From Shinella sp. H4-D48 (GTDB lineage Bacteria > Pseudomonadota > Alphaproteobacteria > Rhizobiales > Rhizobiaceae): a DNA stretch of 64,000 bases. This document shows positions 1-64,000 of this stretch, piece by piece. Positions within the stretch are counted from its first letter, which is position 1, and the number at the start of each line of letters is the position of its first letter. Location of the stretch: NCBI RefSeq assembly GCF_022637395.1, contig NZ_CP093337.1, positions 1,782,001 to 1,846,000 of the forward strand, written 5' to 3'. The position numbers and the translations under genes are program-made. The notes under the pieces are model-generated. The model worked only from the letters and a program-made list of their open reading frames with translations. It had not been told where the DNA came from and did not search any database.

Positions 1-509
1 TGACGGCTGTCAAGGCCGCTGCTGATTTCGTCTTCGGTCAGACGGCGAAAACGATGCCGGTCGATGCTGACGCGGTGTTAATTTCAGACAGCGCGACGTC
101 AAACGTCCCGAAGAAGATGACGTTCGCAAACTTGAAGGCTTGGATATTATCGTTCATCCCACTGCCTAAATATTACGTAAGCGATCCGTTTGCCGTAGTC
201 TCGGGCGGGTCGTTCTCGCTCACCCACACTCTAGGTGTCGAGCCAAAATTCATTGCATTGGAGTTGGTGGTCACATCAGCAGTGAACGGTTACGCCGCGG
301 GCGACAAACTGCACATGGGGTTAAGCGCCGCTGGCCAATGGGGGACGGGAAATACCGGCTACTTCATTAGAAAAGTAGGAACTGCGCAGATAAGCGGGCG
401 ATTTGGCAATAATGCCGGAGGGTCATTCGTTGTGGCGAACGATACATCAGGAGCACCATCAACGATACCGAACGCGAACATACAGGCAGTCGTGAGGGCT
501 TGGGCATGA
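1..509 (+). CDS. phage tail fibre protein, C-terminal part
   Basis: The frame is open from base 3 without a start codon, so this is the 3' end of a longer gene cut by the window edge. The visible segment (about 168 residues) contains a phrase typical of tail fibres (a VDADAVLISDSAT-like element followed by a small hydrophobic helix), then a Gly/Asn-rich beta-like C-terminal region that would form the receptor-binding tip. It is followed with an ATGA overlap by a small gene in the position of a fibre-assembly chaperone, and then by the sheath gene. The tail-fibre assignment rests on this context and on composition, not on a specific recognised family. Confidence 0.7.
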   Translation, partial: TAVKAAADFVFGQTAKTMPVDADAVLISDSATSNVPKKMTFANLKAWILSFIPLPKYYVSDPFAVVSGGSFSLTHTLGVEPKFIALELVVTSAVNGYAAGDKLHMGLSAAGQWGTGNTGYFIRKVGTAQISGRFGNNAGGSFVVANDTSGAPSTIPNANIQAVVRAWA

Positions 510-925
510 GCGCTGTTTTTCATTACGTTGACTCTCAAGGGTCGTACCTCGGCGCGTGGGACGCTAACCCGCCTGCAAACGCCATAGCCGTCCCAACCCC
601 GCCTAACGATGCGCGTCAGGTGTGGGATTTCGTAGGGCAGGAGTGGGGCGCATTGCCGCCGATTATTTCCGACTACGAAGACGCAATTCAAGCCCATGTT
701 GACGATTCGGCCCGCTCTCGCCAGTTCCGAGACGGCGTAACGCTTGCCTCCTACACGGCATCCACCAACCCGCAGTGGGCGTCCGAAGCTGCTGCGTTCG
801 TCGCTTGGCGCGATGCTGTTTGGGCCTATTCTTACACCGAGCTTGCCAAGGTGCAGGCCGGCCAGCGCGAACAGCCGACGGTCGATGACTTCCTGATGGA
901 ACTGCCTGCAATCATCTGGCCCTAG
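506..925 (+). CDS. putative tail fibre assembly protein
   Basis: 139-residue protein starting at the ATG that overlaps the stop of the fibre gene (ATGA), which implies translational coupling. Its N-terminal third (a FHYVDSQGSYLG element and a Pro-rich stretch with a DARQVWDF phrase) followed by a helical C-terminal part resembles small tail-fibre assembly chaperones and the tail accessory proteins that follow fibres. A TTG six bases upstream is in frame but is less likely as a start. The role would be to fold or attach the fibre during virion assembly. Identification is by position and general shape only. Confidence 0.6.
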   Translation: MSAVFHYVDSQGSYLGAWDANPPANAIAVPTPPNDARQVWDFVGQEWGALPPIISDYEDAIQAHVDDSARSRQFRDGVTLASYTASTNPQWASEAAAFVAWRDAVWAYSYTELAKVQAGQREQPTVDDFLMELPAIIWP

Positions 926-969
926 CGCCCAACCACCCATCACCCAACCACATCCTAAAGGAGGCCGCA

Positions 970-2628
970 TTGGCTGACCTATCGTATTTCCATGGCGTGA
1001 ACCTTGGGGAAAGCCCCGACACGCCATCGCTTCTGCGCGTCCAGAATTTCGGTGTGACGTTCGTCAACGGCACGGCTCCCGACGCGGATGCTGCGGCTTT
1101 CCCGATCAATACCCCGACGCTCGTCACGTCTCAGGCTGCCGCCGCTCTGCTTGGCTCCGCCGGCACGCTGCTTGCGGACGTTTTGACTGTGATGGGGGAG
1201 GGTGGTTCGACCGTCATCGTCAACCGCGTTGAGGACGACGAAGACCCCGAAGTCGTGCAGGCCAACCTGATCGGCGACGCTGCTGCTCGCACCGGCCTCT
1301 ATGCCGCGTTGCGCGCCAAGTCGCTCCTGGGAGTCCAGCCGCGCGTCATTGTGACGGCCGGCGACACTGGCGCCTACGTCGAGGATGGCGTGCTGTCTGT
1401 CACCGTGACGGATGGCGGCGCGGATTACACCTCTGCGCCCACCGTGGCATTCTCCGGTGGCGGCGACGCTGCGGCCACAGCCACCGTCAACAAGCACAAG
1501 GTCGTGTCGCTGACGATCACGAATCCTGGCGCGGACTACACCAGCGCGCCCACGATCGCGATTGCAGCGCCCCCGGCCGGAGGCGTTCAGGCGACGGCTA
1601 CCGCAACCGTTGCGGACGGCGAAATCACTGCCATCACGATGACTAACAAGGGCTCCGGCTATGTCGACGCCCCTGCGGTCACGATCTCCGGCGGCGGCGG
1701 CTCCGGCGCTATCCTGACGGCTGTCCTCGGCGGCCCGGTGACGGGCGTTACCGTCTCGGAGCCTGGTGAAGGCTACATCTCCGCGCCGACGGTCAGCTTC
1801 TCCGGTGGTGGCGGTTCCAGTGCTGCGGCCATTGCCAACCTTGGCGACGTCACCAGCCCGTTTGTTTCGGCCCTCGCGACCATCTGCCCACAGATACGTG
1901 CGCGTGCCTACATCCACGGCCCGAACTCGACCAATGCAGAGGCCGTTCGCTTCCGCAACACGGTCAACAGCGACCGCATCCTGATCATCGACCCCAAGGG
2001 CATCAAGAACGTCAACGGTACGCCCGTTACGGTTCCGATCGCTCCGGTCTTTGCAGGTGTTCGCGCTCGCGTCGTAGCATCTCCGGAAGGCGTGTCCGGC
2101 TCGGTATCGAACAAGATCATCCGCACGCTCGACGGCGTTGCGCGCACGATCCAGTACCCGGTCGACAGCAACTACCTCAACGAGCGGCAGGTTTCGACCG
2201 TCATCGATGAGCGTGGTGGACTGCGCACCTGGGGTTCGCGCCTAGCGACCGACGTGGACATCTGGCAGTTCGACAGCGTTCGCGCCACGGCTGACATGAT
2301 CAACGAAGCGCTGGAAGACCTGTACTTCGTCTATGTCGACCGCAAGCTGACCAAGGCCAACCTGAAGATGATGATCGAAGACGGCAACGCCGCGCTTCGC
2401 GTCTTCCAGAAGAACGACGACATCCTCGGTGGCCGCGTCTGGCTGTCCGACCTGAACGAGCCGACGGTAAATGCCAACGGCAAGGTGTTCCTGAACGTCG
2501 AGTTCGAGCCGGTCGGCATCATGGAACAGATCAACATCACGACACACCGCAACATTCTCTACTACCAGCTGCTGCTGGATGAGGTGCGCGGCGCGATCGA
2601 GAACGGCCCCCTGACGCTCGCCGTCTAA
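970..2628 (+). CDS. phage contractile tail sheath protein
   Basis: 552 residues, starting at TTG, which is preceded by a near-perfect ribosome binding site (aaaggagg). The N-terminal 'FHGVNLGE' segment, the 'TPTLVTS' strand and the C-terminal portion (INEALEDLYFVYVDRKLT, then LNVEFEPVGIMEQI) match P2 FI-type sheath proteins that form the contracting outer tube. Between about residues 137 and 290 the sheath is interrupted by four imperfect repeats of about 40 residues, each with a (G)ADYTSAPTV-like core and a Gly-rich turn. These are not part of the conserved sheath fold. Directly followed by the tube gene with 16 bases between them. Confidence 0.93.
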   Translation: MADLSYFHGVNLGESPDTPSLLRVQNFGVTFVNGTAPDADAAAFPINTPTLVTSQAAAALLGSAGTLLADVLTVMGEGGSTVIVNRVEDDEDPEVVQANLIGDAAARTGLYAALRAKSLLGVQPRVIVTAGDTGAYVEDGVLSVTVTDGGADYTSAPTVAFSGGGDAAATATVNKHKVVSLTITNPGADYTSAPTIAIAAPPAGGVQATATATVADGEITAITMTNKGSGYVDAPAVTISGGGGSGAILTAVLGGPVTGVTVSEPGEGYISAPTVSFSGGGGSSAAAIANLGDVTSPFVSALATICPQIRARAYIHGPNSTNAEAVRFRNTVNSDRILIIDPKGIKNVNGTPVTVPIAPVFAGVRARVVASPEGVSGSVSNKIIRTLDGVARTIQYPVDSNYLNERQVSTVIDERGGLRTWGSRLATDVDIWQFDSVRATADMINEALEDLYFVYVDRKLTKANLKMMIEDGNAALRVFQKNDDILGGRVWLSDLNEPTVNANGKVFLNVEFEPVGIMEQINITTHRNILYYQLLLDEVRGAIENGPLTLAV

Positions 2629-2644
2629 TCACAAGGAATACACG

Positions 2645-3151
2645 ATGAGCAATCTTCCGCGCTACCTCCTGCGCAACTGCATGCTGTGGGCCGATCGCGA
2701 ATCCAAGCTTGGCCAGATCGGGGACATCACGCCCCCGGTCCCGCAGGCCAAGCTCGAGGAACTTCGCAACGCAGGCATGATCAAGCCGCGCGAGGTCCAT
2801 ATGGGTTACGAGAAGCTGGAATTCAGCTTCAAGATGCCCGGCTTCGACCCGCAGATCCTCAAGCTTTTCGGCCTCAAGGCTGGTACGGAAAACCTGTTCC
2901 TCATCACTGGCGCGCTGGTGGACGAGGACGGCGTCGAGCATTCGGCGGTGATGACGATCCGCGGCTTCCTCAAGCAGGCCGATCCCGGCAACTGGAAGCC
3001 GGGTGACATGGCGGAGAACGACTATTCGGTCTCGGTCAACTACTACAAGCTGGAAGTCGACGGCGACGAGCTGATCGAAATGGATGACTTCGACGTGAAA
3101 ATCGGGGGCATCAGCCAGCATAGCGGCATGCGGAACTCGCTGCTTCTCTAG
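2645..3151 (+). CDS. phage major tail tube protein
   Basis: 168 residues; matches the P2 FII tail-tube family: 'LPRYLLRNCMLW' start, central 'HMGYEKLEFSFKMPGFD' strand and 'YKLEVDGDELIEMD' near the C-terminus. It polymerises into the inner tube through which DNA passes. It lies in the same transcription unit as the sheath gene, 16 bases downstream of it, with a ribosome binding site (aagga) before the ATG. The gene ends before a strong hairpin with a T-run at 3171-3196. Length agrees with the family's usual 165-175 residues. Confidence 0.93.
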   Translation: MSNLPRYLLRNCMLWADRESKLGQIGDITPPVPQAKLEELRNAGMIKPREVHMGYEKLEFSFKMPGFDPQILKLFGLKAGTENLFLITGALVDEDGVEHSAVMTIRGFLKQADPGNWKPGDMAENDYSVSVNYYKLEVDGDELIEMDDFDVKIGGISQHSGMRNSLLL

Positions 3152-3170
3152 CACTCCACGCCGCAAACTC

Positions 3171-3196
3171 AGCCCGCGCGAATGCGGGCTTTTTCT
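3171..3196 (+). terminator. rho-independent terminator after tube gene
   Basis: A 7-bp stem (agcccgc / gcgggct, 3171-3177 and 3184-3190) is followed by five T residues. It lies between the abundant sheath/tube genes and the low-level chaperone gene, where attenuation would lower downstream expression. Confidence 0.75.
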
Positions 3197-3216
3197 TTCC
3201 TGATGAGGAGACCAGC

Positions 3217-3480
3217 ATGACGACTGTCAAGCTTTCGAAGCCCGTTGAGCACAACGGCAAGATTTACGACGAGTTCACCTTCCGCGAAGCCGAAGTCGGC
3301 GACCTGATGCTTGCCGACGCCGTGAAGGGCGAGATGTCCAAGATCATCGCCGTCCTGGCATCGATGGCCGACGTACCGCTTCCCGCCTTCCGCAAGGTCA
3401 AGTCTCGCGACCTCAACGCCATCATGGCCGCCACCAAAGACCTCTTGGGGGAGGAGCCGCCGGTCACGACTGGCGCCTGA
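3217..3480 (+). CDS. phage tail assembly chaperone (gpE-like)
   Basis: 87 residues, of the P2 gpE family: begins with a 'VKLSKPVEHNGKIYDEFTFREAEVGD' type strand pair (shown at 3217-3310) and ends in a short helix. It binds the tape measure protein before tube polymerisation. The -1 frame is open across the end of this gene into the next short gene (3483-3608), and a run of five G lies in 'ttg ggg gag' near 3450, the arrangement expected for a programmed -1 frameshift that makes a longer E+E' protein, as in P2. Confidence 0.85.
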   Translation: MTTVKLSKPVEHNGKIYDEFTFREAEVGDLMLADAVKGEMSKIIAVLASMADVPLPAFRKVKSRDLNAIMAATKDLLGEEPPVTTGA

Positions 3481-3482
3481 TC

Positions 3483-3608
3483 GTGAGCGTTATCGCTCGC
3501 GAACTCAAGCAGGACGTGGACCGGCTCGAAAAGTGGCCGCCCGCCAAGGCCATGGCCTACTTCGAAAAAGCAATGGAAATCCGTCGCCTGTTCGGCGGCG
3601 GCATGTAG
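3483..3608 (+). CDS. tail assembly chaperone extension (gpE'-like)
   Basis: 41 residues if started at the GTG at 3483, but more probably made as the C-terminal extension of the preceding chaperone by -1 frameshifting; the -1 frame is open through the whole overlap. It contains a 'DRLEKWPPAKAMAY' phrase, the WPP motif typical of the GpE/E' family. Tape measure gene follows 12 bases downstream. Too short to be picked up by ordinary gene callers. Confidence 0.75.
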   Translation: MSVIARELKQDVDRLEKWPPAKAMAYFEKAMEIRRLFGGGM

Positions 3609-3620
3609 CGCGAGGGCAGC

Positions 3621-5732
3621 ATGGCCGTCTTGAAATCAAGCCTTATCCTCTCGCTCATCGACAATGTGTCAGGCCGGGCGAAGGGCATCAACAGCGCGCT
3701 CGGAAGCCTCCAGCGCGGACATGCCTCCTTCCTTGGTATGGCCGGTCGGCTCGCCGCTTTTGGTGGCGCCTATGTGGGCGTCACGCAGGGGATCGGCGGG
3801 ACGGTCGGGGCAGCGCTGGAGTTCGAGTCCGCCTTCGCGGACGTCCGCAAGGTGCTGGATGCGAATGAAGAGCAGATGGCGAACGTTCGCCGCTCGATCA
3901 TCGCCATGTCTAAGGAACTGCCGATTGCGGCAAGCGGCATTGCCGAGATCTACGCCGCGGCTGGTCAGTCGAACATCCCGCTGGCGGAAATCACCAAGTT
4001 CAGCGAGATGGTCGCCAAGGTGTCGACGGCGTGGGACGTGCCCGTTGCCGAAACCGGGCAGGCGCTCGCGGAGATCAAGAACCAGCTGAACCTCGGCGTG
4101 AACGAGGTCGGGCTTTTCGCCGACAGCCTCAACCACCTGTCGAACAACACGGCAGCCAATGCGCCGCGGCTTCTGGAATATACCAAGCACGTTGCGGCAA
4201 CCGGCGAGATGTTTGGCTTCTCTGCGCAGGAGACGCTGGCGTTCGGCGGCGCCATGATCTCATCCGGCGGCGAAGCGGAAGTCGCAGCGACGTCGTTCCG
4301 TAACATGGGCCGCGCGCTCACGATCGGTACACGCGCGACGAAAACACACAACACAGCCTTCAAGCGGCTCGGCCTCGATGCGGTTAAGACCGCGAAGTCG
4401 ATGCAGAAGAACGCGCTGAAGACGACCCTTGATGTCATCGACCGCATCCAGGCGCTTCCTGAGTGGGAGCGGATATCGATCGCCTCGGCACTGTTCGGCG
4501 ACGAAGCGCGTGCGCTGATGCCAGTAATCAACAATGCCACGGAGTTGCGGCGCCAGCTTGGTCTCGTGGGCGATGAAGCCAACTACGCGGGCAGCGCTTT
4601 CAAGGAGTACACTGTACGCGCCAGCACGGTCGGAAACGTGCTGCAGATATTGAAAAACAAGTTCGCCGACTTCTTCCGCAGCATGGGCGACGACATGCTG
4701 CCCGGCATCAAGCAGGCGGCGCTCGGCGTCGGGCATATCCTAGACACCATGGGCCAACGCGCCACCATCTTCGACAAGATGGGCGCCGCAATGAAGGCCT
4801 TTCTGCAGGGTTTCGGCGTAGACAGCGGCATTCGCGAGACCGTCGAGAGCATCGGCGACTTGCTGTTTGGCAAGGCGGATGGCTCTGCTTCGGCCGACCA
4901 ACTTGGCCGGATATTCGCCAAGTTCAAGGAATATGGCGCGTCCGTCCGCGAACTGTCCGATGCGATCCGCAACAATCCGATCGCCCAGTTCCTCGGTGAG
5001 CTAGGGGCGGACGGCTTCAAGCTGATGCTTGCGGCCGTTGGGATTGGCCTTGTCGCTAGCTCGATTATGAAACTCGCGAGGGCGATCGCCTTCCTGACGG
5101 GGATCACGACGGCCATAGGCATCTTCAAATCCTTCGGTAAGGTGGGCAGCATTCTCGGCGGCCTCGGTGGGGGCGCGGCCGCCGGAGCGGCTGCTGGAGC
5201 CGGCGGCCGAACTGCTGCGGGTGCAGCAGCTGGTGCCGCAGGAACGGCAGGACGTGGCGCTGGCCTTGCCGCCGCTGGCCTCCTTGGTTTTGCTTGGCTT
5301 ATGGACAAGGGTGCGCAGCGCCTCAGGGACGACCCTGCCCGACAGGCTCGTGACAACGAAAAGTCCGCGCAGAATATCCGCTGGCTCAAGAACATGCTTG
5401 GCCTCGACAAGCCTACCGTCTCGCCCGAAAACGTCGACGCCCAGCTGGCGGCTCAACGCGGCACGCAGATCAACCCCCTGCAACAGGCGGTCGACAACAG
5501 CCGCAGCCCGGTCATCATCGACTCCAGCAGCATCGCCGCAATGACACAGCCGTCTGGCGTTCAGCAGGTGGCGGTGACGAATCTGACGCGGCCAAACATA
5601 ACCGTTCACGCACCTGTCACCATTAGCAACATCTCTTCGCCCCAGGACGCTGTTGAGGCTGCCGCCTCGCGACTTGGCCAGGCGGCGAAGTCGGCGCTGG
5701 AGTCGAGCTTCAGTGGCGGCGGTGGCTTCTAA
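3621..5732 (+). CDS. phage tail tape measure protein (TP901 family)
   Basis: 703 residues. The N-terminal half carries the TP901 core: 'GAALEFESAFADVRKVLDA', followed by 'IAASGIAEIYAAAGQSNI' and 'SFRNMGRALTIG'. Long amphipathic helices fill the middle, and a hydrophobic segment plus an Ala/Gly-rich stretch lies at about residues 470-565. It sets tail length and is ejected at infection. At about 700 residues it is short for a contractile-tailed phage, so a relatively short tail is expected. Position after the E/E' chaperone is the standard order. Confidence 0.92.
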   Translation: MAVLKSSLILSLIDNVSGRAKGINSALGSLQRGHASFLGMAGRLAAFGGAYVGVTQGIGGTVGAALEFESAFADVRKVLDANEEQMANVRRSIIAMSKELPIAASGIAEIYAAAGQSNIPLAEITKFSEMVAKVSTAWDVPVAETGQALAEIKNQLNLGVNEVGLFADSLNHLSNNTAANAPRLLEYTKHVAATGEMFGFSAQETLAFGGAMISSGGEAEVAATSFRNMGRALTIGTRATKTHNTAFKRLGLDAVKTAKSMQKNALKTTLDVIDRIQALPEWERISIASALFGDEARALMPVINNATELRRQLGLVGDEANYAGSAFKEYTVRASTVGNVLQILKNKFADFFRSMGDDMLPGIKQAALGVGHILDTMGQRATIFDKMGAAMKAFLQGFGVDSGIRETVESIGDLLFGKADGSASADQLGRIFAKFKEYGASVRELSDAIRNNPIAQFLGELGADGFKLMLAAVGIGLVASSIMKLARAIAFLTGITTAIGIFKSFGKVGSILGGLGGGAAAGAAAGAGGRTAAGAAAGAAGTAGRGAGLAAAGLLGFAWLMDKGAQRLRDDPARQARDNEKSAQNIRWLKNMLGLDKPTVSPENVDAQLAAQRGTQINPLQQAVDNSRSPVIIDSSSIAAMTQPSGVQQVAVTNLTRPNITVHAPVTISNISSPQDAVEAAASRLGQAAKSALESSFSGGGGF

Positions 5733-5750
5733 GTTGAGAAGGGCGCGGCA

Positions 5751-6263
5751 ATGCAATACAAGATCGCAATGACTCGTTTGCTTGCCGCACTCATCCTTAT
5801 CTTCACCACACCGGCCATAGCACAGACGATGGATGGCCGAGCTTCAGTGATTGATGGCGACACCATCGAGATCAGCGGCGAACGGATCAGGCTCAACGGC
5901 GTTGACGCGCCTGAAAGCTGGCAGCGTTGCGCTGACGAGGGCGGCAAGGAGTACCGCTGCGGCAAAGATGCAGCATTCGCGCTTGACGACTGGCTTGCCG
6001 CGTCACGGCCAACTCGCTGTGAGTTCGTGGAGCGCGATCGTTATGGACGGATGGTTGGTAACTGCTTCCGTGCCGATGGTGCCTCTGTAGGGGAGTGGCT
6101 CGTTCGAAGCGGATGGGCGGTTGACTGGGTGCGGTATAGCGGCGGCAGGTTCGCAGACGCACAGGAGGAAGCTAGCCGAGCCAAGCGCGGCATATGGCGG
6201 GGCGCGTTTGATCTGCCATGTGAGGCGAGGGCGCGACGGGCTAAACGGAAGGCGAGCTGTTAG
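5751..6263 (+). CDS. secreted thermonuclease-like protein (SNase fold)
   Basis: 170 residues. An N-terminal signal peptide (hydrophobic 9-22, cleavage near AIA-QT) precedes a staphylococcal-nuclease-like domain: 'VIDGDTIEISGERIRLNGVD', then 'APESWQ' and 'VERDRYGRMVGNC', which supply the expected Asp, Arg and Glu positions. Six cysteines suggest disulfides in the periplasm. It stands between the tape measure and gpU genes, where P2-like phages carry no essential gene, so it is probable cargo. It could degrade DNA in the periplasm or outside, for example against competing phage DNA; that role is inference. Confidence 0.85.
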   Translation: MQYKIAMTRLLAALILIFTTPAIAQTMDGRASVIDGDTIEISGERIRLNGVDAPESWQRCADEGGKEYRCGKDAAFALDDWLAASRPTRCEFVERDRYGRMVGNCFRADGASVGEWLVRSGWAVDWVRYSGGRFADAQEEASRAKRGIWRGAFDLPCEARARRAKRKASC

Positions 6264-6517
6264 TACGGAAAAAGCGCGAAAATCTCACCGACTTTCTTCT
6301 CGCATGTAGATTGGTCTGTGGAGAATTTGCACTGGATATTGCCGATCGCAGTTCGAGAATTTCCGCGTTGGAGCTTGCCTACCTCCTCTTTTGACAGCGT
6401 TCGCTTAACGCCGTCATGTTCTTCTACGCACACGTCGTTTTGACAGAAGGTCATTTGAGCGAGTGCAGAAGTGTTTGAGGTGAGCACGTAGGCAAGGCAG
6501 GCTATGAAAAACTTCAT
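6260..6517 (-). CDS. small secreted protein, unknown
   Basis: 85 residues with a clear signal peptide (hydrophobic 3-18, cleavage near ALA-Q) and a mature domain of about 64 residues containing four cysteines. No family recognised. Transcribed against the tail operon; its stop overlaps that of the nuclease gene by 4 bases, and its ATG overlaps the stop of the next upstream minus gene (ATGA). The pair therefore forms a two-gene antisense cargo operon. It might act as a partner or inhibitor for the neighbouring periplasmic nuclease, but no residue evidence supports that. Confidence 0.65.
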   Translation of the reverse strand: MKFFIACLAYVLTSNTSALAQMTFCQNDVCVEEHDGVKRTLSKEEVGKLQRGNSRTAIGNIQCKFSTDQSTCEKKVGEIFALFPY

Positions 6518-6852
6518 TTTATGAAACCGTACCTTTTCGCAACGCGGCGCGTTTGCGCGCAGTGGGCTGTTTTTCCTGAATTCGTTAGCTCTTCAATGCT
6601 GGCGGCGGCTCCCCGCGTCATCAGGTCTAGCATCGATGCGAAGCCCATCGCCTCGTCCGATACATTGTCCTCGATGTACTTGGCTATGGCGTCCTGATTG
6701 TAAGAAAGCCCGCACGGCTGCTCGGACGCGATGACGTTGCCGAGTTGGTGCGCCACGTCAGAGAATGACGCGTCATCGGCGTTACAGGCTCCATAGCCGA
6801 AAACGAGTGTTCCGAAGCAGCCGGCCGCGCACACGCCCAATATTCTGACCAA
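6514..6852 (-). CDS. small secreted protein, unknown
   Basis: 112 residues from the TTG at 6852, chosen because ggagg lies five bases upstream on the minus strand. The N-terminus is a signal peptide (VRILGVCAAGCFGTLVFG). The mature part is helical with three to four cysteines and no recognised domain. It is transcribed opposite to the tail genes and translationally coupled to the 85-residue secreted protein downstream. Base composition is less GC-rich than in the neighbouring tail genes, consistent with cargo acquired separately. Confidence 0.6.
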   Translation of the reverse strand: MVRILGVCAAGCFGTLVFGYGACNADDASFSDVAHQLGNVIASEQPCGLSYNQDAIAKYIEDNVSDEAMGFASMLDLMTRGAAASIEELTNSGKTAHCAQTRRVAKRYGFIK

Positions 6853-6938
6853 TTGAACCTCCCTGTCTGCCCTCAATCTAGGGGCGAAGATTAAGGTCGC
6901 GCAAGAACTATTTCAGGTTTACCTCGCAAGGAGCCCCC

Positions 6939-7382
6939 ATGACCGTTTCTATGATGCTCGGAGGCTTTGCCTTCGAAGCGCGCGACAGGCTTGGCTACGA
7001 AGGCGTGCAACGCAAGGTGCAGACGCCGTGGGCTGAGATCAAGGTCGCGCAGACGATGGATCAGCAGCAGTGGACCGGCCCGACTTCTGAGGAGGTGACG
7101 ATCCGCGGCGTACTGTTCCCGCAGGAATACGGCGGCCAGGCGTCGCTCGACGGAATCATCGCCGCCGCGCAGGCAGGCACGCCCATGATGCTGGTTTCGG
7201 GCGACGACTACGAAGGCGTGATCCACGGGATGTTCACGGTGCACGGCATCGATGAGGACCGCAGCTACCACAACGCTGCCGGCGCCGCGCGAAAGAACAG
7301 CTACTCGATCACGCTCATGCGCTACGGCCAATCGGCTGCGGGCGGCGGCCTGTTCGCTCCGATCCTCAATCTGTTCGGTTAG
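6939..7382 (+). CDS. phage tail protein gpU
   Basis: 147 residues; matches P2 U: 'MMLGGFAFEARD' start, the Trp-rich middle 'VAQTMDQQQWTGPTSEEVTIRG', and a 'NSYSITLMRYG' strand near the end. gpU caps the tail tube at the head-proximal end. A ribosome binding site (aaggag) precedes the ATG. In P2-like phages U is followed directly by X and D; here a minus-strand gene separates U from X. Confidence 0.92.
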   Translation: MTVSMMLGGFAFEARDRLGYEGVQRKVQTPWAEIKVAQTMDQQQWTGPTSEEVTIRGVLFPQEYGGQASLDGIIAAAQAGTPMMLVSGDDYEGVIHGMFTVHGIDEDRSYHNAAGAARKNSYSITLMRYGQSAAGGGLFAPILNLFG

Positions 7383-7435
7383 GTGCGCACATGAGAATTG
7401 TCTTCACACGAGGTCACGTACTCATTGACAGCGGC

Positions 7436-7690
7436 TCATCTAGGGGAGCTATCGAAATAGTCGATGATCGCGTCCACGCCCGCCTTTATCGCCATGTGGT
7501 CTTTCTCATAGGAAAGGCCCTCAACTGGTAGGGATTTGAACTCCTGGACGATGCAATCTCGCAGTTCGGCGACGTCTACAGGTTGCGGTGACGTGGCAGA
7601 CAACCTGCGCAGCAATTCGTCCGCCACTGCTTTGTATCCTAGCGCTACGCCGATAGCGGCAACGAAGTTGTGCGGGATACTAAGGGTCAC
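7436..7690 (-). CDS. small acidic protein, unknown (antisense cargo)
   Basis: 84 residues from a GTG with ggagg seven bases upstream on the minus strand. Mostly helical and acidic, with no signal peptide and no recognised domain. It is inserted between U and X and runs against the tail operon. It looks like a real gene because of the good ribosome binding site and protein-like composition. A promoter of its own would be needed for expression in the lysogen. Function unknown. Confidence 0.55.
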   Translation of the reverse strand: MTLSIPHNFVAAIGVALGYKAVADELLRRLSATSPQPVDVAELRDCIVQEFKSLPVEGLSYEKDHMAIKAGVDAIIDYFDSSPR

Positions 7691-7745
7691 GATCTACCTC
7701 CAATAGCAGTCGCGCCATATTCTTCGGAGGTGCGAGGGGAGTCAA

Positions 7746-7958
7746 ATGCCATCGACATACATCACAAAATCCGGCCAGACCGTCGATCTGGTCTGCTTGG
7801 ATTTCTACGGCCGCACCCGGTCGACAACTGAAATCGTCCTAGACGCAAACCCCGGCATCGCTGCACTTGGCCCGGTTTTGCCGATCGGGACCGCGCTCAT
7901 CATGCCTGACATCGATACGCGGCCGGTGGCGCGCGAACTGGTGAAGCTCTGGGAGTAA
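7746..7958 (+). CDS. phage tail protein gpX (LysM-like)
   Basis: 70 residues; P2 X family: 'YITKSGQTVDLVCLDFYG' followed by 'TEIVLDANPGIAALGPVLP' and 'GTALIMPDID', the LysM-like fold of the tail-hub protein. It links the baseplate hub to the tube. Only three bases separate its stop from the next start (gpD). Confidence 0.93.
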   Translation: MPSTYITKSGQTVDLVCLDFYGRTRSTTEIVLDANPGIAALGPVLPIGTALIMPDIDTRPVARELVKLWE

Positions 7959-7961
7959 GCA

Positions 7962-9119
7962 ATGAAGCCCAGAATTGAAATCACGATCGACGGCCAGCCG
8001 GTTGCCGGCGCCTTCTATGAGCGGCTGATATCCGTCACCGTCACCGACAAAGAAGGTGTGAAGGCTGATACTTTTGACATGGAGTTGAACGACGGCCCGC
8101 CGCAGTTCCTCGCCATTCCGCGCAAGGGGGCGATCGTCGACATCCGCATTGGCTACGGCACCACACGGTCACTCGGCCGCTTCACCGTCGACAAGGTGAC
8201 GCCGAAATGCCTGCCGTACTCCATGACGATCGGTGGCAAGTCCGCCGACCTGCGAAACGGCAAGCTCAAGGAGAAGCAGGAGCGGCACTGGGACAAGAAG
8301 AAACTCAAGGACGTTGTGTCCGAGATCGCTGGAGAAAGCGGGCTGTCCGCATCCGTCGATTCTGAAATCGGAGACTTCGAATACGAGTGGATCGGCCAGC
8401 AGGACGAATCCAACCTTGAATTCATGCGGCGCCTCGAGCGTCGACACAATGCGCTGTTCGCCATCAAAGACGGCAAGATGGTCTTCGCCAAGCGAGGCTC
8501 TGGCCTGTCTTCGACAGGGACCTTTGCTGGCACGGTCGTCGTCACGCCCAACTTGATCGTGCAGGGCTCGTGCTCGTTTGAGGCCAACGACCGCACGAAG
8601 TACAGCAAGGTCGTCGCCTACCACCAAGACAAAGACAAAGCCGAGCGGGTCGAGATCGAGGCGGAGGGTGACGAGGACGGGGACAGCGTTTACCGCATCC
8701 CTGAGCCGTATTCATCGCTGGAAGAGGCCGACAAGGCTGCTCAGGCGAAGGCGCGGGAGCTCAAGCGCGGCGAGGGCTCCGCCAGTGTCACGGTCATCGG
8801 CGACACCGCCATAACCGCAGGCTCAGCGCTGCTGTTCAGCGGCGTGCGCCCCGGTCTGGACGGCGTGCCCTATGTCATCGACACGGCGACCCACAAGTAC
8901 GACAAGTCGGGCGGCTACACGACCGCGATCAGCGCCAAGCTATACGACGGCAAGTCAGGCAAAGGTGGCAAGGCTCCCGCGCAGGACGGCGCGACGAGCG
9001 GGGGCACGAAGACCGTTGGCGAGACCGGGACTGTCGCGAAGGACTCCCCGTCCGGCACGCCTGCGACCCCTGATGGCTGGGCGCAGTATCAGCGTAACGG
9101 GCTAACGGACGCGAATTAA
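7962..9119 (+). CDS. phage tail hub / late control protein gpD
   Basis: 385 residues; P2 gpD family (homologue of T4 gp27/VgrG N-terminal part). The first 110 residues form the hub beta domain ('SVTVTDKEGVKADTFDMELN'); the central part contains 'EIGDFEYEWIGQQDESNLEF', the family signature; the last 50 residues are Gly/Thr/Ser-rich and poorly conserved. It forms the baseplate hub ring under the tube. Last standard tail gene of the operon. Confidence 0.93.
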   Translation: MKPRIEITIDGQPVAGAFYERLISVTVTDKEGVKADTFDMELNDGPPQFLAIPRKGAIVDIRIGYGTTRSLGRFTVDKVTPKCLPYSMTIGGKSADLRNGKLKEKQERHWDKKKLKDVVSEIAGESGLSASVDSEIGDFEYEWIGQQDESNLEFMRRLERRHNALFAIKDGKMVFAKRGSGLSSTGTFAGTVVVTPNLIVQGSCSFEANDRTKYSKVVAYHQDKDKAERVEIEAEGDEDGDSVYRIPEPYSSLEEADKAAQAKARELKRGEGSASVTVIGDTAITAGSALLFSGVRPGLDGVPYVIDTATHKYDKSGGYTTAISAKLYDGKSGKGGKAPAQDGATSGGTKTVGETGTVAKDSPSGTPATPDGWAQYQRNGLTDAN

Positions 9120-9130
9120 GGAGAAGCGGA

Positions 9131-9430
9131 GTGACCGCGAAAATAGAACGAATCGCTAGAGAAGGCGGGGATATGATGATGGAAGTTGGAGCGATGTTTG
9201 CCGCGCTTGCTGCGGCAACTTGGTTGTGCGTGACGATCTGGGGCGCCTATTTTGTGTACAACGTGACGGAGATTGTTTCGCTGCTAAAGCGGTCAGAGGT
9301 GATTTTCGTTTCCAAGGTCGGGCAAGGGTCTGAAGTATCGATCTTCAACCAGACCGAAGTTGATGGTGGAATAACCTTCAGCGCGCGACAGGCTCGCGGC
9401 GAGTCCTCGAACAAAGACTCCCCGGTTTGA
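9131..9430 (+). CDS. small membrane protein, unknown; overlaps an antisense gene
   Basis: 99 residues from a GTG with aaggag upstream, 11 bases after gpD. A transmembrane helix spans about residues 18-43 (AMFAALAAATWLCVTIWGAY). The last 60 residues are encoded opposite the minus gene at 9247-9681, so at least one of the two is less well supported in that part. The N-terminal helix and the ribosome binding site argue that translation begins here. Possibly a lysis-related or exclusion membrane protein. Confidence 0.45.
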   Translation: MTAKIERIAREGGDMMMEVGAMFAALAAATWLCVTIWGAYFVYNVTEIVSLLKRSEVIFVSKVGQGSEVSIFNQTEVDGGITFSARQARGESSNKDSPV

Positions 9431-9681
9431 TCGTCAAACGATAGGTACCGGGATTTATGAAGCGATCCCAGCGTGCGGCCCATGGAAATCTCCGAAATAC
9501 GAAACTCTCCATCTTTCGGCATGGAAATTTCGTAGCGGTTTTCGGGGCCAAGCTTCACAGATGGCGGGGGAATTCTAGCAACGTGTTCAAGCCGCAGCGT
9601 CTGCTTGGCGTATACCGCAGCATATATCGCTGCGCCAGCACTCACCATCGCAGCTAGCGCGGCTACGATCCCCCAGTCCAT
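9247..9681 (-). CDS. membrane-anchored protein, unknown (antisense cargo)
   Basis: 144 residues from the ATG at 9681, preceded on the minus strand by gggagg. One N-terminal transmembrane helix (residues 4-25) is followed by a soluble domain with regular strand-like segments ('ENRYEISMPKDGEFRIS', 'SETISVTLYT'). No family recognised. It is the fourth small gene found on the minus strand within the tail region. Membrane anchoring and position suggest expression from the prophage, as for exclusion or surface-modifying cargo; that is inference. Confidence 0.6.
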   Translation of the reverse strand: MDWGIVAALAAMVSAGAAIYAAVYAKQTLRLEHVARIPPPSVKLGPENRYEISMPKDGEFRISEISMGRTLGSLHKSRYLSFDDQTGESLFEDSPRACRALKVIPPSTSVWLKIDTSDPCPTLETKITSDRFSSETISVTLYTK

Positions 9682-9775
9682 TCCGCGCCCTCCCTCTAGG
9701 TGCGCCATCCTCGCACCGCGATGCAGGGTTGTCTAGGGCGGCGTGGCGCGCCGGCACAATCTGAAGGACCACAAC

Positions 9776-10561
9776 ATGATAACCGCAAACGACCTGCGAG
9801 CGATCGCGGGAACGACGAAGCGCGTGCAGATGCACGACGACCTCGCGGCCGCGTTCAACAAGTATGCCGCCAGCTACGGCGTGAGCAACCAGAAGCGAAT
9901 TGCCGAGTTTCTGGCGAACGTCTCGCACGAGACGGGCGGCTTTACGAAACTCGCCGAGAACCTGAACTACTCGGTCGACGGCCTACTCAAAACATTCGGA
10001 CGCCATCGCATCAGCACCGCTGACGCCAACCGGCTCGGGCGTTCCGGCAAGCGTGCGGCTGACCAGAAGGCAATCGCCAACAAGGTCTACGGCGGCGACT
10101 GGGGTCGCACCAACCTCGGCAACACTCAGCCGAACGACGGCTGGGACTATCGCGGCTCCGGCCCCGGACAGGTGACTGGTCGCGCCAACTTCGCCAAGGT
10201 CGAGAAGGAAAGCGGCCTTCCTGTCGTTGCCAACCCAGACCTTCTTCGCCAGGCGGATAGCGGGATGAAGGCGGCCCTTATCCTCTGGCAGAAGTGGGGC
10301 CTTAACGAAATGGCCGACGCCGGCCAGACCACTGCCATTCGCAAACGGTGGAACGGAGGCAGCCTTGGCCTCGCCGAGGTAAAGGACGCGCGCGGTCGGG
10401 CCATGAAGCTCAACCTATCCGTTCCATCCGCCGCACCGGCACCCGCTCCCACCACGCCCAAGCCGGAAATGCCGCCCAGCGCCACGCCGACCAAAAAGGC
10501 TAGTTGGCTGGAGGTGCTGGTCGCCCTGGCTGTTGCAATTTTTCAAGGACGCTCGAAATGA
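9776..10561 (+). CDS. phage endolysin, glycoside hydrolase family 19
   Basis: 261 residues; start ATG at 9776 with aagga upstream. Residues 1-210 form a GH19 chitinase-like lysozyme: 'NVSHETGGF' places the catalytic Glu at residue 52, and 'WDYRGSGPGQVTGRANF' is the substrate-binding loop. A Pro/Ala-rich linker (about 212-238) leads to a hydrophobic C-terminal segment (WLEVLVALAVAIFQ) that may anchor the enzyme in the inner membrane. It hydrolyses peptidoglycan for host lysis. Its stop overlaps the ATG of the next gene (ATGA), starting a four-gene coupled lysis cassette. Confidence 0.92.
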   Translation: MITANDLRAIAGTTKRVQMHDDLAAAFNKYAASYGVSNQKRIAEFLANVSHETGGFTKLAENLNYSVDGLLKTFGRHRISTADANRLGRSGKRAADQKAIANKVYGGDWGRTNLGNTQPNDGWDYRGSGPGQVTGRANFAKVEKESGLPVVANPDLLRQADSGMKAALILWQKWGLNEMADAGQTTAIRKRWNGGSLGLAEVKDARGRAMKLNLSVPSAAPAPAPTTPKPEMPPSATPTKKASWLEVLVALAVAIFQGRSK

Positions 10562-10749
10562 TCGCAATTATCGCACGAATCCTCCTGCGCTATGGCGCTG
10601 GCGCTCTTGTAGCGCTTGGCCTTGTCGATGCTGATATAGCTAGCCAGATCGGCGCAGACCCCGATTTGCTCGTCCTCGTTGGCGCGGGTGTCGCTCTGGC
10701 TGTCGAGATGGCCTACGCAACCGCCAAGAAACTTGGCTGGGCAACGTGA
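10558..10749 (+). CDS. small holin-like membrane protein
   Basis: 63 residues with two hydrophobic helices (IAIIARILLRYGAGALVALG and LLVLVGAGVALAVEMAYATA, at 2-21 and 35-54) and a basic C-terminus, the layout of a class II holin. ATG overlaps the endolysin stop and the stop overlaps the next GTG. Probably forms the membrane lesion that releases or activates the endolysin. No specific family recognised. Confidence 0.7.
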   Translation: MIAIIARILLRYGAGALVALGLVDADIASQIGADPDLLVLVGAGVALAVEMAYATAKKLGWAT

Positions 10750-11156
10750 TCAAGCTTATCCTGAAATGGCTCGGTGGCGATCTCGCCACCGCCCTGACGC
10801 GCGCCTACGAGCTCAAGCTGAACGCCGCGAATGACGCCGACCGCATCAAGGCGGACGTGTCCATCAAGGCGATCGAGGCCCAGATGGCGGCGCAGGCTGC
10901 CAACGCAGCGGTCGTGCGCGAGGGCATGCAGCATAAGGCGTTCTGGATTCCTTGGCTCATAGCTGCCGTGCCGACTGCGGCGTGGTTCGGCTGGGGCATG
11001 ACGGACTCGCTGTTCAACGGTACGCTCCCGGACGTTTCGGAACTGCCGCCGCAGCTCAAGGAGTATGCGGACATCGTGTTTGCAAACATCTTCTATGTGG
11101 GTGGTGGTGTTGCCGGTGCCCAGTTGATCGCGAAAGCGATTGGAGGCAAGAAATGA
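10746..11156 (+). CDS. holin family protein (3-TM/DUF3154 type)
   Basis: 136 residues from a GTG overlapping the preceding stop. A helical N-terminal half (about 1-60) is followed by 'HKAFWIPWLIAAVPTAAWFG', a membrane helix, and a second one near the C-terminus (FANIFYVGGGVAGAQLIAKA). This matches the 3-TM holin family of alphaproteobacterial phages and gene transfer agents. With the smaller protein before it, one may be the holin and the other an antiholin. Confidence 0.75.
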   Translation: MIKLILKWLGGDLATALTRAYELKLNAANDADRIKADVSIKAIEAQMAAQAANAAVVREGMQHKAFWIPWLIAAVPTAAWFGWGMTDSLFNGTLPDVSELPPQLKEYADIVFANIFYVGGGVAGAQLIAKAIGGKK

Positions 11157-11488
11157 GCGGCTCTGAGATCATGGCCGTCGTCGGCTTCTTCGTCATGCTA
11201 TCCGGTACGCTCTGGGGCGTCTGGTGGCGCATCGAGGGCAGGGTAGAGAAGGCTAAGGTTGATGCGTCCACGCTGGCCTCTTCCGCCAATGCGCTTGCCA
11301 TGCTCGCCCGCCAGGAACTCGCGGAGCACAAGCTGCATGTCTCAGAGACCTATGTGACCAAGGCCGGGATGCAGGAGCAGACGTCGCAAATCCTGCGGTC
11401 GATCGAAAGCGTCGGTAACCGGATCGATGCCATAACTGATCGCTTAGATAGGGTATTTGAGCATAAAGTAGAACGCAGCGTAAGATAG
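11153..11488 (+). CDS. membrane-anchored coiled-coil protein of lysis cassette
   Basis: 111 residues from the ATG at 11153, overlapping the preceding stop. One N-terminal membrane helix (5-25, MAVVGFFVMLSGTLWGVWW) is followed by a periplasmic coiled coil with heptad spacing (about 30-110). The topology is that of an i-spanin (Rz-like). No lipoprotein partner gene is obvious, either embedded or downstream, so the spanin role is inferred. Confidence 0.65.
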   Translation: MSGSEIMAVVGFFVMLSGTLWGVWWRIEGRVEKAKVDASTLASSANALAMLARQELAEHKLHVSETYVTKAGMQEQTSQILRSIESVGNRIDAITDRLDRVFEHKVERSVR

Positions 11489-11507
11489 TAACGCACAAGG
11501 GTGACCT

Positions 11508-12581
11508 ATGGCTGAAAATCACGCCTCGCGCAATTTACGATCGAAACGCGATCTGTTAACGGAAGCCCCAGCACGACAAACTAATGGGGCGCTGATGGAA
11601 ATTCGAAAAGAGAAGCAGTTGAATGCGGTTGGAGACGAGGTTCTTGCTCTAACCGCGATTGTAAGGCCGATCCTCACAGGGGTGCTCCACGCTCTCAAGG
11701 CGGACGTTGTGCATGAGGCCGGCGGGATTGAGAACGTCAAATTAAAGATGCTTCCAAGATTGTATCGCCCGGGCGACGGGGATGTTGGAATTTGCTTTGA
11801 GTATGCCGTTCATGAAGCAATGAACAATGAAGACCCAAGAGTTGTAGAGCGCGTTCAAGATGCGATTAGGCTATGCAGAATCAATAGAGGCGACCCCAAA
11901 TCAATCCTCTTCGGTATTGAAAAATCAGGGGCTGTCCAGCTGATTAGCACAGCGCGCGACATACTGACGGACGATTCCCGCAGCCTGACAGGAAGTGTCG
12001 GCCAGCCCCCAAAGCTTCTTAGGCGATTAAATGTTCTTGCAGCCGCTTTTCGAAAGCCGACCACAAGGGTTGCTCTGCCATATTCCATAAGAGGTTTGTG
12101 GAAGGCTGACTTGTTTTTGGGTTCAGTTGAGAGCCAGCAATGGGTGGGTACCAGCGTTAAAATTAATCCGGCGCATCTCGAAGGAGCGGCGGGCCTCAGA
12201 ATTGGTATCGTTCCTACAAAACAGGGGAAAAGCGATCGCGTACGGCTGGATGAGGGGCGCGGACTGGTTATATGTCCCTTACATCATGACGCGGACTTTA
12301 TGCAGGTCTTCTATGAAGGGTGGCGCATTGTGCAGGCATTTCTGGCTGCAGATGCAAAGGTCCCAAAAGAGGCCGTACTGCCGCGACCGGTCGACCGAGA
12401 AATTTGCCGAATTCTAGAGGAGCGTAGGGAGTTTCCCGCCAGAGATGTGATTGACGCTCTAAAGATTTTTGCGCAGCCAGAGTTACTCGTGACTGATACC
12501 AAGACTGTTTCACTCCAAGACGTTAAAGGTGAAACCGACACTGATACTCTGGTCGCGCCAGTTTCGCGCGACACAGCGTAG
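11508..12581 (+). CDS. unknown protein, possible nuclease-like fold; prophage cargo
   Basis: 357 residues; no family recognised with confidence. Cytoplasmic, no membrane segment. The part 'RGLWKADLFLGS' followed about ten residues later by 'WVGTSVKIN' resembles the D...xxK strand pair of PD-(D/E)xK nucleases, and an earlier 'CFEYAVHEAMN' could supply the acidic helix residue; this is only a weak resemblance. The gene lies right after the lysis cassette, a usual place for cargo, is less GC-rich than the tail genes, and ends at a strong terminator (12612). A defence role against other phages is possible but unproven. Confidence 0.6.
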   Translation: MAENHASRNLRSKRDLLTEAPARQTNGALMEIRKEKQLNAVGDEVLALTAIVRPILTGVLHALKADVVHEAGGIENVKLKMLPRLYRPGDGDVGICFEYAVHEAMNNEDPRVVERVQDAIRLCRINRGDPKSILFGIEKSGAVQLISTARDILTDDSRSLTGSVGQPPKLLRRLNVLAAAFRKPTTRVALPYSIRGLWKADLFLGSVESQQWVGTSVKINPAHLEGAAGLRIGIVPTKQGKSDRVRLDEGRGLVICPLHHDADFMQVFYEGWRIVQAFLAADAKVPKEAVLPRPVDREICRILEERREFPARDVIDALKIFAQPELLVTDTKTVSLQDVKGETDTDTLVAPVSRDTA

Positions 12582-12611
12582 TTAAAGTGCCATCATTCGT
12601 TTCCTAGGCAT

Positions 12612-12649
12612 AGCCCCCTCTGCTTTGACGGCGGAGGGGGCTATTTTTT
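12612..12649 (+). terminator. rho-independent terminator
   Basis: A 12-bp stem with one G-U pair (agccccctctgc, 12612-12623, with gcggagggggct, 12631-12642) is followed by a seven-T run. It ends transcription from the lysis/cargo unit; convergent genes follow from the right. Confidence 0.85.
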
Positions 12650-12787
12650 TGCTGGCCTCGGGTGCAACGACCTAGAGTGAGTGCGGCGCAGAAACTAGTG
12701 CTCAAGGGATACCCTGCCAGATACGTAGCCCAGCGAGAACGGCATCGGTAAGATCTGGCGTAGAGTGCTCATCGGTTCTCTAAGGCG

Positions 12788-13507
12788 CTACTTACTTAGA
12801 GCGTTCAACGTTGCGCTTGGCAGCGCGCTCGCGGCATTTACCGTTACGACCAAAATGAATGCCGCCATCGCGACCCAGACGATCCTGAACAATGTCACAA
12901 TGGTATGGTCAATCTTACGTCTGGTGCCGCCTACTCGATGTCCATCGCTGCTCATTTTCAACCCGTACCACAAGTCCCTAGTGGACAAATGCGCCTGGTC
13001 ATCGATACCGAAGGCTTCGGCGTTAGGCTCTGTCCCTTCAACCATCTTGAACGCGACATACACGCTAAGATTACTCGCTTCATCCCTGGTTAGAGGAGGA
13101 AACACCTTACGCAATTTCCCTACCTGTATGTTTGCGAGCAAGCGCTGCATCAGAGTTACATTTCTAGCGCGGTTTTTTATCAGACTGTACAGGTCGTTTA
13201 AGGACGTCCAAGCGTAACAAACGAACACGATCAAGAGGCCATATTGTATGGCGCTTGATAGCGCCCGAACACCATGTGTGCCGATATTGGCAAATTGGTA
13301 GATGACACCTGTCCAAGTCGCAAACTCTGTATGAAGAGATACCAAAAGAGTTGCCGCCCCAGCTGCCATTAACGAATGAAGGACTATTAGGTAATTTCGA
13401 TAGGCCTGCAATAATGTCTCTTGTTGAGATAGAATTTGCTGCAAATCTTGTACCCATTCTCGACGCTGAACATTACTAAAAATTGGGTACTCTAAACTCT
13501 CACTCAT
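12788..13507 (-). CDS. multi-pass membrane protein, unknown
   Basis: 239 residues from the ATG at 13507. The N-terminal helix 'EWVQDLQQILSQQETLLQAY' precedes three membrane segments (about 39-58, 77-98 and 206-228), with a cytoplasmic domain of about 100 residues between the second and third. This layout recalls RipA-like octameric or SLATT-type bacterial membrane proteins, but the match is not certain. AT-richer than flanking phage genes. It probably forms one minus-strand unit with the lipoprotein gene upstream of it (13553-13894). Confidence 0.65.
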   Translation of the reverse strand: MSESLEYPIFSNVQRREWVQDLQQILSQQETLLQAYRNYLIVLHSLMAAGAATLLVSLHTEFATWTGVIYQFANIGTHGVRALSSAIQYGLLIVFVCYAWTSLNDLYSLIKNRARNVTLMQRLLANIQVGKLRKVFPPLTRDEASNLSVYVAFKMVEGTEPNAEAFGIDDQAHLSTRDLWYGLKMSSDGHRVGGTRRKIDHTIVTLFRIVWVAMAAFILVVTVNAASALPSATLNALSK

Positions 13508-13552
13508 GATTACCCCACTATTTATTGTTTTAATTAGCAATGCGGACGATAT

Positions 13553-13894
13553 CTATTTATTTCCGCAGCCCTTACTCTTCATAGCATTTTCGATCGCCTG
13601 GACCTTACCCTTGGCAACAGCAACCTGTCCTTCCTTGTCCCCTCCAAAGGTGCTGGACATGGGTACGCCTATTAGGAAAACGCCAAACGCGTCGCCGCTC
13701 GCGGCATCGTTCTGTTGCTTAGAGACTGCGTGCAGAGCAGCTTTCTCCTTGGCTAGCTCGGTGCCCAGCGAAGCGCAGCTCTGCCCAGTGTAAGCCGCCA
13801 TCGGTATATCGGCAGGCACGATTGCGTCGGGACGCTTGGCGCACGACGTGATAGACGCCGCGGCCAGCGCGACGGCGAGATATCTGAATTTCAT
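13553..13894 (-). CDS. small lipoprotein, unknown
   Basis: 113 residues from the ATG at 13894. Signal peptide with lipobox ending at Cys18 (AAASITSC), so lipid-anchored. The mature part has a helical 'CASLGTELAKEKAALHAVSK' stretch, a Gly-rich hydrophobic turn (DAFGVFLIGVPMSS) and a second helix with a final Cys. Similar small lipoproteins with a glycine-zipper-like middle are common in proteobacteria, without known function. In a prophage it may alter the envelope of the lysogen. Confidence 0.7.
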   Translation of the reverse strand: MKFRYLAVALAAASITSCAKRPDAIVPADIPMAAYTGQSCASLGTELAKEKAALHAVSKQQNDAASGDAFGVFLIGVPMSSTFGGDKEGQVAVAKGKVQAIENAMKSKGCGNK

Positions 13895-14042
13895 GTTAGC
13901 CCCCAGAATTGCGACGCAATGAAAGCAGATCGCTCTGAGGTTGTCGATAGGGCTTTGGTCCAATCGACCGGTGGAGTACTAGGACGTTGGGGCGGACCCA
14001 ATATCTTTGTCCACAGTGCCGATCGCGCGCTTGCCGGTCTGC

Positions 14043-14291
14043 TCATTGCCGAACGAAAACGTTCGCTTCCCCTGCGGCCTTCAAAAACGCCTTTCGAGCG
14101 GCACTTGCCTTCCTACGGCCCTCGAGAACAGCCAGGCAAGTCTCCTGAGCTTTCGCATATGCTTTTCCGCCCTTGTATGGCCATTGCGAGATCAGGACAT
14201 GCGCCGCTTCAGCCGTGCTTGATATCGTCCTGTATTGGCCAAGCTTGCCGGTCTCAAATGTCACCGGCTCTTCCCATCGACCCGTTTCCAT
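14043..14291 (-). CDS. DUF982 domain protein
   Basis: 82 residues from the ATG at 14291 (gaggtg upstream on the minus strand). 'PVTFETGKLGQYRTISSTAE' and 'AAHVLISQWP' followed by a Lys/Ala-rich helix match DUF982, a family of small proteins abundant in Rhizobiales genomes and plasmids. Function unknown. The protein belongs to the minus-strand early cluster of the prophage, after the SRAP gene and its small partner. Confidence 0.7.
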   Translation of the reverse strand: METGRWEEPVTFETGKLGQYRTISSTAEAAHVLISQWPYKGGKAYAKAQETCLAVLEGRRKASAARKAFLKAAGEANVFVRQ

Positions 14292-14406
14292 CCTGCACCT
14301 CACGCGAAACAAAGCAGGGTTGAACTGTAATTTCGCGTCCTCAACGACGCCGCCGTTGGGTTGTTCCGGCAACTGCGCACCAGGTGCATCGTCCGATCGC
14401 GGCGGC

Positions 14407-14553
14407 TCAGGCCGCAAAGTAGGTCAAGAGTATAATGAGGAACGCCGCAGCATTGATCGCCGCTGCTGCGAACATTGCCCACATGGCCTGTGTCTTCCAG
14501 GCAAGGATGGCGACGACGATACCCACGGCAGAAACGGCATAGGCCAGGCTCAT
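14407..14553 (-). CDS. 48-residue membrane protein coupled to SRAP gene
   Basis: Too short for most gene callers. The ATG (14551-14553) overlaps the TGA of the SRAP gene (ATGA). The translation is almost entirely two hydrophobic helices (LAYAVSAVGIVVAILAW and AMFAAAAINAAAFLIILL) joined by a short KTQ turn. The reading frame and hydrophobic pattern make a real small inner-membrane protein likely. Function unknown; coupling suggests co-regulation with the DNA-repair gene. Confidence 0.6.
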   Translation of the reverse strand: MSLAYAVSAVGIVVAILAWKTQAMWAMFAAAAINAAAFLIILLTYFAA

Positions 14554-15224
14554 AGAGAGTTCACAATCGGCGCCGGCCGGTCGGTGAACTTCGAACGGTT
14601 GATGTCGCGGCTGACGCGATGCATCTGCATCTGGCCATCGAGATGGTGCGCCAAAATGCCCTTGAGGTCATTGACTGGCGTGGCCGGATTTAGCCAGGCA
14701 TCGAACTCGTCTGGCGCCAGAATGATCGGCATCCGGTCATGGATCTGGCTGATGGGTGACACGGCCGGCGCCGTTATGATCGTGCAGCTGGTGACCGGTG
14801 CCTCCATCCTGGTGTTGTGCGCCCACAGGCCAGCAAATGCGTATGGGGCACCGCCGGGCATCTGGATCAGCCAAGGATCCTTGCCGCCGTCGAGAGCTTT
14901 CGTCCATTCATAGAAGCCGTCGGCCGGGATGAGGCAGCGTTTCGTCTTGAAGGCCTCGCGAAAAGCCGGCGAGGAATCGACCGTCTCGATGCGCGCATTG
15001 AACATAGCCGCTTTCGGCATATCCTTGGCCCAGTGTGGCACCAGCCACCACCGGCCGTCGTCAACGGTCTGATTGCCCTCATCGTCCAGGCGGACGAACG
15101 GCACGGTTTGGGTCGGCGCTACATTGAAGCGCGCCTCGGTGTTTCTCGACTTGATGTTCTCAGTGAGGCGGTAGAGCGCGACCAGTTCGCGCCATGGCAG
15201 CATTTGCGTGAAGCGACCGCACAT
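14550..15224 (-). CDS. SRAP domain protein (YedK/HMCES-like)
   Basis: 224 residues; full SOS-response-associated peptidase family protein. Catalytic Cys2 (MCGRFT), Asn34 (FNVAPTQ), Glu106 (GFYEW) and His162 (IHDRMP) are all present. Members form a thiazolidine DNA-protein crosslink through Cys2 with abasic sites in single-stranded DNA and so shield them. The initiator Met must be removed, as is usual when residue 2 is Cys. In a prophage early region it may protect replicating phage DNA. Followed with an overlap by the 48-residue membrane protein gene. Confidence 0.95.
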   Translation of the reverse strand: MCGRFTQMLPWRELVALYRLTENIKSRNTEARFNVAPTQTVPFVRLDDEGNQTVDDGRWWLVPHWAKDMPKAAMFNARIETVDSSPAFREAFKTKRCLIPADGFYEWTKALDGGKDPWLIQMPGGAPYAFAGLWAHNTRMEAPVTSCTIITAPAVSPISQIHDRMPIILAPDEFDAWLNPATPVNDLKGILAHHLDGQMQMHRVSRDINRSKFTDRPAPIVNSL

Positions 15225-15235
15225 GTTCCCTCGGC

Positions 15236-15460
15236 CTAGAGCTTGAGCTTGTGGATGGAGGCAGCCACCTCCTCGTTATACCGCATCGACAGGATATGAT
15301 GGTCCGCCAAGGAAGCAAGAGCCACGCAGGTCTCGCCCTCATCCCATCCCGCTCGAATTGCACGCCAAACCAATTCCTGAAATGCCGTTTCCAATGCCTG
15401 CTCGCAGAGCAGGAAACGGTCTTCATCACGCTCGCTTGAGCTAGGTCCCCGAATGTCCAT
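15236..15460 (-). CDS. small acidic helical protein, unknown
   Basis: 74 residues, with ggagg before the ATG on the minus strand. Helical: 'CEQALETAFQELVWRAIRAG' followed by 'LADHHILSMRYNEE'. No recognised family, though similar short proteins occur in rhizobial prophage early regions. It lies 12 bases upstream of the SRAP gene in the same orientation, so it is probably co-transcribed with it. Confidence 0.6.
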   Translation of the reverse strand: MDIRGPSSSERDEDRFLLCEQALETAFQELVWRAIRAGWDEGETCVALASLADHHILSMRYNEEVAASIHKLKL

Positions 15461-15490
15461 GGCCGCCTCCGATCGAGGAGATAGGGCGGC

Positions 15491-15712
15491 TCAGGCGTTC
15501 GGCAAGGCTCCACCGGTGCGGACCGAACCCGGCTCTTTGTACGGGTAGTGCGGCCAGCACCACCAGCGGACGGGCTCGCCTCTGGAGCGGGCCATGCCGT
15601 AGCCGCCCCACTCATCGCAGCCGGTGTGCTCGCAGTAATGCTCATCGGGAGCGTGCGGGTGAGTGTCTGTGTGCTCTGTAGCCATGTCGGCGGTGTATGC
15701 GAGTCTAGACAC
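15491..15712 (-). CDS. small Cys/His-rich protein, unknown
   Basis: 73 residues from a GTG preceded by gaggtg. Contains 'HYCEHTGCDEWGGYG' and 'RWWCWPHYPY', giving C-x4-C...C-x2-H spacing that could bind zinc. Start chosen at 15712 rather than the in-frame ATG at 15685 because only the former has a ribosome binding site. It overlaps no neighbour; the stop of the next upstream gene is at 15717. Possible DNA-binding or anti-host factor; unproven. Confidence 0.55.
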   Translation of the reverse strand: MSRLAYTADMATEHTDTHPHAPDEHYCEHTGCDEWGGYGMARSRGEPVRWWCWPHYPYKEPGSVRTGGALPNA

Positions 15713-15716
15713 CGGG

Positions 15717-16241
15717 TCACCTCGCCAGCTTGAAAATGCCGATTTCGATCTTCATGCCAGTTCTTCCGGCCTGCCTGCATGCCCGGCATGAAAGCTTTTC
15801 CGCGACGGTCTGAAGTGGGTGTCCAAACCACTTTTTCAGCTTCTGATCATAGCGATCGACCTCCGCCCGATACCCGCAAGAACAGCGGGCGATCAGCCCG
15901 TACCATTGTGGTAGTTCTGCAAGCGTCACTTGCTGGGCGCTGGCCCACCCCGATTTATCGGGTATCCCGCTCGGGGCGACGACATCACGAATGAGATAAT
16001 TGCCGTTCGTCTGGGCGAGGTACTTGCCCGGATACTTCTCGATCGCCTGCTTCCAAGCATCTACAACCACGCCGCTGATGGCCGTCTTCACGGCGTATCC
16101 CAGGAACTTCCCGTTCTCGCTCTCCCATACCTGGATTTCATAGTTGTCCTCGTCGGGAAGGCCATCCGTCGTCTTCGGGCCGCCTAGCTTTCCATTCGTT
16201 GGGCTCGTATCTCTGGGCGGAGGTGTCTTCTTGTAGCGCAT
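15717..16241 (-). CDS. protein with C-terminal zinc-ribbon-like motif, unknown
   Basis: 174 residues. The N-terminal 35 residues are Pro/Gly-rich and charged; the middle 'NYEIQVWESENGKFLGYAV' looks like a beta sheet; the C-terminal part has 'ARCSCGYRAEVDRYDQ' and 'LSCRACRQAG', a C-x-C...C-x2-C arrangement that suggests a zinc ribbon and nucleic-acid binding. No family recognised. Part of the minus-strand early operon. Confidence 0.6.
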   Translation of the reverse strand: MRYKKTPPPRDTSPTNGKLGGPKTTDGLPDEDNYEIQVWESENGKFLGYAVKTAISGVVVDAWKQAIEKYPGKYLAQTNGNYLIRDVVAPSGIPDKSGWASAQQVTLAELPQWYGLIARCSCGYRAEVDRYDQKLKKWFGHPLQTVAEKLSCRACRQAGRTGMKIEIGIFKLAR

Positions 16242-16256
16242 CGGAGCGGCCGAAGG

Positions 16257-16454
16257 TCAGTCGCGATCCGCCCGCGGCCGCCAGCCCCGGGTGAAGCCGG
16301 CGCCCATGGCCCGGCCAGCGAGATCGAGCTGCCAGCGGAGATAGGCGCAGTCCGCAATAAGGAAAGCGATTGCTGCGCGGGCATCGCCGTTGTGCCAGGC
16401 GAGGGCTTCATCAATGGCGCTCATAGTTTCAGGTCGCGTTTCGAGTGGGCGCAC
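16257..16454 (-). CDS. small helical protein, unknown
   Basis: 65 residues from a GTG with aggag eight bases upstream; an internal ATG (16424) has no ribosome binding site. Sequence 'IDEALAWHNGDARAAIAFLI' followed by 'CAYLRWQLDLAGRAMG' is one long helical pair. Similar short proteins of unknown role occur in rhizobial prophages. Ends 15 bases before the zinc-ribbon gene. Confidence 0.55.
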   Translation of the reverse strand: MRPLETRPETMSAIDEALAWHNGDARAAIAFLIADCAYLRWQLDLAGRAMGAGFTRGWRPRADRD

Positions 16455-16562
16455 GTCGTCGTTCTCCTGTGTCTATGCCACAGCAGGCATTTCCAACCGG
16501 TCTGGCGGGTTTCTTAGGCTTATGTTCCTATTATGTTCCGCTTCGGGCGGCTGTCAATGGCT

Positions 16563-17780
16563 TTAGCCAGACTTACCCATCTCAATGATGTCTTTCACGT
16601 TAGGCGGTGCGATCTCAGCATGACCGCTACCGTCTACCGGCCGGAAGAGGGCATTCAATGCGATCGCCAACTCCGGCGTTGTGCCACTCTGTTCGTGGAC
16701 CAGGGCGCTATAGGTGGTGGCAATGGTCCCACGCAGCTGAGCATCGGCTTGCAGGGACAGGTTCTGTACAATGATGCGACTGACGTGGCGAAGGAGCCAA
16801 GCGAAGGCAAGTGTCGGGAGCGTTATGAAGGCCAGTGGCACAAGCGCCAGTAGACCGGGGTTCTCACGCTCGCCGACTATGGTCTGGTAGGCTTCGCTGA
16901 CGAGGCCGACGCCCCAGTGAGTCAGCCAGTACACGCCGCCCGCAAGCGCGAGGACGAAGATTACACCAAACCAAATAGCGGTGGTGCGATGGGATTTAGC
17001 TTTCTCTGTCCAGTACTTTGTGGGCGCTTCAAGCACTAGGCGGTCACGGACCTGCTCTTCGAGTTCGGCAACTCGCGCCTTGGAGAAATCAAGCTCCGAC
17101 TGCAACATGGCACGAAAATGGTCTGCCGTCTTCTCACCTACCTGTATTTGCGCATCGTGCTCCAAATCGAACCGGTTCTTGGAGAACTCGTAAAGCTCAT
17201 CGATCTGAATACGTTGGCTTTCGCTCTCTTCTGCTGCCATCTGCGTCCGAGCCACTAGTTCGTCGAACATCTTCCTTTCGGCAGTGCTGGTCCGATCCTC
17301 TGCGACCGCAGTCAACACGGCTCCCAAACCAGACATGAGAACGGACGAAGGGATGTGTAAATTGATGAGATGCGCGGCCAGATTACCGACCTTCAAATTC
17401 AACACTGACGCAGAAAGGCACATAAGTGCACCTGGATACAACTGCGGCTGCTCGTCATAGATTTTCGACAGCAAAATGCCCTGCCGGCCCTGCGAGATTA
17501 CAACACCGCGTGACTCAACGAATTCCAAGGCGGAACGGCCCGGTGTCTCCCTCATCGCCTCCTGTAAGATATTGGTCGTGAGTAACGGGAGGAACTGCAA
17601 CTGATGCCGCGCGTCGGGGAAGTAGGGATTAAGTGTTTGAGCCCCTCGCTCTTCCCACCAAGCGATCTCGGATTGCAACCATCGACGCACTTCTTCTTCT
17701 GAGTTGAACCGCTTGGAAAACCTTTGGGAAGGTGCCTTCAATGTGATCGGGAAACCGTCACCCTTCGTCTCCACCGGCAT
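16563..17780 (-). CDS. large membrane coiled-coil protein, possibly DUF6161-type
   Basis: 405 residues. A soluble N-terminal domain (1-160, with an 'EEEVRRWLQSEIAWWEERG' helix) is followed by a long coiled coil (about 163-250), then two membrane helices (267-287 and 309-331) and a 70-residue C-terminal tail. The pattern resembles proteins labelled DUF6161, but I cannot confirm that. It is larger than its neighbours, less GC-rich, and separated from them by gaps on both sides, so it may be an independently expressed cargo gene. Membrane-bound coiled-coil architecture is common in superinfection exclusion and abortive infection proteins; that is an inference. Confidence 0.65.
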   Translation of the reverse strand: MPVETKGDGFPITLKAPSQRFSKRFNSEEEVRRWLQSEIAWWEERGAQTLNPYFPDARHQLQFLPLLTTNILQEAMRETPGRSALEFVESRGVVISQGRQGILLSKIYDEQPQLYPGALMCLSASVLNLKVGNLAAHLINLHIPSSVLMSGLGAVLTAVAEDRTSTAERKMFDELVARTQMAAEESESQRIQIDELYEFSKNRFDLEHDAQIQVGEKTADHFRAMLQSELDFSKARVAELEEQVRDRLVLEAPTKYWTEKAKSHRTTAIWFGVIFVLALAGGVYWLTHWGVGLVSEAYQTIVGERENPGLLALVPLAFITLPTLAFAWLLRHVSRIIVQNLSLQADAQLRGTIATTYSALVHEQSGTTPELAIALNALFRPVDGSGHAEIAPPNVKDIIEMGKSG

Positions 17781-17828
17781 TTGAGCTCCTCAACGGGTCC
17801 GAAAATGAACGCTCACAGATTACTGTCC

Positions 17829-17984
17829 CTAGAGGAACGCTGTTAAACTACGCAGTTTCTTCTCAAGCTCATCCACCTTCTTCGCGGCCTTGGCGATGTC
17901 ACCATCACTCAATGCCTTCTTGATATCGCGCACCTCTGACTGCAAAACGTTGTTGATGCCGATCCTAACATAATCATTGCTCAT
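17829..17984 (-). CDS. 51-residue helical protein, unknown
   Basis: Start at the ATG at 17984 (aggga upstream on the minus strand). Almost wholly helical with heptad-like Leu/Val spacing ('EVRDIKKALSDGDIAKAAKK' then 'VDELEKKLRSL'), so probably dimeric. It is the last gene of the small-gene cluster 17.8-18.4 kb. No function can be assigned. Confidence 0.5.
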   Translation of the reverse strand: MSNDYVRIGINNVLQSEVRDIKKALSDGDIAKAAKKVDELEKKLRSLTAFL

Positions 17985-18031
17985 CCGGTTCTCCCTTTGC
18001 AACTCAACGGTGGCACGACCCAGGTCGGTCG

Positions 18032-18211
18032 TCAACTTCCGCTTCGCACCTGCGGCCACCCGCGCCCCATAGCGATGGTGGCAATGCGCAGGCGCTCTTC
18101 GATTGCATCCCGCTCAGCGAGCACAGTGCGAATGGCCTCCAGCGCGTCCCATTCGTGCAGGGCAAGCACCTGAAAAGCCTCATCCTTGTCGTTGCGCAGT
18201 TCGGGCTTCAC
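18032..18211 (-). CDS. 59-residue helical protein, unknown
   Basis: Short gene starting at a GTG that overlaps the stop of the next upstream gene (GTGA at 18208-18211). The translation starts MKPELRNDKDEAFQVLALHE and continues as a charged helix 'WDALEAIRTVLAERDAIEER' before a basic C-terminus. The coupled start and protein-like composition support it. Function unknown. Confidence 0.5.
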   Translation of the reverse strand: MKPELRNDKDEAFQVLALHEWDALEAIRTVLAERDAIEERLRIATIAMGRGWPQVRSGS

Positions 18212-18375
18212 TGAAGTCGGAGCTCCAGCTGGCGCTTGGACCTGAGGACGTACAGGGGTTTCGCCGACGCCGCTGCCTTTCGCTGGAGCTCAGCGCGGTT
18301 CGCCAGTTGGCGCTCACGCAGCGCGCGGCTGGCAGCGATGGTTTCGAGAGCCTTCTCGATGGCATCTGTTTGCAT
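18208..18375 (-). CDS. 55-residue basic helical protein, unknown
   Basis: Start at the ATG at 18375 with a good ribosome binding site (ggagg) seven bases upstream. Translation begins MQTDAIEKALETIAASRALR and continues with many Arg and Leu residues. It is coupled to the next small gene by a GTGA overlap. The basic character could indicate nucleic-acid binding; nothing more can be said. Confidence 0.5.
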   Translation of the reverse strand: MQTDAIEKALETIAASRALRERQLANRAELQRKAAASAKPLYVLRSKRQLELRLQ

Positions 18376-18546
18376 GACGACCTCCGTTGTGTTCTCTATA
18401 TGTTCTCATTCGGATGTGCCGGTGTCAAGGAGGTTGCGGCCTGCGCCGACACCGGTTGCTTGAATATCGTCAATTCTTTGGGTTAACGGGCTGATTGCTT
18501 TGGTGCTATCACGCTGCCGGCCGAATTGAGGGATAGAGGTGATCTC

Positions 18547-18723
18547 ATGAAGTATGAAACTGGGATGCAAATTGTTTATGACGTTCTAAATAAGGGCATC
18601 TTGGTTGAATTCCGCGGGCAACCACATTATTTTCCGGGCCCTTTCAAGACCCAGAAACAGGCGGTGAGCGCCGGGGAAGCGCTGTGCCGTGAGTTGGGCT
18701 GGGGGAAATCAGACGGCATGTGA
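18547..18723 (+). CDS. small protein, unknown
   Basis: 58 residues from the ATG at 18547, preceded by gaggtgatc. 'VYDVLNKGILVEFRGQPHYF' and 'PGPFKTQKQAVSAGEALCRE' suggest a small alpha/beta fold. It is the only + strand gene in the early region, set between convergent minus clusters, so it has its own promoter region (18.38-18.54 kb). Possibly a regulatory or anti-repressor gene, but no HTH is visible. Confidence 0.6.
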   Translation: MKYETGMQIVYDVLNKGILVEFRGQPHYFPGPFKTQKQAVSAGEALCRELGWGKSDGM

Positions 18724-18738
18724 GGTGGTGCTCGGCGC

Positions 18739-19275
18739 CTACAACCGACGCCTCCCACCGTGCCAGTCATTGACACGCGCCATCTCTTCCCGGCCGGCGT
18801 CCGTTACGGTCCATGTCCGATCGCCATGGGGGTCCTTGCTGCCTTCCTTGAGCGCGCCTTTTCCGGCCAGCTCCTTCATCGTGAAATCCGTTGCGCGTGG
18901 TACTTCGACACTCGTCCGGACGTCGGGATGTTCCACCATGTAACGAAGCGCGCCGAGGCATCGAGCGTTCAGGCCCAGTTGGGGTCTGCGTTCATTTCGA
19001 CGCTGCTGCCGCCCCTTCCATTCGCTGAGTTTGTCCTCGCCATCCGGAGCGGCCACCTGAAAACCGGCCGTGATTCCGAGATAGCCGTCGTAGAACCGGC
19101 GAACTAACAGTGTTGGTCTGCCATCGTGTAGCGGGTCGATTCTAGGGAAGCCCTGCCGCTCGAGCATGGGGATGACCACCTTCACATACATCGCAGCGCG
19201 CTCCTTTCCGACGACCGCTACGGCGATCTCCCGGTCAGTGGCGAAAAGCGGGAGCTTCGAGAGTAGGTCGGTCAT
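18739..19275 (-). CDS. winged-helix-like protein downstream of integrase
   Basis: 178 residues from the ATG at 19275, overlapping the integrase stop by 4 bases (ATGA), so the two are translated together. The N-terminal half 'LPLFATDREIAVAVVGKERA' and 'LERQGFPRIDPLHDGRPTLL' has the layout of a short DNA-binding domain seen next to phage integrases. The C-terminal half holds a probable winged helix ('ARCLGALRYMVEHPDVRTSV' then 'TDFTMKELAGKGALKEGSKD' and 'RTWTVTDAG'). Likely a regulator or directionality factor. Confidence 0.6.
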   Translation of the reverse strand: MTDLLSKLPLFATDREIAVAVVGKERAAMYVKVVIPMLERQGFPRIDPLHDGRPTLLVRRFYDGYLGITAGFQVAAPDGEDKLSEWKGRQQRRNERRPQLGLNARCLGALRYMVEHPDVRTSVEVPRATDFTMKELAGKGALKEGSKDPHGDRTWTVTDAGREEMARVNDWHGGRRRL

Positions 19276-20303
19276 CGATGTTCCCACTTGTTCATCGCCT
19301 GCGCCGCCAACTCCCGCTGGCCGCCGAGGTAGTGGGCGTGAAGGATGGCGTCGATGTCTTTCGGAGAATGACCAGTGATCGCGCCGATTTCCGCGATCGA
19401 ACACCCAGCGAGCGCCAGACGGGTCACGGTCGTCCCCCTGAGGTCATGGAATGTCAGTCCTTCTACACCAGAGGCCGTGATTGCCTTGCGCCAGCTGGTG
19501 TTGAATCCGGCCTCCGTCCAAGGCTTTCCCCTTGAGTTGCAGAGCACAGCCGGGCACGGCCGGGGGATCGTCTCCAGCGCAGCGCGGACAGCACTCGAGG
19601 CGGGTATTGCGACCCGCCTGCCGGTCTTGCTCTGTTTTAATCGGAAGCTGGCGCCGTCATAGGCTGCCCACTTCAGCGCCAATAGATCGCCCTTGCGCTG
19701 GCCAGTCCACAAGGCGAGCAGAAGGGCTAAGCGAAGTTCTTGTCCGGCGACGGCATTGAAAGCCGCGATATCGGCGTCTGTCCAAATGCTCTCTCGCCGA
19801 TCGGCCCGGTAGAGACGGCCACCGCGTTCTGCAATATTGCGGGAAAGCATCCCGCGGTCCTTTCCGAAGGAGAGAACGCGCGAAAGGACGCTCCAGGCGA
19901 AGTCCGCCTTTCGTGGGGTGTCGGCCATGGTATCGCGCCAGGACTTAAATCGTCCGCGAGTTTGCATGGCCTCCAGGTCGCCGAACGTCAGAGAACCGAA
20001 TTCGTCGCGGATTATGTCCAGATACCCCGTGTAATGGCGCCTTGTCTGAGGCCGTTTAGATCGGAACTCCGACGAACGGAGATAGCTAGTGATCAGCCCG
20101 TGGAGCGTCTCGGGGTTCGGGTAGCGTAGTCTGTCGTGCGCTGCGTCGAACGCTGCTTGCAGGCCGACGTCACCCGGCTGCATCGGCTCGCCCTTCTTGT
20201 TCTTTAAAAGCGGCCCTTTTCGCCACGCGTAGCAGTAGTAGATGGTCTTGCCGCTGGCTAAGGTCTTTTTGACCTTCATCAGGCCCTTAAGAGGAGCCCG
20301 CAT
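19272..20303 (-). CDS. int: phage integrase, tyrosine recombinase
   Basis: 343 residues. N-terminal arm-binding region (1-60), SAM-like core-binding domain (about 65-165) and catalytic domain (170-343). Catalytic residues visible: Arg203 (WTGQRKGD), Lys226 (SKTGRR), His286 and Arg289 (FHDLRGT), His312 (TGHSP) and the nucleophile Tyr325 (HAHYLGG). It inserts and excises the prophage by recombination between attP and attB. Its 5' end overlaps a small HTH gene by 17 bases, and its 3' end overlaps the winged-helix gene. Confidence 0.95.
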   Translation of the reverse strand: MRAPLKGLMKVKKTLASGKTIYYCYAWRKGPLLKNKKGEPMQPGDVGLQAAFDAAHDRLRYPNPETLHGLITSYLRSSEFRSKRPQTRRHYTGYLDIIRDEFGSLTFGDLEAMQTRGRFKSWRDTMADTPRKADFAWSVLSRVLSFGKDRGMLSRNIAERGGRLYRADRRESIWTDADIAAFNAVAGQELRLALLLALWTGQRKGDLLALKWAAYDGASFRLKQSKTGRRVAIPASSAVRAALETIPRPCPAVLCNSRGKPWTEAGFNTSWRKAITASGVEGLTFHDLRGTTVTRLALAGCSIAEIGAITGHSPKDIDAILHAHYLGGQRELAAQAMNKWEHR

Positions 20304-20523
20304 TTTCCTTCATCCACTTCTCATATGGGTCTTCGTTGTCATTCGCGCCCAACCCGCTGATCTCGTCGAGCTTAGCGTCGATCGCTCGCTTCTCCCACTT
20401 CCGCATGCCTGGGATTGACGGTGGCATTATATGACTGGCCACCCACATCGAAAAGCATGTCGGCGTGATGCCGCAGTATGCGGCCGCCTCTGCGCGGCTG
20501 ATGAGACGGGGATTATCGGTCAT
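20287..20523 (-). CDS. AlpA/excisionase-like HTH protein
   Basis: 78 residues. 'LISRAEAAAYCGITPTCFSM' followed by 'WVASHIMPPSIPGMRKWEKR' is an AlpA/MerR-type helix-turn-helix with wing, typical of excisionases. The last residues are acidic and overlap the integrase start by 17 bases; the ATG overlaps the stop of the next upstream HTH gene. Probable recombination directionality factor for the neighbouring integrase. Confidence 0.75.
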   Translation of the reverse strand: MTDNPRLISRAEAAAYCGITPTCFSMWVASHIMPPSIPGMRKWEKRAIDAKLDEISGLGANDNEDPYEKWMKENAGSS

Positions 20524-20792
20524 TTCTTCGACCGCAGTAAGCGAATGACAGCGGCGGTGCTGTCGATACGTCCGCGTCTTTTACCTCTCGGAGCGCTCTC
20601 TGGCTCCATAAGCTTCGGGAGGTCCGAAATAAGCAGGAAGCAATCCCTGCCGAGCTTCTTGGCTATTCCGATCCGCCGCGCCTTCTCCCAGATAGTTCGA
20701 GCCGAAACCGCGACACCACTTGAGGCTTGAATTCTCCGCGCTGCCTCAGTCGGGGTAATAACTTGATCGAGTAAGGTGGGTGCTTCATCCAT
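20520..20792 (-). CDS. HTH DNA-binding protein, unknown
   Basis: 90 residues. 'VITPTEAARRIQASSGVAVS' and 'ARTIWEKARRIGIAKKLGRD' form a helix-turn-helix with a following wing, comparable to Mor/excisionase-type small regulators. Stop overlaps the start of the next HTH gene (ATGA). First gene of the integrase operon, which reads HTH, HTH, integrase, winged-helix protein. Confidence 0.65.
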   Translation of the reverse strand: MDEAPTLLDQVITPTEAARRIQASSGVAVSARTIWEKARRIGIAKKLGRDCFLLISDLPKLMEPESAPRGKRRGRIDSTAAVIRLLRSKK

Positions 20793-20943
20793 ATCGTCAC
20801 CAAATCCACGTTAGGAGGCTTGCCGCCGGCACGGATGCCGACCGCGTTGTCAGGTCTCCTCTTCGTGGTAATGCGGGTAGTGAGGCCGCAGTTGGAGGAT
20901 AAATCGCTGCCGGCCCTAGTCAACCACCTTCAAGCGCGGATTA

Positions 20944-20972
20944 AAAAAAGCCGGCCTATTGGCCGGCTTTAC
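20944..20972. terminator. bidirectional terminator
   Basis: Perfect 10-bp inverted repeat (aaagccggcc / ggccggcttt, 20947-20956 and 20961-20970) with a four-base loop, with A residues on the left and T on the right. It can stop transcription from yciE on the right (minus strand) and any reading from the left. Confidence 0.75.
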
Positions 20973-20992
20973 TGATTCCAGAGACGGAAATG

Positions 20993-21487
20993 TCAGGCAG
21001 CCTTCTTAGCGGCCGTCGTTTTGTTGATCGCCGTCACGGCGAGGTTCGTCAGCTTGTTGTTCGTCGCCTTCTCCTGGTCGAGGATCTCGCTGAGGAGCTT
21101 GTGCGCCTCGTCGTGGCCGAGATCCTTCGCCCATTCACGAAGCGAGCCATAGCGCGCAATCTCGTAGTGCTCGACAGCCTGACAAGCTGCGAGAAGGCCG
21201 GCATCAAGAGCGGTTCCCTCAGCCTCTTCCATGAGGCCGTCGGCTTCTTTGATCAGGCCCTCGATGGCATCGCACTTCTCGCCGGAAGCCTTCTTGCCGA
21301 TCGATTTGAAGACCTGTTCCAACTTTTTGATCTGGTCCTTGGTCTCCGCAAGGTGCTCTTCGGCCGCCTTCTTCAACTCGGCGCTCTTCGCTGCCTTGGC
21401 GACCTTCGGTAGCGCCTTGGTGATCGCGTTCTCCGCATAGTAGACGTCCTGCAGTGTGTGCTCGAAAATATCAGCCAGATTTTTCAT
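20993..21487 (-). CDS. yciE: ferritin-like DUF892 protein YciE, copy 1
   Basis: 164 residues from the ATG at 21487 (gaggag upstream on the minus strand). DUF892 four-helix bundle with 'DIFEHTLQDVYYAENAITKA' and 'ACQAVEHYEIARYGSLREWA', supplying the Glu/His ligands of a di-iron site, and a Lys/Ala-rich tail. Members are linked to stress response. A second copy, on the opposite strand at 25962-26456, differs at only about 13 positions. This copy lies between the phage HTH genes and the XRE/small-gene cluster, hence perhaps inside the prophage. Confidence 0.93.
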   Translation of the reverse strand: MKNLADIFEHTLQDVYYAENAITKALPKVAKAAKSAELKKAAEEHLAETKDQIKKLEQVFKSIGKKASGEKCDAIEGLIKEADGLMEEAEGTALDAGLLAACQAVEHYEIARYGSLREWAKDLGHDEAHKLLSEILDQEKATNNKLTNLAVTAINKTTAAKKAA

Positions 21488-21546
21488 GATGATCTCCTCG
21501 GTGTCGAATGGCGGGGAGATAATGCGCATTGCTGGCCATAGTTCCG

Positions 21547-21777
21547 TTAAGGCTGCCGATCCCTGAGGCGCACGCCAGGACCGTTGCCGTTCTGGTCGAT
21601 GAAGATCACGCCGGCCTCGGTAAGGGCAGCCTGGATGGCGGTGATGGTGCGGGGCATAAGCTCCTCGCCGCGCTCGAGGCGGGACACGGTATCGACGGAC
21701 ACTTCAGCGAGCTTTGCTAATTCTCTCACGCCGAGACCCAGCGCGGCGCGCGCCATTTTGCACTGAACTGCATTCAT
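21547..21777 (-). CDS. XRE-family repressor-like protein
   Basis: 76 residues. HTH at about 6-58: 'CKMARAALGLGVRELAKLAE' then 'VSVDTVSRLERGEELMPRTI', followed by a short GVIF strand region (TEAGVIFIDQNGNGPGVRL) of the kind found in many rhizobial XRE regulators. It is transcribed away from a three-gene + strand operon. The 93-bp gap between them is filled with repeated GTACCGAT elements, probably its operators. Confidence 0.85.
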   Translation of the reverse strand: MNAVQCKMARAALGLGVRELAKLAEVSVDTVSRLERGEELMPRTITAIQAALTEAGVIFIDQNGNGPGVRLRDRQP

Positions 21778-21783
21778 CGTGAC

Positions 21784-21850
21784 ACCGTACCGATTTCCTG
21801 TTGACGTACCGATAATGTTCGGATATCAGTACGGTATACCGATTTCAGAA
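21784..21850. promoter_or_regulatory. operator/promoter region of XRE repressor
   Basis: The gap between divergent genes holds two copies of GTACCGAT (21787-21794 and 21806-21813), a third variant ending at 21843 (ATACCGAT) and the inverted form GTACGGTAT (21829-21837). Repeated half-sites between a small XRE gene and a divergent operon are typical of a repressor that controls both directions. Confidence 0.6.
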
Positions 21851-21870
21851 CAGACGCAACGGAGGCCGCC

Positions 21871-22218
21871 ATGCCGAAGCAGAACGTACCTAACAGTTCG
21901 TTAAAGAACGGAAACAACCCGAAGACCATCGCCCGCTATCTGGCGCACGTTCGCGGCCCGAATCCGGCGCGCTTCCGCGTCGGCGACAACGTGACTTTTG
22001 TGAAGATGGACGATCAGAACTGGCCGCTGCTGATCCTCGATATCCGCGGCAATGATTTCGACGTCGTCTGTTATGATGGCAACCCGCATCTGGTTCGCCT
22101 GACAATGGCCGACCTCAATGCGCTGCGCGTCATCCGGATTGAGGAATGCGGTTGCGAGGCCGTCGACATGTACCGCGCGCTGGTCGGTCTGGACATTGAG
22201 GGCGAGGTGGCGGCATGA
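21871..22218 (+). CDS. hypothetical protein, first of three-gene operon
   Basis: 115 residues, with ggagg before the ATG. After a polar N-terminus it has 'FRVGDNVTFVKMDDQNWPLL' and 'ILDIRGNDFDVVCYDGNPHL', an SH3-like beta-barrel pattern. Stop overlaps the ATG of the next gene. No known family. Under control of the XRE operator region upstream. Confidence 0.65.
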   Translation: MPKQNVPNSSLKNGNNPKTIARYLAHVRGPNPARFRVGDNVTFVKMDDQNWPLLILDIRGNDFDVVCYDGNPHLVRLTMADLNALRVIRIEECGCEAVDMYRALVGLDIEGEVAA

Positions 22219-22448
22219 ACATTCAGCGCCACAAAATCGAGAAGGCCATCGACGTGCTGATCGCCCTCCTGGATGCCGCTGACGGCGATCCGGACCTTGA
22301 GCCCTCGCTGGGCTATAATCCTTACGGCAGCAACGACGCCGAAGGCGACGACGAGCGTGAAGACGACCCCGCTGAGAGGGGGATCGCCGACTACGACGGT
22401 CTTATCGAGCAGGGATTCGGCAATCTCTGGGGAGACACAGTGCAATGA
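22215..22448 (+). CDS. small acidic protein, unknown
   Basis: 77 residues; ATG overlaps the preceding stop and its stop overlaps the next ATG. N-terminal helix (IEKAIDVLIALLDAADGDPD) followed by a strongly acidic, Asp/Glu-rich segment (about 33-60). Such acidic, DNA-like small proteins are common in phage early operons. Function unknown. Confidence 0.6.
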   Translation: MNIQRHKIEKAIDVLIALLDAADGDPDLEPSLGYNPYGSNDAEGDDEREDDPAERGIADYDGLIEQGFGNLWGDTVQ

Positions 22449-22720
22449 CCCCGACCCCTATGACCTACCTCGACCTGTACGAGCCCGGCACGATCGTCCG
22501 CCTGAAGAACGGGACGACCTTCACGGCCGGCAAGTTCTGGCCTGAGCTTCCCGGCGTCGATCTGATGGACGATGGCAGGCGGCTCCTTACGGTCAGCGAG
22601 CAGTGGCTCAAGGATAACGTCGAGAGCATCCGCTTTCCGGCAGAACCGCCGAAGCGCTCGGCGCCTGCCGAGCAGCGCCATAACTCTCGTCCCGTTCGAT
22701 ACATAGACGGGAGCTTCTGA
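22445..22720 (+). CDS. hypothetical protein, third of three-gene operon
   Basis: 91 residues; start overlaps the preceding stop. Beta-rich start 'YLDLYEPGTIVRLKNGTTFT' followed by 'GRRLLTVSEQWLKDNVESIR', and a basic tail. No family recognised. It ends seven bases before the tRNA-like sequence at 22727, so it is the last gene before the presumed attachment site. Confidence 0.6.
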   Translation: MTPTPMTYLDLYEPGTIVRLKNGTTFTAGKFWPELPGVDLMDDGRRLLTVSEQWLKDNVESIRFPAEPPKRSAPAEQRHNSRPVRYIDGSF

Positions 22721-22726
22721 TCCTTC

Positions 22727-22803
22727 GCCCCTGTACCCGCGCGGGACTTCTAGCCCGATAGCGGTAACGGATGATGCGAGTTCGAATCTCGCCAGGGGCT
22801 CCA
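22727..22803 (+). other. tRNA-like sequence, candidate attR
   Basis: 77-nt segment with a 7-bp acceptor match (gcccctg at 22727 and caggggc at 22793), a perfect T arm (gcgag-ttcgaat-ctcgc, 22776-22792) and 3' TCCA. The centre does not fold into a normal D arm or anticodon arm. The simplest reading is the 3' end of a tRNA gene duplicated at the right end of the prophage, with the intact tRNA beyond the left end outside the window. A degenerate tRNA gene is the alternative. Confidence 0.5.
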
Positions 22804-22814
22804 AGTCACCAGAA

Positions 22815-22880
22815 GGCCAGCGGGGCATATCCGCCGCACCACCCGGATAACAACGCCTAGACATGCGTTGCCCGCTGGCC
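22815..22880. repeat. inverted repeat next to candidate att site
   Basis: 10-bp arms ggccagcggg (22815-22824) and cccgctggcc (22871-22880) enclose a smaller atccg...cggat hairpin. It lies just outside the tRNA-like sequence; no gene is seen in 22804-23141. May be a structured RNA or a remnant of an insertion; nothing else recognised in this 338-base gap except the hairpin at 23035. Confidence 0.4.
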
Positions 22881-23034
22881 ATTTCATTGCCCATTGCGGC
22901 CGATCACCCAACGCCGCTCGCTTCATACCACGGAGCGGGCGGTTCTTCCTTTGCGGCATCTGCGCGGACTGCTGCCCCAACCGCCTGAAATCATTCGGCT
23001 GATTTTTAAGAAGAACTGAAAATCCAGTTATGGG

Positions 23035-23056
23035 GTGTCCCCAGTTTTGGGGACAC
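23035..23056. repeat. hairpin gtgtcccc / ggggacac
   Basis: Perfect 8-bp inverted repeat (23035-23042 and 23049-23056) with a six-base loop agtttt. No T-run follows, so a terminator is uncertain. Confidence 0.4.
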
Positions 23057-23141
23057 GTTACCCTACCATCCGCAACGCCGCTTCCATATCGGGACAGGCC
23101 AGCCGCGTCTGCCCGCCGTCGCCTCGACTACCTGTTTAAAC

Positions 23142-23375
23142 TCAAGGCGCTTCGTCGCGTGTGTAAAACATCCGAGCCGACGCTTCGATAATCGACCTGT
23201 GCTTATCCGGATTCAAATGCCCGGCGGGGAAAGTCTCGAAAAGATACCGCGCAAAGCTTTGCTTGTTTTCCTCAGAGGCGTCGAACCATGGCTGAGATGT
23301 GATCTCGTCAAAAACTTGCTTCAGCGCTCCAAGCTCATCTGGTTCGAAGGCGGTTTTGGAAGAGAAGTACCCCAT
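23142..23375 (-). CDS. small conserved-type protein, unknown
   Basis: 77 residues; start ATG at 23375 with ggagg upstream on the minus strand. Acidic and helical: 'EPDELGALKQVFDEITSQPW' and 'RYLFETFPAGHLNPDKHRSI', with a C-terminal EASARMFYTRDEAP tail. This resembles short stress- or nodulation-unrelated hypothetical proteins of Rhizobiaceae chromosomes. First gene outside the prophage if attR is at 22.8 kb. Confidence 0.6.
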   Translation of the reverse strand: MGYFSSKTAFEPDELGALKQVFDEITSQPWFDASEENKQSFARYLFETFPAGHLNPDKHRSIIEASARMFYTRDEAP

Positions 23376-23657
23376 ACATACCTCCTGAAGTTTATTGCGG
23401 CCAACAAATTATCTCGCTATCCGCGAACCTTCAAGTCCGCTGTCGCCGACACGCGGAACATCTGCTTATCGCCTCGGAGGACTTGGCCACGCAACTTCTA
23501 TTGCCACGCGTATCGAGCTAACCGCTCGGTTCTTCGAGAAGCGCCTGCACGACTACGTCTCGGAACACGGCTCTACCCATCCGGACACCGGGCGGGCGGT
23601 TTTGCCAGGAACATCTTCAGGGCGCCAGCGTTGCGTCTCCCTAACAGGAGACTCACC

Positions 23658-23732
23658 ATGAACCAGATTATCTACATCGTCGGGCTTGTCGTCATCGTGG
23701 TCGCTATTCTGTCCTTCTTCGGCCTCAGGTGA
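23658..23732 (+). CDS. 24-residue membrane miniprotein
   Basis: ATG at 23658 with aggag eight bases upstream. Translation is one transmembrane helix (MNQIIYIVGLVVIVVAILSF plus FGLR). Miniproteins of nearly this sequence are familiar from rhizobial genomes. Its stop overlaps a GTG in the next gene, so it is probably co-translated with the DUF2934 protein. Function unknown, perhaps envelope stress. Confidence 0.65.
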   Translation: MNQIIYIVGLVVIVVAILSFFGLR

Positions 23733-23737
23733 TCGCC

Positions 23738-23929
23738 ATGATCGATGAGAGAGAACGCCGGATCAAAGCGAGGGCATTTGAGCTCTGGCAGAAAGAAGGG
23801 TCGCTCGATGGCCGCAGTCTCGGTCACTGGCTTCAGGCTGAGCGGGAAATCGATGAAGAGGCGGACGAATCTGTTGCCGAGGACAAAACAGAGGTAGTTG
23901 GCCTGGCCGCGGCCGTTAACCCTCACTGA
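23738..23929 (+). CDS. DUF2934 domain protein
   Basis: 63 residues from the ATG at 23738; an in-frame GTG at 23729 overlaps the stop of the miniprotein. 'RRIKARAFELWQKEGSLDGR' followed by 'SLGHWLQAEREIDEEA' is the DUF2934 motif, common in Rhizobiales. Function unknown. Confidence 0.85.
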   Translation: MIDERERRIKARAFELWQKEGSLDGRSLGHWLQAEREIDEEADESVAEDKTEVVGLAAAVNPH

Positions 23930-23981
23930 GGTTCGACTCCACTATCAACCCTGCTTGATTTCAAAAGTGGGGAGGATTTGT

Positions 23982-24026
23982 GGGGAAAGAAACGCCCGTT
24001 ATCGGATTTCTCAACGATAACGGGCG
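23982..24026 (-). terminator. terminator of tRNA-Asn
   Basis: 12-bp stem cgcccgttatcg (23993-24004) / cgataacgggcg (24015-24026), followed on the minus strand by a T-rich stretch (tttctttcccc). It lies directly downstream of the minus-strand tRNA-Asn. Confidence 0.75.
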
Positions 24027-24040
24027 CTTACTTTTCAATC

Positions 24041-24115
24041 TGGCTCCCCGGGCCGGATTCGAACCGGCGACCTGTCGATTAACAGTCGAATGCTCTACCG
24101 CTGAGCTACCAGGGA
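24041..24115 (-). tRNA. tRNA-Asn (GTT)
   Basis: 75 nt including encoded CCA. Acceptor tccctgg pairs with ccgggga (one mismatch-type pair), D arm gctcagcggtagagc, anticodon loop ctGTTaa, T arm gccgg-ttcgaat-ccggc. Followed by a terminator. Confidence 0.97.
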
Positions 24116-24279
24116 TCATCCGCTCGCTGCGGAGTGAGCGCGTAATACAAACGCCTGATCGATTTGCCAAGCGCTTTTTGACAAAAAAATGCAATGGGCT
24201 TGATTGATTGTGGAGAAGTCTCCAACTGGGGTGAGGAAGAGCCCTGATATTCCGGGCTTTACAAGAAAATGAGCCGTGA

Positions 24280-24573
24280 ATGTCCGTGCGAAAATCCAAC
24301 ATGCATTTCGGGATCGATCCCAGGACACGGCAGATCGTCATCGGTTCGCTCAGGATCAAATTGCCGGAATCACGCTGGCTACGCACGCTTATCGGTGTGC
24401 TTTTGATGATTGGCGGCCTGCTGGGCTTCCTGCCGGTGCTCGGATTCTGGATGCTGCCGCTCGGCCTGCTCGTGCTTTCCCATGATTCCCATTTCGTGCG
24501 CCGGCAGCGCCGCCGCCTCGCCGTGTGGTGGGCGACACGAAAGATGCGACGTGACGGCCGCCGGCAGCCTTGA
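24280..24573 (+). CDS. small membrane protein, conserved hypothetical
   Basis: 97 residues (an alternative ATG is at 24301). Middle contains two closely spaced hydrophobic helices: 'LIGVLLMIGGLLGFLPVLGF' and 'WMLPLGLLVLSHD', with the Pro-Gly-type turn of PGPGW-like transmembrane proteins. Very basic C-terminus (RRQRRRLAVWWATRKMRRDG), so the ends are cytoplasmic. Function unknown. Confidence 0.7.
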   Translation: MSVRKSNMHFGIDPRTRQIVIGSLRIKLPESRWLRTLIGVLLMIGGLLGFLPVLGFWMLPLGLLVLSHDSHFVRRQRRRLAVWWATRKMRRDGRRQP

Positions 24574-24616
24574 TTGCCTCTCCCATACGAACCTGCTCTA
24601 AACGCGAAGCTGGTTC

Positions 24617-25108
24617 GTGATGGGGGAAATGATGGAATTGCTTTTGAAGGGTGTCCTGATCGGGACGGGCGCCACGCTCCTGATGGATATATGGGCGATC
24701 CTGCTGTGGAAGGTCTTTCGCCAGCCGCGGCCCAATTGGACGCCCGTCGGGCGCTGGTTCTGGCATCTGAAGAACGGAACCGTCTTTCACGACGATATAG
24801 GTCGATCTGCGCCTTATGAACACGAGCTGGCACTGGGATGGATCGGCCATTATGCCGTCGGTATCCTTTACGGCGTGATGCTCGTGCTGATTGTCGGGCC
24901 GACTTGGCTTGCCGCGCCGACGTTCCTGCCGGCGTGGATCTGGGGCGTCGTCACGGTGGCTGCGGGGTGGTTCCTATTGCAGCCGGGCCTCGGCATCGGC
25001 GTTGCCGCTTCGAGGCTGCCGAATGCCAACACGGTGCGGATCTTCAACCTGCTCGCCCATACGGTCTTCGGACTGGGGCTTTATACAACGGCGCTGTTTT
25101 TGCGCTGA
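24617..25108 (+). CDS. DUF2938 membrane protein
   Basis: 163 residues; start uncertain among a GTG at 24617 and ATGs at 24620, 24629 and 24632. Four membrane helices. Signature 'GTGATLLMDIWAILLWKVFR', 'WFWHLKNGTVFHDDI' and 'FNLLAHTVFGLGLYTTALFL' fit the DUF2938 family. Function unknown. Ends just before a strong bidirectional terminator. Confidence 0.85.
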   Translation: MMGEMMELLLKGVLIGTGATLLMDIWAILLWKVFRQPRPNWTPVGRWFWHLKNGTVFHDDIGRSAPYEHELALGWIGHYAVGILYGVMLVLIVGPTWLAAPTFLPAWIWGVVTVAAGWFLLQPGLGIGVAASRLPNANTVRIFNLLAHTVFGLGLYTTALFLR

Positions 25109-25114
25109 AACGTC

Positions 25115-25151
25115 AAAACGCCACCGCGGCCGAGGGCTACGGTGGCGTTTT
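25115..25151. terminator. bidirectional terminator
   Basis: 12-bp stem aaaacgccaccg (25115-25126) / cggtggcgtttt (25140-25151) between the convergent DUF2938 and RcnB-like genes; A on one side, T on the other. Confidence 0.85.
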
Positions 25152-25163
25152 GTCTTATTACTC

Positions 25164-25487
25164 TTACCGGGCTGCGGCGACGCCGAGAATCAGGCCTGAT
25201 GCGACGCTCAGCAGAAGATAGGTGTTGTCGACCTTCACCCACTGCTGGCCGCGACCGGGCTTGCGCAGACCGTGGCGGTGGTAGTCACGCACGGGAGGAC
25301 GGCGCTTCCAGTCGGAATAGCGCTGGCCCTTGCTCCAGTGGTGCCGCTTCTTCTTGTAGTCGTTCTTCTTCCAGGAGGAGGAATAGCCCGGCTTGCGATC
25401 ATGGCCATGCTGCTGCGCCTGCGCCATCGGTGCGGCCGCGAAGGACAGGGCGACGGCGGCGAGAAGAGTGCGGGTGAAGAGCTTCAT
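25164..25487 (-). CDS. RcnB-family periplasmic protein
   Basis: 107 residues from the ATG at 25487. Signal peptide 1-24 (cleavage after AQA-Q), then a His/Lys-rich segment (HGHDRKPGYSSSWKKNDY and beyond) and the RcnB-type end 'GLRKPGRGQQWVKVDNTYLL' with a final hydrophobic strand. The family includes E. coli RcnB, involved in nickel/cobalt homeostasis, but most rhizobial members are uncharacterised. Confidence 0.85.
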   Translation of the reverse strand: MKLFTRTLLAAVALSFAAAPMAQAQQHGHDRKPGYSSSWKKNDYKKKRHHWSKGQRYSDWKRRPPVRDYHRHGLRKPGRGQQWVKVDNTYLLLSVASGLILGVAAAR

Positions 25488-25767
25488 GTGAACGTTTCCT
25501 CGTTGTTGATGAGGAGACCCTATTGCGGACAGGATGAACGAAAACTGAATGCAAACATTACATTCCTGTAAGGAAAACAATATATTAGATTGGTCTTTTT
25601 CATTCGCTACATTGGCAGCGTCAAGCCGGGCAGGGCAGCCACGTCCTGCCGCGACGGCTCCAGGAGCCGTCTCAATGAAAAAAGCAAGACAATCGCAGCG
25701 AAGCCCCTTGCGCGCACTCTCAATTCGTTCTAAACGCCCGGCACCACTCGCTTTATAGCAAACGGAC

Positions 25768-25841
25768 GGCCTCGTGGCGGAGTGGTTACGCAGAGGACTG
25801 CAAATCCTTGCACCCCGGTTCGATTCCGGGCGAGGCCTCCA
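25768..25841 (+). tRNA. tRNA-Cys (GCA)
   Basis: 74 nt with encoded CCA. Acceptor ggcctcg / cgaggcc, anticodon loop ctGCAaa, T arm cccgg-ttcgatt-ccggg, discriminator T as usual for Cys. The 280-base space upstream (25488-25767) shows no gene; a perfect palindrome gacggctcc-a-ggagccgtc lies at 25653-25671. Confidence 0.96.
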
Positions 25842-25961
25842 CTCTCTTCCCCAAATGTATCGATAGGTGACGGTCGTCGTGCGACCTATTTTGCCGACGG
25901 GCCGGAACGTTTCCCCGGTCGATGGATTTTCTTCGGGTCATTACCTCAAAGGAGAGACCCC

Positions 25962-26456
25962 ATGAAATCGCTGTCCGACATTTTCGAACATACGCTGCAG
26001 GACGTCTACTACGCTGAGAATGCCATCACCAAGGCTTTGCCAAAGGTGGCCAAGGCCGCGGGAAGCGCGGAGCTTCGCAAGGCCGCCGAGGACCATCTTG
26101 CGGAAACCAAGGAGCAGATCAAGAAGCTGGAGCAGGTCTTCAAATCGATCGGCAAGACGGCATCCGGCGAGAAGTGTGATGCCATCGAAGGGCTGATCAA
26201 GGAGGCCGACGGTCTCATGAAGGACGCCAAGGGCACCGCGCTCGATGCCGGACTGCTGGCCGCGTGCCAAGCCGTGGAGCATTACGAGATCGCCCGGTAC
26301 GGGTCGCTGAGGGAATGGGCCAAGGACCTCGGCCATGACGAGGCGCACAAGATCCTGAGCGAAATCCTCGACCAGGAAAAAGCGACGAACAACAAGCTCA
26401 CCAACCTTGCCGTCACCGCCATCAACAAGACGACGGCAAAAGCCAAGGCCGCCTGA
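25962..26456 (+). CDS. yciE: ferritin-like DUF892 protein YciE, copy 2
   Basis: 164 residues from the ATG at 25962, with aaaggag upstream. Same four-helix DUF892 protein as the minus-strand copy at 20993-21487; about 151 of 164 residues are identical by my alignment, differences being scattered and conservative. The metal-ligand region (CQAVEHYEIARYGSLREWAK) is unchanged. It stands after tRNA-Cys and ends before a long hairpin, in what looks like ordinary chromosome. Confidence 0.93.
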   Translation: MKSLSDIFEHTLQDVYYAENAITKALPKVAKAAGSAELRKAAEDHLAETKEQIKKLEQVFKSIGKTASGEKCDAIEGLIKEADGLMKDAKGTALDAGLLAACQAVEHYEIARYGSLREWAKDLGHDEAHKILSEILDQEKATNNKLTNLAVTAINKTTAKAKAA

Positions 26457-26486
26457 ACGGTTAAGTGGTAGATCAAGGTAGTATTT

Positions 26487-26518
26487 ATGAGAGGCACGCC
26501 GCTGGGCGTGCCTCTCAT
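26487..26518. terminator. bidirectional terminator
   Basis: 14-bp perfect stem atgagaggcacgcc (26487-26500) / ggcgtgcctctcat (26505-26518) with loop gctg between convergent yciE and exbD. No long T-run, so efficiency is uncertain. Confidence 0.6.
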
Positions 26519-26522
26519 GCGT

Positions 26523-26951
26523 TTACTGCGCCGCAGCGCCTTCCAGGCCGACTAGGGCGATCTTGCCGTAGCCCGCCGCGCGCAGCAGGTTCATCACATC
26601 CATGACGCTGCCATAGTCTACGCTCTTGTCGGCGCGCAGCAGGATGCGCGTATCCTTGTTGGCTTCGGTCACCGCATCGAGTTCGGGACCGAAATTATCC
26701 CGCGCGATCTCGCCGTTGCCGATGGAGACCGTGAGGTCCTTCTTCAGTGTCATGAAGACCGGCTTGTCTTCCCGCGGTGTCGGCTGGGCGACGGAGGAGG
26801 GCAGGTCGACATTGATATCGACGGTGGCCAGCGGGGCCGCGACCATGAAGATGATGAGCAGCACGAGCATGACGTCGATGAATGGCGTCACGTTGATTTC
26901 GCTGTTCTCCTCGAGGTCGTCGCCGCCGCCTTCCTTGATCTTGCTGGCCAT
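26523..26951 (-). CDS. exbD: ExbD/TolR-family protein
   Basis: 142 residues from the ATG at 26951. One membrane helix with the essential Asp: 'INVTPFIDVMLVLLIIFMVA' (about 20-39), then a periplasmic domain. ExbD with ExbB uses the proton gradient to drive TonB in outer-membrane uptake. exbB lies 4 bases upstream. A tonB gene, which often follows, is not here: yciE converges from the other side. Confidence 0.93.
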   Translation of the reverse strand: MASKIKEGGGDDLEENSEINVTPFIDVMLVLLIIFMVAAPLATVDINVDLPSSVAQPTPREDKPVFMTLKKDLTVSIGNGEIARDNFGPELDAVTEANKDTRILLRADKSVDYGSVMDVMNLLRAAGYGKIALVGLEGAAAQ

Positions 26952-26955
26952 GACG

Positions 26956-27933
<978 letters not shown>

Positions 27934-28245
27934 GGCGTATTCCTCTTGCGTCTTCAAGTTCAAGAGCCCGGGAAGGGCGAGGGCACGGCGCAGGCGCCGT
28001 AAAACATGAGTGTCCAATACGACATTTCCGGTGCTTGAAGCAATAATATGTTGACTGTTTTGTTCATGATAACCCGCCGCAATCCAAACCCTGAGGGTGC
28101 ACTCGGGAAACGTCGCGGTTTTTGCGCGCAATCTCCTTGCGCCACTGGACACCCGGCCCGAAAGCGCACTAAGAGAACTGCGATGCATCCGGCACCGGAC
28201 CGGGCCTTTGCGCCGGTTCACGCCGTCTCACTTCAAGGGCTAGAG

Positions 28246-28899
28246 ATGATTGACTACAAAGCAGCGCGCACGAAGATGGTGGACAACCAGATCCGTACGA
28301 CGGATGTGACGTCGCACGAAGTGCTTGACGCCTTCCTGACCGTTGCGCGCGAGGAGTTCGTGCCCGCGGCTGCAAAGCCGCTCGCCTATATCGACAACGA
28401 CATTCAGCTGACGGCCGGCCGCTATCTGATGGAGCCGTCGCCTCTCGCCAAGCTTATTCAGCTCGCCGAGATCGCGGCAAGCGATGTGGTGCTGGAAGTG
28501 GGCTGCGGCACGGGTTACGCCTCGGCGATCCTGTCGCTGCTTGGCAGCTCCGTCGTGGCCCTCGAAAGCGATGCGGAACTTGCCGCGACCGCGACGGAAA
28601 CGCTCGCGCGTCTCGGCTATGACAATGTCGCCGTCGTTGCCGGCGATCTCGAGGCCGGCCATGCGGCTGAAGCACCCTATGACGTGATCTTCGTGCACGG
28701 CGCTGTCGAATTCGTGCCGGAAGCGCTTTTCGCGCAGTTGCGCGACGGTGGCCGCCTCGTCGTCGTGGAAGGCTATGGTAATGCTTCGCAAGCTCGCCTC
28801 TATATCAAGGAAGGCGGTCGCGTTTCCGAACGCTATGCCTTCAATACGGCAGTCAAGCCGCTGCCCGGCTTCCGCAAGGCCAAGGATTTCGTTTTCTGA
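28246..28899 (+). CDS. pcm: protein-L-isoaspartate O-methyltransferase family protein
   Basis: 217 residues from the ATG at 28246. N-terminal 'KMVDNQIRTTDVTSHEVLDA' is the family's helical region; the SAM-binding motif is 'VVLEVGCGTGYASAILSLLG', followed by 'VVALESD' and 'YDVIFVHGAVEFVP'. The family repairs isoaspartyl residues, though alphaproteobacterial members of this type often lack the classical activity and sit next to envelope genes. In many rhizobia tolC follows; here a terminator and popZ-like gene follow instead. Confidence 0.88.
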   Translation: MIDYKAARTKMVDNQIRTTDVTSHEVLDAFLTVAREEFVPAAAKPLAYIDNDIQLTAGRYLMEPSPLAKLIQLAEIAASDVVLEVGCGTGYASAILSLLGSSVVALESDAELAATATETLARLGYDNVAVVAGDLEAGHAAEAPYDVIFVHGAVEFVPEALFAQLRDGGRLVVVEGYGNASQARLYIKEGGRVSERYAFNTAVKPLPGFRKAKDFVF

Positions 28900-28927
28900 C
28901 GAGACCCTTTCCGGAACAAGATTCGAG

Positions 28928-28962
28928 GAGCCCGCAGCAACCGCCGCGGGCTCTTTCTTTTG
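28928..28962 (+). terminator. terminator of pcm
   Basis: 8-bp stem gagcccgc / gcgggctc (28928-28935 and 28946-28953) followed by tttctttt. Confidence 0.85.
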
Positions 28963-29139
28963 CCGGGCCGCAAGGCATTGCGCGGGCCACGGCCTTGGCA
29001 GGGTAAACAAATCTGTGCATCACTGGTGACACATGATTCGCGGCGATTTAGTTCGTCTGTGAACTCGCCTAGGGTCTTCAGCAGGTCCGGCATGCCACGT
29101 CTTGTGCGTCGCGCCCGCCGCGAGAGAACGGGGAAAAAA

Positions 29140-29925
29140 ATGGCTCAGCCAAATGTAGCGCGTGAACCGTCCATGGATGAAATCCTGGCGTCCATCCGCA
29201 AGATCATCGAGAACAACGAGGCCCAGCCGGATCTCGCTCCCGATGCACAGGACGACGGTTTCGACATCACGACGGAAAGCCATTCCGCGCTGCCGGAACA
29301 TCCCGCCATGATCGAGCGCTTCAGGATGGAAGAGCCGCGGCCGGCTCCGGTCGAGCCCGTGATTCGTCACAGCGAACCTGCACAGCCGGCGCTTTCTCTG
29401 GCCGACGTCGCCGCCCGTGTTCGTGCCGCCTCCGAGCGTCACGTCGCTGCGCACCGCGAGCCAGTCGAAAGCGAACCGGTCGTTCCGTCGCCTGTCTCCC
29501 GTGAGGAGAACCCGCTGGTCACGAGCCGCATGTCCGCAGGCGCCGGCCGGCTTCCGTCCGCCGAAGAGCCTGTTGCCCGCATGGAGCCCGTCGTTGAACC
29601 GGCACTCGCGCTGGTATCCGACCCTCAGCCGGCTCCGATCGAGACCCCTGACGTGCAGCCGGTCCAGCAGGAAGAGGCCGCCCCGACCGAGGTCAACAGG
29701 GACATTGCAGCGCTGGTGTCGCCGGCTGTCGGCGAACGTGTGGCGCTGTCCTTCGGCGCTCTTGCGCAGGCCGTCGATGCCGGCCCGCGCCGCTCCTTCG
29801 ACGAGATTGCCGAGGACATGCTGCGCCCGATGCTCCAGGAATGGCTGGATGACAACCTGCCGACGCTGGTGGAGCGTCTCGTGCGCGAGGAAATCGAGCG
29901 GGTGGCGCGCGGCTCTCGCCGCTGA
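29140..29925 (+). CDS. popZ: PopZ-like polar organising protein (DUF2497)
   Basis: 261 residues from the ATG at 29140. Short N-terminal helix 'REPSMDEILASIRKIIENNE' (client-binding region), a long Pro/Glu/Val-rich disordered middle (about 30-190), and a C-terminal oligomerisation region 'FDEIAEDMLRPMLQEWLDDN' plus 'LPTLVERLVREEIERVARG'. This is the layout of PopZ, which assembles at the cell pole and anchors the chromosome origin in alphaproteobacteria. It precedes valS, as in other Rhizobiaceae. Confidence 0.88.
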   Translation: MAQPNVAREPSMDEILASIRKIIENNEAQPDLAPDAQDDGFDITTESHSALPEHPAMIERFRMEEPRPAPVEPVIRHSEPAQPALSLADVAARVRAASERHVAAHREPVESEPVVPSPVSREENPLVTSRMSAGAGRLPSAEEPVARMEPVVEPALALVSDPQPAPIETPDVQPVQQEEAAPTEVNRDIAALVSPAVGERVALSFGALAQAVDAGPRRSFDEIAEDMLRPMLQEWLDDNLPTLVERLVREEIERVARGSRR

Positions 29926-29960
29926 TCGAAGACGCCGCTTCCGAAACAGGATACGATTTG

Positions 29961-29991
29961 AGCCGCACCGGACCCCCGGGGCGGCTTTTCT
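29961..29991 (+). terminator. terminator after popZ
   Basis: Stem agccgc / gcggct (29961-29966 and 29981-29986) with a GC-rich inner part and tttt downstream. Confidence 0.7.
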
Positions 29992-30064
29992 TCTGATATT
30001 GTTGACTTCATGCCGGCCATCCGGTTTACAAACTTCACCGATAAACAGCAGGCCACGCACGAAA

Positions 30065-32992
30065 ATGCTTGAGAAAAATTACGATTCCGCAGCGGTCGAG
30101 CCGCGCATTGCCAAGGCATGGGAAGACGCGGATGCCTTCCGCGCCGGTGAGGGCGCCGAGCCCGGCGCCGAGACCTTCACCATCGTTATCCCGCCGCCGA
30201 ACGTGACGGGCTCACTGCATATGGGCCATGCGCTGAACAACACGCTCCAGGACATCATGGTCCGCTTCGAGCGTATGCGCGGCAAGGACGTGTTGTGGCA
30301 GCCGGGCATGGACCATGCCGGTATCGCGACCCAGATGGTTGTCGAGCGCAAGCTCGCCGCCGAAAAGCTGCCGGGCCGTCGCGAGATGGGCCGCGAGGCC
30401 TTCATTGAGAAGGTCTGGGAATGGAAGGCGGAATCCGGCGGGCTGATCTTCAACCAGTTGAAGCGCCTCGGCGCCTCCTGCGACTGGTCGCGTGAGCGCT
30501 TCACCATGGATGAGGGCCTGTCGGAAGCCGTTCGCGAGGTCTTCGTTTCGCTTTACAAGGAAGGCCTGATCTATCGCGGCAAGCGTCTGGTCAACTGGGA
30601 TCCCAAGTTCGAGACGGCGATTTCCGACCTTGAGGTCGAGAACAAGGAAGTCGACGGGCATATGTGGCACTTCAAGTACCCGCTGGCCGACGGGGCGACC
30701 TATACCTATGTCGAGAAGGACGCCGATGGTAACGTCGTCTTCCAGGAACAGCGCGACTATATCTCCATTGCCACGACGCGCCCCGAAACCATGCTGGGTG
30801 ACGGCGCCGTCGCGGTTCATCCGACGGATGAACGCTATGCGCCGATCGTCGGCAAGCTCTGCGAGATCCCGGTCGGTCCGAAGGAACATCGCCGTCTGAT
30901 ACCCATCATCACGGACGAATATCCGGAAAAGGATTTCGGCTCGGGTGCGGTCAAGATCACCGGCGCGCACGACTTCAATGACTATCAGGTTGCCCGCCGC
31001 AACAACATTCCGCTGTATCGCCTGATGGATACCCGCGCGGACATGCGCGCCGATGGCGAACCCTATGCCGTCTATGCGGCGCAGGCGCTGGACATTGCGC
31101 GCACGGGTGCGGTTCCCACCGAGGCCGAGGTTGATGACATCAACCTCGTTCCCGACGAGTATCGCGGCCTGGACCGCTACGAAGCGCGCAAGCGCATCGT
31201 CGATGCGATCAATGCCGAGGGGCTTGCGGTCACCGTGAAGGATGCCGAAGGCAACGACATTCCCTATGTCGAGAACAAGAAGATCATGCAGCCCTTCGGC
31301 GACCGCTCCGGCGTCGTCATCGAGCCGATGCTGACAGACCAGTGGTTCGCCGACGCCAAGACGCTGGCGGAGCCGGCCATTGCGTCCGTCCGCGAGGGGC
31401 GCACCAACTTCGTTCCAAAGAATTGGGAAAAGACCTATTTCGACTGGATGGAAAACATCGAGCCGTGGTGCATTTCGCGCCAGCTCTGGTGGGGTCACCA
31501 GATCCCGGCCTGGTACGGCCCGGACGGCCAGGTCTTCGTCGAAAAGACCGAAGAAGAGGCGCTTCACGCTGCCATCCAGCACTACATTGCCCATGAAGGG
31601 CCGTGGAAGGCGTGGGTCGAGGAAAAGCTGGAGAATTTCGCGCCGGGCGAGATCCTGACGCGGGACGAGGATGTGCTAGACACCTGGTTCTCTTCCGCGC
31701 TCTGGCCGTTTTCGACGCTCGGCTGGCCGGAACAGACGAAGGAACTGGAAAAGTACTACCAGACCGATGTTCTCGTCACTGGTTTCGACATCATCTTCTT
31801 CTGGGTTGCCCGCATGATGATGATGGGCCTGCATTTCATGAAGGACGGGGCCGGCAACCCGGTCGAGCCGTTCCACACGGTCTATGTTCACGCCCTCGTG
31901 CGCGACAAGAACGGGCAGAAGATGTCGAAGTCGAAAGGCAACGTCATCGACCCGCTCGAACTGATCGATGAATACGGTGCGGATGCGCTGCGCTTCACGC
32001 TTGCCATCATGGCGGCGCAGGGGCGCGATGTGAAGCTCGACCCGGCCCGGATCGCCGGCTACCGCAATTTCGGCACCAAGCTCTGGAACGCCACGCGCTT
32101 CGCCGAGATGAACGGCGTGGCGAGCGACCCGAAGTTCGTGCCGGAGACCGCATCGCTCACCATCAACCGCTGGATTCTGACGGAGCTCGCCCGCACGGCG
32201 CGGGATGTCACCGAGGCGATCGAGACCTACCGCTTCAACGATGCGGCAAGTTCGCTTTATCGCTTTGTCTGGAACCAGTTCTGCGACTGGTATCTCGAAC
32301 TGCTGAAGCCCGTCTTCGGTGGCGAGGACGCGGCGGCCAAGGCCGAATCCCAGGCCTGCGCCGCCTATGTTCTGGAGGAGATCTACAAACTGCTCCATCC
32401 GTTCATGCCGTTCATGACGGAGGAACTATGGGCGCACACCGCCGGCGAGGGTAAGAGCCGCGACGGTCTCATCTGCCATGCGGACTGGCCGGCTCCCGCC
32501 TATGCCGACGAATCCGCTGCCGACGAGATCAACTGGCTGGTGGATCTCGTTTCCGGTATCCGTTCGGTGCGGGCAGAAATGAACGTGCCGCCGAGTGCGA
32601 CGGCGCCGCTCGTCATGGTCGGCACCAGTGCGCAGACGAAGGGCCGGCTGGTCACGCACGATTCGGCCATCCGCCGTCTCGCACGCGTTTCAGAAATCCG
32701 GCTCGAGGATACGGCTCCGAAGGGTGCGGCCCAGATCGTCGTCGGCGAGGCCACGGCCTGCCTGCCGCTCGGCAGCCTGATCGATCTCGCAGTGGAAAAA
32801 GCCCGCCTCGAAAAAGCAATCGACAAGGCGAAGGCAGAGGCCACACGTATCGAAAGCAAGCTTTCGAACGAAAAGTTCGTCGCGAATGCCAAGCCGGAAC
32901 TCGTGGAAGCGGAGCGGGAGCGCTTTGCGGAACTCGAGCAGCAACTCGCCAGCCTTGCCTTGGCGCTTTCGCGGGTCAGCGAAGCCGGCTGA
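30065..32992 (+). CDS. valS: valyl-tRNA synthetase
   Basis: 975 residues from the ATG at 30065. Class I synthetase: HIGH motif as HMGH (NVTGSLHMGHALNNT, near residue 52), CP1 editing domain (about 200-420, with 'TTRPETMLGD'), KMSKS near 618-622 (QKMSKSKGNVIDPLELIDEY), anticodon-binding domain with 'NRWILTELARTARDVTEAIE', and a C-terminal coiled coil (about 905-970). Charges tRNA-Val. Ends at a strong terminator. Length normal for the family. Confidence 0.98.
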   Translation: MLEKNYDSAAVEPRIAKAWEDADAFRAGEGAEPGAETFTIVIPPPNVTGSLHMGHALNNTLQDIMVRFERMRGKDVLWQPGMDHAGIATQMVVERKLAAEKLPGRREMGREAFIEKVWEWKAESGGLIFNQLKRLGASCDWSRERFTMDEGLSEAVREVFVSLYKEGLIYRGKRLVNWDPKFETAISDLEVENKEVDGHMWHFKYPLADGATYTYVEKDADGNVVFQEQRDYISIATTRPETMLGDGAVAVHPTDERYAPIVGKLCEIPVGPKEHRRLIPIITDEYPEKDFGSGAVKITGAHDFNDYQVARRNNIPLYRLMDTRADMRADGEPYAVYAAQALDIARTGAVPTEAEVDDINLVPDEYRGLDRYEARKRIVDAINAEGLAVTVKDAEGNDIPYVENKKIMQPFGDRSGVVIEPMLTDQWFADAKTLAEPAIASVREGRTNFVPKNWEKTYFDWMENIEPWCISRQLWWGHQIPAWYGPDGQVFVEKTEEEALHAAIQHYIAHEGPWKAWVEEKLENFAPGEILTRDEDVLDTWFSSALWPFSTLGWPEQTKELEKYYQTDVLVTGFDIIFFWVARMMMMGLHFMKDGAGNPVEPFHTVYVHALVRDKNGQKMSKSKGNVIDPLELIDEYGADALRFTLAIMAAQGRDVKLDPARIAGYRNFGTKLWNATRFAEMNGVASDPKFVPETASLTINRWILTELARTARDVTEAIETYRFNDAASSLYRFVWNQFCDWYLELLKPVFGGEDAAAKAESQACAAYVLEEIYKLLHPFMPFMTEELWAHTAGEGKSRDGLICHADWPAPAYADESAADEINWLVDLVSGIRSVRAEMNVPPSATAPLVMVGTSAQTKGRLVTHDSAIRRLARVSEIRLEDTAPKGAAQIVVGEATACLPLGSLIDLAVEKARLEKAIDKAKAEATRIESKLSNEKFVANAKPELVEAERERFAELEQQLASLALALSRVSEAG

Positions 32993-33013
32993 TTCCCGAT
33001 TGCCTAACCTGCG

Positions 33014-33050
33014 AAACCGCGCCGAAACCTTTCGGCGCGGTTTTGTATTT
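33014..33050 (+). terminator. terminator of valS
   Basis: Stem aaaccgcgccgaa (33014-33026) / ttcggcgcggttt (33031-33043) with a T-rich tail. The rest of the space to 33337 holds no gene. Confidence 0.9.
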
Positions 33051-33337
33051 GAGGGCGGGGCACAAAAGCCCCGCTGTATCAAAAATGTGACATCGCGCCT
33101 CTCAATGGAAACCGCCATCTCAATTTCAGGAATTATTAAGTGATTCTTGGAAAGATTTTCCGCGGGCCTCGTATGTTGAGGGGCTTCAGAAAAAACTTAC
33201 GTAATTTTGCGACCTGCGCTGGAAAACACCGCGAAAAACTGGGGTTTGCCAAGTCGGATGTCGTCTTCGATAGTCTTGATGGACAGGCGTGTGCGAGGGG
33301 CACTTTCGGCACGTCGCTATTCGCAGGGGAGGAGCGC

Positions 33338-34603
33338 ATGCGTAAGAAGAATTTCGGTCTCGGGGCCATGACAGCCGCCACGCTTTTGGCGGCCACATCC
33401 GCACAGGCAGGCGGCCTTGAACGGGGCGGCTACAATATCGACCTCCTGTTCGATCCTTCGGACTACGTCATCGATTCGTCCGTGACCTACGTCAATCCGC
33501 AGCGCAAGCTGAACAATGTGCAGGATACGGAATCCGCCGACGGTATAGACACCGGTCGTCCAAGCAATGGCATCCGCGCCACGGAAGGATATTGGGTTCC
33601 ACGGATCGGGTTCAAGGCCGGCCTTGGTGAGGCAGTAGACTGCATGTTCGACTATTCGCAGCCTTGGGGCGCGCACCTTAATCAGGGTCGAAACTGGGTC
33701 GGTGCGAATGAAAACATCGAGACGAAGATCAAAAGCAACAATTATGCGACGACGTGCTCGTACTCTTTCGATGTCGGACCCGGCCAGTTGCGCATCATTG
33801 GTGGTGGCTTCTATCAGGAGGTCTCCGGCTTTCAGGATCGTCTTGTATTCGAGATGCCGACAGGGGCATCGATCAGTGGTGTCGGTCATCTCGGGCTGAA
33901 AGGCGATGGCTGGGGTTGGCGCGCTGGCATCGCTTATGAAATCGAAGAATACGCCCTGCGTACCAGCTTAGTCTATAATAGTGCCGTTGATCTCGATAAC
34001 ATCACCGGCACGCTCGACCTGACCCAGGTTCCAGGGGGCGTGAGCCCCGGGATTACAGGTTTAACGCATTCGGTCTTCGGCTCCGCGAGCATGCCTGACT
34101 CGCTTGAACTCAAGTTCCAGACCGGCGTCGCTCCAGGTTGGCTGGTCTTCGGCTCTGTCAAGTGGACGGACTGGAGTCAGCTGCAGAGCCTCCCGTTCTG
34201 CCCAACGGCGCTTCGTAGCGCTGGATGCTCCACCAGAACTCCAACCAACCCTTCGAATGAACTCACCTCGCTTGATCTCATGTACCGTGACGGCTGGACG
34301 ATTTCGGGTGGTGTTGGACACAAGTTCAATGAGCAGTGGAGCGGTGCGGCCAGCCTGACATGGGATCGCGGTGTCAGCACCGGAATTGGCACGCATACGG
34401 ATACCTGGACGCTCGGCGCGGGCGTTTCCTATACCCCGACGGAGAATATCGAGCTTCGCCTTAGCGGCGCCCTCGGGGTTCTGACCAGCGGTTCTTCCCG
34501 TCAAATCGTCAAAGACGGCCGGCCTTACGGCCAGCGCGCATCCTACGATTTCGACAACGACCTGGTTTCCGCCATCTCGACCTCCCTCAAGGTCAAGTTC
34601 TGA
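33338..34603 (+). CDS. FadL/OmpP1-type outer membrane protein
   Basis: 421 residues from the ATG at 33338 (ggagga upstream). Signal peptide 1-24 (TSAQA-GG), then a beta-barrel with alternating strands and the family's features: N-terminal 'GGYNIDLLFDPSDYVIDSSV', conserved 'PDSLELKFQTGVAPGWLVFG' and a C-terminal strand ending in Phe (LVSAISTSLKVKF). FadL-type channels pass hydrophobic compounds and long-chain fatty acids. An insert with two Cys (PFCPTALRSAGCS) is unusual. Monocistronic, with terminator at 34625. Confidence 0.88.
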   Translation: MRKKNFGLGAMTAATLLAATSAQAGGLERGGYNIDLLFDPSDYVIDSSVTYVNPQRKLNNVQDTESADGIDTGRPSNGIRATEGYWVPRIGFKAGLGEAVDCMFDYSQPWGAHLNQGRNWVGANENIETKIKSNNYATTCSYSFDVGPGQLRIIGGGFYQEVSGFQDRLVFEMPTGASISGVGHLGLKGDGWGWRAGIAYEIEEYALRTSLVYNSAVDLDNITGTLDLTQVPGGVSPGITGLTHSVFGSASMPDSLELKFQTGVAPGWLVFGSVKWTDWSQLQSLPFCPTALRSAGCSTRTPTNPSNELTSLDLMYRDGWTISGGVGHKFNEQWSGAASLTWDRGVSTGIGTHTDTWTLGAGVSYTPTENIELRLSGALGVLTSGSSRQIVKDGRPYGQRASYDFDNDLVSAISTSLKVKF

Positions 34604-34624
34604 TCTAAGCGAGAACTGCAAGAC

Positions 34625-34657
34625 AAAAGGCCCGGCGTCATGCGCCGGGCCTTTTTT
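34625..34657 (+). terminator. terminator of FadL-type gene
   Basis: Stem aaaaggcccggcg (34625-34637) / cgccgggccttttt (34643-34656), T-run of six. Confidence 0.9.
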
Positions 34658-34678
34658 GTTCTGCAAGTCAGCCTCACC

Positions 34679-34715
34679 AAAAGAAGAAGGACCGGGGCGG
34701 CATAGCCGCCCCGGT
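34679..34715 (-). terminator. terminator of nrdJ
   Basis: Perfect 11-bp stem accggggcggc (34691-34701) / gccgccccggt (34705-34715); read on the minus strand it is followed by ccttcttctttt. Confidence 0.8.
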
Positions 34716-34742
34716 CCTCTGTTCCCGCGTTACCCCGATGGA

Positions 34743-37700
34743 TCAGGAGCAGCCGCTTGTTGCGCCGCAGGTGTCGCACTTCTCGCAGGTGCCGTTGCGC
34801 ACCATGGTGAAGTTCTGGCACTCGGAGCACATGTTGCCGGTGTAGCCTTGAGCAATCGAGCGCATGCGGCGTTCGGCTTCGAGCTTCTTGGCATCGGCCT
34901 TCGCAGATGCCGCTTCGGCTGCGGCCTTGTCGGAGAAGAGGGCGGTTACGCTCTGTTCGGCTTCTCCGGCGACCTCTTCCGCGATCTCCTCGGCCAGGTC
35001 GGCCGCGCGCTCCTCGTAATCGCGCTTGAAGGCGACGATTTCGTTGGTGGAGATCGCCACGGTCGGCTCGATCTTGCGCGCGGCGCTGCCGGCGAAAGCC
35101 GTCACGTTGCCGGTCGCGGCTGCCTTTGCCGGAGCGGCAGTCGCCGCACCCTTCGGTTCGCCGAGCTGGCGCTCGCCCGACTGGCCGCCCTGAATGAGGG
35201 TCGGCTTATGGCCGCGCGTCCAGCCGGTCGAGAACGGGTTGGTCTTGCCTTCCTGAATGCCCTTGCCGAGCGCCGTGTTAGAGAAGTCCGACTGGTCGAC
35301 ATGCGCGAGGTCATGGCGGCCGAGATAGGACACGGCGAGTTCGCGGAACACGTAGTCGAGGATCGACGTCGCGTTCTTGATCGCGTCGTTGCCCTGGACC
35401 ATGCCGGCCGGCTCGAACTTTGTGAAGGTGAAGGCTTCCACATATTCCTCCAGCGGCACACCGTACTGAAGACCCAGCGAGATGGCGATGGCGAAGTTGT
35501 TCATCATCGCCCGGAAGGCCGCGCCTTCCTTGTGCATATCGATGAAGATCTCGCCAAGGCGGCCGTCACCGAACTCGCCGGTGCGCAGATATACCTTGTG
35601 CCCGCCGACGACGGCCTTCTGGGTGTAGCCCTGGCGACGGTTCGGCAGCTTTTCGCGGTCGCGGACAACACGCTCGATGATGCGCTCGACGATCTTTTCC
35701 GTGACCGTGACGGCCTGTGCGGCAGCGGGGGCTGCAACCAGCGCCTCGATCGCGTCGTCCTCGTCCTCTTCATCCTCGATCAGCGAGGCGTTGAGCGGCT
35801 GGGAGAGCTTGGAGCCGTCGCGGTAGAGGGCGTTGGCCTTCAGCGCAAGCTTCCAAGAAAGCATGTAGGCGTTCTTGCAATCCTCGACGGTCGCCTCGTT
35901 CGGCATGTTGATCGTCTTGGAAATCGCGCCCGAGATGAACGGCTGGGCGGCCGCCATCATGCGGATGTGGCTTTCGACCGAAAGGTAGCGCTTGCCGATC
36001 TTGCCGCAGGGGTTGGCGCAATCGAAGACGGCGAGATGCTCGGCCTTGAGGAACGGCGCGCCTTCCAGCGTCATGGCACCGCAGACGTGGATGTTGGCGG
36101 CCTCGATCTCCTTCTTCGAGAAGCCGATATGCTCCAGAAGGTTGAAGGACATGTCGGACAGCTGTTCGTCGGTAACCCTGAGGGTTTCCTTGAGGAAGTC
36201 GGCGCCAAGCGTCCACTGGTTGAAGGCGAACTTGATGTCGAAGGCCGCCTTGAGGCCGGCGCTGACCGCTTCGATCTTCTCGTCGGTAAAGCCCTTTGCC
36301 TTCAGCGAGCCGGGGTTGACGGCCGGCGCCTGATTGAGGTTGCCGTGGCCGACGGCATAGGCCTCGATCTCGGCGATCTGGCTTTCGGAGTAGCCGAGCG
36401 TGCGCAGCGCTTCGGGAACGGCGCGGTTGATGATCTTGAAGTAACCGCCGCCGGCCAGCTTCTTGAACTTCACCAGCGCGAAGTCGGGCTCGATGCCGGT
36501 CGTGTCGCAGTCCATGACGAGGCCGATCGTGCCGGTCGGCGCGATAACGGTCGTCTGGGCATTGCGGTAGCCGTGCTTTTCACCGAGCGCGACGGCCTTG
36601 TCCCAGGCAGCCTTGGCATGAACGATCAGCGTCTGGTCCGGGCACTCGTCATGGATGAGGGCGACCGGGTTGACGGAGAGAGCCTCATAACCGGTGGTCT
36701 CGCCATAGGCGGCGCGGCGGTGGTTGCGCATGACGCGCAGCATGTTTTCGCGGTTCGGCCCGAAATTCGGGAACGGACCGAGCTCGCTCGCCATCTCGGC
36801 GGAGGTCGCATAAGAGACGCCCGTCATGATGGCGGTCAGTGCACCGGCGATGGCGCGGCCTTCCGTCGAGTCATACGGAATGCCGGAGGACATCAGCAGG
36901 CCGCCGATATTGGCGTAGCCGAGGCCGAGCGTGCGGTACTCGTAGGAGCGTTCCGCGATCTGGCGCGAGGGGAACTGCGCCATCATGACCGAGACTTCCA
37001 GCACGATGGTCCAGAGGCGCACGGCGTGTTCGTAATCGGCAATGTTGATGTTCTTGGTAACCGCATCCTTGAACTGAAGCAGGTTCAGCGAGGCGAGGTT
37101 GCAGGCGGTATCGTCGAGGAACATGTATTCCGAGCACGGGTTCGAGGCGCGGATCGGGCCCGCGGCCGGCGAGGTGTGCCAGTCGTTCATCGTCGTGTTG
37201 AAGTGCAGGCCCGGATCGGCGGACGCCCAGGCGGCGTAGGAGATCTGCTCCCAGAGGTCGCGGGCCTTCAGCGTCTTCATGACCTTGCCGTCCTTGCGGG
37301 CGGTCAGGTTCCAGTCGCCATCGTTTTCGACGGCGCGCAGGAAGTCGTCCTTGAGCGAGACGGAGTTGTTGGAGTTCTGGCCGGAGACCGTGAGGTAGGC
37401 TTCCGAATCCCAGTCCGTGTCGTAGGTCTTGAACTCAAGGTCCTTGTAGCCCTGCTTGGCGAACTGGATAACGCGCTTGATGTAGTTTTCCGGTACCTGG
37501 CTCTTCTTGGCGGCGCGGATTTCGCGCTTCAGCGCCGGGTTTTCCGCCGGGTCATAGCAACGGTCGCCTTCGGCCGAGCAGTTGACACAGGCCTTCATGA
37601 TGGCCTTCAGATGACCGGCGACGATCTTGGAGCCGGTGACGAGGGCCGCGACCTTCTGCTCTTCCTTGACCTTCCAGTTGATGTAGGCCTCGATATCCGG

Positions 37701-38561
37701 ATGGTCGATGTCGACCACGACCATCTTGGCCGCACGACGCGTCGTGCCGCCCGACTTGATAGCGCCGGCTGCCCGGTCGCCGATCTTCAGGAAGCTCATC
37801 AGGCCGGAGGAACGGCCGCCGCCCGACAGCTTTTCGCCTTCGCCGCGCAGATGCGAGAAGTTCGAGCCGGTGCCCGAGCCGTATTTGAAGAGGCGGGCTT
37901 CACGCACCCACAGGTCCATGATGCCGTTCTCGTTGACGAGATCGTCCTCGACGGACTGGATGAAGCAGGCATGCGGCTGGGGATGCTCGTAAGCCGACTT
38001 GGACTTGGTCAGCTTGCCGGTGAAGGGGTCGACATAGAAATGGCCCTGACCGGGGCCGTCGATGCCATAGGCCCAGTGCAGGCCGGTGTTGAACCACTGC
38101 GGCGAGTTCGGTGCGACGCGCTGGGTGGCGAGCATATAGGCCAGTTCGTCCTTGAAGGCGGCGGCGTCTTCCTCGGTTGCGAAGTACTTACCCTTCCAGC
38201 CCCAGTAGGTCCAGGTGCCGGCGAGACGGTCGAAGACCTGGCGCGCATCGGTTTCCGAGCCGAAGCGCTCACCCTCGGGGAGCGCCTTCAAGGCTTCGGC
38301 GTCCGGCACGGAGCGCCACAGGAACGACGGTACGTCGTTTTCCTCGACCTTCTTCAGGCGCGCGGGCACGCCAGCCTTGCGGAAGTACTTCTGGGCGAGG
38401 ATGTCGGCTGCGACCTGGCTGAACTGCTGGGGCACATCGATATCGGCCAGCCGGAAGACGATGGATCCATCCGGGTTCTTGATCTCGCTGGTGGCCTTGC
38501 GGAACTCGATGTCCGCATAGGCCGATTGGCCCGGTTTGGTGAAACGACGTTCTATACGCAT
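34743..38561 (-). CDS. nrdJ: B12-dependent ribonucleotide reductase, class II
   Basis: 1272 residues from the ATG at 38561. NrdJ type with a long insertion: substrate-site motif '[20 protein letters not shown]', with '[20 protein letters not shown]' in the C-terminal barrel half, then a variable Ala/Pro-rich linker and a zinc-ribbon end with two C-x2-C pairs ([15 protein letters not shown]). It makes deoxyribonucleotides using adenosylcobalamin, so works with or without oxygen. A pair of NrdR boxes lies 128-174 bases upstream. Length agrees with rhizobial NrdJ. No cobalamin riboswitch is visible upstream. Confidence 0.97.
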
Positions 38562-38688
38562 TGTCCGTTGTCCTCTGTGCCGCATCCTGTCGCAAAACAG
38601 GGCAAAAATAACCCCGCCAGGCCGCAATATCCCTGCAGCCAGCCCTGATCTTCCAGTCCGTATGGGAAACCCGATTTGATCTCGGGTA

Positions 38689-38735
38689 TTCCTGTATCTT
38701 GTGCTTATTCTGGCTGCAAACGCTAAATATAGTAT
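38689..38735 (-). promoter_or_regulatory. pair of NrdR boxes upstream of nrdJ
   Basis: Two 16-bp sites resemble the NrdR consensus (ACACWATATATWGTGT). On the minus strand box 1 (38720-38735) reads ATACTATATTTAGCGT, 13 matches; box 2 (38689-38704) reads GCACAAGATACAGGAA, about 10 matches. Their centres are 31 bp apart, three helical turns, as in known NrdR operators. A third site-like sequence (ACCCTATATCTTGTGC, 38965-38980, 13 matches) lies about 245 bp farther up. The rest of the 730-base gap to 39292 holds no gene that I can support. Confidence 0.7.
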
Positions 38736-39291
38736 TAACAGTTTCTTTATGCCAGTGCTTCAGGGAACTTTGGCGCACCAGAAAAAGGACGCGAAAATAC
38801 CCTTGTGGCGAGCGGACCTTCCGCCCGGCCACATGTGCATCCAACGCGATTTCGTGATGAGAACCGACCTCGTGACTTACGGTTCAGGCGCCGCCGCAAC
38901 CTTGGTTCTCATTAACCCCATCTGCCTGATTCTCGTCAAGGGCTGGTTTGTGAACGAAGTTTGAACCCTATATCTTGTGCCATGCGGCTGTGGAAAATGG
39001 GGACAGAGCTCAACGCCTGATAACTCAGGCGGTTCCGGCCAAACGGGCAGGGCAGCCCATACACCGCTGTGGAAAACGAGAAAAAATGAGGGGTAAAAAC
39101 ACGGGGCATTATCCCGGTTCGGACTTTTGGGAATGGTCATCCCGGCCGCTTTGTGATCCGTGGAGAAAGTGATTCTGTCTGCCGCCCTTCCAGCCGTCCG
39201 CCGGCAAGGAAAAGCCGGCGGCATAAGACATATGCGCCGGCTTGGAAAGGCTGGTGCGCCGCGCATGGCGCGGCTCAAGGGCGGCGACGTG

Positions 39292-39789
39292 TCAGCCGCG
39301 CGAGCCCTTGGCAATCGGTTCCTGGTACGTGAAACCCATATCCCAGGGAAAATAGATCCAGGTGTCCTGGCTGACCTCGGTCACAAAGGTATCCACGAGC
39401 GGACGGCCTTTCGGCTTGGCGTAGACGGCTGCGAAATGCGCCTTCGGCAGCATGGCGCGAACCTGTGCGGCGGTCTTGCCGGTGTCTGTGAGGTCATCAA
39501 CGATGAGGATGCCTTCGCCGCCCTGTTGGGTGAGCTCTGGTGAAATTCCCTTCAGAACGTGCATTTCCCCTTGCGAGACATAGTCGTGGTAGGAGGCGAC
39601 GCACACCGTCTCAATGAGGCGGATGTTGAGCTCGCGCGAAATGACCGCAGCCGGCACGAGGCCGCCGCGCGTAATACAGACGATCGCCTTCCATTCTCGG
39701 TCGCCGTCGGCCAGGCGCCAGGCGAGGGCGCGCGCGTCGCGGTGAAACTGGTCCCAGGAAACGGGAAAGGCTTTGTCGGGCAGCGACAT
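39292..39789 (-). CDS. gpt: xanthine-guanine phosphoribosyltransferase
   Basis: 165 residues from the ATG at 39789. PRPP-binding motif '[20 protein letters not shown]' (about 89-108), with '[20 protein letters not shown]' near the N-terminus and the C-terminal '[13 protein letters not shown]'. Salvages xanthine and guanine to XMP and GMP. Length matches XGPRT. Monocistronic, convergent with nothing nearby; several hairpins occur on its downstream side (39195-39280). Confidence 0.93.
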
Positions 39790-39912
39790 GACGGGCTCCT
39801 GAACGGCGGAAAAAGAAGATTCCACCTCTCTACTGCAAACCTGACCCCAAGAAAATCGGCGGCAGACCCTCGTCAGCCGCCGATCCACAGGCAAGTCATC
39901 GCATTCAACCGG

Positions 39913-40755
39913 TCAGCGCGACATCAGCGTCGGCACGCGGGCATCACGCATCAGCGCGCTGGTGACACCGCCGAACAGACGCTGACGCAGCCGCGAGTGA
40001 CTGTAGGCACCCATGACGATGAGGCCGGCGTCGATTTCAGTGGCGCGATGATTGAGCACATCGGCCACCGATCGCCCCTCGGAAGCACCGGAGGATACCG
40101 TCGCCCTAACACCATGGCGCGCCAGGGTGGAGGCGAGTTCGGCGCCGCAGAAATCGCGCGACTGCATCGAGGTCTCCGGCGGATCGATGGCGAAAATCTC
40201 GACCTCCTTGGCGGCGGTGAGGAAGGGCAGGGCATCGAATACGGCGCGGGTCACTTCACGCGAGCCGTTCCAGGCCACGAGCACACGCTCGATCGGGACG
40301 GGGCCTGCCGGCGCGTTGGAGACAAGATAAAGCGGGCGGCCGCTTTCATAGAGCAGGTCCTCGATATCTTCCCGGGCCGGGCCATCCATGTCCGGGTCGA
40401 ACTGCGCGGCAAGCACGATGTCGGCACTGCGCGCGCTGTCGATGACACCCGCGGAGGCGTATCCGGCCGAACCGGTAAACAGCCGCCATTCATAGGAAAT
40501 GTCATCACGCTCGCAACGGGAACGGAAGGCTTCCTCCACCGCGCGGGACTGTTGCTGTGCCCTTTCCTGCAATTGCAGGACGGCATTCGGATCGGGATAT
40601 TCCATCGGTGCGATCAGCGTCACGATGACGGGCGCTTCCGCGTGAATGCCGATGACGTGGCCGCCCGTGCGACGCGCAAGCGCAAGGGCATGATCCGTCA
40701 CCTTGCCGGCGTCTTCTGCGGTGCTCAGCACCGCGACAATGGTCTTATAGGTCAT
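39913..40755 (-). CDS. universal stress protein, tandem domain
   Basis: 280 residues. Two UspA domains: residues 1-150 ('YKTIVAVLSTAEDAGKVTDH' start) and 155-280 ('VLVAWNGSREVTRAVFDALP', then 'LIVMGAYSHSRLRQRLFGGV' with the ATP-binding G-x2-G-x9-G-type loop in the second domain). Tandem Usp proteins in rhizobia respond to stress. The first domain appears degenerate at its nucleotide-binding loop. Single gene. Confidence 0.9.
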   Translation of the reverse strand: MTYKTIVAVLSTAEDAGKVTDHALALARRTGGHVIGIHAEAPVIVTLIAPMEYPDPNAVLQLQERAQQQSRAVEEAFRSRCERDDISYEWRLFTGSAGYASAGVIDSARSADIVLAAQFDPDMDGPAREDIEDLLYESGRPLYLVSNAPAGPVPIERVLVAWNGSREVTRAVFDALPFLTAAKEVEIFAIDPPETSMQSRDFCGAELASTLARHGVRATVSSGASEGRSVADVLNHRATEIDAGLIVMGAYSHSRLRQRLFGGVTSALMRDARVPTLMSR

Positions 40756-40819
40756 TTCGGCCTCCTGTCTGGTTCGCTCGAAATCTGCGCCCGCAATACA
40801 GCCAGAACCTTGATCAGGA

Positions 40820-41575
40820 TCAAGAAGCTGCCTTGCCGGCAGCGATTTCGGCGATCATCGCCATTATATCACGTTCGGCGGCCTCGGCGGGGGCCTCTTC
40901 TCGGCTGCGAATGACGATTTCCGTCGAGAACCGGTTTTCGGAAAAGCGCGGATAGGAACCGATGCTGGTCTCTGGATGGTTCTTCTGGATGGCCGCGAGC
41001 GCGCTGCCGATATCGCCCTCGCCAAAGGGCGATGCGACGGAGCGCGACAGCATGGGAACGCCCCCTTCCAGCTTGGGAATGACCGTTCCGAGCATGGCGG
41101 TGAAGACCTGGGGAACGCCGGCCATGACATAGACATTGCCGATATTGAAGCCAGGCGCAGTCGAGACTGCGTTCTCGATGTGGACCGCCCCTTGCGGCAT
41201 GCGCGCCATGCGCTGGCGGGCCTCGTTGAACTCCACGCCGCGCCGTTCGTACATCGCGCCCAGAAGCTGCATGGCGAGCAGATCATGCAGGCACGGTACG
41301 CCGAAGGCCTTCGATATCGCGTCTGCCGTAATGTCGTCATGCGTCGGACCGATGCCGCCGGAGGTGAAGACATAGGTATAGCGCGCGCGCAGCGCATTAA
41401 GCGCCTCGACGATGGCATCCTCGTCGTCGCCGACGATGCGCACCTCCTTGAGGTCGATGCCGGCGAGGAACAGTACGTCGGCGAGCTGGCCGATATTCTT
41501 GTCCTTGGTGCGGCCTGACAGCAGTTCGTCACCAATAGCGAGCATGGCGGCGGTGGCGACAGACGTGGAACTCAT
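40820..41575 (-). CDS. CinA N-terminal/MoCF-type protein
   Basis: 251 residues from the ATG at 41575. MoaB/Mog-like domain with 'AAMLAIGDELLSGRTKDKNI' and 'VFTSGGIGPTHDDITADAIS', followed by the region found in competence/damage-inducible CinA N-termini. The C-terminal deamidase domain of full CinA is absent, as is common in Rhizobiales. Family members cleave ADP-ribose or act in NAD salvage; a molybdopterin function is an older annotation. Confidence 0.88.
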   Translation of the reverse strand: MSSTSVATAAMLAIGDELLSGRTKDKNIGQLADVLFLAGIDLKEVRIVGDDEDAIVEALNALRARYTYVFTSGGIGPTHDDITADAISKAFGVPCLHDLLAMQLLGAMYERRGVEFNEARQRMARMPQGAVHIENAVSTAPGFNIGNVYVMAGVPQVFTAMLGTVIPKLEGGVPMLSRSVASPFGEGDIGSALAAIQKNHPETSIGSYPRFSENRFSTEIVIRSREEAPAEAAERDIMAMIAEIAAGKAAS

Positions 41576-41741
41576 GGTGATGTCCTGAATTTCGGATGGA
41601 AACCCGACCGGGCGGAGGGTATTGTCAACACTGGGTGAACAGTCTGTCGACCCTGCGGGTTGTGACGCTGTCACATCGAAGTGCTACATCCAAGACGACA
41701 CCGCGATCAAGCGGAAAGCCCTTTTCGAACAGGAGACGACA

Positions 41742-42341
41742 ATGGCGAAAGTACTGGTTCTTTATTATTCGGCCTACGGACATATCGAAGCGATGGCGTA
41801 TGCCGTGGCGGAAGGCGCAAAGTCGGCCGGCGCCGACGTGACCGTCAAGCGCGTTCCGGAACTGGTTTCCGAAGAAGTCGCCAAGGCATCCTACTACAAG
41901 CTCGACCAGAAGGCCGAGATCGCCACGGTCAACGAACTCGCTGATTACGATGCCATCATTGTCGGCGCCGGCACGCGCTTCGGCACGGTTGCTTCGCAGA
42001 TGCGCAACTTCTGGGACCAGACGGGTGCCCTGTGGGCTGCCGGCAAGCTCGTCGGCAAGGTCGGATCGGTCTTCACCTCGTCGGCCACGCAGCACGGCGG
42101 CCAGGAATCGACGATCCTCGGCTTCATCCCGACCCTTCTCCACCACGGTCTGGTCGTCGCCGGCCTTCCCTATGCCTTCCAGGGCCAGATGGGCGTCGAC
42201 GAAATCAAGGGCGGCTCGCCCTACGGTGCCTCTACCATCACCGACGGCGACGGTTCGCGCCAGCCTTCGCAGGTCGAACTGGATGCCGCCCGCTTCCAGG
42301 GCGCCCATGTCGCGAAGCTTGCGGCCAAGCTTTCGGCCTGA
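41742..42341 (+). CDS. wrbA: NAD(P)H:quinone oxidoreductase WrbA
   Basis: 199 residues from the ATG at 41742 (aggaga upstream). Flavodoxin-like with FMN phosphate loop '[12 protein letters not shown]', FMN-binding '[20 protein letters not shown]', '[14 protein letters not shown]', and WrbA-type '[20 protein letters not shown]'. Reduces quinones by two electrons as protection from oxidative stress. Single gene ending at a strong terminator, 180 bases before the tRNA-Leu 5' half. Confidence 0.96.
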
Positions 42342-42370
42342 TGTTCTCCTGAAACATCGCTGAACAAGAG

Positions 42371-42405
42371 GGTGCGGCCAGCGTCAGCGGCCGCATCCTT
42401 TTTGT
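42371..42405 (+). terminator. terminator of wrbA
   Basis: Stem ggtgcggcc (42372-42380) / ggccgcatc (42389-42397) followed by cttttt. Confidence 0.85.
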
Positions 42406-42520
42406 TTTCCCGTAACGGGGCAATGCCTCTTTGCCGAATGGCAACGGGAAACGAAATTTGCAGATATTCGCGCCGAGCGGAGCTTCCAATGTCGCCCCGG
42501 CATGGTATTGGAAGCGCAAT

Positions 42521-42563
42521 GCGGGCGTGGCGAAACTGGTAGACGCAAGGGACTTAAAATCCC
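42521..42563 (+). pseudogene. tRNA-Leu(UAA), 5' half, split by island
   Basis: Begins gcgggcgtggcgaaactgg, a normal tRNA-Leu 5' end (acceptor gcgggcg, D arm), and runs through the anticodon loop (cttaaaa, anticodon TAA) to the end of the anticodon stem (tccc). Then it breaks off into unrelated DNA. The missing 3' half is 14.7 kb away at 57241-57282. Joined at the 13-bp repeat, the two halves give a perfect 85-nt tRNA-Leu(UAA) with CCA. Confidence 0.93.
42551..42563 (+). repeat. attL core of island
   Basis: gacttaaaatccc, identical to 57228-57240. It covers the anticodon loop and the 3' anticodon stem of the split tRNA-Leu. Confidence 0.9.
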
Positions 42564-42682
42564 GACGTGTCCGCATAAAAACGCAACCGGATCATGAGTT
42601 TAAGCCTTTTCGAGCCGATGAAGGCCTGATATAGGCCCGATGAGCGTGTTCCTGCTATGAGTTTGGACGCGTTGGAATAGAA

Positions 42683-42768
42683 GGCCGCTTGCCGAAATTG
42701 GTAGACGGAAGGCACTTAAAATGCCTCGGGCTACGCCCGTGTGGGTTCGATTCCCACAGCGGCCACCA
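42683..42768 (+). tRNA. tRNA-Leu (TAA), island-borne replacement
   Basis: 86 nt with CCA. Acceptor ggccgct / agcggcc, D arm with ggtaga, anticodon loop ctTAAaa, long variable arm cgggctacgcccg, T arm gtggg-ttcgatt-cccac. Clearly different from the split host gene (acceptor, stems and variable arm differ), so not a duplication of it. It lies 120 bases inside the left end of the island and on the same strand as the host 5' half, which suggests it can be read from the host tRNA promoter. Confidence 0.96.
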
Positions 42769-42937
42769 ACGCAACTTTCATGTCGCACCGATACATATTG
42801 GGCGCTCCATCGCTGTTGAAACTGCGATAGTGAGTGTCCTTGTCGTGAGACGATCGGTATGGTGACCGTGCTAGAAACCTGGCGGTACGATTCGCTTGGC
42901 TTCCAAGGCTCATCCATCTGCAGGGGAAAACTGAAGC

Positions 42938-44254
42938 ATGCGGCGTATGTCTGCTGAATCATTAGACTTGTTTGAAGCGCCATCGCTGTTGTCAGACGAA
43001 ACTCAACTGGTGTCTAGCGAAGACAGTCAGGATTCTCAAATCTTGGGTCTGACATTTCGAGACTCTAAGAAATTGCCGGTTCACGGTTGGTACCCCTATG
43101 TGGAAGGTTTTTCGGCCGGCTATATCGAGGATCTTGTGAGGAACTACAGCCGTGGTTCCACGGTGTATGACCCGTTCGGGGGAAGTGGCACCGTAAACCT
43201 AGTCGCGTCCATGATGGGAGTGCCGAGTGCATTTTCAGAGGCCAATCCGTTCATGCGTTTCGTTGCAGAAACGAAAGTGAACGCCCGCAATAGCGCACGT
43301 CTACGGTTTTCCGAATTCGAGCGTTGCGTTGCGAGGTTTAAAGATTGGGCATACAGCCCCAATTTTGAACGATCGTCGCGCGAGCAAGATCTAACCTCGT
43401 ATCTGCATGCCTTTGCAGGAAAAGATTTCTTCGCCGACAAAGATATTCGCGAGCTTCAGGCTCTTAGAGATGCTGCGCTGGTCCTCGGCGCGGAAGCTCC
43501 TGAATTTAGGGACATCCTTTTACTTGCGGTAGCATCTGTCACCGTTGCTTGCTCTCATATGACGCGTCGTGCCGATCTTCGTAGACGCCGCGATGACGAG
43601 TACAAAACGCGAATAGTAAATGTTCGCAGTGCGGTCATCGAGAAACTAACTTCAATGCAGCGCGATATAGGCACAGCTCCTGCCCGCCATGCTCCTGCTT
43701 TTTTTGCTTCGGCAGATTGCCGTGAACCCGTAGAGAGCTTGTCTGGCGAAGTTGAACTAATTCTAACTTCACCGCCCTACTTGAATGGAACAAGCTATAT
43801 TCGGAATACAAAGTTAGAGTTGTGGCTGATGGGCTTTATCAGTTCCGAGCGTGAACTCGTGGCACTAAATAAGACATGTATGGTATGTGGCATCAATAAT
43901 GTAGTCAAAAACCGGCCAGCTGAATATCGTTTTGATTACGTCGAGACTATTGCCGCCGAATTGGACAATGTTAGCCCGGATTTGCGTATCCCTGCACTCG
44001 TTCGAGGCTACTGCTCGGACATGTATCCGATACTCCAGAACTGTGCCAGATACTTGCGAGACGATGGTCGTCTGATCCTGGATATTGGCGATTCTCAGTT
44101 TTACGGTGTTCACGTACCAACAGATCTTCTGTTGGTAGAGGTAGCAAGAAGCGCTGGACTTCGCTTGAAAGAGGAGAGACTGCTTGCCCGGCGGCACTCA
44201 CGCGATAAGACGCCTCTTAAGCAGGTGGAGTTGACATTTACTCATGCTGCCTGA
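42938..44254 (+). CDS. DNA amino-methyltransferase, subunit/enzyme 1 of R-M cassette
   Basis: 438 residues from the ATG at 42938 (agggga upstream); an ATG nine bases on is also possible. SAM-binding motif I 'STVYDPFGGSGTVNLVASMM' near residues 67-86 and catalytic motif IV 'ILTSPPYLNGTSYIRN' near 276, the S-P-P-Y form of N4-cytosine/N6-adenine methylases. Before motif I is 'HGWYPYVEGFSAGYIEDLV', a feature of this methylase group. Markedly AT-richer than the host. Overlaps the second methylase gene by 11 bases and is followed by a convergent HNH nuclease gene. Confidence 0.88.
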   Translation: MRRMSAESLDLFEAPSLLSDETQLVSSEDSQDSQILGLTFRDSKKLPVHGWYPYVEGFSAGYIEDLVRNYSRGSTVYDPFGGSGTVNLVASMMGVPSAFSEANPFMRFVAETKVNARNSARLRFSEFERCVARFKDWAYSPNFERSSREQDLTSYLHAFAGKDFFADKDIRELQALRDAALVLGAEAPEFRDILLLAVASVTVACSHMTRRADLRRRRDDEYKTRIVNVRSAVIEKLTSMQRDIGTAPARHAPAFFASADCREPVESLSGEVELILTSPPYLNGTSYIRNTKLELWLMGFISSERELVALNKTCMVCGINNVVKNRPAEYRFDYVETIAAELDNVSPDLRIPALVRGYCSDMYPILQNCARYLRDDGRLILDIGDSQFYGVHVPTDLLLVEVARSAGLRLKEERLLARRHSRDKTPLKQVELTFTHAA

Positions 44255-45383
44255 TGCCGAATCGACACTAGAACATACAGCTTCCAGCTTTAGATCTACG
44301 CTCCCTCACACCGAGCCACCTTATCGAAGCCGAGCATGGGGGCACGGGCTCCACTCGTTGTCTTCATACCAAGGGAAGTTAAAACCTTCTCTTGCGCATT
44401 GGCTAGTCCGGCATTTCACCGACCCGGGCGATAGGGTTTTAGATCCCTTGGGTGGGGTCGGGACCGTAGCCTTCGAGGCGTCTCTTCTTGGTAGGACCGC
44501 CTTTAGTTGCGACCTAAGTCCATTCGCTTCAGCGGTAGCGCGTGCCAAACTAGATCCGCCTAGGTGCAGTGAGCTGATGCACGAGCTGGATGCCTTTGCC
44601 GAAGATTTAGCGAGCATAAGCTTAAGGGAAAGCGATTACGCCGCGGCAGAGTTCGGATTGAACGCACGAGTCCGTGACTACTTCCACGAAGAAACACTCG
44701 CGGAAGTTTTGAAGGCTCGGCGGATCCTGCTCGGCTCAGACCATTCGCGGCCGCGCAATTTCATTAAGGCGTGCCTCCTTCATATCCTTCACGGAAATAG
44801 GCCATACGCGCTATCGCGAGTGTCGCACCCGATCACACCGTTTAGTCCAACTGGCCCATTCGAGTATCGATCGCTCATGGAACGGCTACGCACGCGATGC
44901 GAGCGTTTGATGTCCTTGCAATGGCCCGAGGAGTTTGTGCCGGGAACATCCTGGCATTCAGATTTTCGGGAAATTCCAAATCTATTATCAGAGCCGGTAA
45001 ACGCAATTATCTGCTCCCCTCCGTTCCCTGGAATGAGATTTGATCGCCCAAATTGGCTGCGAATGTGGTTCTGCGGCTGGATGGAAAACGATTTCCACGA
45101 AACTAGCCGTGGATTTCTGGAGCGGCAGCAAGGCCGCACCTTTGAAGTCTACAGCGAATTCTTTCAAGTATGCCGGGACGTATCGACCATCGGAAGTCCG
45201 GTCATCCTTCACGTCGGTGGATCCAAAGCCTATGATATGACAGAGAAATTGACTGCGATTGGAAGTCGTTACTTACATCACTGCTCAACGATAATTGAGA
45301 ACGTAGAGAACGTTGAAAAGCATGGAATTAAGGATAAAGGAACCACGAGCGAACACATACTGCTAGTATTCGAGCGCCGCTAA
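44244..45383 (+). CDS. DNA amino-methyltransferase 2 of R-M cassette
   Basis: 379 residues; the ATG overlaps the first methylase's end by 11 bases. Motif I 'GDRVLDPLGGVGTVAFEASL' (about residues 61-80) and motif IV 'AIICSPPFPGMRF' (about 253-265), S-P-P-F type as in N4-cytosine methylases. Related in layout to the first methylase but clearly different, so probably each modifies one strand of an asymmetric site or they form a heterodimer. The 3' end overlaps the convergent nuclease gene by 21 bases. Confidence 0.87.
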   Translation: MLPDAESTLEHTASSFRSTLPHTEPPYRSRAWGHGLHSLSSYQGKLKPSLAHWLVRHFTDPGDRVLDPLGGVGTVAFEASLLGRTAFSCDLSPFASAVARAKLDPPRCSELMHELDAFAEDLASISLRESDYAAAEFGLNARVRDYFHEETLAEVLKARRILLGSDHSRPRNFIKACLLHILHGNRPYALSRVSHPITPFSPTGPFEYRSLMERLRTRCERLMSLQWPEEFVPGTSWHSDFREIPNLLSEPVNAIICSPPFPGMRFDRPNWLRMWFCGWMENDFHETSRGFLERQQGRTFEVYSEFFQVCRDVSTIGSPVILHVGGSKAYDMTEKLTAIGSRYLHHCSTIIENVENVEKHGIKDKGTTSEHILLVFERR

Positions 45384-46679
45384 TTGCTCGTCGATTTCTG
45401 GGTCGACTAGCTCAGGAATATCGTCTGTTGGCCGTCGGTCTGCAGCGTCTCGAACCTGGGCATATATGTCGATATCCGCTGCTCGCAGCTCATCCCAAAG
45501 ATCCACGTTAGGCCTAATCTCCCGTACTTTCCTTGCGATGGCATTAAACGCTCGCGCATCAGCCTCCCTGGCAAAGCCGGCGATATCCGCCCGGATTCGC
45601 TGCAGCTGCGGCTCGCAGACATCCCGTGTTTGAAGGTCCGCCAGTGGGAGACCAGTTATCTGTGATAAACGCTCTAGTTGTGCGGGAGTGTAAAAATCGG
45701 CGGGAAACTTGTCCTTCTTATGGTTATTATGCTCGGCACATAAACAAGTGGCGTGCTCATCGATTGGCCAAAGGTAGGCTAAAGGCCGAGTGTGATCTAA
45801 CTGTACTTGTTTCAACGTTAATGGCTTCTCACAGTAAAAGCATCGCCGCTGAAAGCGATCCCATGTGATACTCTTCAATCCTCGCCCCTGTCGGTCCTTG
45901 ATGGATTGCAAGATCTCTGGTTCGCGTAACAGTAGACGACGTTCCCGAGTAATTAGGCCGCTTTCATTGTGTTGATCAGCAGTCCGCAAGGGATTAAAAG
46001 AGTTGTTAATTCTCCATTTTTTACATGCTCGACACTCGTTCTGATGACCGCTCGGCTTTGCATTGTGCTTATGAAAACTAAGCCTCCCAGGTTGCCCGGG
46101 ACCTATCGGAAGTAATCGCCCACAGTACGAGCATTTTTTCAGCTCTATAGGGGAGCCCTGGGTTTGCCGTGTAACGACATCATCAAGCATAGTGATGTTG
46201 TCGGCCTCATGATCGAGATAGAAGGTCTCGGGCGCGAGATGAGCAACGTTCAACTCTGCTAAAGCTGGTACTTCATCACTACCGTGTTGCGGAAAATGTG
46301 AAAGGCCAATCGCCAGGCCCCATAAGTCAACGTAGTCCTGCGGAGATTGGAAGATCAGTTCGGCGACTACCGTTGTGCTTTCGCTTACAGAAAAGCCAAG
46401 ACCGAAACGCGACCAAGCTGGCCCGCTCTGAAATTCCCGTTCATGGAGGACCCCCGCTAAGCGGGTTCGTAAAACCGCAGCCGTGCTGGTCGGGGTAAAA
46501 ATAAAGCCTCCTATGCCACCCCTACAGGGCTCGACCGGCAATTTAAGCTCGGCAACGAACTTAATCGAATCTATTGGACGGTCTTTGCTTAATCTGCTGC
46601 CGAAGCTTTCATGAACCTGCTGATAGTCCCTTCTGCTTGCGTACTTATCTTCCCGATCTTGCTTTGCATGCCGACGCAC
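45363..46679 (-). CDS. zinc-finger HNH endonuclease, putative restriction enzyme
   Basis: 438 residues from a GTG with gggag upstream. N-terminal 170 residues contain no recognised domain and may recognise DNA. A zinc finger follows (C183-x2-C186 ... C216-x2-C219), then an HNH nuclease: C280-x2-C283, 'KQVQLDHTRPLAYLWPID' with Asp295-His296, and 'CLCAEHNNHKKDKFP' supplying Asn/His. The C-terminus is acidic and helical. Transcribed toward two DNA methylases and overlapping the second by 21 bases, so most likely the restriction partner of the system. Confidence 0.82.
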   Translation of the reverse strand: MRRHAKQDREDKYASRRDYQQVHESFGSRLSKDRPIDSIKFVAELKLPVEPCRGGIGGFIFTPTSTAAVLRTRLAGVLHEREFQSGPAWSRFGLGFSVSESTTVVAELIFQSPQDYVDLWGLAIGLSHFPQHGSDEVPALAELNVAHLAPETFYLDHEADNITMLDDVVTRQTQGSPIELKKCSYCGRLLPIGPGQPGRLSFHKHNAKPSGHQNECRACKKWRINNSFNPLRTADQHNESGLITRERRLLLREPEILQSIKDRQGRGLKSITWDRFQRRCFYCEKPLTLKQVQLDHTRPLAYLWPIDEHATCLCAEHNNHKKDKFPADFYTPAQLERLSQITGLPLADLQTRDVCEPQLQRIRADIAGFAREADARAFNAIARKVREIRPNVDLWDELRAADIDIYAQVRDAADRRPTDDIPELVDPEIDEQLAALEY

Positions 46680-47386
46680 GATTTACTCCCAGATGTCGCT
46701 GAAAGATCGCACCGAAAGTTTCGGAAATCAAGTACTTGCAATGTTTGATTGTGTTTTAAGTCGGAGGCACTGCGCGCCATAGCAGTCGGCCGAAGTTTGG
46801 GGCAGCGATTGAACAGCACGATTGGGTTCAGCCGGTTCGGCGGCTCACGTTTGCGAGCCAAGCCCGTGCCTGCAAAATGGCCTAGCGGAAATCGTCATAG
46901 AGCCGTGGGTTGCTGCTGAGGAGGAGGTAGACCGTCGCCGGGCAGGTGCAGTGCAGGCGGCGAGTCGGTGCCTAGCCGCAGCCCGCCGATGGCGGAACTC
47001 GTCTGGTCTGAGATCGACCGGCCGCGGATGGACGTCTCCATCCAGCGGCGCACGAAAGTCATGTGAGGTTTCCACCGGTATCGACCACGCTTCCGAGCTG
47101 CCGGACGCGCCTGCGGCAGATTCGGGGGCGCCGCGGGCCCGGCAGCATGGCGCTCTGAGCACCTGGATCGCCGGCTAGTAGTGGATGTCAGTGGCTATGA
47201 TGACGTGGTATGCGGAATTGATCGTTGAGCAGGCGGACGCTCAATAAGAGTCGAGCTCCTTACGCTTCGTAATGTTCGAAAGCGAGGATAGTCGAGCGCT
47301 ACTAGACGACGCGATCCAATTATGGGCAAAGCACAGTTAGATGACGTTGACGGAGCGGCCCACTAGGCTGCGGAAGCTTCGTCGAT
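46680..47386. other. 707-base stretch without a supported gene
   Basis: Between the HNH gene and a small membrane protein gene. Open frames exist on both strands at 46.82-47.18 kb, but neither has a ribosome binding site nor a protein-like composition; they may be remnants. The promoter of the HNH gene should lie at 46.68-46.80 kb. The base composition changes here from AT-rich (methylase side) to GC-rich. Confidence 0.5.
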
Positions 47387-47725
47387 TCATCGAAACGGAA
47401 TCTGGTGATCGATCGCTCTTTCACGGTCCTCATCGCTCACCAGTTGAGTGATAAGGTGGGCTGATACCCTTTTCAGAAAGCGTCTATGGCAGCCGTCTGG
47501 TGCAAAGGACGCTGCTAGCATGTGGTCGCCGATGATTTTGTGTGCGTCGGCTCCGTAATAGTCTCGATACAAAGCTGCAGCGTGTCGAACCTCGTCATCG
47601 GTCGGATCGCGCCGCCTGTCGCGCCGCTCGGCAGCAAACATCAGGAGGCCGCCGACGATCGCCGCCACATACCATGTAGCGAGCGCCTTATAGACCCACG
47701 CGAAGATCGTTCCGAAGCTATCCAT
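47387..47725 (-). CDS. small membrane protein, unknown
   Basis: 112 residues. One N-terminal membrane helix (YKALATWYVAAIVGGLLMFA, about 12-31), a basic stretch (AERRDRRRD) and a cytoplasmic helical domain with 'AALYRDYYGADAHKIIGDHM'. No family recognised. Divergent from the XRE/P-loop pair, with an inverted repeat in the space between, so all three may be under the XRE regulator. Confidence 0.6.
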   Translation of the reverse strand: MDSFGTIFAWVYKALATWYVAAIVGGLLMFAAERRDRRRDPTDDEVRHAAALYRDYYGADAHKIIGDHMLAASFAPDGCHRRFLKRVSAHLITQLVSDEDRERAIDHQIPFR

Positions 47726-47742
47726 GGATGTTGAATATAGTC

Positions 47743-47771
47743 CACATTTCCAGAAAGTAAGCAGAAATGTG
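47743..47771. promoter_or_regulatory. operator-like inverted repeat
   Basis: Perfect 8-bp arms cacatttc (47743-47750) and gaaatgtg (47764-47771), 13-bp spacer. It lies in the divergent promoter region between the small membrane gene and the XRE gene, in the place expected for an autoregulatory operator. Confidence 0.6.
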
Positions 47772-47818
47772 ACGATAAGTCCGTGGACGATCCGTCTACA
47801 TGCCGGCGCTATGTCGGC

Positions 47819-48052
47819 ATGTTGGATTACAGACGAGTCCTGGCAGAGAACGTGAAGGCGGCGAGAAAGGCTCTCGATCTGTCGCAGGAGGCCCTCGCGC
47901 TAGAGGCAGCCATTGATCGCACCTATGTTAGCGGGATTGAGCGGGGCAGACGGAACCCATCGCTGACCATGATCGCCAAGCTTGCCGAAAGGCTGAAGAC
48001 GACACCAGCGGCGCTATTGTCGCCCATGACGCAAGAGCAGACGGGGAAGTAG
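47819..48052 (+). CDS. XRE-family regulator (controller-like)
   Basis: 77 residues from the ATG at 47819; an in-frame GTG at 47783 would add 12 residues. HTH 'LSQEALALEAAIDRTYVSGI' followed by 'ERGRRNPSLTMIAKLAERLK', very like controller (C) proteins of restriction-modification systems and small phage repressors. One base separates its stop from the P-loop gene's ATG. A palindrome sits upstream. It might also control the R-M cassette 1.1 kb away, but there is no direct sign of this. Confidence 0.88.
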   Translation: MLDYRRVLAENVKAARKALDLSQEALALEAAIDRTYVSGIERGRRNPSLTMIAKLAERLKTTPAALLSPMTQEQTGK

Positions 48053-48053
48053 C

Positions 48054-48545
48054 ATGGTAGACAGGCTGTTTGTCGCGGTGCTTGGGAACCGCAATTCCGG
48101 GAAATCTACAACTTGGAACACTCTGTTCGGCGGCACGGTTAAGACCGGCAAGCATTCGCGGTCTCTGACGCTCAGACCTGGCGAGTGCGTTGAGGTATTT
48201 CTGGTGAGCGGTTCATTTGAGGAGCGCAAGCTGTACGCCGGCGATGTGCTGGAAGAACAAGCTAGCAGGATCGTGCTGTGCTCAATGCAATACACCGAAG
48301 AGGTCACAAAGACTCTTGAGTATGTGAAGGAAAAAGGGTTCGACCTTTATGTCCACTGGCTCAATCCGGGCTATAACGATCCGGGTGAGAACTGGGACCG
48401 GCTAGGGCTGGTCAATCGAATATTGGACGCTCCCTCGGCACTGGCGGTTCGCTCGGGAAAGGTAAACCCTATCGGCCGCGTCCAAGAGATCCGCGAATTC
48501 ATCTACGGCTGGGCCGTCTATCGCGGTTTGATATACGCGTGCTGA
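48054..48545 (+). CDS. small P-loop NTPase, unknown
   Basis: 163 residues. Walker A motif at 11-19 (GNRNSGKST) directly after the first strand, as in compact GTPases/kinases. A Walker B-like strand is uncertain ('SRIVLCSMQYTEE'), and no NKxD motif is seen. C-terminal 'VNPIGRVQEIREFIYGWAVY' helix. Not a family I recognise. Tightly coupled to the XRE regulator, so the two probably act as one regulated module; a defence or sensing role is possible. Confidence 0.75.
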   Translation: MVDRLFVAVLGNRNSGKSTTWNTLFGGTVKTGKHSRSLTLRPGECVEVFLVSGSFEERKLYAGDVLEEQASRIVLCSMQYTEEVTKTLEYVKEKGFDLYVHWLNPGYNDPGENWDRLGLVNRILDAPSALAVRSGKVNPIGRVQEIREFIYGWAVYRGLIYAC

Positions 48546-48558
48546 TCCGGCATCTCCG

Positions 48559-48999
48559 CTAGTCGTCCAAGATCTTACCGCCGCGCACCGTGGCGAGCCC
48601 TTCCAGCACCGCGATGCGCACGAAGTCGGCAGGCGCCTGCTTCGAGTGGCCGTCGTTGAGCGCCTGGATATGTCCGGCGTTGTTCGTGATGTGGATTTCT
48701 CGGTTCGTGCCAATTTCGAACGCCTCGATGATCGGCGCGCCGGCCTCGATCGTCGCGACGGAGTTCGCGTCGCCAGTCGAGCCCATCGTGCCGGGAACGC
48801 GGGCAGGAAACAGACCCTCAAAGGCGCGATCCAACTCCGGCGTCCAGTTTGAGCGGGCCGTGCCCGTATCGACCGGCGTCCCCTCGACAACGGAGCGGAG
48901 CACGACTTGGGCGCAGTCCTTTATTGCCCGCTCAACGTTTCCTTCGACCCGTACGGCGATGCGGTCGAGCCTTTTTGCCAAGTCATCAAGTCCGGCCAT
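48559..48999 (-). CDS. HK97-gp10-like neck/tail completion protein
   Basis: 146 residues from the ATG at 48999. Contains 'LVEGTPVDTGTARSNW'-type sequence (at about 38-53, here VVEGTPVDTGTARSNWTPEL), followed by a beta-sheet with 'FEIGTNREIHITNNAGHIQA' and 'LNDGHSKQAP', the HK97 gp10 family pattern of head-to-tail joining proteins. In a full phage it sits between head completion and tail tube genes; here no head or tail genes accompany it. Last gene of the minus-strand phage-type set. Confidence 0.8.
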   Translation of the reverse strand: MAGLDDLAKRLDRIAVRVEGNVERAIKDCAQVVLRSVVEGTPVDTGTARSNWTPELDRAFEGLFPARVPGTMGSTGDANSVATIEAGAPIIEAFEIGTNREIHITNNAGHIQALNDGHSKQAPADFVRIAVLEGLATVRGGKILDD

Positions 49000-49062
49000 G
49001 GCCGATTTCCTTTCAATCACACACGGAGCCGGGGTCCGGCGGTAGGATGGCGTCACCTTCCA

Positions 49063-49446
49063 TCAGTGAAGCTCCTTCGGCATGCTGTCGCGCTGCACCC
49101 TGTAGACGAGCAGCGCCATAAGCGGGTCGCCGTCTTCGAGGTAGGGCCGGAGGCGTGGGTGGACCGCACCTGCATGCGCATCCAGTGCCCAGGGTTCCCG
49201 GACGAATATCAGGACGTTTGCCGCCCCCGACATCGCAGGGATGACCAACGGCCGGTAGCCAAGGTTGAGAAGCCTCTCGGCGTGGTGGACCTGCATGTAG
49301 ACGTGGTCGGCGTCGATTCCTGCCTCTACCCAGAGGTCCTTGACCTGCACCACGGGGCATCCGGCGAGGCAGCCCATCATTCGGGCACGGTGCGCCTTGC
49401 TGCGGCGGGCTAGCTCGATCATCGCCGGGTCGCGGGATCGGGCCAT
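49063..49446 (-). CDS. phage-type hypothetical protein
   Basis: 127 residues from the ATG at 49446, two bases after the preceding gene's stop. N-terminal basic helix (IELARRSKAHRARMMGCLAG) then an alpha/beta part with 'GYRPLVIPAMSGAANVLIFV'. No family recognised. Operon position next to the gp10-like gene suggests a structural or packaging role. Confidence 0.6.
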   Translation of the reverse strand: MARSRDPAMIELARRSKAHRARMMGCLAGCPVVQVKDLWVEAGIDADHVYMQVHHAERLLNLGYRPLVIPAMSGAANVLIFVREPWALDAHAGAVHPRLRPYLEDGDPLMALLVYRVQRDSMPKELH

Positions 49447-49448
49447 GG

Positions 49449-49715
49449 TCAGGCTCCCCTCATGTAGGAGCCCCCCCGGTCGAGGCTTGGCCACACGGAC
49501 TGTCCCCTTGCGCCAACCGGCATGCCACCCACGAAGGCTGCGGGCGCGGAGGTCAGGTCTACACTCGTCCAGCCGACGAGCGCGTTCGGCTCGCCAAGCA
49601 GAATTTCGGCTGCGACGCGCGCAGCCGATGCCGATGCGCCGACCGCTAGCGCGAAATTGAGCCCATCAGCGCGACGGTGTTCCTCGCGGGTGGGAAAGAA
49701 AGCAAAGGTGGCCAT
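49449..49715 (-). CDS. phage-type small protein, unknown
   Basis: 88 residues; begins 'MATFAFFPTREEHRRADGLN' and contains 'GEPNALVGWTSVDLTSAPAA'. Probably a small beta-rich protein that might decorate or complete the head; no family recognised. Starts two bases after the stop of the coiled-coil gene. Confidence 0.6.
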   Translation of the reverse strand: MATFAFFPTREEHRRADGLNFALAVGASASAARVAAEILLGEPNALVGWTSVDLTSAPAAFVGGMPVGARGQSVWPSLDRGGSYMRGA

Positions 49716-49717
49716 GG

Positions 49718-50458
49718 TCAGTTCTCCTCGTTGTCATCTCGAATTTCTGGGGCATTGAGTGCAGCCCGGTCTCGGGCGCGGAGGGCGATGCCGATGTTGC
49801 CCTCGGCAGATGCACGGCCAGCCTCAAAGGCGCGGTCGTCTAGGACCGCCCGCTGGGCTAGTTCGCTCACTTCCATGATGGCAGCCTGCACGGCCCGGTA
49901 ATCGTCTCCGACCAAGCGATCGGCGAGTTCGTGCGGCGAGAACGGACGTTCGCTATGCGGCATCCGGCCGACCTGTGAGGCGAGCACGGCGCCGAGCTCG
50001 CGGTCCTTCGTGGATACCGCGAGAGCCGCAAGGCTCGCGAGCTCGACCTTGCCCGCATGTTCGAGCTGCTGGATCAGCCGGCTCCGACGCTCGCTGCCGA
50101 GGCTGTCGCGCATCAGCATCTGGATGCTGGAATTGTAGTGCGTCCCTGCGTCCTCGACCGAGCGCCGAAGGGCTTCAATTTCACGCAACCGGGTCGTTCG
50201 GGCGTCGAGGCTGGAACGCTTCAGGTCCGCCCGTAACCCGCCGAGGGCACGACCGACGACCTGTGATCGCTGGGAGGGTGTGAGGTCGTACAGGGTGGCT
50301 TCGAGCTCTTCCCGGCGCTTTGCAACCCGTACGTTCATCTCGGAAATGCGCTTTGCGTTCTCCGAGTGGAGCTCGCGTGCCCGCGTGAGCGAGGCCTTGA
50401 TCGACGTCACGTCGACCCACGGCTTCGTCAGGGTGGGTGGAGCCTTCTTAATTGCCAT
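49718..50458 (-). CDS. coiled-coil protein, possible scaffold-like factor
   Basis: 246 residues from the ATG at 50458 (gagaa upstream). Almost entirely helical: long charged helices through residues 20-130 ('RARELHSENAKRISEMNVRV' and similar) and a C-terminal half with 'ELADRLVGDDYRAVQAAIME'. No enzyme motif. The arrangement resembles scaffolding or size-redirecting proteins of phages and satellites, but identity is unknown. Confidence 0.6.
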   Translation of the reverse strand: MAIKKAPPTLTKPWVDVTSIKASLTRARELHSENAKRISEMNVRVAKRREELEATLYDLTPSQRSQVVGRALGGLRADLKRSSLDARTTRLREIEALRRSVEDAGTHYNSSIQMLMRDSLGSERRSRLIQQLEHAGKVELASLAALAVSTKDRELGAVLASQVGRMPHSERPFSPHELADRLVGDDYRAVQAAIMEVSELAQRAVLDDRAFEAGRASAEGNIGIALRARDRAALNAPEIRDDNEEN

Positions 50459-50642
50459 CTGGTCTTCTCCTTCGTCGTTGAGCGTCACGCTCAACCAGGC
50501 CGGAGGACCTTGGCGCGGGTCGCAGCCCGCAGGAGCGTCCACCTCCATTGAGGTGACCGGATCGGCCCATCGGCCGATCCGTAGACGTTCTCAGCATGGT
50601 TCATTGCCGCGCCGGATCGGACCAGCACTTAGGTCAATCTGT

Positions 50643-51062
50643 CTACTCGATCGCCCGCTTCGGGAACGGCACGACTGCGCTGTCGTTCGAAGTAGCTAGA
50701 GTTTCTGGAGCCTGGCCGCACGGCGCTCGATCCCGCCAAATCGAGCGCGCCTGCGTCATCGCGTGCCTTTCCAGATCGAGCGCATAGAGGCCGCAATATT
50801 CAATCCCGCCAGACACGTCGTCGGCCTCAGCGCCAATTGCTATCGCGGTGAGCATCCAATCTGTAGGCACGCCGCTCCTGGCCAATTCGCCCGCCTCAAT
50901 GGCGAACTCCGCCAAAGCCGCCACCTGCTTCGGCTCAAGGTCTACATCCTTGATGAAGCCGGTGATCACCTGTTGAATTCGCGCCATGGCGACGAGGTCG
51001 CACGCGAAGACGCGCGTTCGCCCCGACGAAATAGGGCGTCGGCCTTCTACGATCATGTTCAT
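50643..51062 (-). CDS. phage-type hypothetical protein
   Basis: 139 residues from the ATG at 51062 (gaggg upstream). Helical domain 'VDLEPKQVAALAEFAIEAGE' followed by 'LYALDLERHAMTQARSIWRD' and a flexible C-terminus. No family recognised. Same orientation as the packaging-type genes but separated from the next by 185 bases. Confidence 0.6.
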   Translation of the reverse strand: MNMIVEGRRPISSGRTRVFACDLVAMARIQQVITGFIKDVDLEPKQVAALAEFAIEAGELARSGVPTDWMLTAIAIGAEADDVSGGIEYCGLYALDLERHAMTQARSIWRDRAPCGQAPETLATSNDSAVVPFPKRAIE

Positions 51063-51183
51063 TTTTTCACCCTCCTGTTTCAGCCCTATGTGTTTTGGGC
51101 GCGGAGGGAGAATGACAGAACGGCTCAAAGTTCGAAACTAAGATATTGATATGAAAGGCATTTGATAGTACAAACTGCATCCC

Positions 51184-51573
51184 ATGAGAGAGATACGTTG
51201 GACCTCCGATATTATTGAGAAGCAGCGCCAGTTACGACCCGGCGACAGACAATATTCCAACGAATGGGTGATGATCCGTGCATACGCGCTGCACCTGAAC
51301 GACCAGGGCGTGAGACCGACGTATGCACTTATTCGGGAGATGCTGGACAGCCTTGGACGCGGCTACACCGGCCAGTCCTGCCAGATATACGAGGCCCTAC
51401 GCCGGCTCTATATGCATGGGAAGCTTGACCGGTACCCAAACGGGCGGCGCGTGCGGGTCGGGGACGTAGTCTACCGGAGCATAAGGGCGGCGGCGAAGGG
51501 TGAGCACTGCCGACAGTCGGCTGTTGCGGAGCGCATCGCTAGAGGAGAGCCCGGCTGGTCGTTCATCGACTAA
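51184..51573 (+). CDS. winged-helix-like protein, unknown
   Basis: 129 residues on the + strand among minus genes. 'WVMIRAYALHLNDQGVRPTY' and 'SLGRGYTGQSCQIYEALRRL' followed by 'KLDRYPNGRRVRVGDVVYRS' suggest a winged-helix DNA-binding domain, so a possible transcription regulator of the satellite's late genes. It is divergent from 50643-51062 and its 3' end overlaps the convergent gene by 4 bases. Confidence 0.6.
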   Translation: MREIRWTSDIIEKQRQLRPGDRQYSNEWVMIRAYALHLNDQGVRPTYALIREMLDSLGRGYTGQSCQIYEALRRLYMHGKLDRYPNGRRVRVGDVVYRSIRAAAKGEHCRQSAVAERIARGEPGWSFID

Positions 51574-51812
51574 TCGACGGATGACGCCCGCGTCCCCTCG
51601 GCGTGCTCGGATGCCATGGCCTCCCACAGCGCCTCGGGGAACGGGTTAAGCCGCCAAAACTGAGCGCCGGTCGGTCGGCCATACAGCCTCACGAGCTCAT
51701 CGCCGCCGCCCTCTAGCGCGACAATGCCGGGGGCCGTTCCCTCTAGCGAACGGGCCAGCCGCTCGACCTCGCGCAAGTCGCGTAGCGTGTCAGACCAGGA
51801 GCGCGACGCCAT
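51570..51812 (-). CDS. small phage-type protein after TerS-like gene
   Basis: 80 residues from the ATG at 51812, overlapping the end of the TerS-like gene by 23 bases. Helix 'TLRDLREVERLARSLEGTAP' followed by 'GRPTGAQFWRLNPFPEALWE'. No family recognised. Confidence 0.55.
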   Translation of the reverse strand: MASRSWSDTLRDLREVERLARSLEGTAPGIVALEGGGDELVRLYGRPTGAQFWRLNPFPEALWEAMASEHAEGTRASSVD

Positions 51813-52311
51813 CGGGCCCCTCCGCGAGTGCGAGGTCGCCTTGCACCTGTTGATACTTTTCCAGCAGGGCAATGAGCGAAGCCCTGTCCTCGGATGGCAT
51901 GCGGGCGATCACCATCGGGTCGAGTGCGCCGGAGCCAGAGGCTTCCCCTGCAACCTGTAGGAACGAACCAAGCCGTTCGGGCCACCGCAGCCGCAGCAAT
52001 ACCTCAGTCAGCCGGTCCGAGGGTCGCACCTCGTCGAAGGAGCGCGTGAAGGCGTGGCCAAGGACGGCGGTGAATGCGTCGTCCATGGCCACGGCGTACC
52101 GCGCCCGAAATTCGTGGTCACGGCGGCGGTGATCGTGGATGGTGGATGTACTGAGGCCGACCTCTTCGGCGGCGCGCTTGGGGCTCCCCGTGCGGCCGAT
52201 GATTTCCAGGACCGCGTCCTCCACCTCTGGCGACCACCGACGATCCAACTCAGGCCGTCTGCGCCCATCGGCAAATCGGAGGGCAGCCTCCTCGGATCGA
52301 TCCTTCGCCAT
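51790..52311 (-). CDS. terminase small subunit-like protein
   Basis: 173 residues from the ATG at 52311. N-terminal HTH 'WSPEVEDAVLEIIGRTGSPK' followed by 'RAAEEVGLSTSTIHDHRRRD' and 'HEFRARYAVAMDDAFTAVLG', the layout of phage TerS proteins, which bind pac DNA and start packaging. No large terminase gene follows. In satellites (PICI, P4-type relatives) a TerS of their own redirects helper packaging; that role is inferred here. Confidence 0.7.
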   Translation of the reverse strand: MAKDRSEEAALRFADGRRRPELDRRWSPEVEDAVLEIIGRTGSPKRAAEEVGLSTSTIHDHRRRDHEFRARYAVAMDDAFTAVLGHAFTRSFDEVRPSDRLTEVLLRLRWPERLGSFLQVAGEASGSGALDPMVIARMPSEDRASLIALLEKYQQVQGDLALAEGPDGVALLV

Positions 52312-52920
52312 GTCATGCCTCCGTGCGTTATTTCCCGTGCACCGTGCGCTCCGTGGACTCGCCTGCACGCCAGCACTTTTCAAAATTTTGGAACCGCTAT
52401 GCTGGGACACCCCGTTCCAGGAGAGCCTACGGAGCATACGGAGACCCCAGGACGCCGGCCTGTTCCTCCGGGGAAGTAGGTTGTTTGCCCTTCTCGTCGG
52501 ACTTGGGGCCGGGCCGGGAAAAAGGCTCCCTCCAAGCGCTTGCAATGCTTGGCCTTTTCGGCCTCCCGGAGGGACGTAGGACAGACGATCCCTTGTGTCT
52601 GCGCTCCAGGCCGCCGCTTCGCTGCTCTGGCGCTGGCACCCATGCGACCGTGCCGACCCCGGCCTTACCCTCTCGGCCGGGCTGGCTACGCTGGTGCTAG
52701 CGTGGGCGTCGCCTGCGGCACTCGCGGGGATGGTATGGCTGGGAGGCCTCCATCCTCGCGCGCAAGGACATACGGAATGCGGGCGGCCATCGAGAGGCCG
52801 TCAAGGCTTGGAGAAGAGCACCGAAGTAAGCGCCATGCCTGAAGGACGAAGCCAAGGCGGCGGCACTCCCTATCTACCAGGGAGAGGCCCCATATGGGTT
52901 ACAGGCCCGAATGCCTGGAA

Positions 52921-53198
52921 GACGCTTCGGTCGTTATGAAAAAGCTATGCGTCCGCTCTAAGTGCATGATCCGTAAGCAAAATGACGCTTTAGACCACTG
53001 ACGCTTCGTTTTCGACTTCTGCGTACCGGACTTTATCGTCGCGCTGGTTCACATGCCCCTAAGTCCGACCCTTGATCCGAAGCTGAATTTTCATAGAACC
53101 AATTTATATACTTTCTAAAGTGTCCTTAGTGTCTAAATATAAGATATATAAGGCCTTTTCCTCGGACGCTTTGAAAATTGTAAGCGTCTCTAAGCGTC
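52921..53198. repeat. GACGCTT iteron cluster
   Basis: The heptamer GACGCTT occurs at 52921, 52984, 53000 and 53165, and inverted (AAGCGTC) at 53182 and 53192: six exact copies in 278 bases, far above chance. They flank the AT-rich stretch at 53098-53155. As in P4, where the alpha primase binds short repeats at ori and crr, these are probably binding sites for the adjacent primase-helicase. Confidence 0.65.
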
Positions 53199-53234
53199 CG
53201 GTCCCGTGCATCCCGTGCATCGGATGGGACCGGG

Positions 53235-53261
53235 GCCCTCCCTCGGTGGTGAAGGGAGGGC
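53235..53261 (-). terminator. hairpin at end of primase gene
   Basis: Perfect 9-bp stem gccctccct (53235-53243) / agggagggc (53253-53261), starting 8 bases after the primase stop on the minus strand. No T-run, so termination may need other factors. Confidence 0.5.
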
Positions 53262-53269
53262 ATCGCCGG

Positions 53270-55588
53270 TCAGTCGAACATGCCGGAGGCGCCAAGCCGC
53301 TCCTCAAAGAGCCGTCGAGCCTCGGCCAGCGGTGGAACGGTCCAGGCCCTCTCGCCGGTCTTCGTCTTGCCGGTCTGAAGGCCGAGCGACCTCCCAGCCG
53401 TCGCCAGAGCACGATGGCTGGCCTTGGCGCTGAAGACCCTGTTCGTCTTCAGGAAGCGGTCGTAGTCTTCCAGAAGTTCCCCCTTCGAAACCGGATCGAG
53501 TTCCGCAGGTCCGTGGTCCCAAGCGATAAGCTCCGTGACCGGCAACGATCCTCGATCCAGCAACCCCATCCACCACTTCGAAGCAGGATCAAGGCTCAAC
53601 GCCTTCTGCTCGGCAAGCGCCTGCGTCTTCGGGATGCCCCGAGAAGGGTGCCAACCTTCGATGTCCATCGCCAGCAGGTCGTGGAGCATCGCGGCAAGAC
53701 CGCCAGCCGCCATCTGGGCGTTGAGCGCTCCGAAGAAAGCCTTGTCGTTGCGGCGTGCATCCGACACGTCGAAGACCGCAAACCTTCGAGCATCGAGCCC
53801 TGCGGGAATGACCCACTCGTTGTTGCTCGCCATCATCAGGTGGATGAGATTGCGGCCGGGGACGATGTCAGCGCCCTTGCCCTCGAACGCTATGACCGGC
53901 TCCGTCACGAGCTGTTTCAACACTCCTTCCGCCTCCTTATGCCCCGGCCAGAACGCCTCGTCGGCGAACAGGAAGGCAACGGTGCGCAGGTGGGCGTTGA
54001 AGCGACCAGCAAACTGAGCAGGCGACGAAACCGTGAGGCCGTGCGTCCCCGTGATCTGCATGAGTGCGCGGCCGAGCGTACCCTTGCCGGTTCCTTCCCG
54101 GCCTCGAAAGGTAATGGCCGCCTCAGGAGAAGTGCCGGGGCGCTGGAACATTAAGGCCATCCAGCGCAGGACATAGTCCGAGGATGCGCGGTCTCCCGAG
54201 CACAGCACCTGCTCGATCAGTTCGCGCATTATAGACCAATTGCCTGGCTTCGGCTCGACCGCCCAGCCACGCCAGAGGTTGAGCTTGCCACGGTCACGTC
54301 CCTCAGGATCAAGCACGATGCCGGGATACTTGCGCCGACGAGGGCTTGCCAGCCAGAGTTCGGCAACGCTCACCTCACGCCTGCTGCCCATCGCCTTCAC
54401 GCGCTCATCCTCATGAAAGTGGAGGAAATCGGCGCGAGACATCTTTGTCCAAACACGACGCGGCGGATCGAAGATGCCGTCCTCGTCTTCCATGAACACC
54501 GCGAACTTGCCGCCATTGAGGACGACGCAGAAGCGCTCGTTCATCTGTTCGATGAGGTCACGCTCCCGAGGTTCAGGTGCGTCCGTTTCTTCCACCGGGA
54601 AATCGTCCAGCGGGTCAGACCGTTCTGCGGCCTCGACCAGATCACCGCGACCTGCCTCGTGCAGCGCCTTGTAAAGGGTAAGGCGCGTCACCGACTCAGG
54701 GCGATCCCTGCCGAAAGACTCCCACCTTGCACGCGCCGTGTTCAGCCTGTCGGAATAGTCCGGGTCTGTCGCGCACCAGTCGAGGAAGGCGTCGATACCA
54801 TCCCCGCCGGTCGCATGATGGCAGGCCATGGCGATTGGAAGCCACAAGTCGTTGCTGCCGAAGTCGCGTGCATCCAGGCCTTCCAGGAGCTTCGAAAGCT
54901 GTTCGGAGGTCATCGCGCCGTCTACGGTCGCCGAAGGCCTCGGCGACCTCCGCAGAAGGTTCAGAAGCGCATCCGGTGCGTTCGGCACCGCCATATCGGC
55001 ACCGAACAGAGGATCCCAATCGTAGCGCCGGCCGTTCGGATGCACAGAAGGCGGAACGACGACCTGACGGCCGACAGTCTTGAACTCAATGCCGGGATAG
55101 AGTTCCGGCAACGCGTCGCGCACCCGCATATCCGCAGGCTTGCGCATGTACAGGTGAAATCCACCGCCGCCTGTCTCTACCGTTGGCCCATGAGGCAATC
55201 CCATATCTGCGATCAACCGCGCGAGCGGATTGTCACCGGGCGGGTAGTTCCTCGGGTCGGCGTCAATTACGAGCTGGTCGTCCTTGAGGCGGGCGCCAAG
55301 GTTCATCCCCCTCGCGACATGGGCCGCCGCCTCTGTTTCGGTCAGCGGCGTTTCACGGCGCCAGCCGCTATGCAGCGGGGCCTTGCCGATGGGGCGGCCC
55401 TTGGCATCGACGGCGTCGCGGCGGTGGAGCGGGATGAGGTCGAGGAGCAATGGCGTCGCCGCTACCGAGGGCGCGGCATCCTTGAAACCGACGTCGCGCT
55501 TGAACTCCGCTCCGTCCTTCTCCAGAAGCCGGCTCGCGGGCGCGTCGATGACAGCGGCGCGCCCGCTCTTCGTTTCGAGCGGGCTCAT
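53270..55588 (-). CDS. primase-polymerase / SF3-type helicase of satellite
   Basis: 772 residues from the ATG at 55588. N-terminal archaeal-type primase-polymerase domain (about 40-220) with 'DDQLVIDADPRNYPPGDNP' metal ligands and 'ETGGGGFHLYMRKP'. A middle PriCT-like region (260-340). C-terminal helicase with Walker A 'FRGREGTGKGTLGRALMQ' near 495-505 and 'RTVAFLFADEAFWPGHKEAE' as Walker B region (DUF5906 type), followed by an arginine-finger-like 'GLDARRFAVFDV'. The arrangement equals P4 alpha protein: priming plus unwinding for element replication. Overlaps the AlpA-like gene by 4 bases. Confidence 0.92.
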   Translation of the reverse strand: MSPLETKSGRAAVIDAPASRLLEKDGAEFKRDVGFKDAAPSVAATPLLLDLIPLHRRDAVDAKGRPIGKAPLHSGWRRETPLTETEAAAHVARGMNLGARLKDDQLVIDADPRNYPPGDNPLARLIADMGLPHGPTVETGGGGFHLYMRKPADMRVRDALPELYPGIEFKTVGRQVVVPPSVHPNGRRYDWDPLFGADMAVPNAPDALLNLLRRSPRPSATVDGAMTSEQLSKLLEGLDARDFGSNDLWLPIAMACHHATGGDGIDAFLDWCATDPDYSDRLNTARARWESFGRDRPESVTRLTLYKALHEAGRGDLVEAAERSDPLDDFPVEETDAPEPRERDLIEQMNERFCVVLNGGKFAVFMEDEDGIFDPPRRVWTKMSRADFLHFHEDERVKAMGSRREVSVAELWLASPRRRKYPGIVLDPEGRDRGKLNLWRGWAVEPKPGNWSIMRELIEQVLCSGDRASSDYVLRWMALMFQRPGTSPEAAITFRGREGTGKGTLGRALMQITGTHGLTVSSPAQFAGRFNAHLRTVAFLFADEAFWPGHKEAEGVLKQLVTEPVIAFEGKGADIVPGRNLIHLMMASNNEWVIPAGLDARRFAVFDVSDARRNDKAFFGALNAQMAAGGLAAMLHDLLAMDIEGWHPSRGIPKTQALAEQKALSLDPASKWWMGLLDRGSLPVTELIAWDHGPAELDPVSKGELLEDYDRFLKTNRVFSAKASHRALATAGRSLGLQTGKTKTGERAWTVPPLAEARRLFEERLGASGMFD

Positions 55589-55833
55589 GACAGCGCCTCC
55601 CTGCCGAACGACTCCACGAACTCCCGCAGGTCGCGCACGGCATACAGGACCTTCCGGCCCATCTTGATGTATCGCGGGCCACCGCCGCGCGAGCGCCACT
55701 CGGCAAGCTGAACCGCCGAGATGCTGGTGAAGACGGCTGCGTCCTCTGTATCGAGGTATTCCTTGTGCAGCGTCCTAAGACCCGCTTCGATGCGATCGAG
55801 GCGCATCAGCGCCTCTCTGACAAGGTGTTCCAT
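55585..55833 (-). CDS. AlpA/excisionase-type HTH protein
   Basis: 82 residues. HTH_17-like: 'LDTEDAAVFTSISAVQLAEW' followed by 'RSRGGGPRYIKMGRKVLYAV' and 'RDLREFVESFG'. Usual partner of island integrases, acting as excisionase or activator. The stop overlaps the primase start (ATGA), so expression of replication and excision is linked. Confidence 0.85.
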   Translation of the reverse strand: MEHLVREALMRLDRIEAGLRTLHKEYLDTEDAAVFTSISAVQLAEWRSRGGGPRYIKMGRKVLYAVRDLREFVESFGREALS

Positions 55834-55932
55834 GTTCGGCTCCTTTCCGATCTGTGTCCGATCGGGAAAGGCTACCGAGGCGGCAGGTCATGACATACCA
55901 ACACTTCATGCCGGACCGTGTGGAGGGCGTTT

Positions 55933-57075
55933 TCAGCCGCCCCGGTGCTTGACCAAGGCGGCGCAAACCTTCTCCTGCGCTTCACGCATATGGCCGAGAA
56001 GATGAGCGCGGGTTACGTATCCCCATGTCACACCGGCAGGCCGATGGTTCATCAGGAGCGTGACCGTCTGCATATCCACGCCTGCCTCAAGCGACCACGT
56101 CCTGTAGGTGTGCCGCATCTGGTGTGGTGCGTGGGGAAATTCGTCGGTGCGGCGCATTTCCTCGATGTGGCCGGACTTGCTGGTAATCGACGGGAAGACG
56201 AATGGGCTTTCTAGCGGAGCGGTCTCCTGCCTGACCCTTTCAAGGACCTGAAGCAGGTGGCGGGGCAGCGGCAGCCGGAACGCCCTGTCGGCTCCACCCT
56301 TGGGAGACGGGACCGTGAGCACGCCATCAGCGTCCAGATGCTCCCACCGCATCGACCGTGCATCGTGCGACCGCAGGCCGGTCAGCAGCATGACCGTCCA
56401 GCACGCAGCCCTGTTGTGATCTTCCATGGCGTCAAGGCAGCGCCATGCTTCGGCAAGGCCCGCGGCGTCCAGCGCCCACTTGCGCGGAGCCTCCTTGTTC
56501 ATCCTCACCGCGCGGCTGACCGGGTTCGGCGGTAGGTCCTGGGTGCGGGCTGCATCGTTGTAGACGGCCTTGAGGGCGCGCATGGCACCGTTCGCTCCGT
56601 AGGGTCCATTCTTCTTGGTGATCCTCTCGTGGAGGGCGCGGACCGTCTCGCGGTCGAGCTTGTCCAGCGGAATATCGAGGATGGACCTCAAAACGCCGAC
56701 GACCTTCTCCTCGTACCACGCCACGGTGCTAGGCTGGAGCTCGACGCCTCTGGTCTCCTTATACCGTTCCCAAGCCGTCCGAAGGCTCGGGACCGTCCGC
56801 TTCGCTATCCGTGGGTCCTCGCCACGCCGGAGTGCCAGCTTCAGTTCCGCGGCTTTTTCGCGGGCTGTCTTGAGGCTCACCTCGTCGGTGCGGCCGATGA
56901 TGATGGAGACATAGCGGTTGCTCCCATCGTTAATCCTCCCCACCAGCTTGAAGCTGGATGACTTGCTGCCCACGACAATGCGCAGGCCGGACACGTCGGC
57001 GTCGTAGACCTGCTGTCCCGCCTCGTGCTCCTCGGCTATCTTGTTGACCGTTCCCTGTGTTAGCTTGGTACCCAT
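55933..57075 (-). CDS. int: island integrase, tyrosine recombinase
   Basis: 380 residues. N-terminal DUF4102-like arm-binding part (1-95), core-binding domain (about 100-190) and catalytic domain: Arg235 (LTGLRSHD), His318 and Arg321 (HQMRHTYR), His344 (MNHRPAG) and nucleophile Tyr353 (WGYVTR). It lies 153 bases from the right attachment core. Its target in this genome is the anticodon loop of tRNA-Leu(UAA), as shown by the split gene at both ends. Confidence 0.95.
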   Translation of the reverse strand: MGTKLTQGTVNKIAEEHEAGQQVYDADVSGLRIVVGSKSSSFKLVGRINDGSNRYVSIIIGRTDEVSLKTAREKAAELKLALRRGEDPRIAKRTVPSLRTAWERYKETRGVELQPSTVAWYEEKVVGVLRSILDIPLDKLDRETVRALHERITKKNGPYGANGAMRALKAVYNDAARTQDLPPNPVSRAVRMNKEAPRKWALDAAGLAEAWRCLDAMEDHNRAACWTVMLLTGLRSHDARSMRWEHLDADGVLTVPSPKGGADRAFRLPLPRHLLQVLERVRQETAPLESPFVFPSITSKSGHIEEMRRTDEFPHAPHQMRHTYRTWSLEAGVDMQTVTLLMNHRPAGVTWGYVTRAHLLGHMREAQEKVCAALVKHRGG

Positions 57076-57227
57076 GTTTCGTGATCCTCATCTTCGAGCC
57101 CGGACCCGAAGTCAGGCCCGGTACGAGACCAGGTCCGACACGGCCCTACACGATGATGATGTCGCGAAACTCAGGGGGCGTAAGCCATGAAACGGCTCGG
57201 CATATCCCCATATGTCATTGATTTTAA

Positions 57228-57282
57228 GACTTAAAATCCCTCGGCCTTGGCTGTGCGGGTTCGATCCCCGCCGCCCGCACCA
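57228..57282 (+). pseudogene. tRNA-Leu(UAA), 3' half, and attR core
   Basis: Core gacttaaaatccc (57228-57240) is followed by tcggccttggctgt (variable arm), T arm gcggg-ttcgatc-cccgc, acceptor cgcccgc and ACCA. The acceptor pairs perfectly with gcgggcg of the 5' half at 42521. Upstream of the core is island DNA, so this half is not transcribed from a tRNA promoter as far as can be seen. Confidence 0.93.
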
Positions 57283-57440
57283 GTTTTCTGAACCTGTTCG
57301 ACTTCGCGCAAGACATTTCGCCGCGTTCTCCAAAAGGTGATTGGCAGGGCGGGGGTGCGGCGGCTATCAGGAGGCATGTTTGGAGGCTTGAGGGGTTTTG
57401 CGCGGCTTGGCCGTCTTGCCCCGGCCTTGCGGAGTAGCCC

Positions 57441-58190
57441 GTGTCGATTGCCGATATTTCCCTTCTGAGCGCACTGCTGGCCGGAGCGCTGTCGTTCCTC
57501 TCGCCCTGCGTTCTGCCGCTGGTGCCACCCTATCTCTGCTACATGGCCGGCATCTCCGTGGAGCAGTTCAAGGGCGGGGATGCGGTTGCCGTGAGGCACG
57601 ATACGCGCGGAGCGGTGCTGCTCGCCGCCTTCTTCTTCACGCTCGGCTTCGCCACGGTCTTCGTGGCGCTCGGGGCCGGTGCCTCGACCATCGGCATGGT
57701 GCTGCGCCGGCATCTCGACATCCTCGCCCAGGTCGGCGGCGTGATCATCATCCTGATGGGCCTTCATTTCCTCGGCGTGCTGCGCATCGGGCTCTTTGCC
57801 CGTGAGGCGCGCTTCCAGGGCGGCGGCAAGCCGGCGACGGCATCGGGCGCGTATCTGATGGGCCTTGCCTTCGCCTTCGGCTGGACACCCTGTATTGGGC
57901 CGGTGCTGGGCGCCATTCTCGGCGTGGCGGCCGCACGCGAAACGGTCGGGGACGGTGCGGCGCTGCTTGCCGTCTACTCGCTGGGGCTCGCAATTCCGTT
58001 CTGGATCGCGGCCAGCTTCTCCGGCGCCTTCATGCGCTTTCTCGTGCGGTTCCGCCGTCACCTCGGCACGGTGGAGAAGGTCATGGGTATCCTGCTCATC
58101 CTCACCGGACTGGCCTTCATCTTCGGCTATATCAGCGCCGTTGCCATCTGGTTCCAGCAAACGTTTCCCATTCTCTCGCAAATCGGCTAG
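57441..58190 (+). CDS. ccdA: CcdA-type cytochrome c biogenesis protein
   Basis: 249 residues from a GTG with cggag upstream. Six membrane helices with both conserved cysteines: 'LSFLSPCVLPLVPPYLCYMA' and 'LAFAFGWTPCIGPVLGAILG'. Carries electrons from cytoplasmic thioredoxin across the membrane to periplasmic thiol proteins, for cytochrome c maturation. Length is normal. 41 bases separate it from the AEC transporter gene. Confidence 0.95.
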   Translation: MSIADISLLSALLAGALSFLSPCVLPLVPPYLCYMAGISVEQFKGGDAVAVRHDTRGAVLLAAFFFTLGFATVFVALGAGASTIGMVLRRHLDILAQVGGVIIILMGLHFLGVLRIGLFAREARFQGGGKPATASGAYLMGLAFAFGWTPCIGPVLGAILGVAAARETVGDGAALLAVYSLGLAIPFWIAASFSGAFMRFLVRFRRHLGTVEKVMGILLILTGLAFIFGYISAVAIWFQQTFPILSQIG

Positions 58191-58231
58191 TTCGGGGCAT
58201 CAGCCTCAGCACGCGGGATTGGGCGACAGCC

Positions 58232-59194
58232 ATGGCGGACATTATCGGACTGGTTTTGCCGTTCTTCGGCATGATTTTCCTGGGCTATGTCGTCGCAAGG
58301 ATCACGCGCCAGCCGATCGAGGCGTTGGGCTGGCTCAACACTTTCATCATCTACATCGCACTGCCGGCGCTGTTCTTCAAGCTCGTGGCGAAGACGCCTA
58401 TCGAGCAGCTGACGCGGATCGATTTCATCCTCGCCAATGTCAGCGCCACCTATCTGGTTTTCGCGCTCATCTTCGCCGCCGGCCTGCTGTTGCGTCGCGC
58501 AACGACGGGGGAGGCGACGATCCAGGGCCTTGCGGCCGCCTATGGCAATATCGGTTATATGGGGCCGGGACTGGCGCTGCTGGCCTTCGGGGAACCGGCC
58601 GCCGTTCCCGTGGCGCTCGTCTTCTGCTTTGAAAACATGCTGCATTTCTCGATTGCGCCGGCCCTGATGGCGCTCGGTGGCGGGGAAAAGCAGCCGGCGC
58701 ACAGGCTCGCGGCGGGCGTTGCGCGCCGGATCGTCACCCATCCCTTCATCATCGCAACGGCGGCCGGCTTTCTTGCCGCCTTCACCGGTTTCGAAGCGCC
58801 GGCACCGCTGCAGCGCCTGATCGACTATCTGGCGCAGGCCGCCGCGCCCTGCGCGCTTTTTGCTATGGGCGTCACCTTGGCGCTGCGGCCCTTGAAGCGG
58901 GTGCCGGTCGAGATCGGCTACATCGTGCCGGCGAAGCTAGTCCTGCTGCCGGTGACTATGTATCTCATGCTCGGGCTTGCCGGCAGTTTCGATCCGGTCT
59001 GGGTCTATACGGCGGTGCTGCTTGCCGCCCTTCCGACCGCGACCAACGTCTTCGTCATCGGCCAGCAATACGGCGTGTGGCAGGAGCGGGCATCCGCGAC
59101 CATTCTCGTGACGACGGTGCTGTCCGTCGCGACGGTCACGGCGCTTCTCTACCTCATCAAATCAGGCCTGCTTCAGCCCGACCCGTTCCCGTAA
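58232..59194 (+). CDS. AEC-family (auxin efflux carrier-type) transporter
   Basis: 320 residues, ten predicted membrane helices. Family features: 'LPFFGMIFLGYVVARITRQP' start, 'LAAAYGNIGYMGPGLALLAF' and 'AALPTATNVFVIGQQYG' near the C-terminus. Substrate unknown; bacterial members include malate and other carboxylate carriers. 3' end overlaps the convergent ubiH-type gene by 33 bases. Confidence 0.93.
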   Translation: MADIIGLVLPFFGMIFLGYVVARITRQPIEALGWLNTFIIYIALPALFFKLVAKTPIEQLTRIDFILANVSATYLVFALIFAAGLLLRRATTGEATIQGLAAAYGNIGYMGPGLALLAFGEPAAVPVALVFCFENMLHFSIAPALMALGGGEKQPAHRLAAGVARRIVTHPFIIATAAGFLAAFTGFEAPAPLQRLIDYLAQAAAPCALFAMGVTLALRPLKRVPVEIGYIVPAKLVLLPVTMYLMLGLAGSFDPVWVYTAVLLAALPTATNVFVIGQQYGVWQERASATILVTTVLSVATVTALLYLIKSGLLQPDPFP

Positions 59195-60370
59195 GGTGTC
59201 GCGAAACGCCTTGAGCGAACCGAGCGGCTCGATGCCCTCGCGCATGACAACGCTGCGGAGTGGGCCGATGGTCGAGAGCAGGTGAAGGCCGGCCGAGCGG
59301 AGAAACTGCACAGGCAGGAAATCCGACAGCAGCGAACGATTGAGGAGATCGACGCTGAGCGTACGCGAACGCACATCCGCCTGGCGCTTGCGGTCGAAAC
59401 GTATACCGATCGCGGCATCGTTCGCCGTCTCTGAAGTCTTCAGCAGGTCCTTGAGGGCCATGATATCGCGCAGGCTGAGATTGAGGCCCTGCGCGCCGAT
59501 CGGCGGGAAGGCATGGGCGGCTTCGCCGATCAGCACGATACGATCCTTGCCGAAATGGTCGGCGGTCATGCCGGACAGCGGGAAACTCTGGGCGCCTGCC
59601 TCCACCGAAACCTTGCCCAGCATGGACTGCATGCGCTGCTCGACGGCGACGCTCAGGTCTGCGACGGGGAGGGCGGCGAGCCTTGCCGCTTCCTTCGGCG
59701 GCAGCACCCAGACAAGGCTGGAGCGATCGCCGGGCAGGGGAACCTGGGTGAAGGGACCGCTCTCCGTGTGGAACTCCGTAGAGATGTTGCCGTGCGGGCG
59801 GTCATGGGCAAAATTGAGCACGAGTGCGGATTGCGGATAGGACCAGGCGCGCACGTCGATGCCCGCGCTCTGGCGGACAAGCGATTGCCGACCGTCGGCG
59901 CCGACGACCAGCGAGGCCATGGCACGCTCGCCGTCATCCAGCACCAGTTCGACGCCGGTTTCGAATCTGTTGGCCGCCGTCACGCCATTCTCTATGCGGG
60001 CGATGCCGGCGCTCTCGGAAATCTTGCGGTCGAGTACCGCAAGGAACGGCAAGTTCGGGATGTTGTAGCCGAAGGCGGGAAGGCCGACTTCACCGGCGCG
60101 GAATGCAACGGGCGAGGCGCGCAACAGACGCGTGGTCCCGTCAAGGATCTGCATGGTTTCCAGCGCCGCTGCGTGTGGGGCGATATCCTCCCACAGGCCG
60201 AGCGTCTTCAGGAAAGCGATGGACTGGTCCATGAGGGCGGTCGTGCGCCCATCCGGCTTGCGGGCGGGCGGTGCCACCAGCGCAACGCTGCGGCCCGAGT
60301 CGGCGAGCGCCAAAGCGGCGAGATTGCCGGCAAGACCGGCCCCGACGATGGCGATATCGAATTGTCTCAT
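59162..60370 (-). CDS. UbiH/UbiF/VisC-family FAD monooxygenase
   Basis: 402 residues from the ATG at 60370. FAD-binding 'FDIAIVGAGLAGNLAALALA' at the N-terminus, 'VVGADGRQSLVRQSAGI' in the middle and 'IVLIGEAAHAFPPIGAQGLN' (second FAD motif, with Glu in place of the usual Asp). Hydroxylates the ubiquinone ring. Which ring position cannot be told from sequence alone. Single gene. Confidence 0.92.
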   Translation of the reverse strand: MRQFDIAIVGAGLAGNLAALALADSGRSVALVAPPARKPDGRTTALMDQSIAFLKTLGLWEDIAPHAAALETMQILDGTTRLLRASPVAFRAGEVGLPAFGYNIPNLPFLAVLDRKISESAGIARIENGVTAANRFETGVELVLDDGERAMASLVVGADGRQSLVRQSAGIDVRAWSYPQSALVLNFAHDRPHGNISTEFHTESGPFTQVPLPGDRSSLVWVLPPKEAARLAALPVADLSVAVEQRMQSMLGKVSVEAGAQSFPLSGMTADHFGKDRIVLIGEAAHAFPPIGAQGLNLSLRDIMALKDLLKTSETANDAAIGIRFDRKRQADVRSRTLSVDLLNRSLLSDFLPVQFLRSAGLHLLSTIGPLRSVVMREGIEPLGSLKAFRDTLRERVGLKQA

Positions 60371-60618
60371 GACCGGCCTCCGCAGCGCGACGTGATTACC
60401 CACAGATTTTGCTGGGCTTCTATCCCGCAAGACTAGGCCGGCAAAGAGGCAATTTCCATGGGATGAATCCGCGCAGGCCGCAAACGGCGCGCAAAGGCCG
60501 GGATTTTCACTGGCGATGGCGGGCAATCAATGCATATTACCTGACGTGACCGCACAGGAGGGCGCGTTCGGCACAAGACGAACGCGTGATAAAGCCCCAG
60601 GATGGACTGCGACCGGCA

Positions 60619-61344
60619 ATGAAGTTTTTCAACTACAAGCGCGTGCCTTACGCGGAAATCCGCGCCTTTTCCGTTCACATCCTGACGGCATCCGGTTCCT
60701 TCCTGGCCTTTCTCGGCGTTGTCGCCGCAGCGGAGCACCGCTTCGTCGACATGTTCTGGTGGTTGGGCCTCGCACTCCTTGTCGACGGCATCGACGGCCC
60801 GATCGCCCGCAAGGTGCGCGTCAAGGAAGTGCTGCCGAACTGGTCCGGCGATACGCTGGACAATGTTATCGACTATGTGACCTATGTGCTGCTGCCGGCC
60901 TTCGCGCTCTACCAGAGCGGCATGATCGGCGAGCCGTGGTCCTTTGTGGCGGCTGGCGCCATCGTGGTGTCCAGCGCCATCTATTACGCCGACATGGGCA
61001 TGAAGACCGACGAGTATTTCTTCTCCGGCTTCCCCGTGGTCTGGAATATGGTGGTTTTCACGCTGTTCGTCATACAGGCGAGCGAACTGACCGCGTCGAT
61101 CATCGTCTTCGTTTCCGTCCTGCTGACTTTCATGCCGATCAACTTCCTGCACCCGGTGCGGGTGGAGCGGCTGCGCAACGTCAATCTCGCTGTTTTCTTC
61201 CTCTGGGCACTGCTGAGCGGCTATGCGCTGCTCCTGCATTTCGCATCGCCCACCTGGGTGGTGTGGGGCGTGGTCGCGACAGGACTCTATCTCTATGTCA
61301 TCGGCGCCGTGATGCAGGTATTCCCCCGTCTCGGCCGTCGCTAG
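60619..61344 (+). CDS. pcs: phosphatidylcholine synthase
   Basis: 241 residues from the ATG at 60619. CDP-alcohol phosphotransferase-type motif with 'LLVDGIDGPIARKVRVKEVL' and 'NWSGDTLDNVIDYVTYVLLP', and eight membrane helices. It condenses choline with CDP-diacylglycerol to phosphatidylcholine, a route typical of Rhizobiaceae; the sequence is very close to what I know of Sinorhizobium Pcs and of the same length. 18 bases precede the quinone oxidoreductase start. Confidence 0.97.
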   Translation: MKFFNYKRVPYAEIRAFSVHILTASGSFLAFLGVVAAAEHRFVDMFWWLGLALLVDGIDGPIARKVRVKEVLPNWSGDTLDNVIDYVTYVLLPAFALYQSGMIGEPWSFVAAGAIVVSSAIYYADMGMKTDEYFFSGFPVVWNMVVFTLFVIQASELTASIIVFVSVLLTFMPINFLHPVRVERLRNVNLAVFFLWALLSGYALLLHFASPTWVVWGVVATGLYLYVIGAVMQVFPRLGRR

Positions 61345-61362
61345 AAAGCAAGGAAGCATGCC

Positions 61363-62334
61363 ATGACCAAGGCGATCGTCATACGCAGCCTGGGTGGACC
61401 GGAGGTGCTGAAGCTCGAGGATGTCGCGCTTGAGGCACCCGGTCCGGGCGAAGTGCAGATCCGGCAGGCGGCCGTGGGCCTCAACTTCATCGACGTCTAT
61501 TTCCGCACAGGCCTCTACAAGACGGACCTGCCATTCATTCCCGGCAAGGAGGGAGCGGGCATCGTCACGGCGCTGGGCGAGGGCGTGACGGAGTTCGCCG
61601 TTGGTGACCGCGTAGCCTACGGATCGTCCGACGGCGCCTATGCCGCAGAACGCAATGTCGCGACGCGACATCTCGTGCGGGTGCCGGACGGCATTTCGCT
61701 GGAAACGGCGGCAGCCATGATGCTGAAGGGCATGACCGCGCAATATCTGCTTCTCCAGACGTATCAGGTGAAGCCTGGCACCGTGATCCTCTTCCATGCT
61801 GCGGCAGGCGGCGTCGGCCTGATCGCGGGGCAATGGGCAAAGGCACTGGGCGCGACCGTGATCGGCACGGCAGGTTCGCAGACCAAGATCGATCTCGCAC
61901 TGGCTCATGGCTACGACCATGTCATCGATTACGGCAAGGAAGATTTCGCCGAGCGCGTGCGGGAGTTGACGGACGGCAAGGGTGTCGACGTGGTCTACGA
62001 TTCCGTCGGCAAGGACACCTTTCCGAAATCGCTGGATTGCCTCAAACCGCGCGGCATGTTCGTGAGCTTCGGCAATTCCTCCGGCCCGGTCGAAGCCTTC
62101 AACATGGGGTTGCTCGCCCAGAAGGGCTCGCTCTTCGCGACGCGCCCGACATTGTTTGCCTATATCGCCACGCGCGACGCACTCGATGCATGTGCAAACT
62201 CGCTGTTTGATATTGTGCAAAGCAACAAAGTGCGTATCAATATTAATCAGACTTATCCGTTGGCGGACGCGGGGCGCGCGCACACGGATCTGGAAACAAG
62301 AAAAACGAGTGGAACGACACTGCTCATTCCCTGA
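61363..62334 (+). CDS. qor: NADPH:quinone oxidoreductase (zeta-crystallin type)
   Basis: 323 residues. Zinc-free medium-chain reductase: 'PFIPGKEGAGIVTALGEGVT' and the NADPH-binding 'ILFHAAAGGVGLIAGQWAKA' with 'KIDLALAHGYDHVIDYGKED'. Reduces quinones. 'AAMMLKGMTAQYLLLQTY' is the Qor signature. It follows pcs by 18 bases, probably in one transcript. Confidence 0.95.
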   Translation: MTKAIVIRSLGGPEVLKLEDVALEAPGPGEVQIRQAAVGLNFIDVYFRTGLYKTDLPFIPGKEGAGIVTALGEGVTEFAVGDRVAYGSSDGAYAAERNVATRHLVRVPDGISLETAAAMMLKGMTAQYLLLQTYQVKPGTVILFHAAAGGVGLIAGQWAKALGATVIGTAGSQTKIDLALAHGYDHVIDYGKEDFAERVRELTDGKGVDVVYDSVGKDTFPKSLDCLKPRGMFVSFGNSSGPVEAFNMGLLAQKGSLFATRPTLFAYIATRDALDACANSLFDIVQSNKVRININQTYPLADAGRAHTDLETRKTSGTTLLIP

Positions 62335-62381
62335 CCGCCCGGACGGGCATAAAGGCTGGGATCGCAGGAAAGAGGGGCAAA

Positions 62382-63956
62382 GTGCCAGCCGTTGGATCAT
62401 CCGCGGGCGGACCTTTATTGGCCGTTCGCAGCCTGACAAAATTGTTCGGTTCGTTTGCCGCCTGCAACGGCATCGACCTCGAAATCCAGCCCGGTGAGAT
62501 CCATGCCCTGCTGGGCGAGAACGGTGCGGGAAAATCGACGCTCGTGAAGATGCTTTTCGGCGTTCTGGCACCGACCAGCGGCGAGATCGTCTGGAAGGGC
62601 GATTCCGTGCGAATCCCGAGCCCCGGCGCCGCCCGCCGTCTTGGCATCGGCATGGTGTTCCAGCATTTTTCCCTGTTCGAGGCGCTGACGGTCGCCGAAA
62701 ACATCGCGCTATCGCTGAGCCCCGGCATATCGCTGTCGAAGGTCGCCGAGGAAGCATCGCGCCTTTCGCATCTTTACGGCCTGCCGCTCGATCCAAAGGC
62801 GCATGTTGCGGATCTCTCGGTTGGGGAGCGCCAGCGCATCGAAATCGTGCGCGCCCTGCTGCAAAACCCCGAACTGATCATTCTCGACGAGCCCACGTCC
62901 GTCCTGACGCCGCAGGAGGCTGACAGGCTGTTTGAGACACTCGACAAGCTGAAGGCTGAAGGGCGTTCCGTTCTCTATATCAGCCACCGGCTGGAAGAGG
63001 TGCAGCGTATCTGCGACCGTGCGACCGTGCTGCGCCATGGCAAAGTGACGGGCGCCTGCGACCCCCGCAAGGAAACGCCGGCTTCGCTCGCGCGCATGAT
63101 GGTTGGCAGCGATGTCGCCTCGGTGAGCACCGCCGGCACGAACACCAAGGGTGACGTGCTGCTGGAGGCGCGCCATCTGAGCGTACCCGCGCGCACCCCC
63201 TTTGCAGTCGCGCTCAAGAATGTCTGTCTCAAGGTCCGCGGTGGCGAAGTGCTGGCTATCGCCGGTGTTGCCGGTAACGGGCAGGGCGAGCTTTTCGACG
63301 CGCTTTCCGGTGAATATCCCGCGGCGGACGCCTCCGCCGTTTTCATCCGCAACAAGCCGGCCGGCAATCTCGGCATTACGGCGCGCCGCCTGATGGGGGC
63401 GGGCTTCGTGCCGGAGGAACGCCACGGCCATGCGGCCGTGCCGTCGCTGCCGCTATCGGACAACCTTGTTTTGGCGCGCAGCCAGTCCGACCGGCGGACC
63501 TTCCTCGGCGGTGGCGTGCTCGGTATCATCAAGCACGCGGTCGTGCGCCTCGCATCGCGGCGCATTTCCGAGACGATGGACGTACGCAAGAGCGGTGACG
63601 ATCCGGCGGCCGGCTCGCTGTCGGGGGGCAATCTCCAGAAGTACATTGTCGGCCGCGAACTCGACCGCCAGCCCGCCGTTCTGATCGTCAATCAGCCGAC
63701 TTGGGGCGTCGATGCGGGAGCGGCAAGCCGCATCCGCCAGGCGCTCGTCGATCTCGCAAAATCCGGCTCGGCCGTGCTCGTCATCAGCCAGGATCTGGAC
63801 GAGATTTTCGAGGTTGCGACCGAGATCGCCGTGATCAGCGAGGGACGCCTGTCGGATGTCTATCCGGCGCACGCGCTGACGCGCGAAACGATCGGCCTTC
63901 TGATGGGTGGAATGTACGGCAAGACGGAAGGCGAAGAGGTTGCCCATGCGCATTGA
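62382..63956 (+). CDS. ABC transporter ATP-binding protein, two domains (nucleoside/sugar type)
   Basis: 524 residues from a GTG. First ABC domain: Walker A 'LLGENGAGKSTLVKML', signature 'DLSVGERQRIEIVRALL', Walker B 'LIILDEPTSVLTPQ'. Second domain: degenerate P-loop 'IAGVAGNGQGELFDALSG', signature 'GSLSGGNLQKYIVGREL'. This tandem type belongs to BMP/simple-sugar systems such as YufO/NupO for purine nucleosides. Its 3' end overlaps the permease start by 11 bases. The substrate-binding protein is outside the window. Confidence 0.93.
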   Translation: MPAVGSSAGGPLLAVRSLTKLFGSFAACNGIDLEIQPGEIHALLGENGAGKSTLVKMLFGVLAPTSGEIVWKGDSVRIPSPGAARRLGIGMVFQHFSLFEALTVAENIALSLSPGISLSKVAEEASRLSHLYGLPLDPKAHVADLSVGERQRIEIVRALLQNPELIILDEPTSVLTPQEADRLFETLDKLKAEGRSVLYISHRLEEVQRICDRATVLRHGKVTGACDPRKETPASLARMMVGSDVASVSTAGTNTKGDVLLEARHLSVPARTPFAVALKNVCLKVRGGEVLAIAGVAGNGQGELFDALSGEYPAADASAVFIRNKPAGNLGITARRLMGAGFVPEERHGHAAVPSLPLSDNLVLARSQSDRRTFLGGGVLGIIKHAVVRLASRRISETMDVRKSGDDPAAGSLSGGNLQKYIVGRELDRQPAVLIVNQPTWGVDAGAASRIRQALVDLAKSGSAVLVISQDLDEIFEVATEIAVISEGRLSDVYPAHALTRETIGLLMGGMYGKTEGEEVAHAH

Positions 63957-64000
63957 ACTCGAACGACGCGCCAACCCGTCCCTGCTGTTTTCCGTGATTT
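63946..64000 (+). CDS. ABC transporter permease, 5' end only
   Basis: ATG at 63946, overlapping the ATP-binding gene; 18 codons before the window edge (MRIELERRANPSLLFSVI). This matches the N-terminus expected of a BMP-type transporter permease, where a charged stretch precedes the first membrane helix. Cut by the window end. Confidence 0.75.
   Translation, partial: MRIELERRANPSLLFSVI

Follow-up and report, generated by a model that had tools for sequence, protein, structure and literature searches.

A putative satellite-like element in Shinella sp. H4-D48 splits the host tRNA-Leu(UAA) gene and carries a tRNA-Leu(UAA) of its own

The principle of tRNA-dependent lysogeny was published in 2024 for mycobacteriophages (PMC10865867). 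The phages described, which include Fionnbharth, LeBron, Gaia and Mollymur and comprise mycobacteriophages and Gordonia phages, use a tyrosine integrase with attB in a host tRNA gene and carry a tRNA of the same isotype. Their core is 8-17 bp long and the tRNA is not rebuilt. Gaia targets tRNA-Leu (CAA), and related integrases among these phages have different targets, each with a matching tRNA (PMC10865867). In Sinorhizobium meliloti, two prophages resembling Mesorhizobium phage vB_MloP_Lo5R7ANS are inserted in the middle of tRNA-Leu (UAG) and inactivate the gene; the replacement isoacceptor resembles tRNAs of other Alphaproteobacteria (PMC11476347), and the case is referred to again in PMC12429752. 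Islander-type islands restore the target tRNA gene at one junction (PMC4383910).

We analysed a window of 64,000 nucleotides from Shinella sp. H4-D48, in which a 14.7-kb island splits the anticodon loop of tRNA-Leu(UAA). The 5' half of the native gene (42521..42563, + strand) ends in the 13-bp common core of attL (gacttaaaatccc; 42551..42563, +), which lies in the anticodon loop cttaaaa. The core recurs at attR (57228..57240, +) and is followed by the displaced 3' part of the gene (57241..57282, +; 57228-57282 including the core). gacttaaaatccc occurred exactly twice within the window, starting at 42551 and 57228. The halves and the repeat were thus present as the preliminary description had reported, and ARAGORN called the joined flanks as an 85-nt tRNA-Leu(taa). 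Because the rebuilt gene was present at full length in 17 of the 21 genomes of the genus (100% over 85 nt in seven of these), the joined gene is not a product of chance. The gene was intact in these 17 genomes, and island-free relatives with split halves, which would have refuted the preliminary description, were not found. The sister genome (G014) had an empty site with an intact tRNA (100% over 85 nt) between the same wrbA and ccdA flanks, and a family-wide search matched the native tRNA in at least 193 of 218 genomes. ARAGORN found no tRNA at attL alone or at attR alone. The gene is therefore restored at neither junction, as had been claimed, and we rejected a gene-restoring tRNA island in which one junction rebuilds the target. 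The integrase is of the tyrosine type and attB overlaps the host tRNA gene; a tyrosine integrase and a tRNA target are common to this island and Islander-type islands (PMC4383910), whereas restoration is theirs and not the island's.

A complete tRNA-Leu(UAA) lies inside the island (42683..42768, +; ARAGORN, Rfam 55.6 bits), ~120 bp inside attL, with the orientation of the host gene. Its sequence differs from that of the native tRNA. The spacer between the attL core and the carried tRNA (42564..42682, +) is element-derived and similar in related elements, and it may serve as an attP arm or promoter region. No sigma-70 consensus promoter was found before the carried tRNA, and a terminator scan also returned nothing; transcription may start at the promoter of the host tRNA or at another that escaped recognition. 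A class-wide search with the carried tRNA (385 genomes, E<=1e-26) matched only genome G000.

To the preliminary description, the foreign tRNA takes over from the host gene, and other intact tRNA-Leu(UAA) genes would have spoken against this. All 45 tRNA matches in the genome were typed, and the tRNA-Leu set comprised TAG, CAG, CAA and GAG, with TAA from the island only. No second intact tRNA-Leu(UAA), and no further UAA-reading leucine tRNA, was found among these 45 genes; genus-wide pattern searches agreed. tRNA-Ile(GAT) and tRNA-Ala(TGC) were also absent among the 45 typed tRNAs, so stretches of rRNA operons may be missing or masked, in an assembly of 3 contigs rated 100% complete. With this caveat of possibly masked rRNA operons, the locus has two hallmarks of tRNA-dependent lysogeny: a short 13-bp core, and disruption of a host tRNA gene that has no second of its kind. 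UUA is rare in the host, with 9 codons in 8,990, spread over 6 of the 21 long window ORFs picked.

The variable cargo region of the island encodes two DNA methyltransferases (42938..44254, +, type II-like, PDLC03389; and 44244..45383, +) and an endonuclease VII/HNH-like protein (45363..46679, -). Beyond it lie an HTH transcriptional regulator (47783..48052, +), also present at loci L086, L088, L089 and L090, and a 163-aa protein with no assigned function (48054..48545, +), also present at L086 and L090. An HK97-gp10-like neck/tail completion protein (48559..49056, -) and a 276-aa element protein with no assigned function (49718..50548, -; also at L086, L088, L089 and L090) are followed by a terminase small subunit-like protein (51790..52545, -; phrog_4044, E 7.8e-8). 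Further genes are a primase-polymerase/helicase (53270..55699, -; Prim-Pol, PriCT_2, DUF5906; phrog_1156), an HTH_17 protein (55585..55833, -; weak match to excisionase family phrog_66) and the tyrosine integrase (55933..57075, -; Arm-DNA-bind_3 and Phage_integrase), a full-length 380-aa ORF that adjoins attR. When 18 island ORFs, with a few short ORFs left out, were scanned against PHROGs, no capsid, portal or large terminase was matched; virion-type proteins were limited to the small-terminase-like and neck proteins. PICI/P4-like satellites have an integrase, HTH regulators, a primase and a small-terminase-like protein, measure ~15 kb and carry variable cargo. The island likewise had an integrase, a regulator, a primase and a small terminase and lacked a complete virion gene set. 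It resembles these satellites in its genes, its ~15 kb and its variable putative defence cargo, and it may depend on a helper. Virion formation, which defines a temperate phage, is not provided for by the ORFs scanned. We therefore regard the island as a putative ~14.7-kb phage-satellite-like integrative element, with a cargo of putative defence genes (restriction-modification-type). It works like tRNA-dependent lysogeny, yet we do not class it as a phage case.

The island shares with the tRNA-dependent lysogeny phages the integrase type, an attB in a tRNA gene, a core that does not rebuild the gene and a carried tRNA of the same isotype. For those described in PMC10865867, which are complete, temperate and infect Actinobacteria, the mechanism has been proven by experiment; the island belongs to Alphaproteobacteria. 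Its element family measures 14-16 kb, gave no match to a capsid, portal or large terminase and crosses over in the anticodon loop, unlike the phages of that account. Like the island, the Sinorhizobium meliloti prophages (PMC11476347) interrupt a tRNA-Leu midway, inactivate it and bring a replacement isoacceptor, but they are podophage-like and the integrase type of Lo5R7ANS is not the window's.

The same target and the same tRNA-replacement solution were found in T7-like phage elements; a tblastn search at E<=1e-4 found no match between their integrase (L076) and the window's. Rhizobium phage Pasto (Autographiviridae, MT708545.1) carries a tRNA-Leu(TAA), with an anticodon-loop-like core (gcacttaaaatgc) 0.2 kb away. 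The Pasto integrase matched that of an island in genome G011 at 58%, and the Lo5R7ANS integrase is related to the latter at 35% identity; the G011 integrase differs in type from the window's. Pasto and the island thus both carry tRNA-Leu(UAA), but Pasto is a complete T7-like phage with an integrase unlike the window's.

We observed the same arrangement around related integrases. A search returned seven loci, and after one (L092, 26% identity) was dropped, all six close relatives (62-98% identity) were found to split a tRNA-Leu and to carry an entire tRNA-Leu close within the same end. Their hosts were Devosia, Rhizobium, Allorhizobium (Rhizobiaceae and Devosiaceae) and three MAGs labelled Methylobacterium, Beijerinckiaceae and Hyphomonadaceae. 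Five relatives carried UAA and split UAA; the most distant (L127) had a CAA target and CAA cargo. The carried tRNA was of the same isotype as the split target in 7/7 elements, and all seven had non-restoring junctions and a matching-anticodon tRNA in the same place and on the same strand. ARAGORN found one tRNA per element stretch, its anticodon always the split one. In all seven hosts, the carried copy was the only intact one detected; for the six other hosts, three of them MAGs, this status comes from pattern searches with ARAGORN typing of hits and not from full tRNA scans, and five two-mismatch pattern hits without a locus were left untyped. In one host (G022), the two ends of the element lay on different contigs. 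Carried tRNAs were identical (86/86) within each of two three-element groups and 82/86 between groups, and the adjacent spacers were 75-95% identical within and 60-79% between groups.

The element is rare. The window's integrase matched only G000 in an order-wide search (1 of 397 genomes, E<=1e-60). No integrase relative was found in viral contigs with a single query, and an alignment query gave eight matches (23-29% identity), one with a tRNA-Arg and none with a tRNA-Leu in the stretches examined. Among plasmids, 37 records matched the integrase; the best was a 76%-identical fragment on Rhizobium gallicum pRgalR602b, with no tRNA found near it, and the rest were below 60%.

We consider it very probable that attP shares only 13 bp with its target, that the host gene is destroyed and that the carried tRNA-Leu(UAA) takes over as the sole UUA reader detected. 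The tyrosine integrase would carry out recombination between attP and the tRNA-Leu(UAA) anticodon loop. Integration would destroy the host gene because attP has only 13 bp in common with it, and the carried tRNA would become the cell's only detected tRNA for UUA. Comparison shows that the gene is split, that an empty site exists, that the carried tRNA is the sole copy detected, that the arrangement recurs in seven hosts and that carried and target anticodons match. The carried tRNA is presumably expressed and charged, and cells without it would die. Excision would restore the native tRNA gene, and a helper phage may mobilise the element.

The split could in principle be an artefact of assembly or chromosomal rearrangement, with an intact native gene elsewhere. 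The missing tRNA-Ile(GAT) and tRNA-Ala(TGC) leave room for this, but the exact 13-bp duplication, the integrase adjoining attR, the 3-contig assembly rated 100% complete and the six other hosts with the same structure make it extremely unlikely. Phages often carry tRNAs. A decayed element that once restored the gene through a tRNA 3' end, since lost, might accordingly hold a tRNA that was incidental phage cargo and rescues the host by chance. In two genomes of the same genus (G001 and G004), a displaced 5' half occurs in addition to an intact gene, which would fit gene-restoring insertions. However, in the seven aligned attL regions the core is not followed by a restoring 3' end, the window's integrase ORF is full length, only non-restoring relatives of it were found, and a matching tRNA sits at the same place and strand in 7/7 elements. 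We judge such decay very improbable.

We regard as similarly improbable that the carried tRNA acts mainly against tRNA-cutting defence or in element codon use, with host rescue secondary. Such roles have been proposed generally for phage tRNAs (discussed in PMC10865867), and the carried sequence does differ from the native one. Against this, each element stretch gave a single tRNA in ARAGORN, and its anticodon is the split one, even after the switch to CAA. UUA is also about equally rare in the island, at 2 in ~1,716 codons (four ORFs past the GC3 filter, with the lower-GC3 methyltransferase region left out), and in the host.

Replacement of the host gene may also outlast the element. In the Methylobacterium MAG (G023), the target that was split is of the carried type too, and a relic of the spacer of the element lies before it; neither a native-type gene nor a half of one turned up in this genome. 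We dropped a native origin of the carried tRNA in this genus, because only 2 of its 17 genomes (G023 and G024) matched it and a different native type is kept intact in 9 of 17; the G024 match is the element's own copy. G020 keeps the foreign tRNA and no integrase was seen. In G002, the foreign tRNA stands at the wrbA site and the native gene was not found. In the moaB tree G002 sits on a long branch, possibly at the base of its genus, and the region upstream of its tRNA showed, by eye, no visible resemblance to the element spacer; G002 therefore does no more than fit the idea of displacement. There are thus signs that G023 reused a carried-type tRNA as attachment site, and G002 and G020 are consistent with a tRNA outliving its element. 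On balance, we favour the idea that elements permanently rewrite the host tRNA set: the carried tRNA would survive decay, the native gene would disappear and the foreign tRNA would become the next attachment site. These remnants suggest that the tRNA gene is maintained by selection, that other parts of the island may disappear, that the carried tRNA would be a weak lock on the island, and that any addiction would guard the tRNA gene and not the whole island.

The principle of tRNA-dependent lysogeny is already known, and a literature search found no tRNA-replacing satellite in print. A satellite-like family with putative defence genes as its user appears to be new, as do the signs that a carried tRNA can outlive its element and displace the native gene. 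Beyond whole phages, these data place tRNA-dependent integration in a small element of satellite-like type with restriction-modification-type genes, and when the anticodon of the target differs the carried one differs with it. They also suggest that such elements would escape island finders that depend on tRNA restoration. If the proposed rewriting is true, mobile elements would be a force behind the turnover of an essential tRNA gene. The family offers a natural setting for testing how such a gene, usually vertically inherited, gets a foreign replacement.

The island broke the native tRNA-Leu(UAA) gene of its host in the anticodon loop, leaving a 5' half at 42521-42563 and a 3' part at 57241-57282. 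The 13-bp core gacttaaaatccc occurred exactly twice within the window, and the two flanks put together gave a perfect 85-nt tRNA-Leu(taa). No tRNA was found at either end of the island (attL alone or attR alone), and a complete tRNA-Leu(taa) was carried at 42683-42768. The halves, duplicated core and rebuilt gene confirm the split and the carried replacement proposed in the preliminary description, and its claim that neither junction restores the host gene was borne out.

We typed all tRNA matches in the window's genome (4.77 Mb, 3 contigs; n = 45). The tRNA-Leu anticodons were TAG, CAG, CAA and GAG in addition to the TAA of the island, and a pattern of the UAA-type anticodon loop and T arm matched the carried gene, the 3' half and nothing else. 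No other tRNA-Leu(UAA) gene was thus found by typing or pattern search, as the preliminary description had required for its proposal. The main caveat on sole-copy status is that some rRNA-operon sequence may be lacking or masked, because neither tRNA-Ile(GAT) nor tRNA-Ala(TGC) was among the 45 matches. UUA is rare yet in use in the host, with 9 codons spread over 6 of 21 long host ORFs (selected from the window on length and GC3).

The native gene was present at full length in 17 of 21 genomes of the genus (7 at 100%, 9 at 98%, 1 at 93%), the other four being the window's genome, G011, G020 and G002. The sister of the window's genome in wrbA and moaB trees, the island-free G014, had the gene intact and flanked by the same wrbA and ccdA in inverted orientation; the whole 85-nt gene expected of island-free relatives was therefore recovered. 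Relative to wrbA, the promoter and tRNA-Leu(UAA) cassette was convergent in 11 genomes and co-oriented in 10, where G004 was judged from a displaced half and G002 from a foreign tRNA. The region upstream in the window (42342-42563) aligned inverted to that of G014 (L045:1410-1760) with a local score of 27, compared to ≤15 in 200 shuffles and 14 on the same strand. Small inversion of this cassette is recurrent within the genus. Displaced 5' halves in G004 (L080:5214-5255) and G001 (L085:9076-9116), each with an intact gene elsewhere, are consistent with other islands inserted here that restore the gene via a supplied 5' part. G008 had an intact native gene and an extra tRNA-Leu(taa) on a 16.9-kb contig (L081, G008:C42), possibly an episomal or unlinked element.

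Searches against PHROGs and Pfam identified a primase-helicase, a small-terminase-like protein, a neck protein and HTH regulators in the island, whose variable region encodes two methyltransferases plus an HNH-like nuclease. Of the 18 ORFs scanned, none had a match to capsid, portal or large terminase. This gene content suggests a satellite-like element. Its integrase (55933-57075) adjoins attR.

Relatives of this integrase were found at seven loci from named genomes; we dropped one at 26% identity and kept six: Devosia ureilytica (98%), Allorhizobium undicola (97%), Rhizobium sp. Root1212 (92%), a Methylobacterium MAG and a Beijerinckiaceae MAG (84%), and a Hyphomonadaceae MAG (62%). The layout of related integrases beside tRNA-Leu in a split target was recovered in all six. 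The host 3' half directly preceded the integrase, and at the opposite end a complete tRNA-Leu lay a short way inward of the host 5' half (the two Root1212 ends lie on separate contigs). Five carried a UAA tRNA in a split UAA gene; the Hyphomonadaceae element carried a CAA tRNA in a split CAA gene, and the UAA gene of that genome was intact. No second intact copy of the split isoacceptor was found in any of the six hosts, three of them MAGs (by two pattern searches, with ARAGORN typing of all but five two-mismatch hits, rather than by complete tRNA scans).

The carried tRNA matched at 86/86 positions within each of two three-element groups and at 82/86 between them. Identity of the adjoining spacer was 75-95% within and 60-79% between groups, and the genes beside the tRNA varied across four other full UAA elements (L123-L126), for example cytosine methyltransferases and McrBC-like, Z1 and AAA/STAND-type proteins. 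This comparison points to selection acting on the carried tRNA. The tRNA-adjacent genes of L123-L126 comprise differing restriction-modification or other putative defence genes. The element was rare in the order (1 of 397 genomes at E ≤ 1e-60). Rhizobium gallicum plasmid pRgalR602b (L142), which is typed as conjugative, has a fragment of this integrase family (76% identity) near 38.5 kb, in a stretch with no tRNA.

G011 exemplifies a second, distinct element type at the same target. Between its split halves lie a 336-aa integrase, a carried tRNA-Leu(taa) and a 956-aa ORF recognised by eye as a putative T7-like RNA polymerase; the window's integrase had no tblastn match there at E ≤ 1e-4. Rhizobium phage Pasto encodes an integrase with 58% identity to the one in G011; this phage also has a T3-like RNA polymerase, and its tRNA-Leu(TAA) is close to an anticodon-loop-like core. 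Among IMG/VR proviruses, the related L139 (75%) combined a host-like 3' half with a carried tRNA-Leu(taa); its fellow L138 (80%) had no tRNA in the 13.7 kb examined of 56 kb. What is left in G020 spans 3.9 kb and includes the split halves and a carried tRNA, with no integrase seen by eye among ORFs of at least 100 aa. Host and element stems differ in sequence in both the Root1212 element and G011, and the switch between them at the junctions falls inside acttaaaat, which places the crossover, as judged from sequence, within the anticodon loop.

The split target in the Methylobacterium MAG (G023) itself matched the carried type (5' half 40/40, 3' half 96%), and the sequence before it resembled the spacer of the element. 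The contig yielded no native-type half between 34 and 86 kb, and the genome no native-type match at E ≤ 1e-5. Across the 17 genomes of its genus, the native type was intact in 9 (92-99%), split in G024, and without a match in G023 and four more. The simplest reading, for a genome that is a MAG, is that an earlier insertion left its tRNA, later reused as the attachment site by a new copy. A third tRNA-Leu(UAA) type was observed in G1007 (L179:1501-1585) and G1014 (L180:1494-1578); its locus shares 5'-side sequence with the G023 locus, hinting at repeated turnover. In G002, the wrbA site had just a foreign-type tRNA, one base off the Devosia cargo, and native halves were not found at E ≤ 0.001.

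PMC10865867 describes tRNA-dependent lysogeny, with cases of related integrases whose different targets are paired with matching tRNAs, and PMC11476347 and PMC12429752 describe two Sinorhizobium prophages in tRNA-Leu(UAG) likewise. The principle and one alphaproteobacterial phage case are thus already known. In Mesorhizobium phage vB_MloP_Lo5R7ANS, two genes separate the integrase from the tRNA-Leu(TAG) that follows it (L141:8488-8573), an arrangement matching the Sinorhizobium cases. Satellites are reported without tRNA genes in passages of PMC10690885, and we found no tRNA-replacing satellite among openly licensed PMC papers, judged by titles and abstract openings. Replacement of the split host gene by the carried tRNA is well supported by comparison of sequences. 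Lethality on loss of the carried tRNA, and a role for that tRNA as an addiction device, remain inferred.
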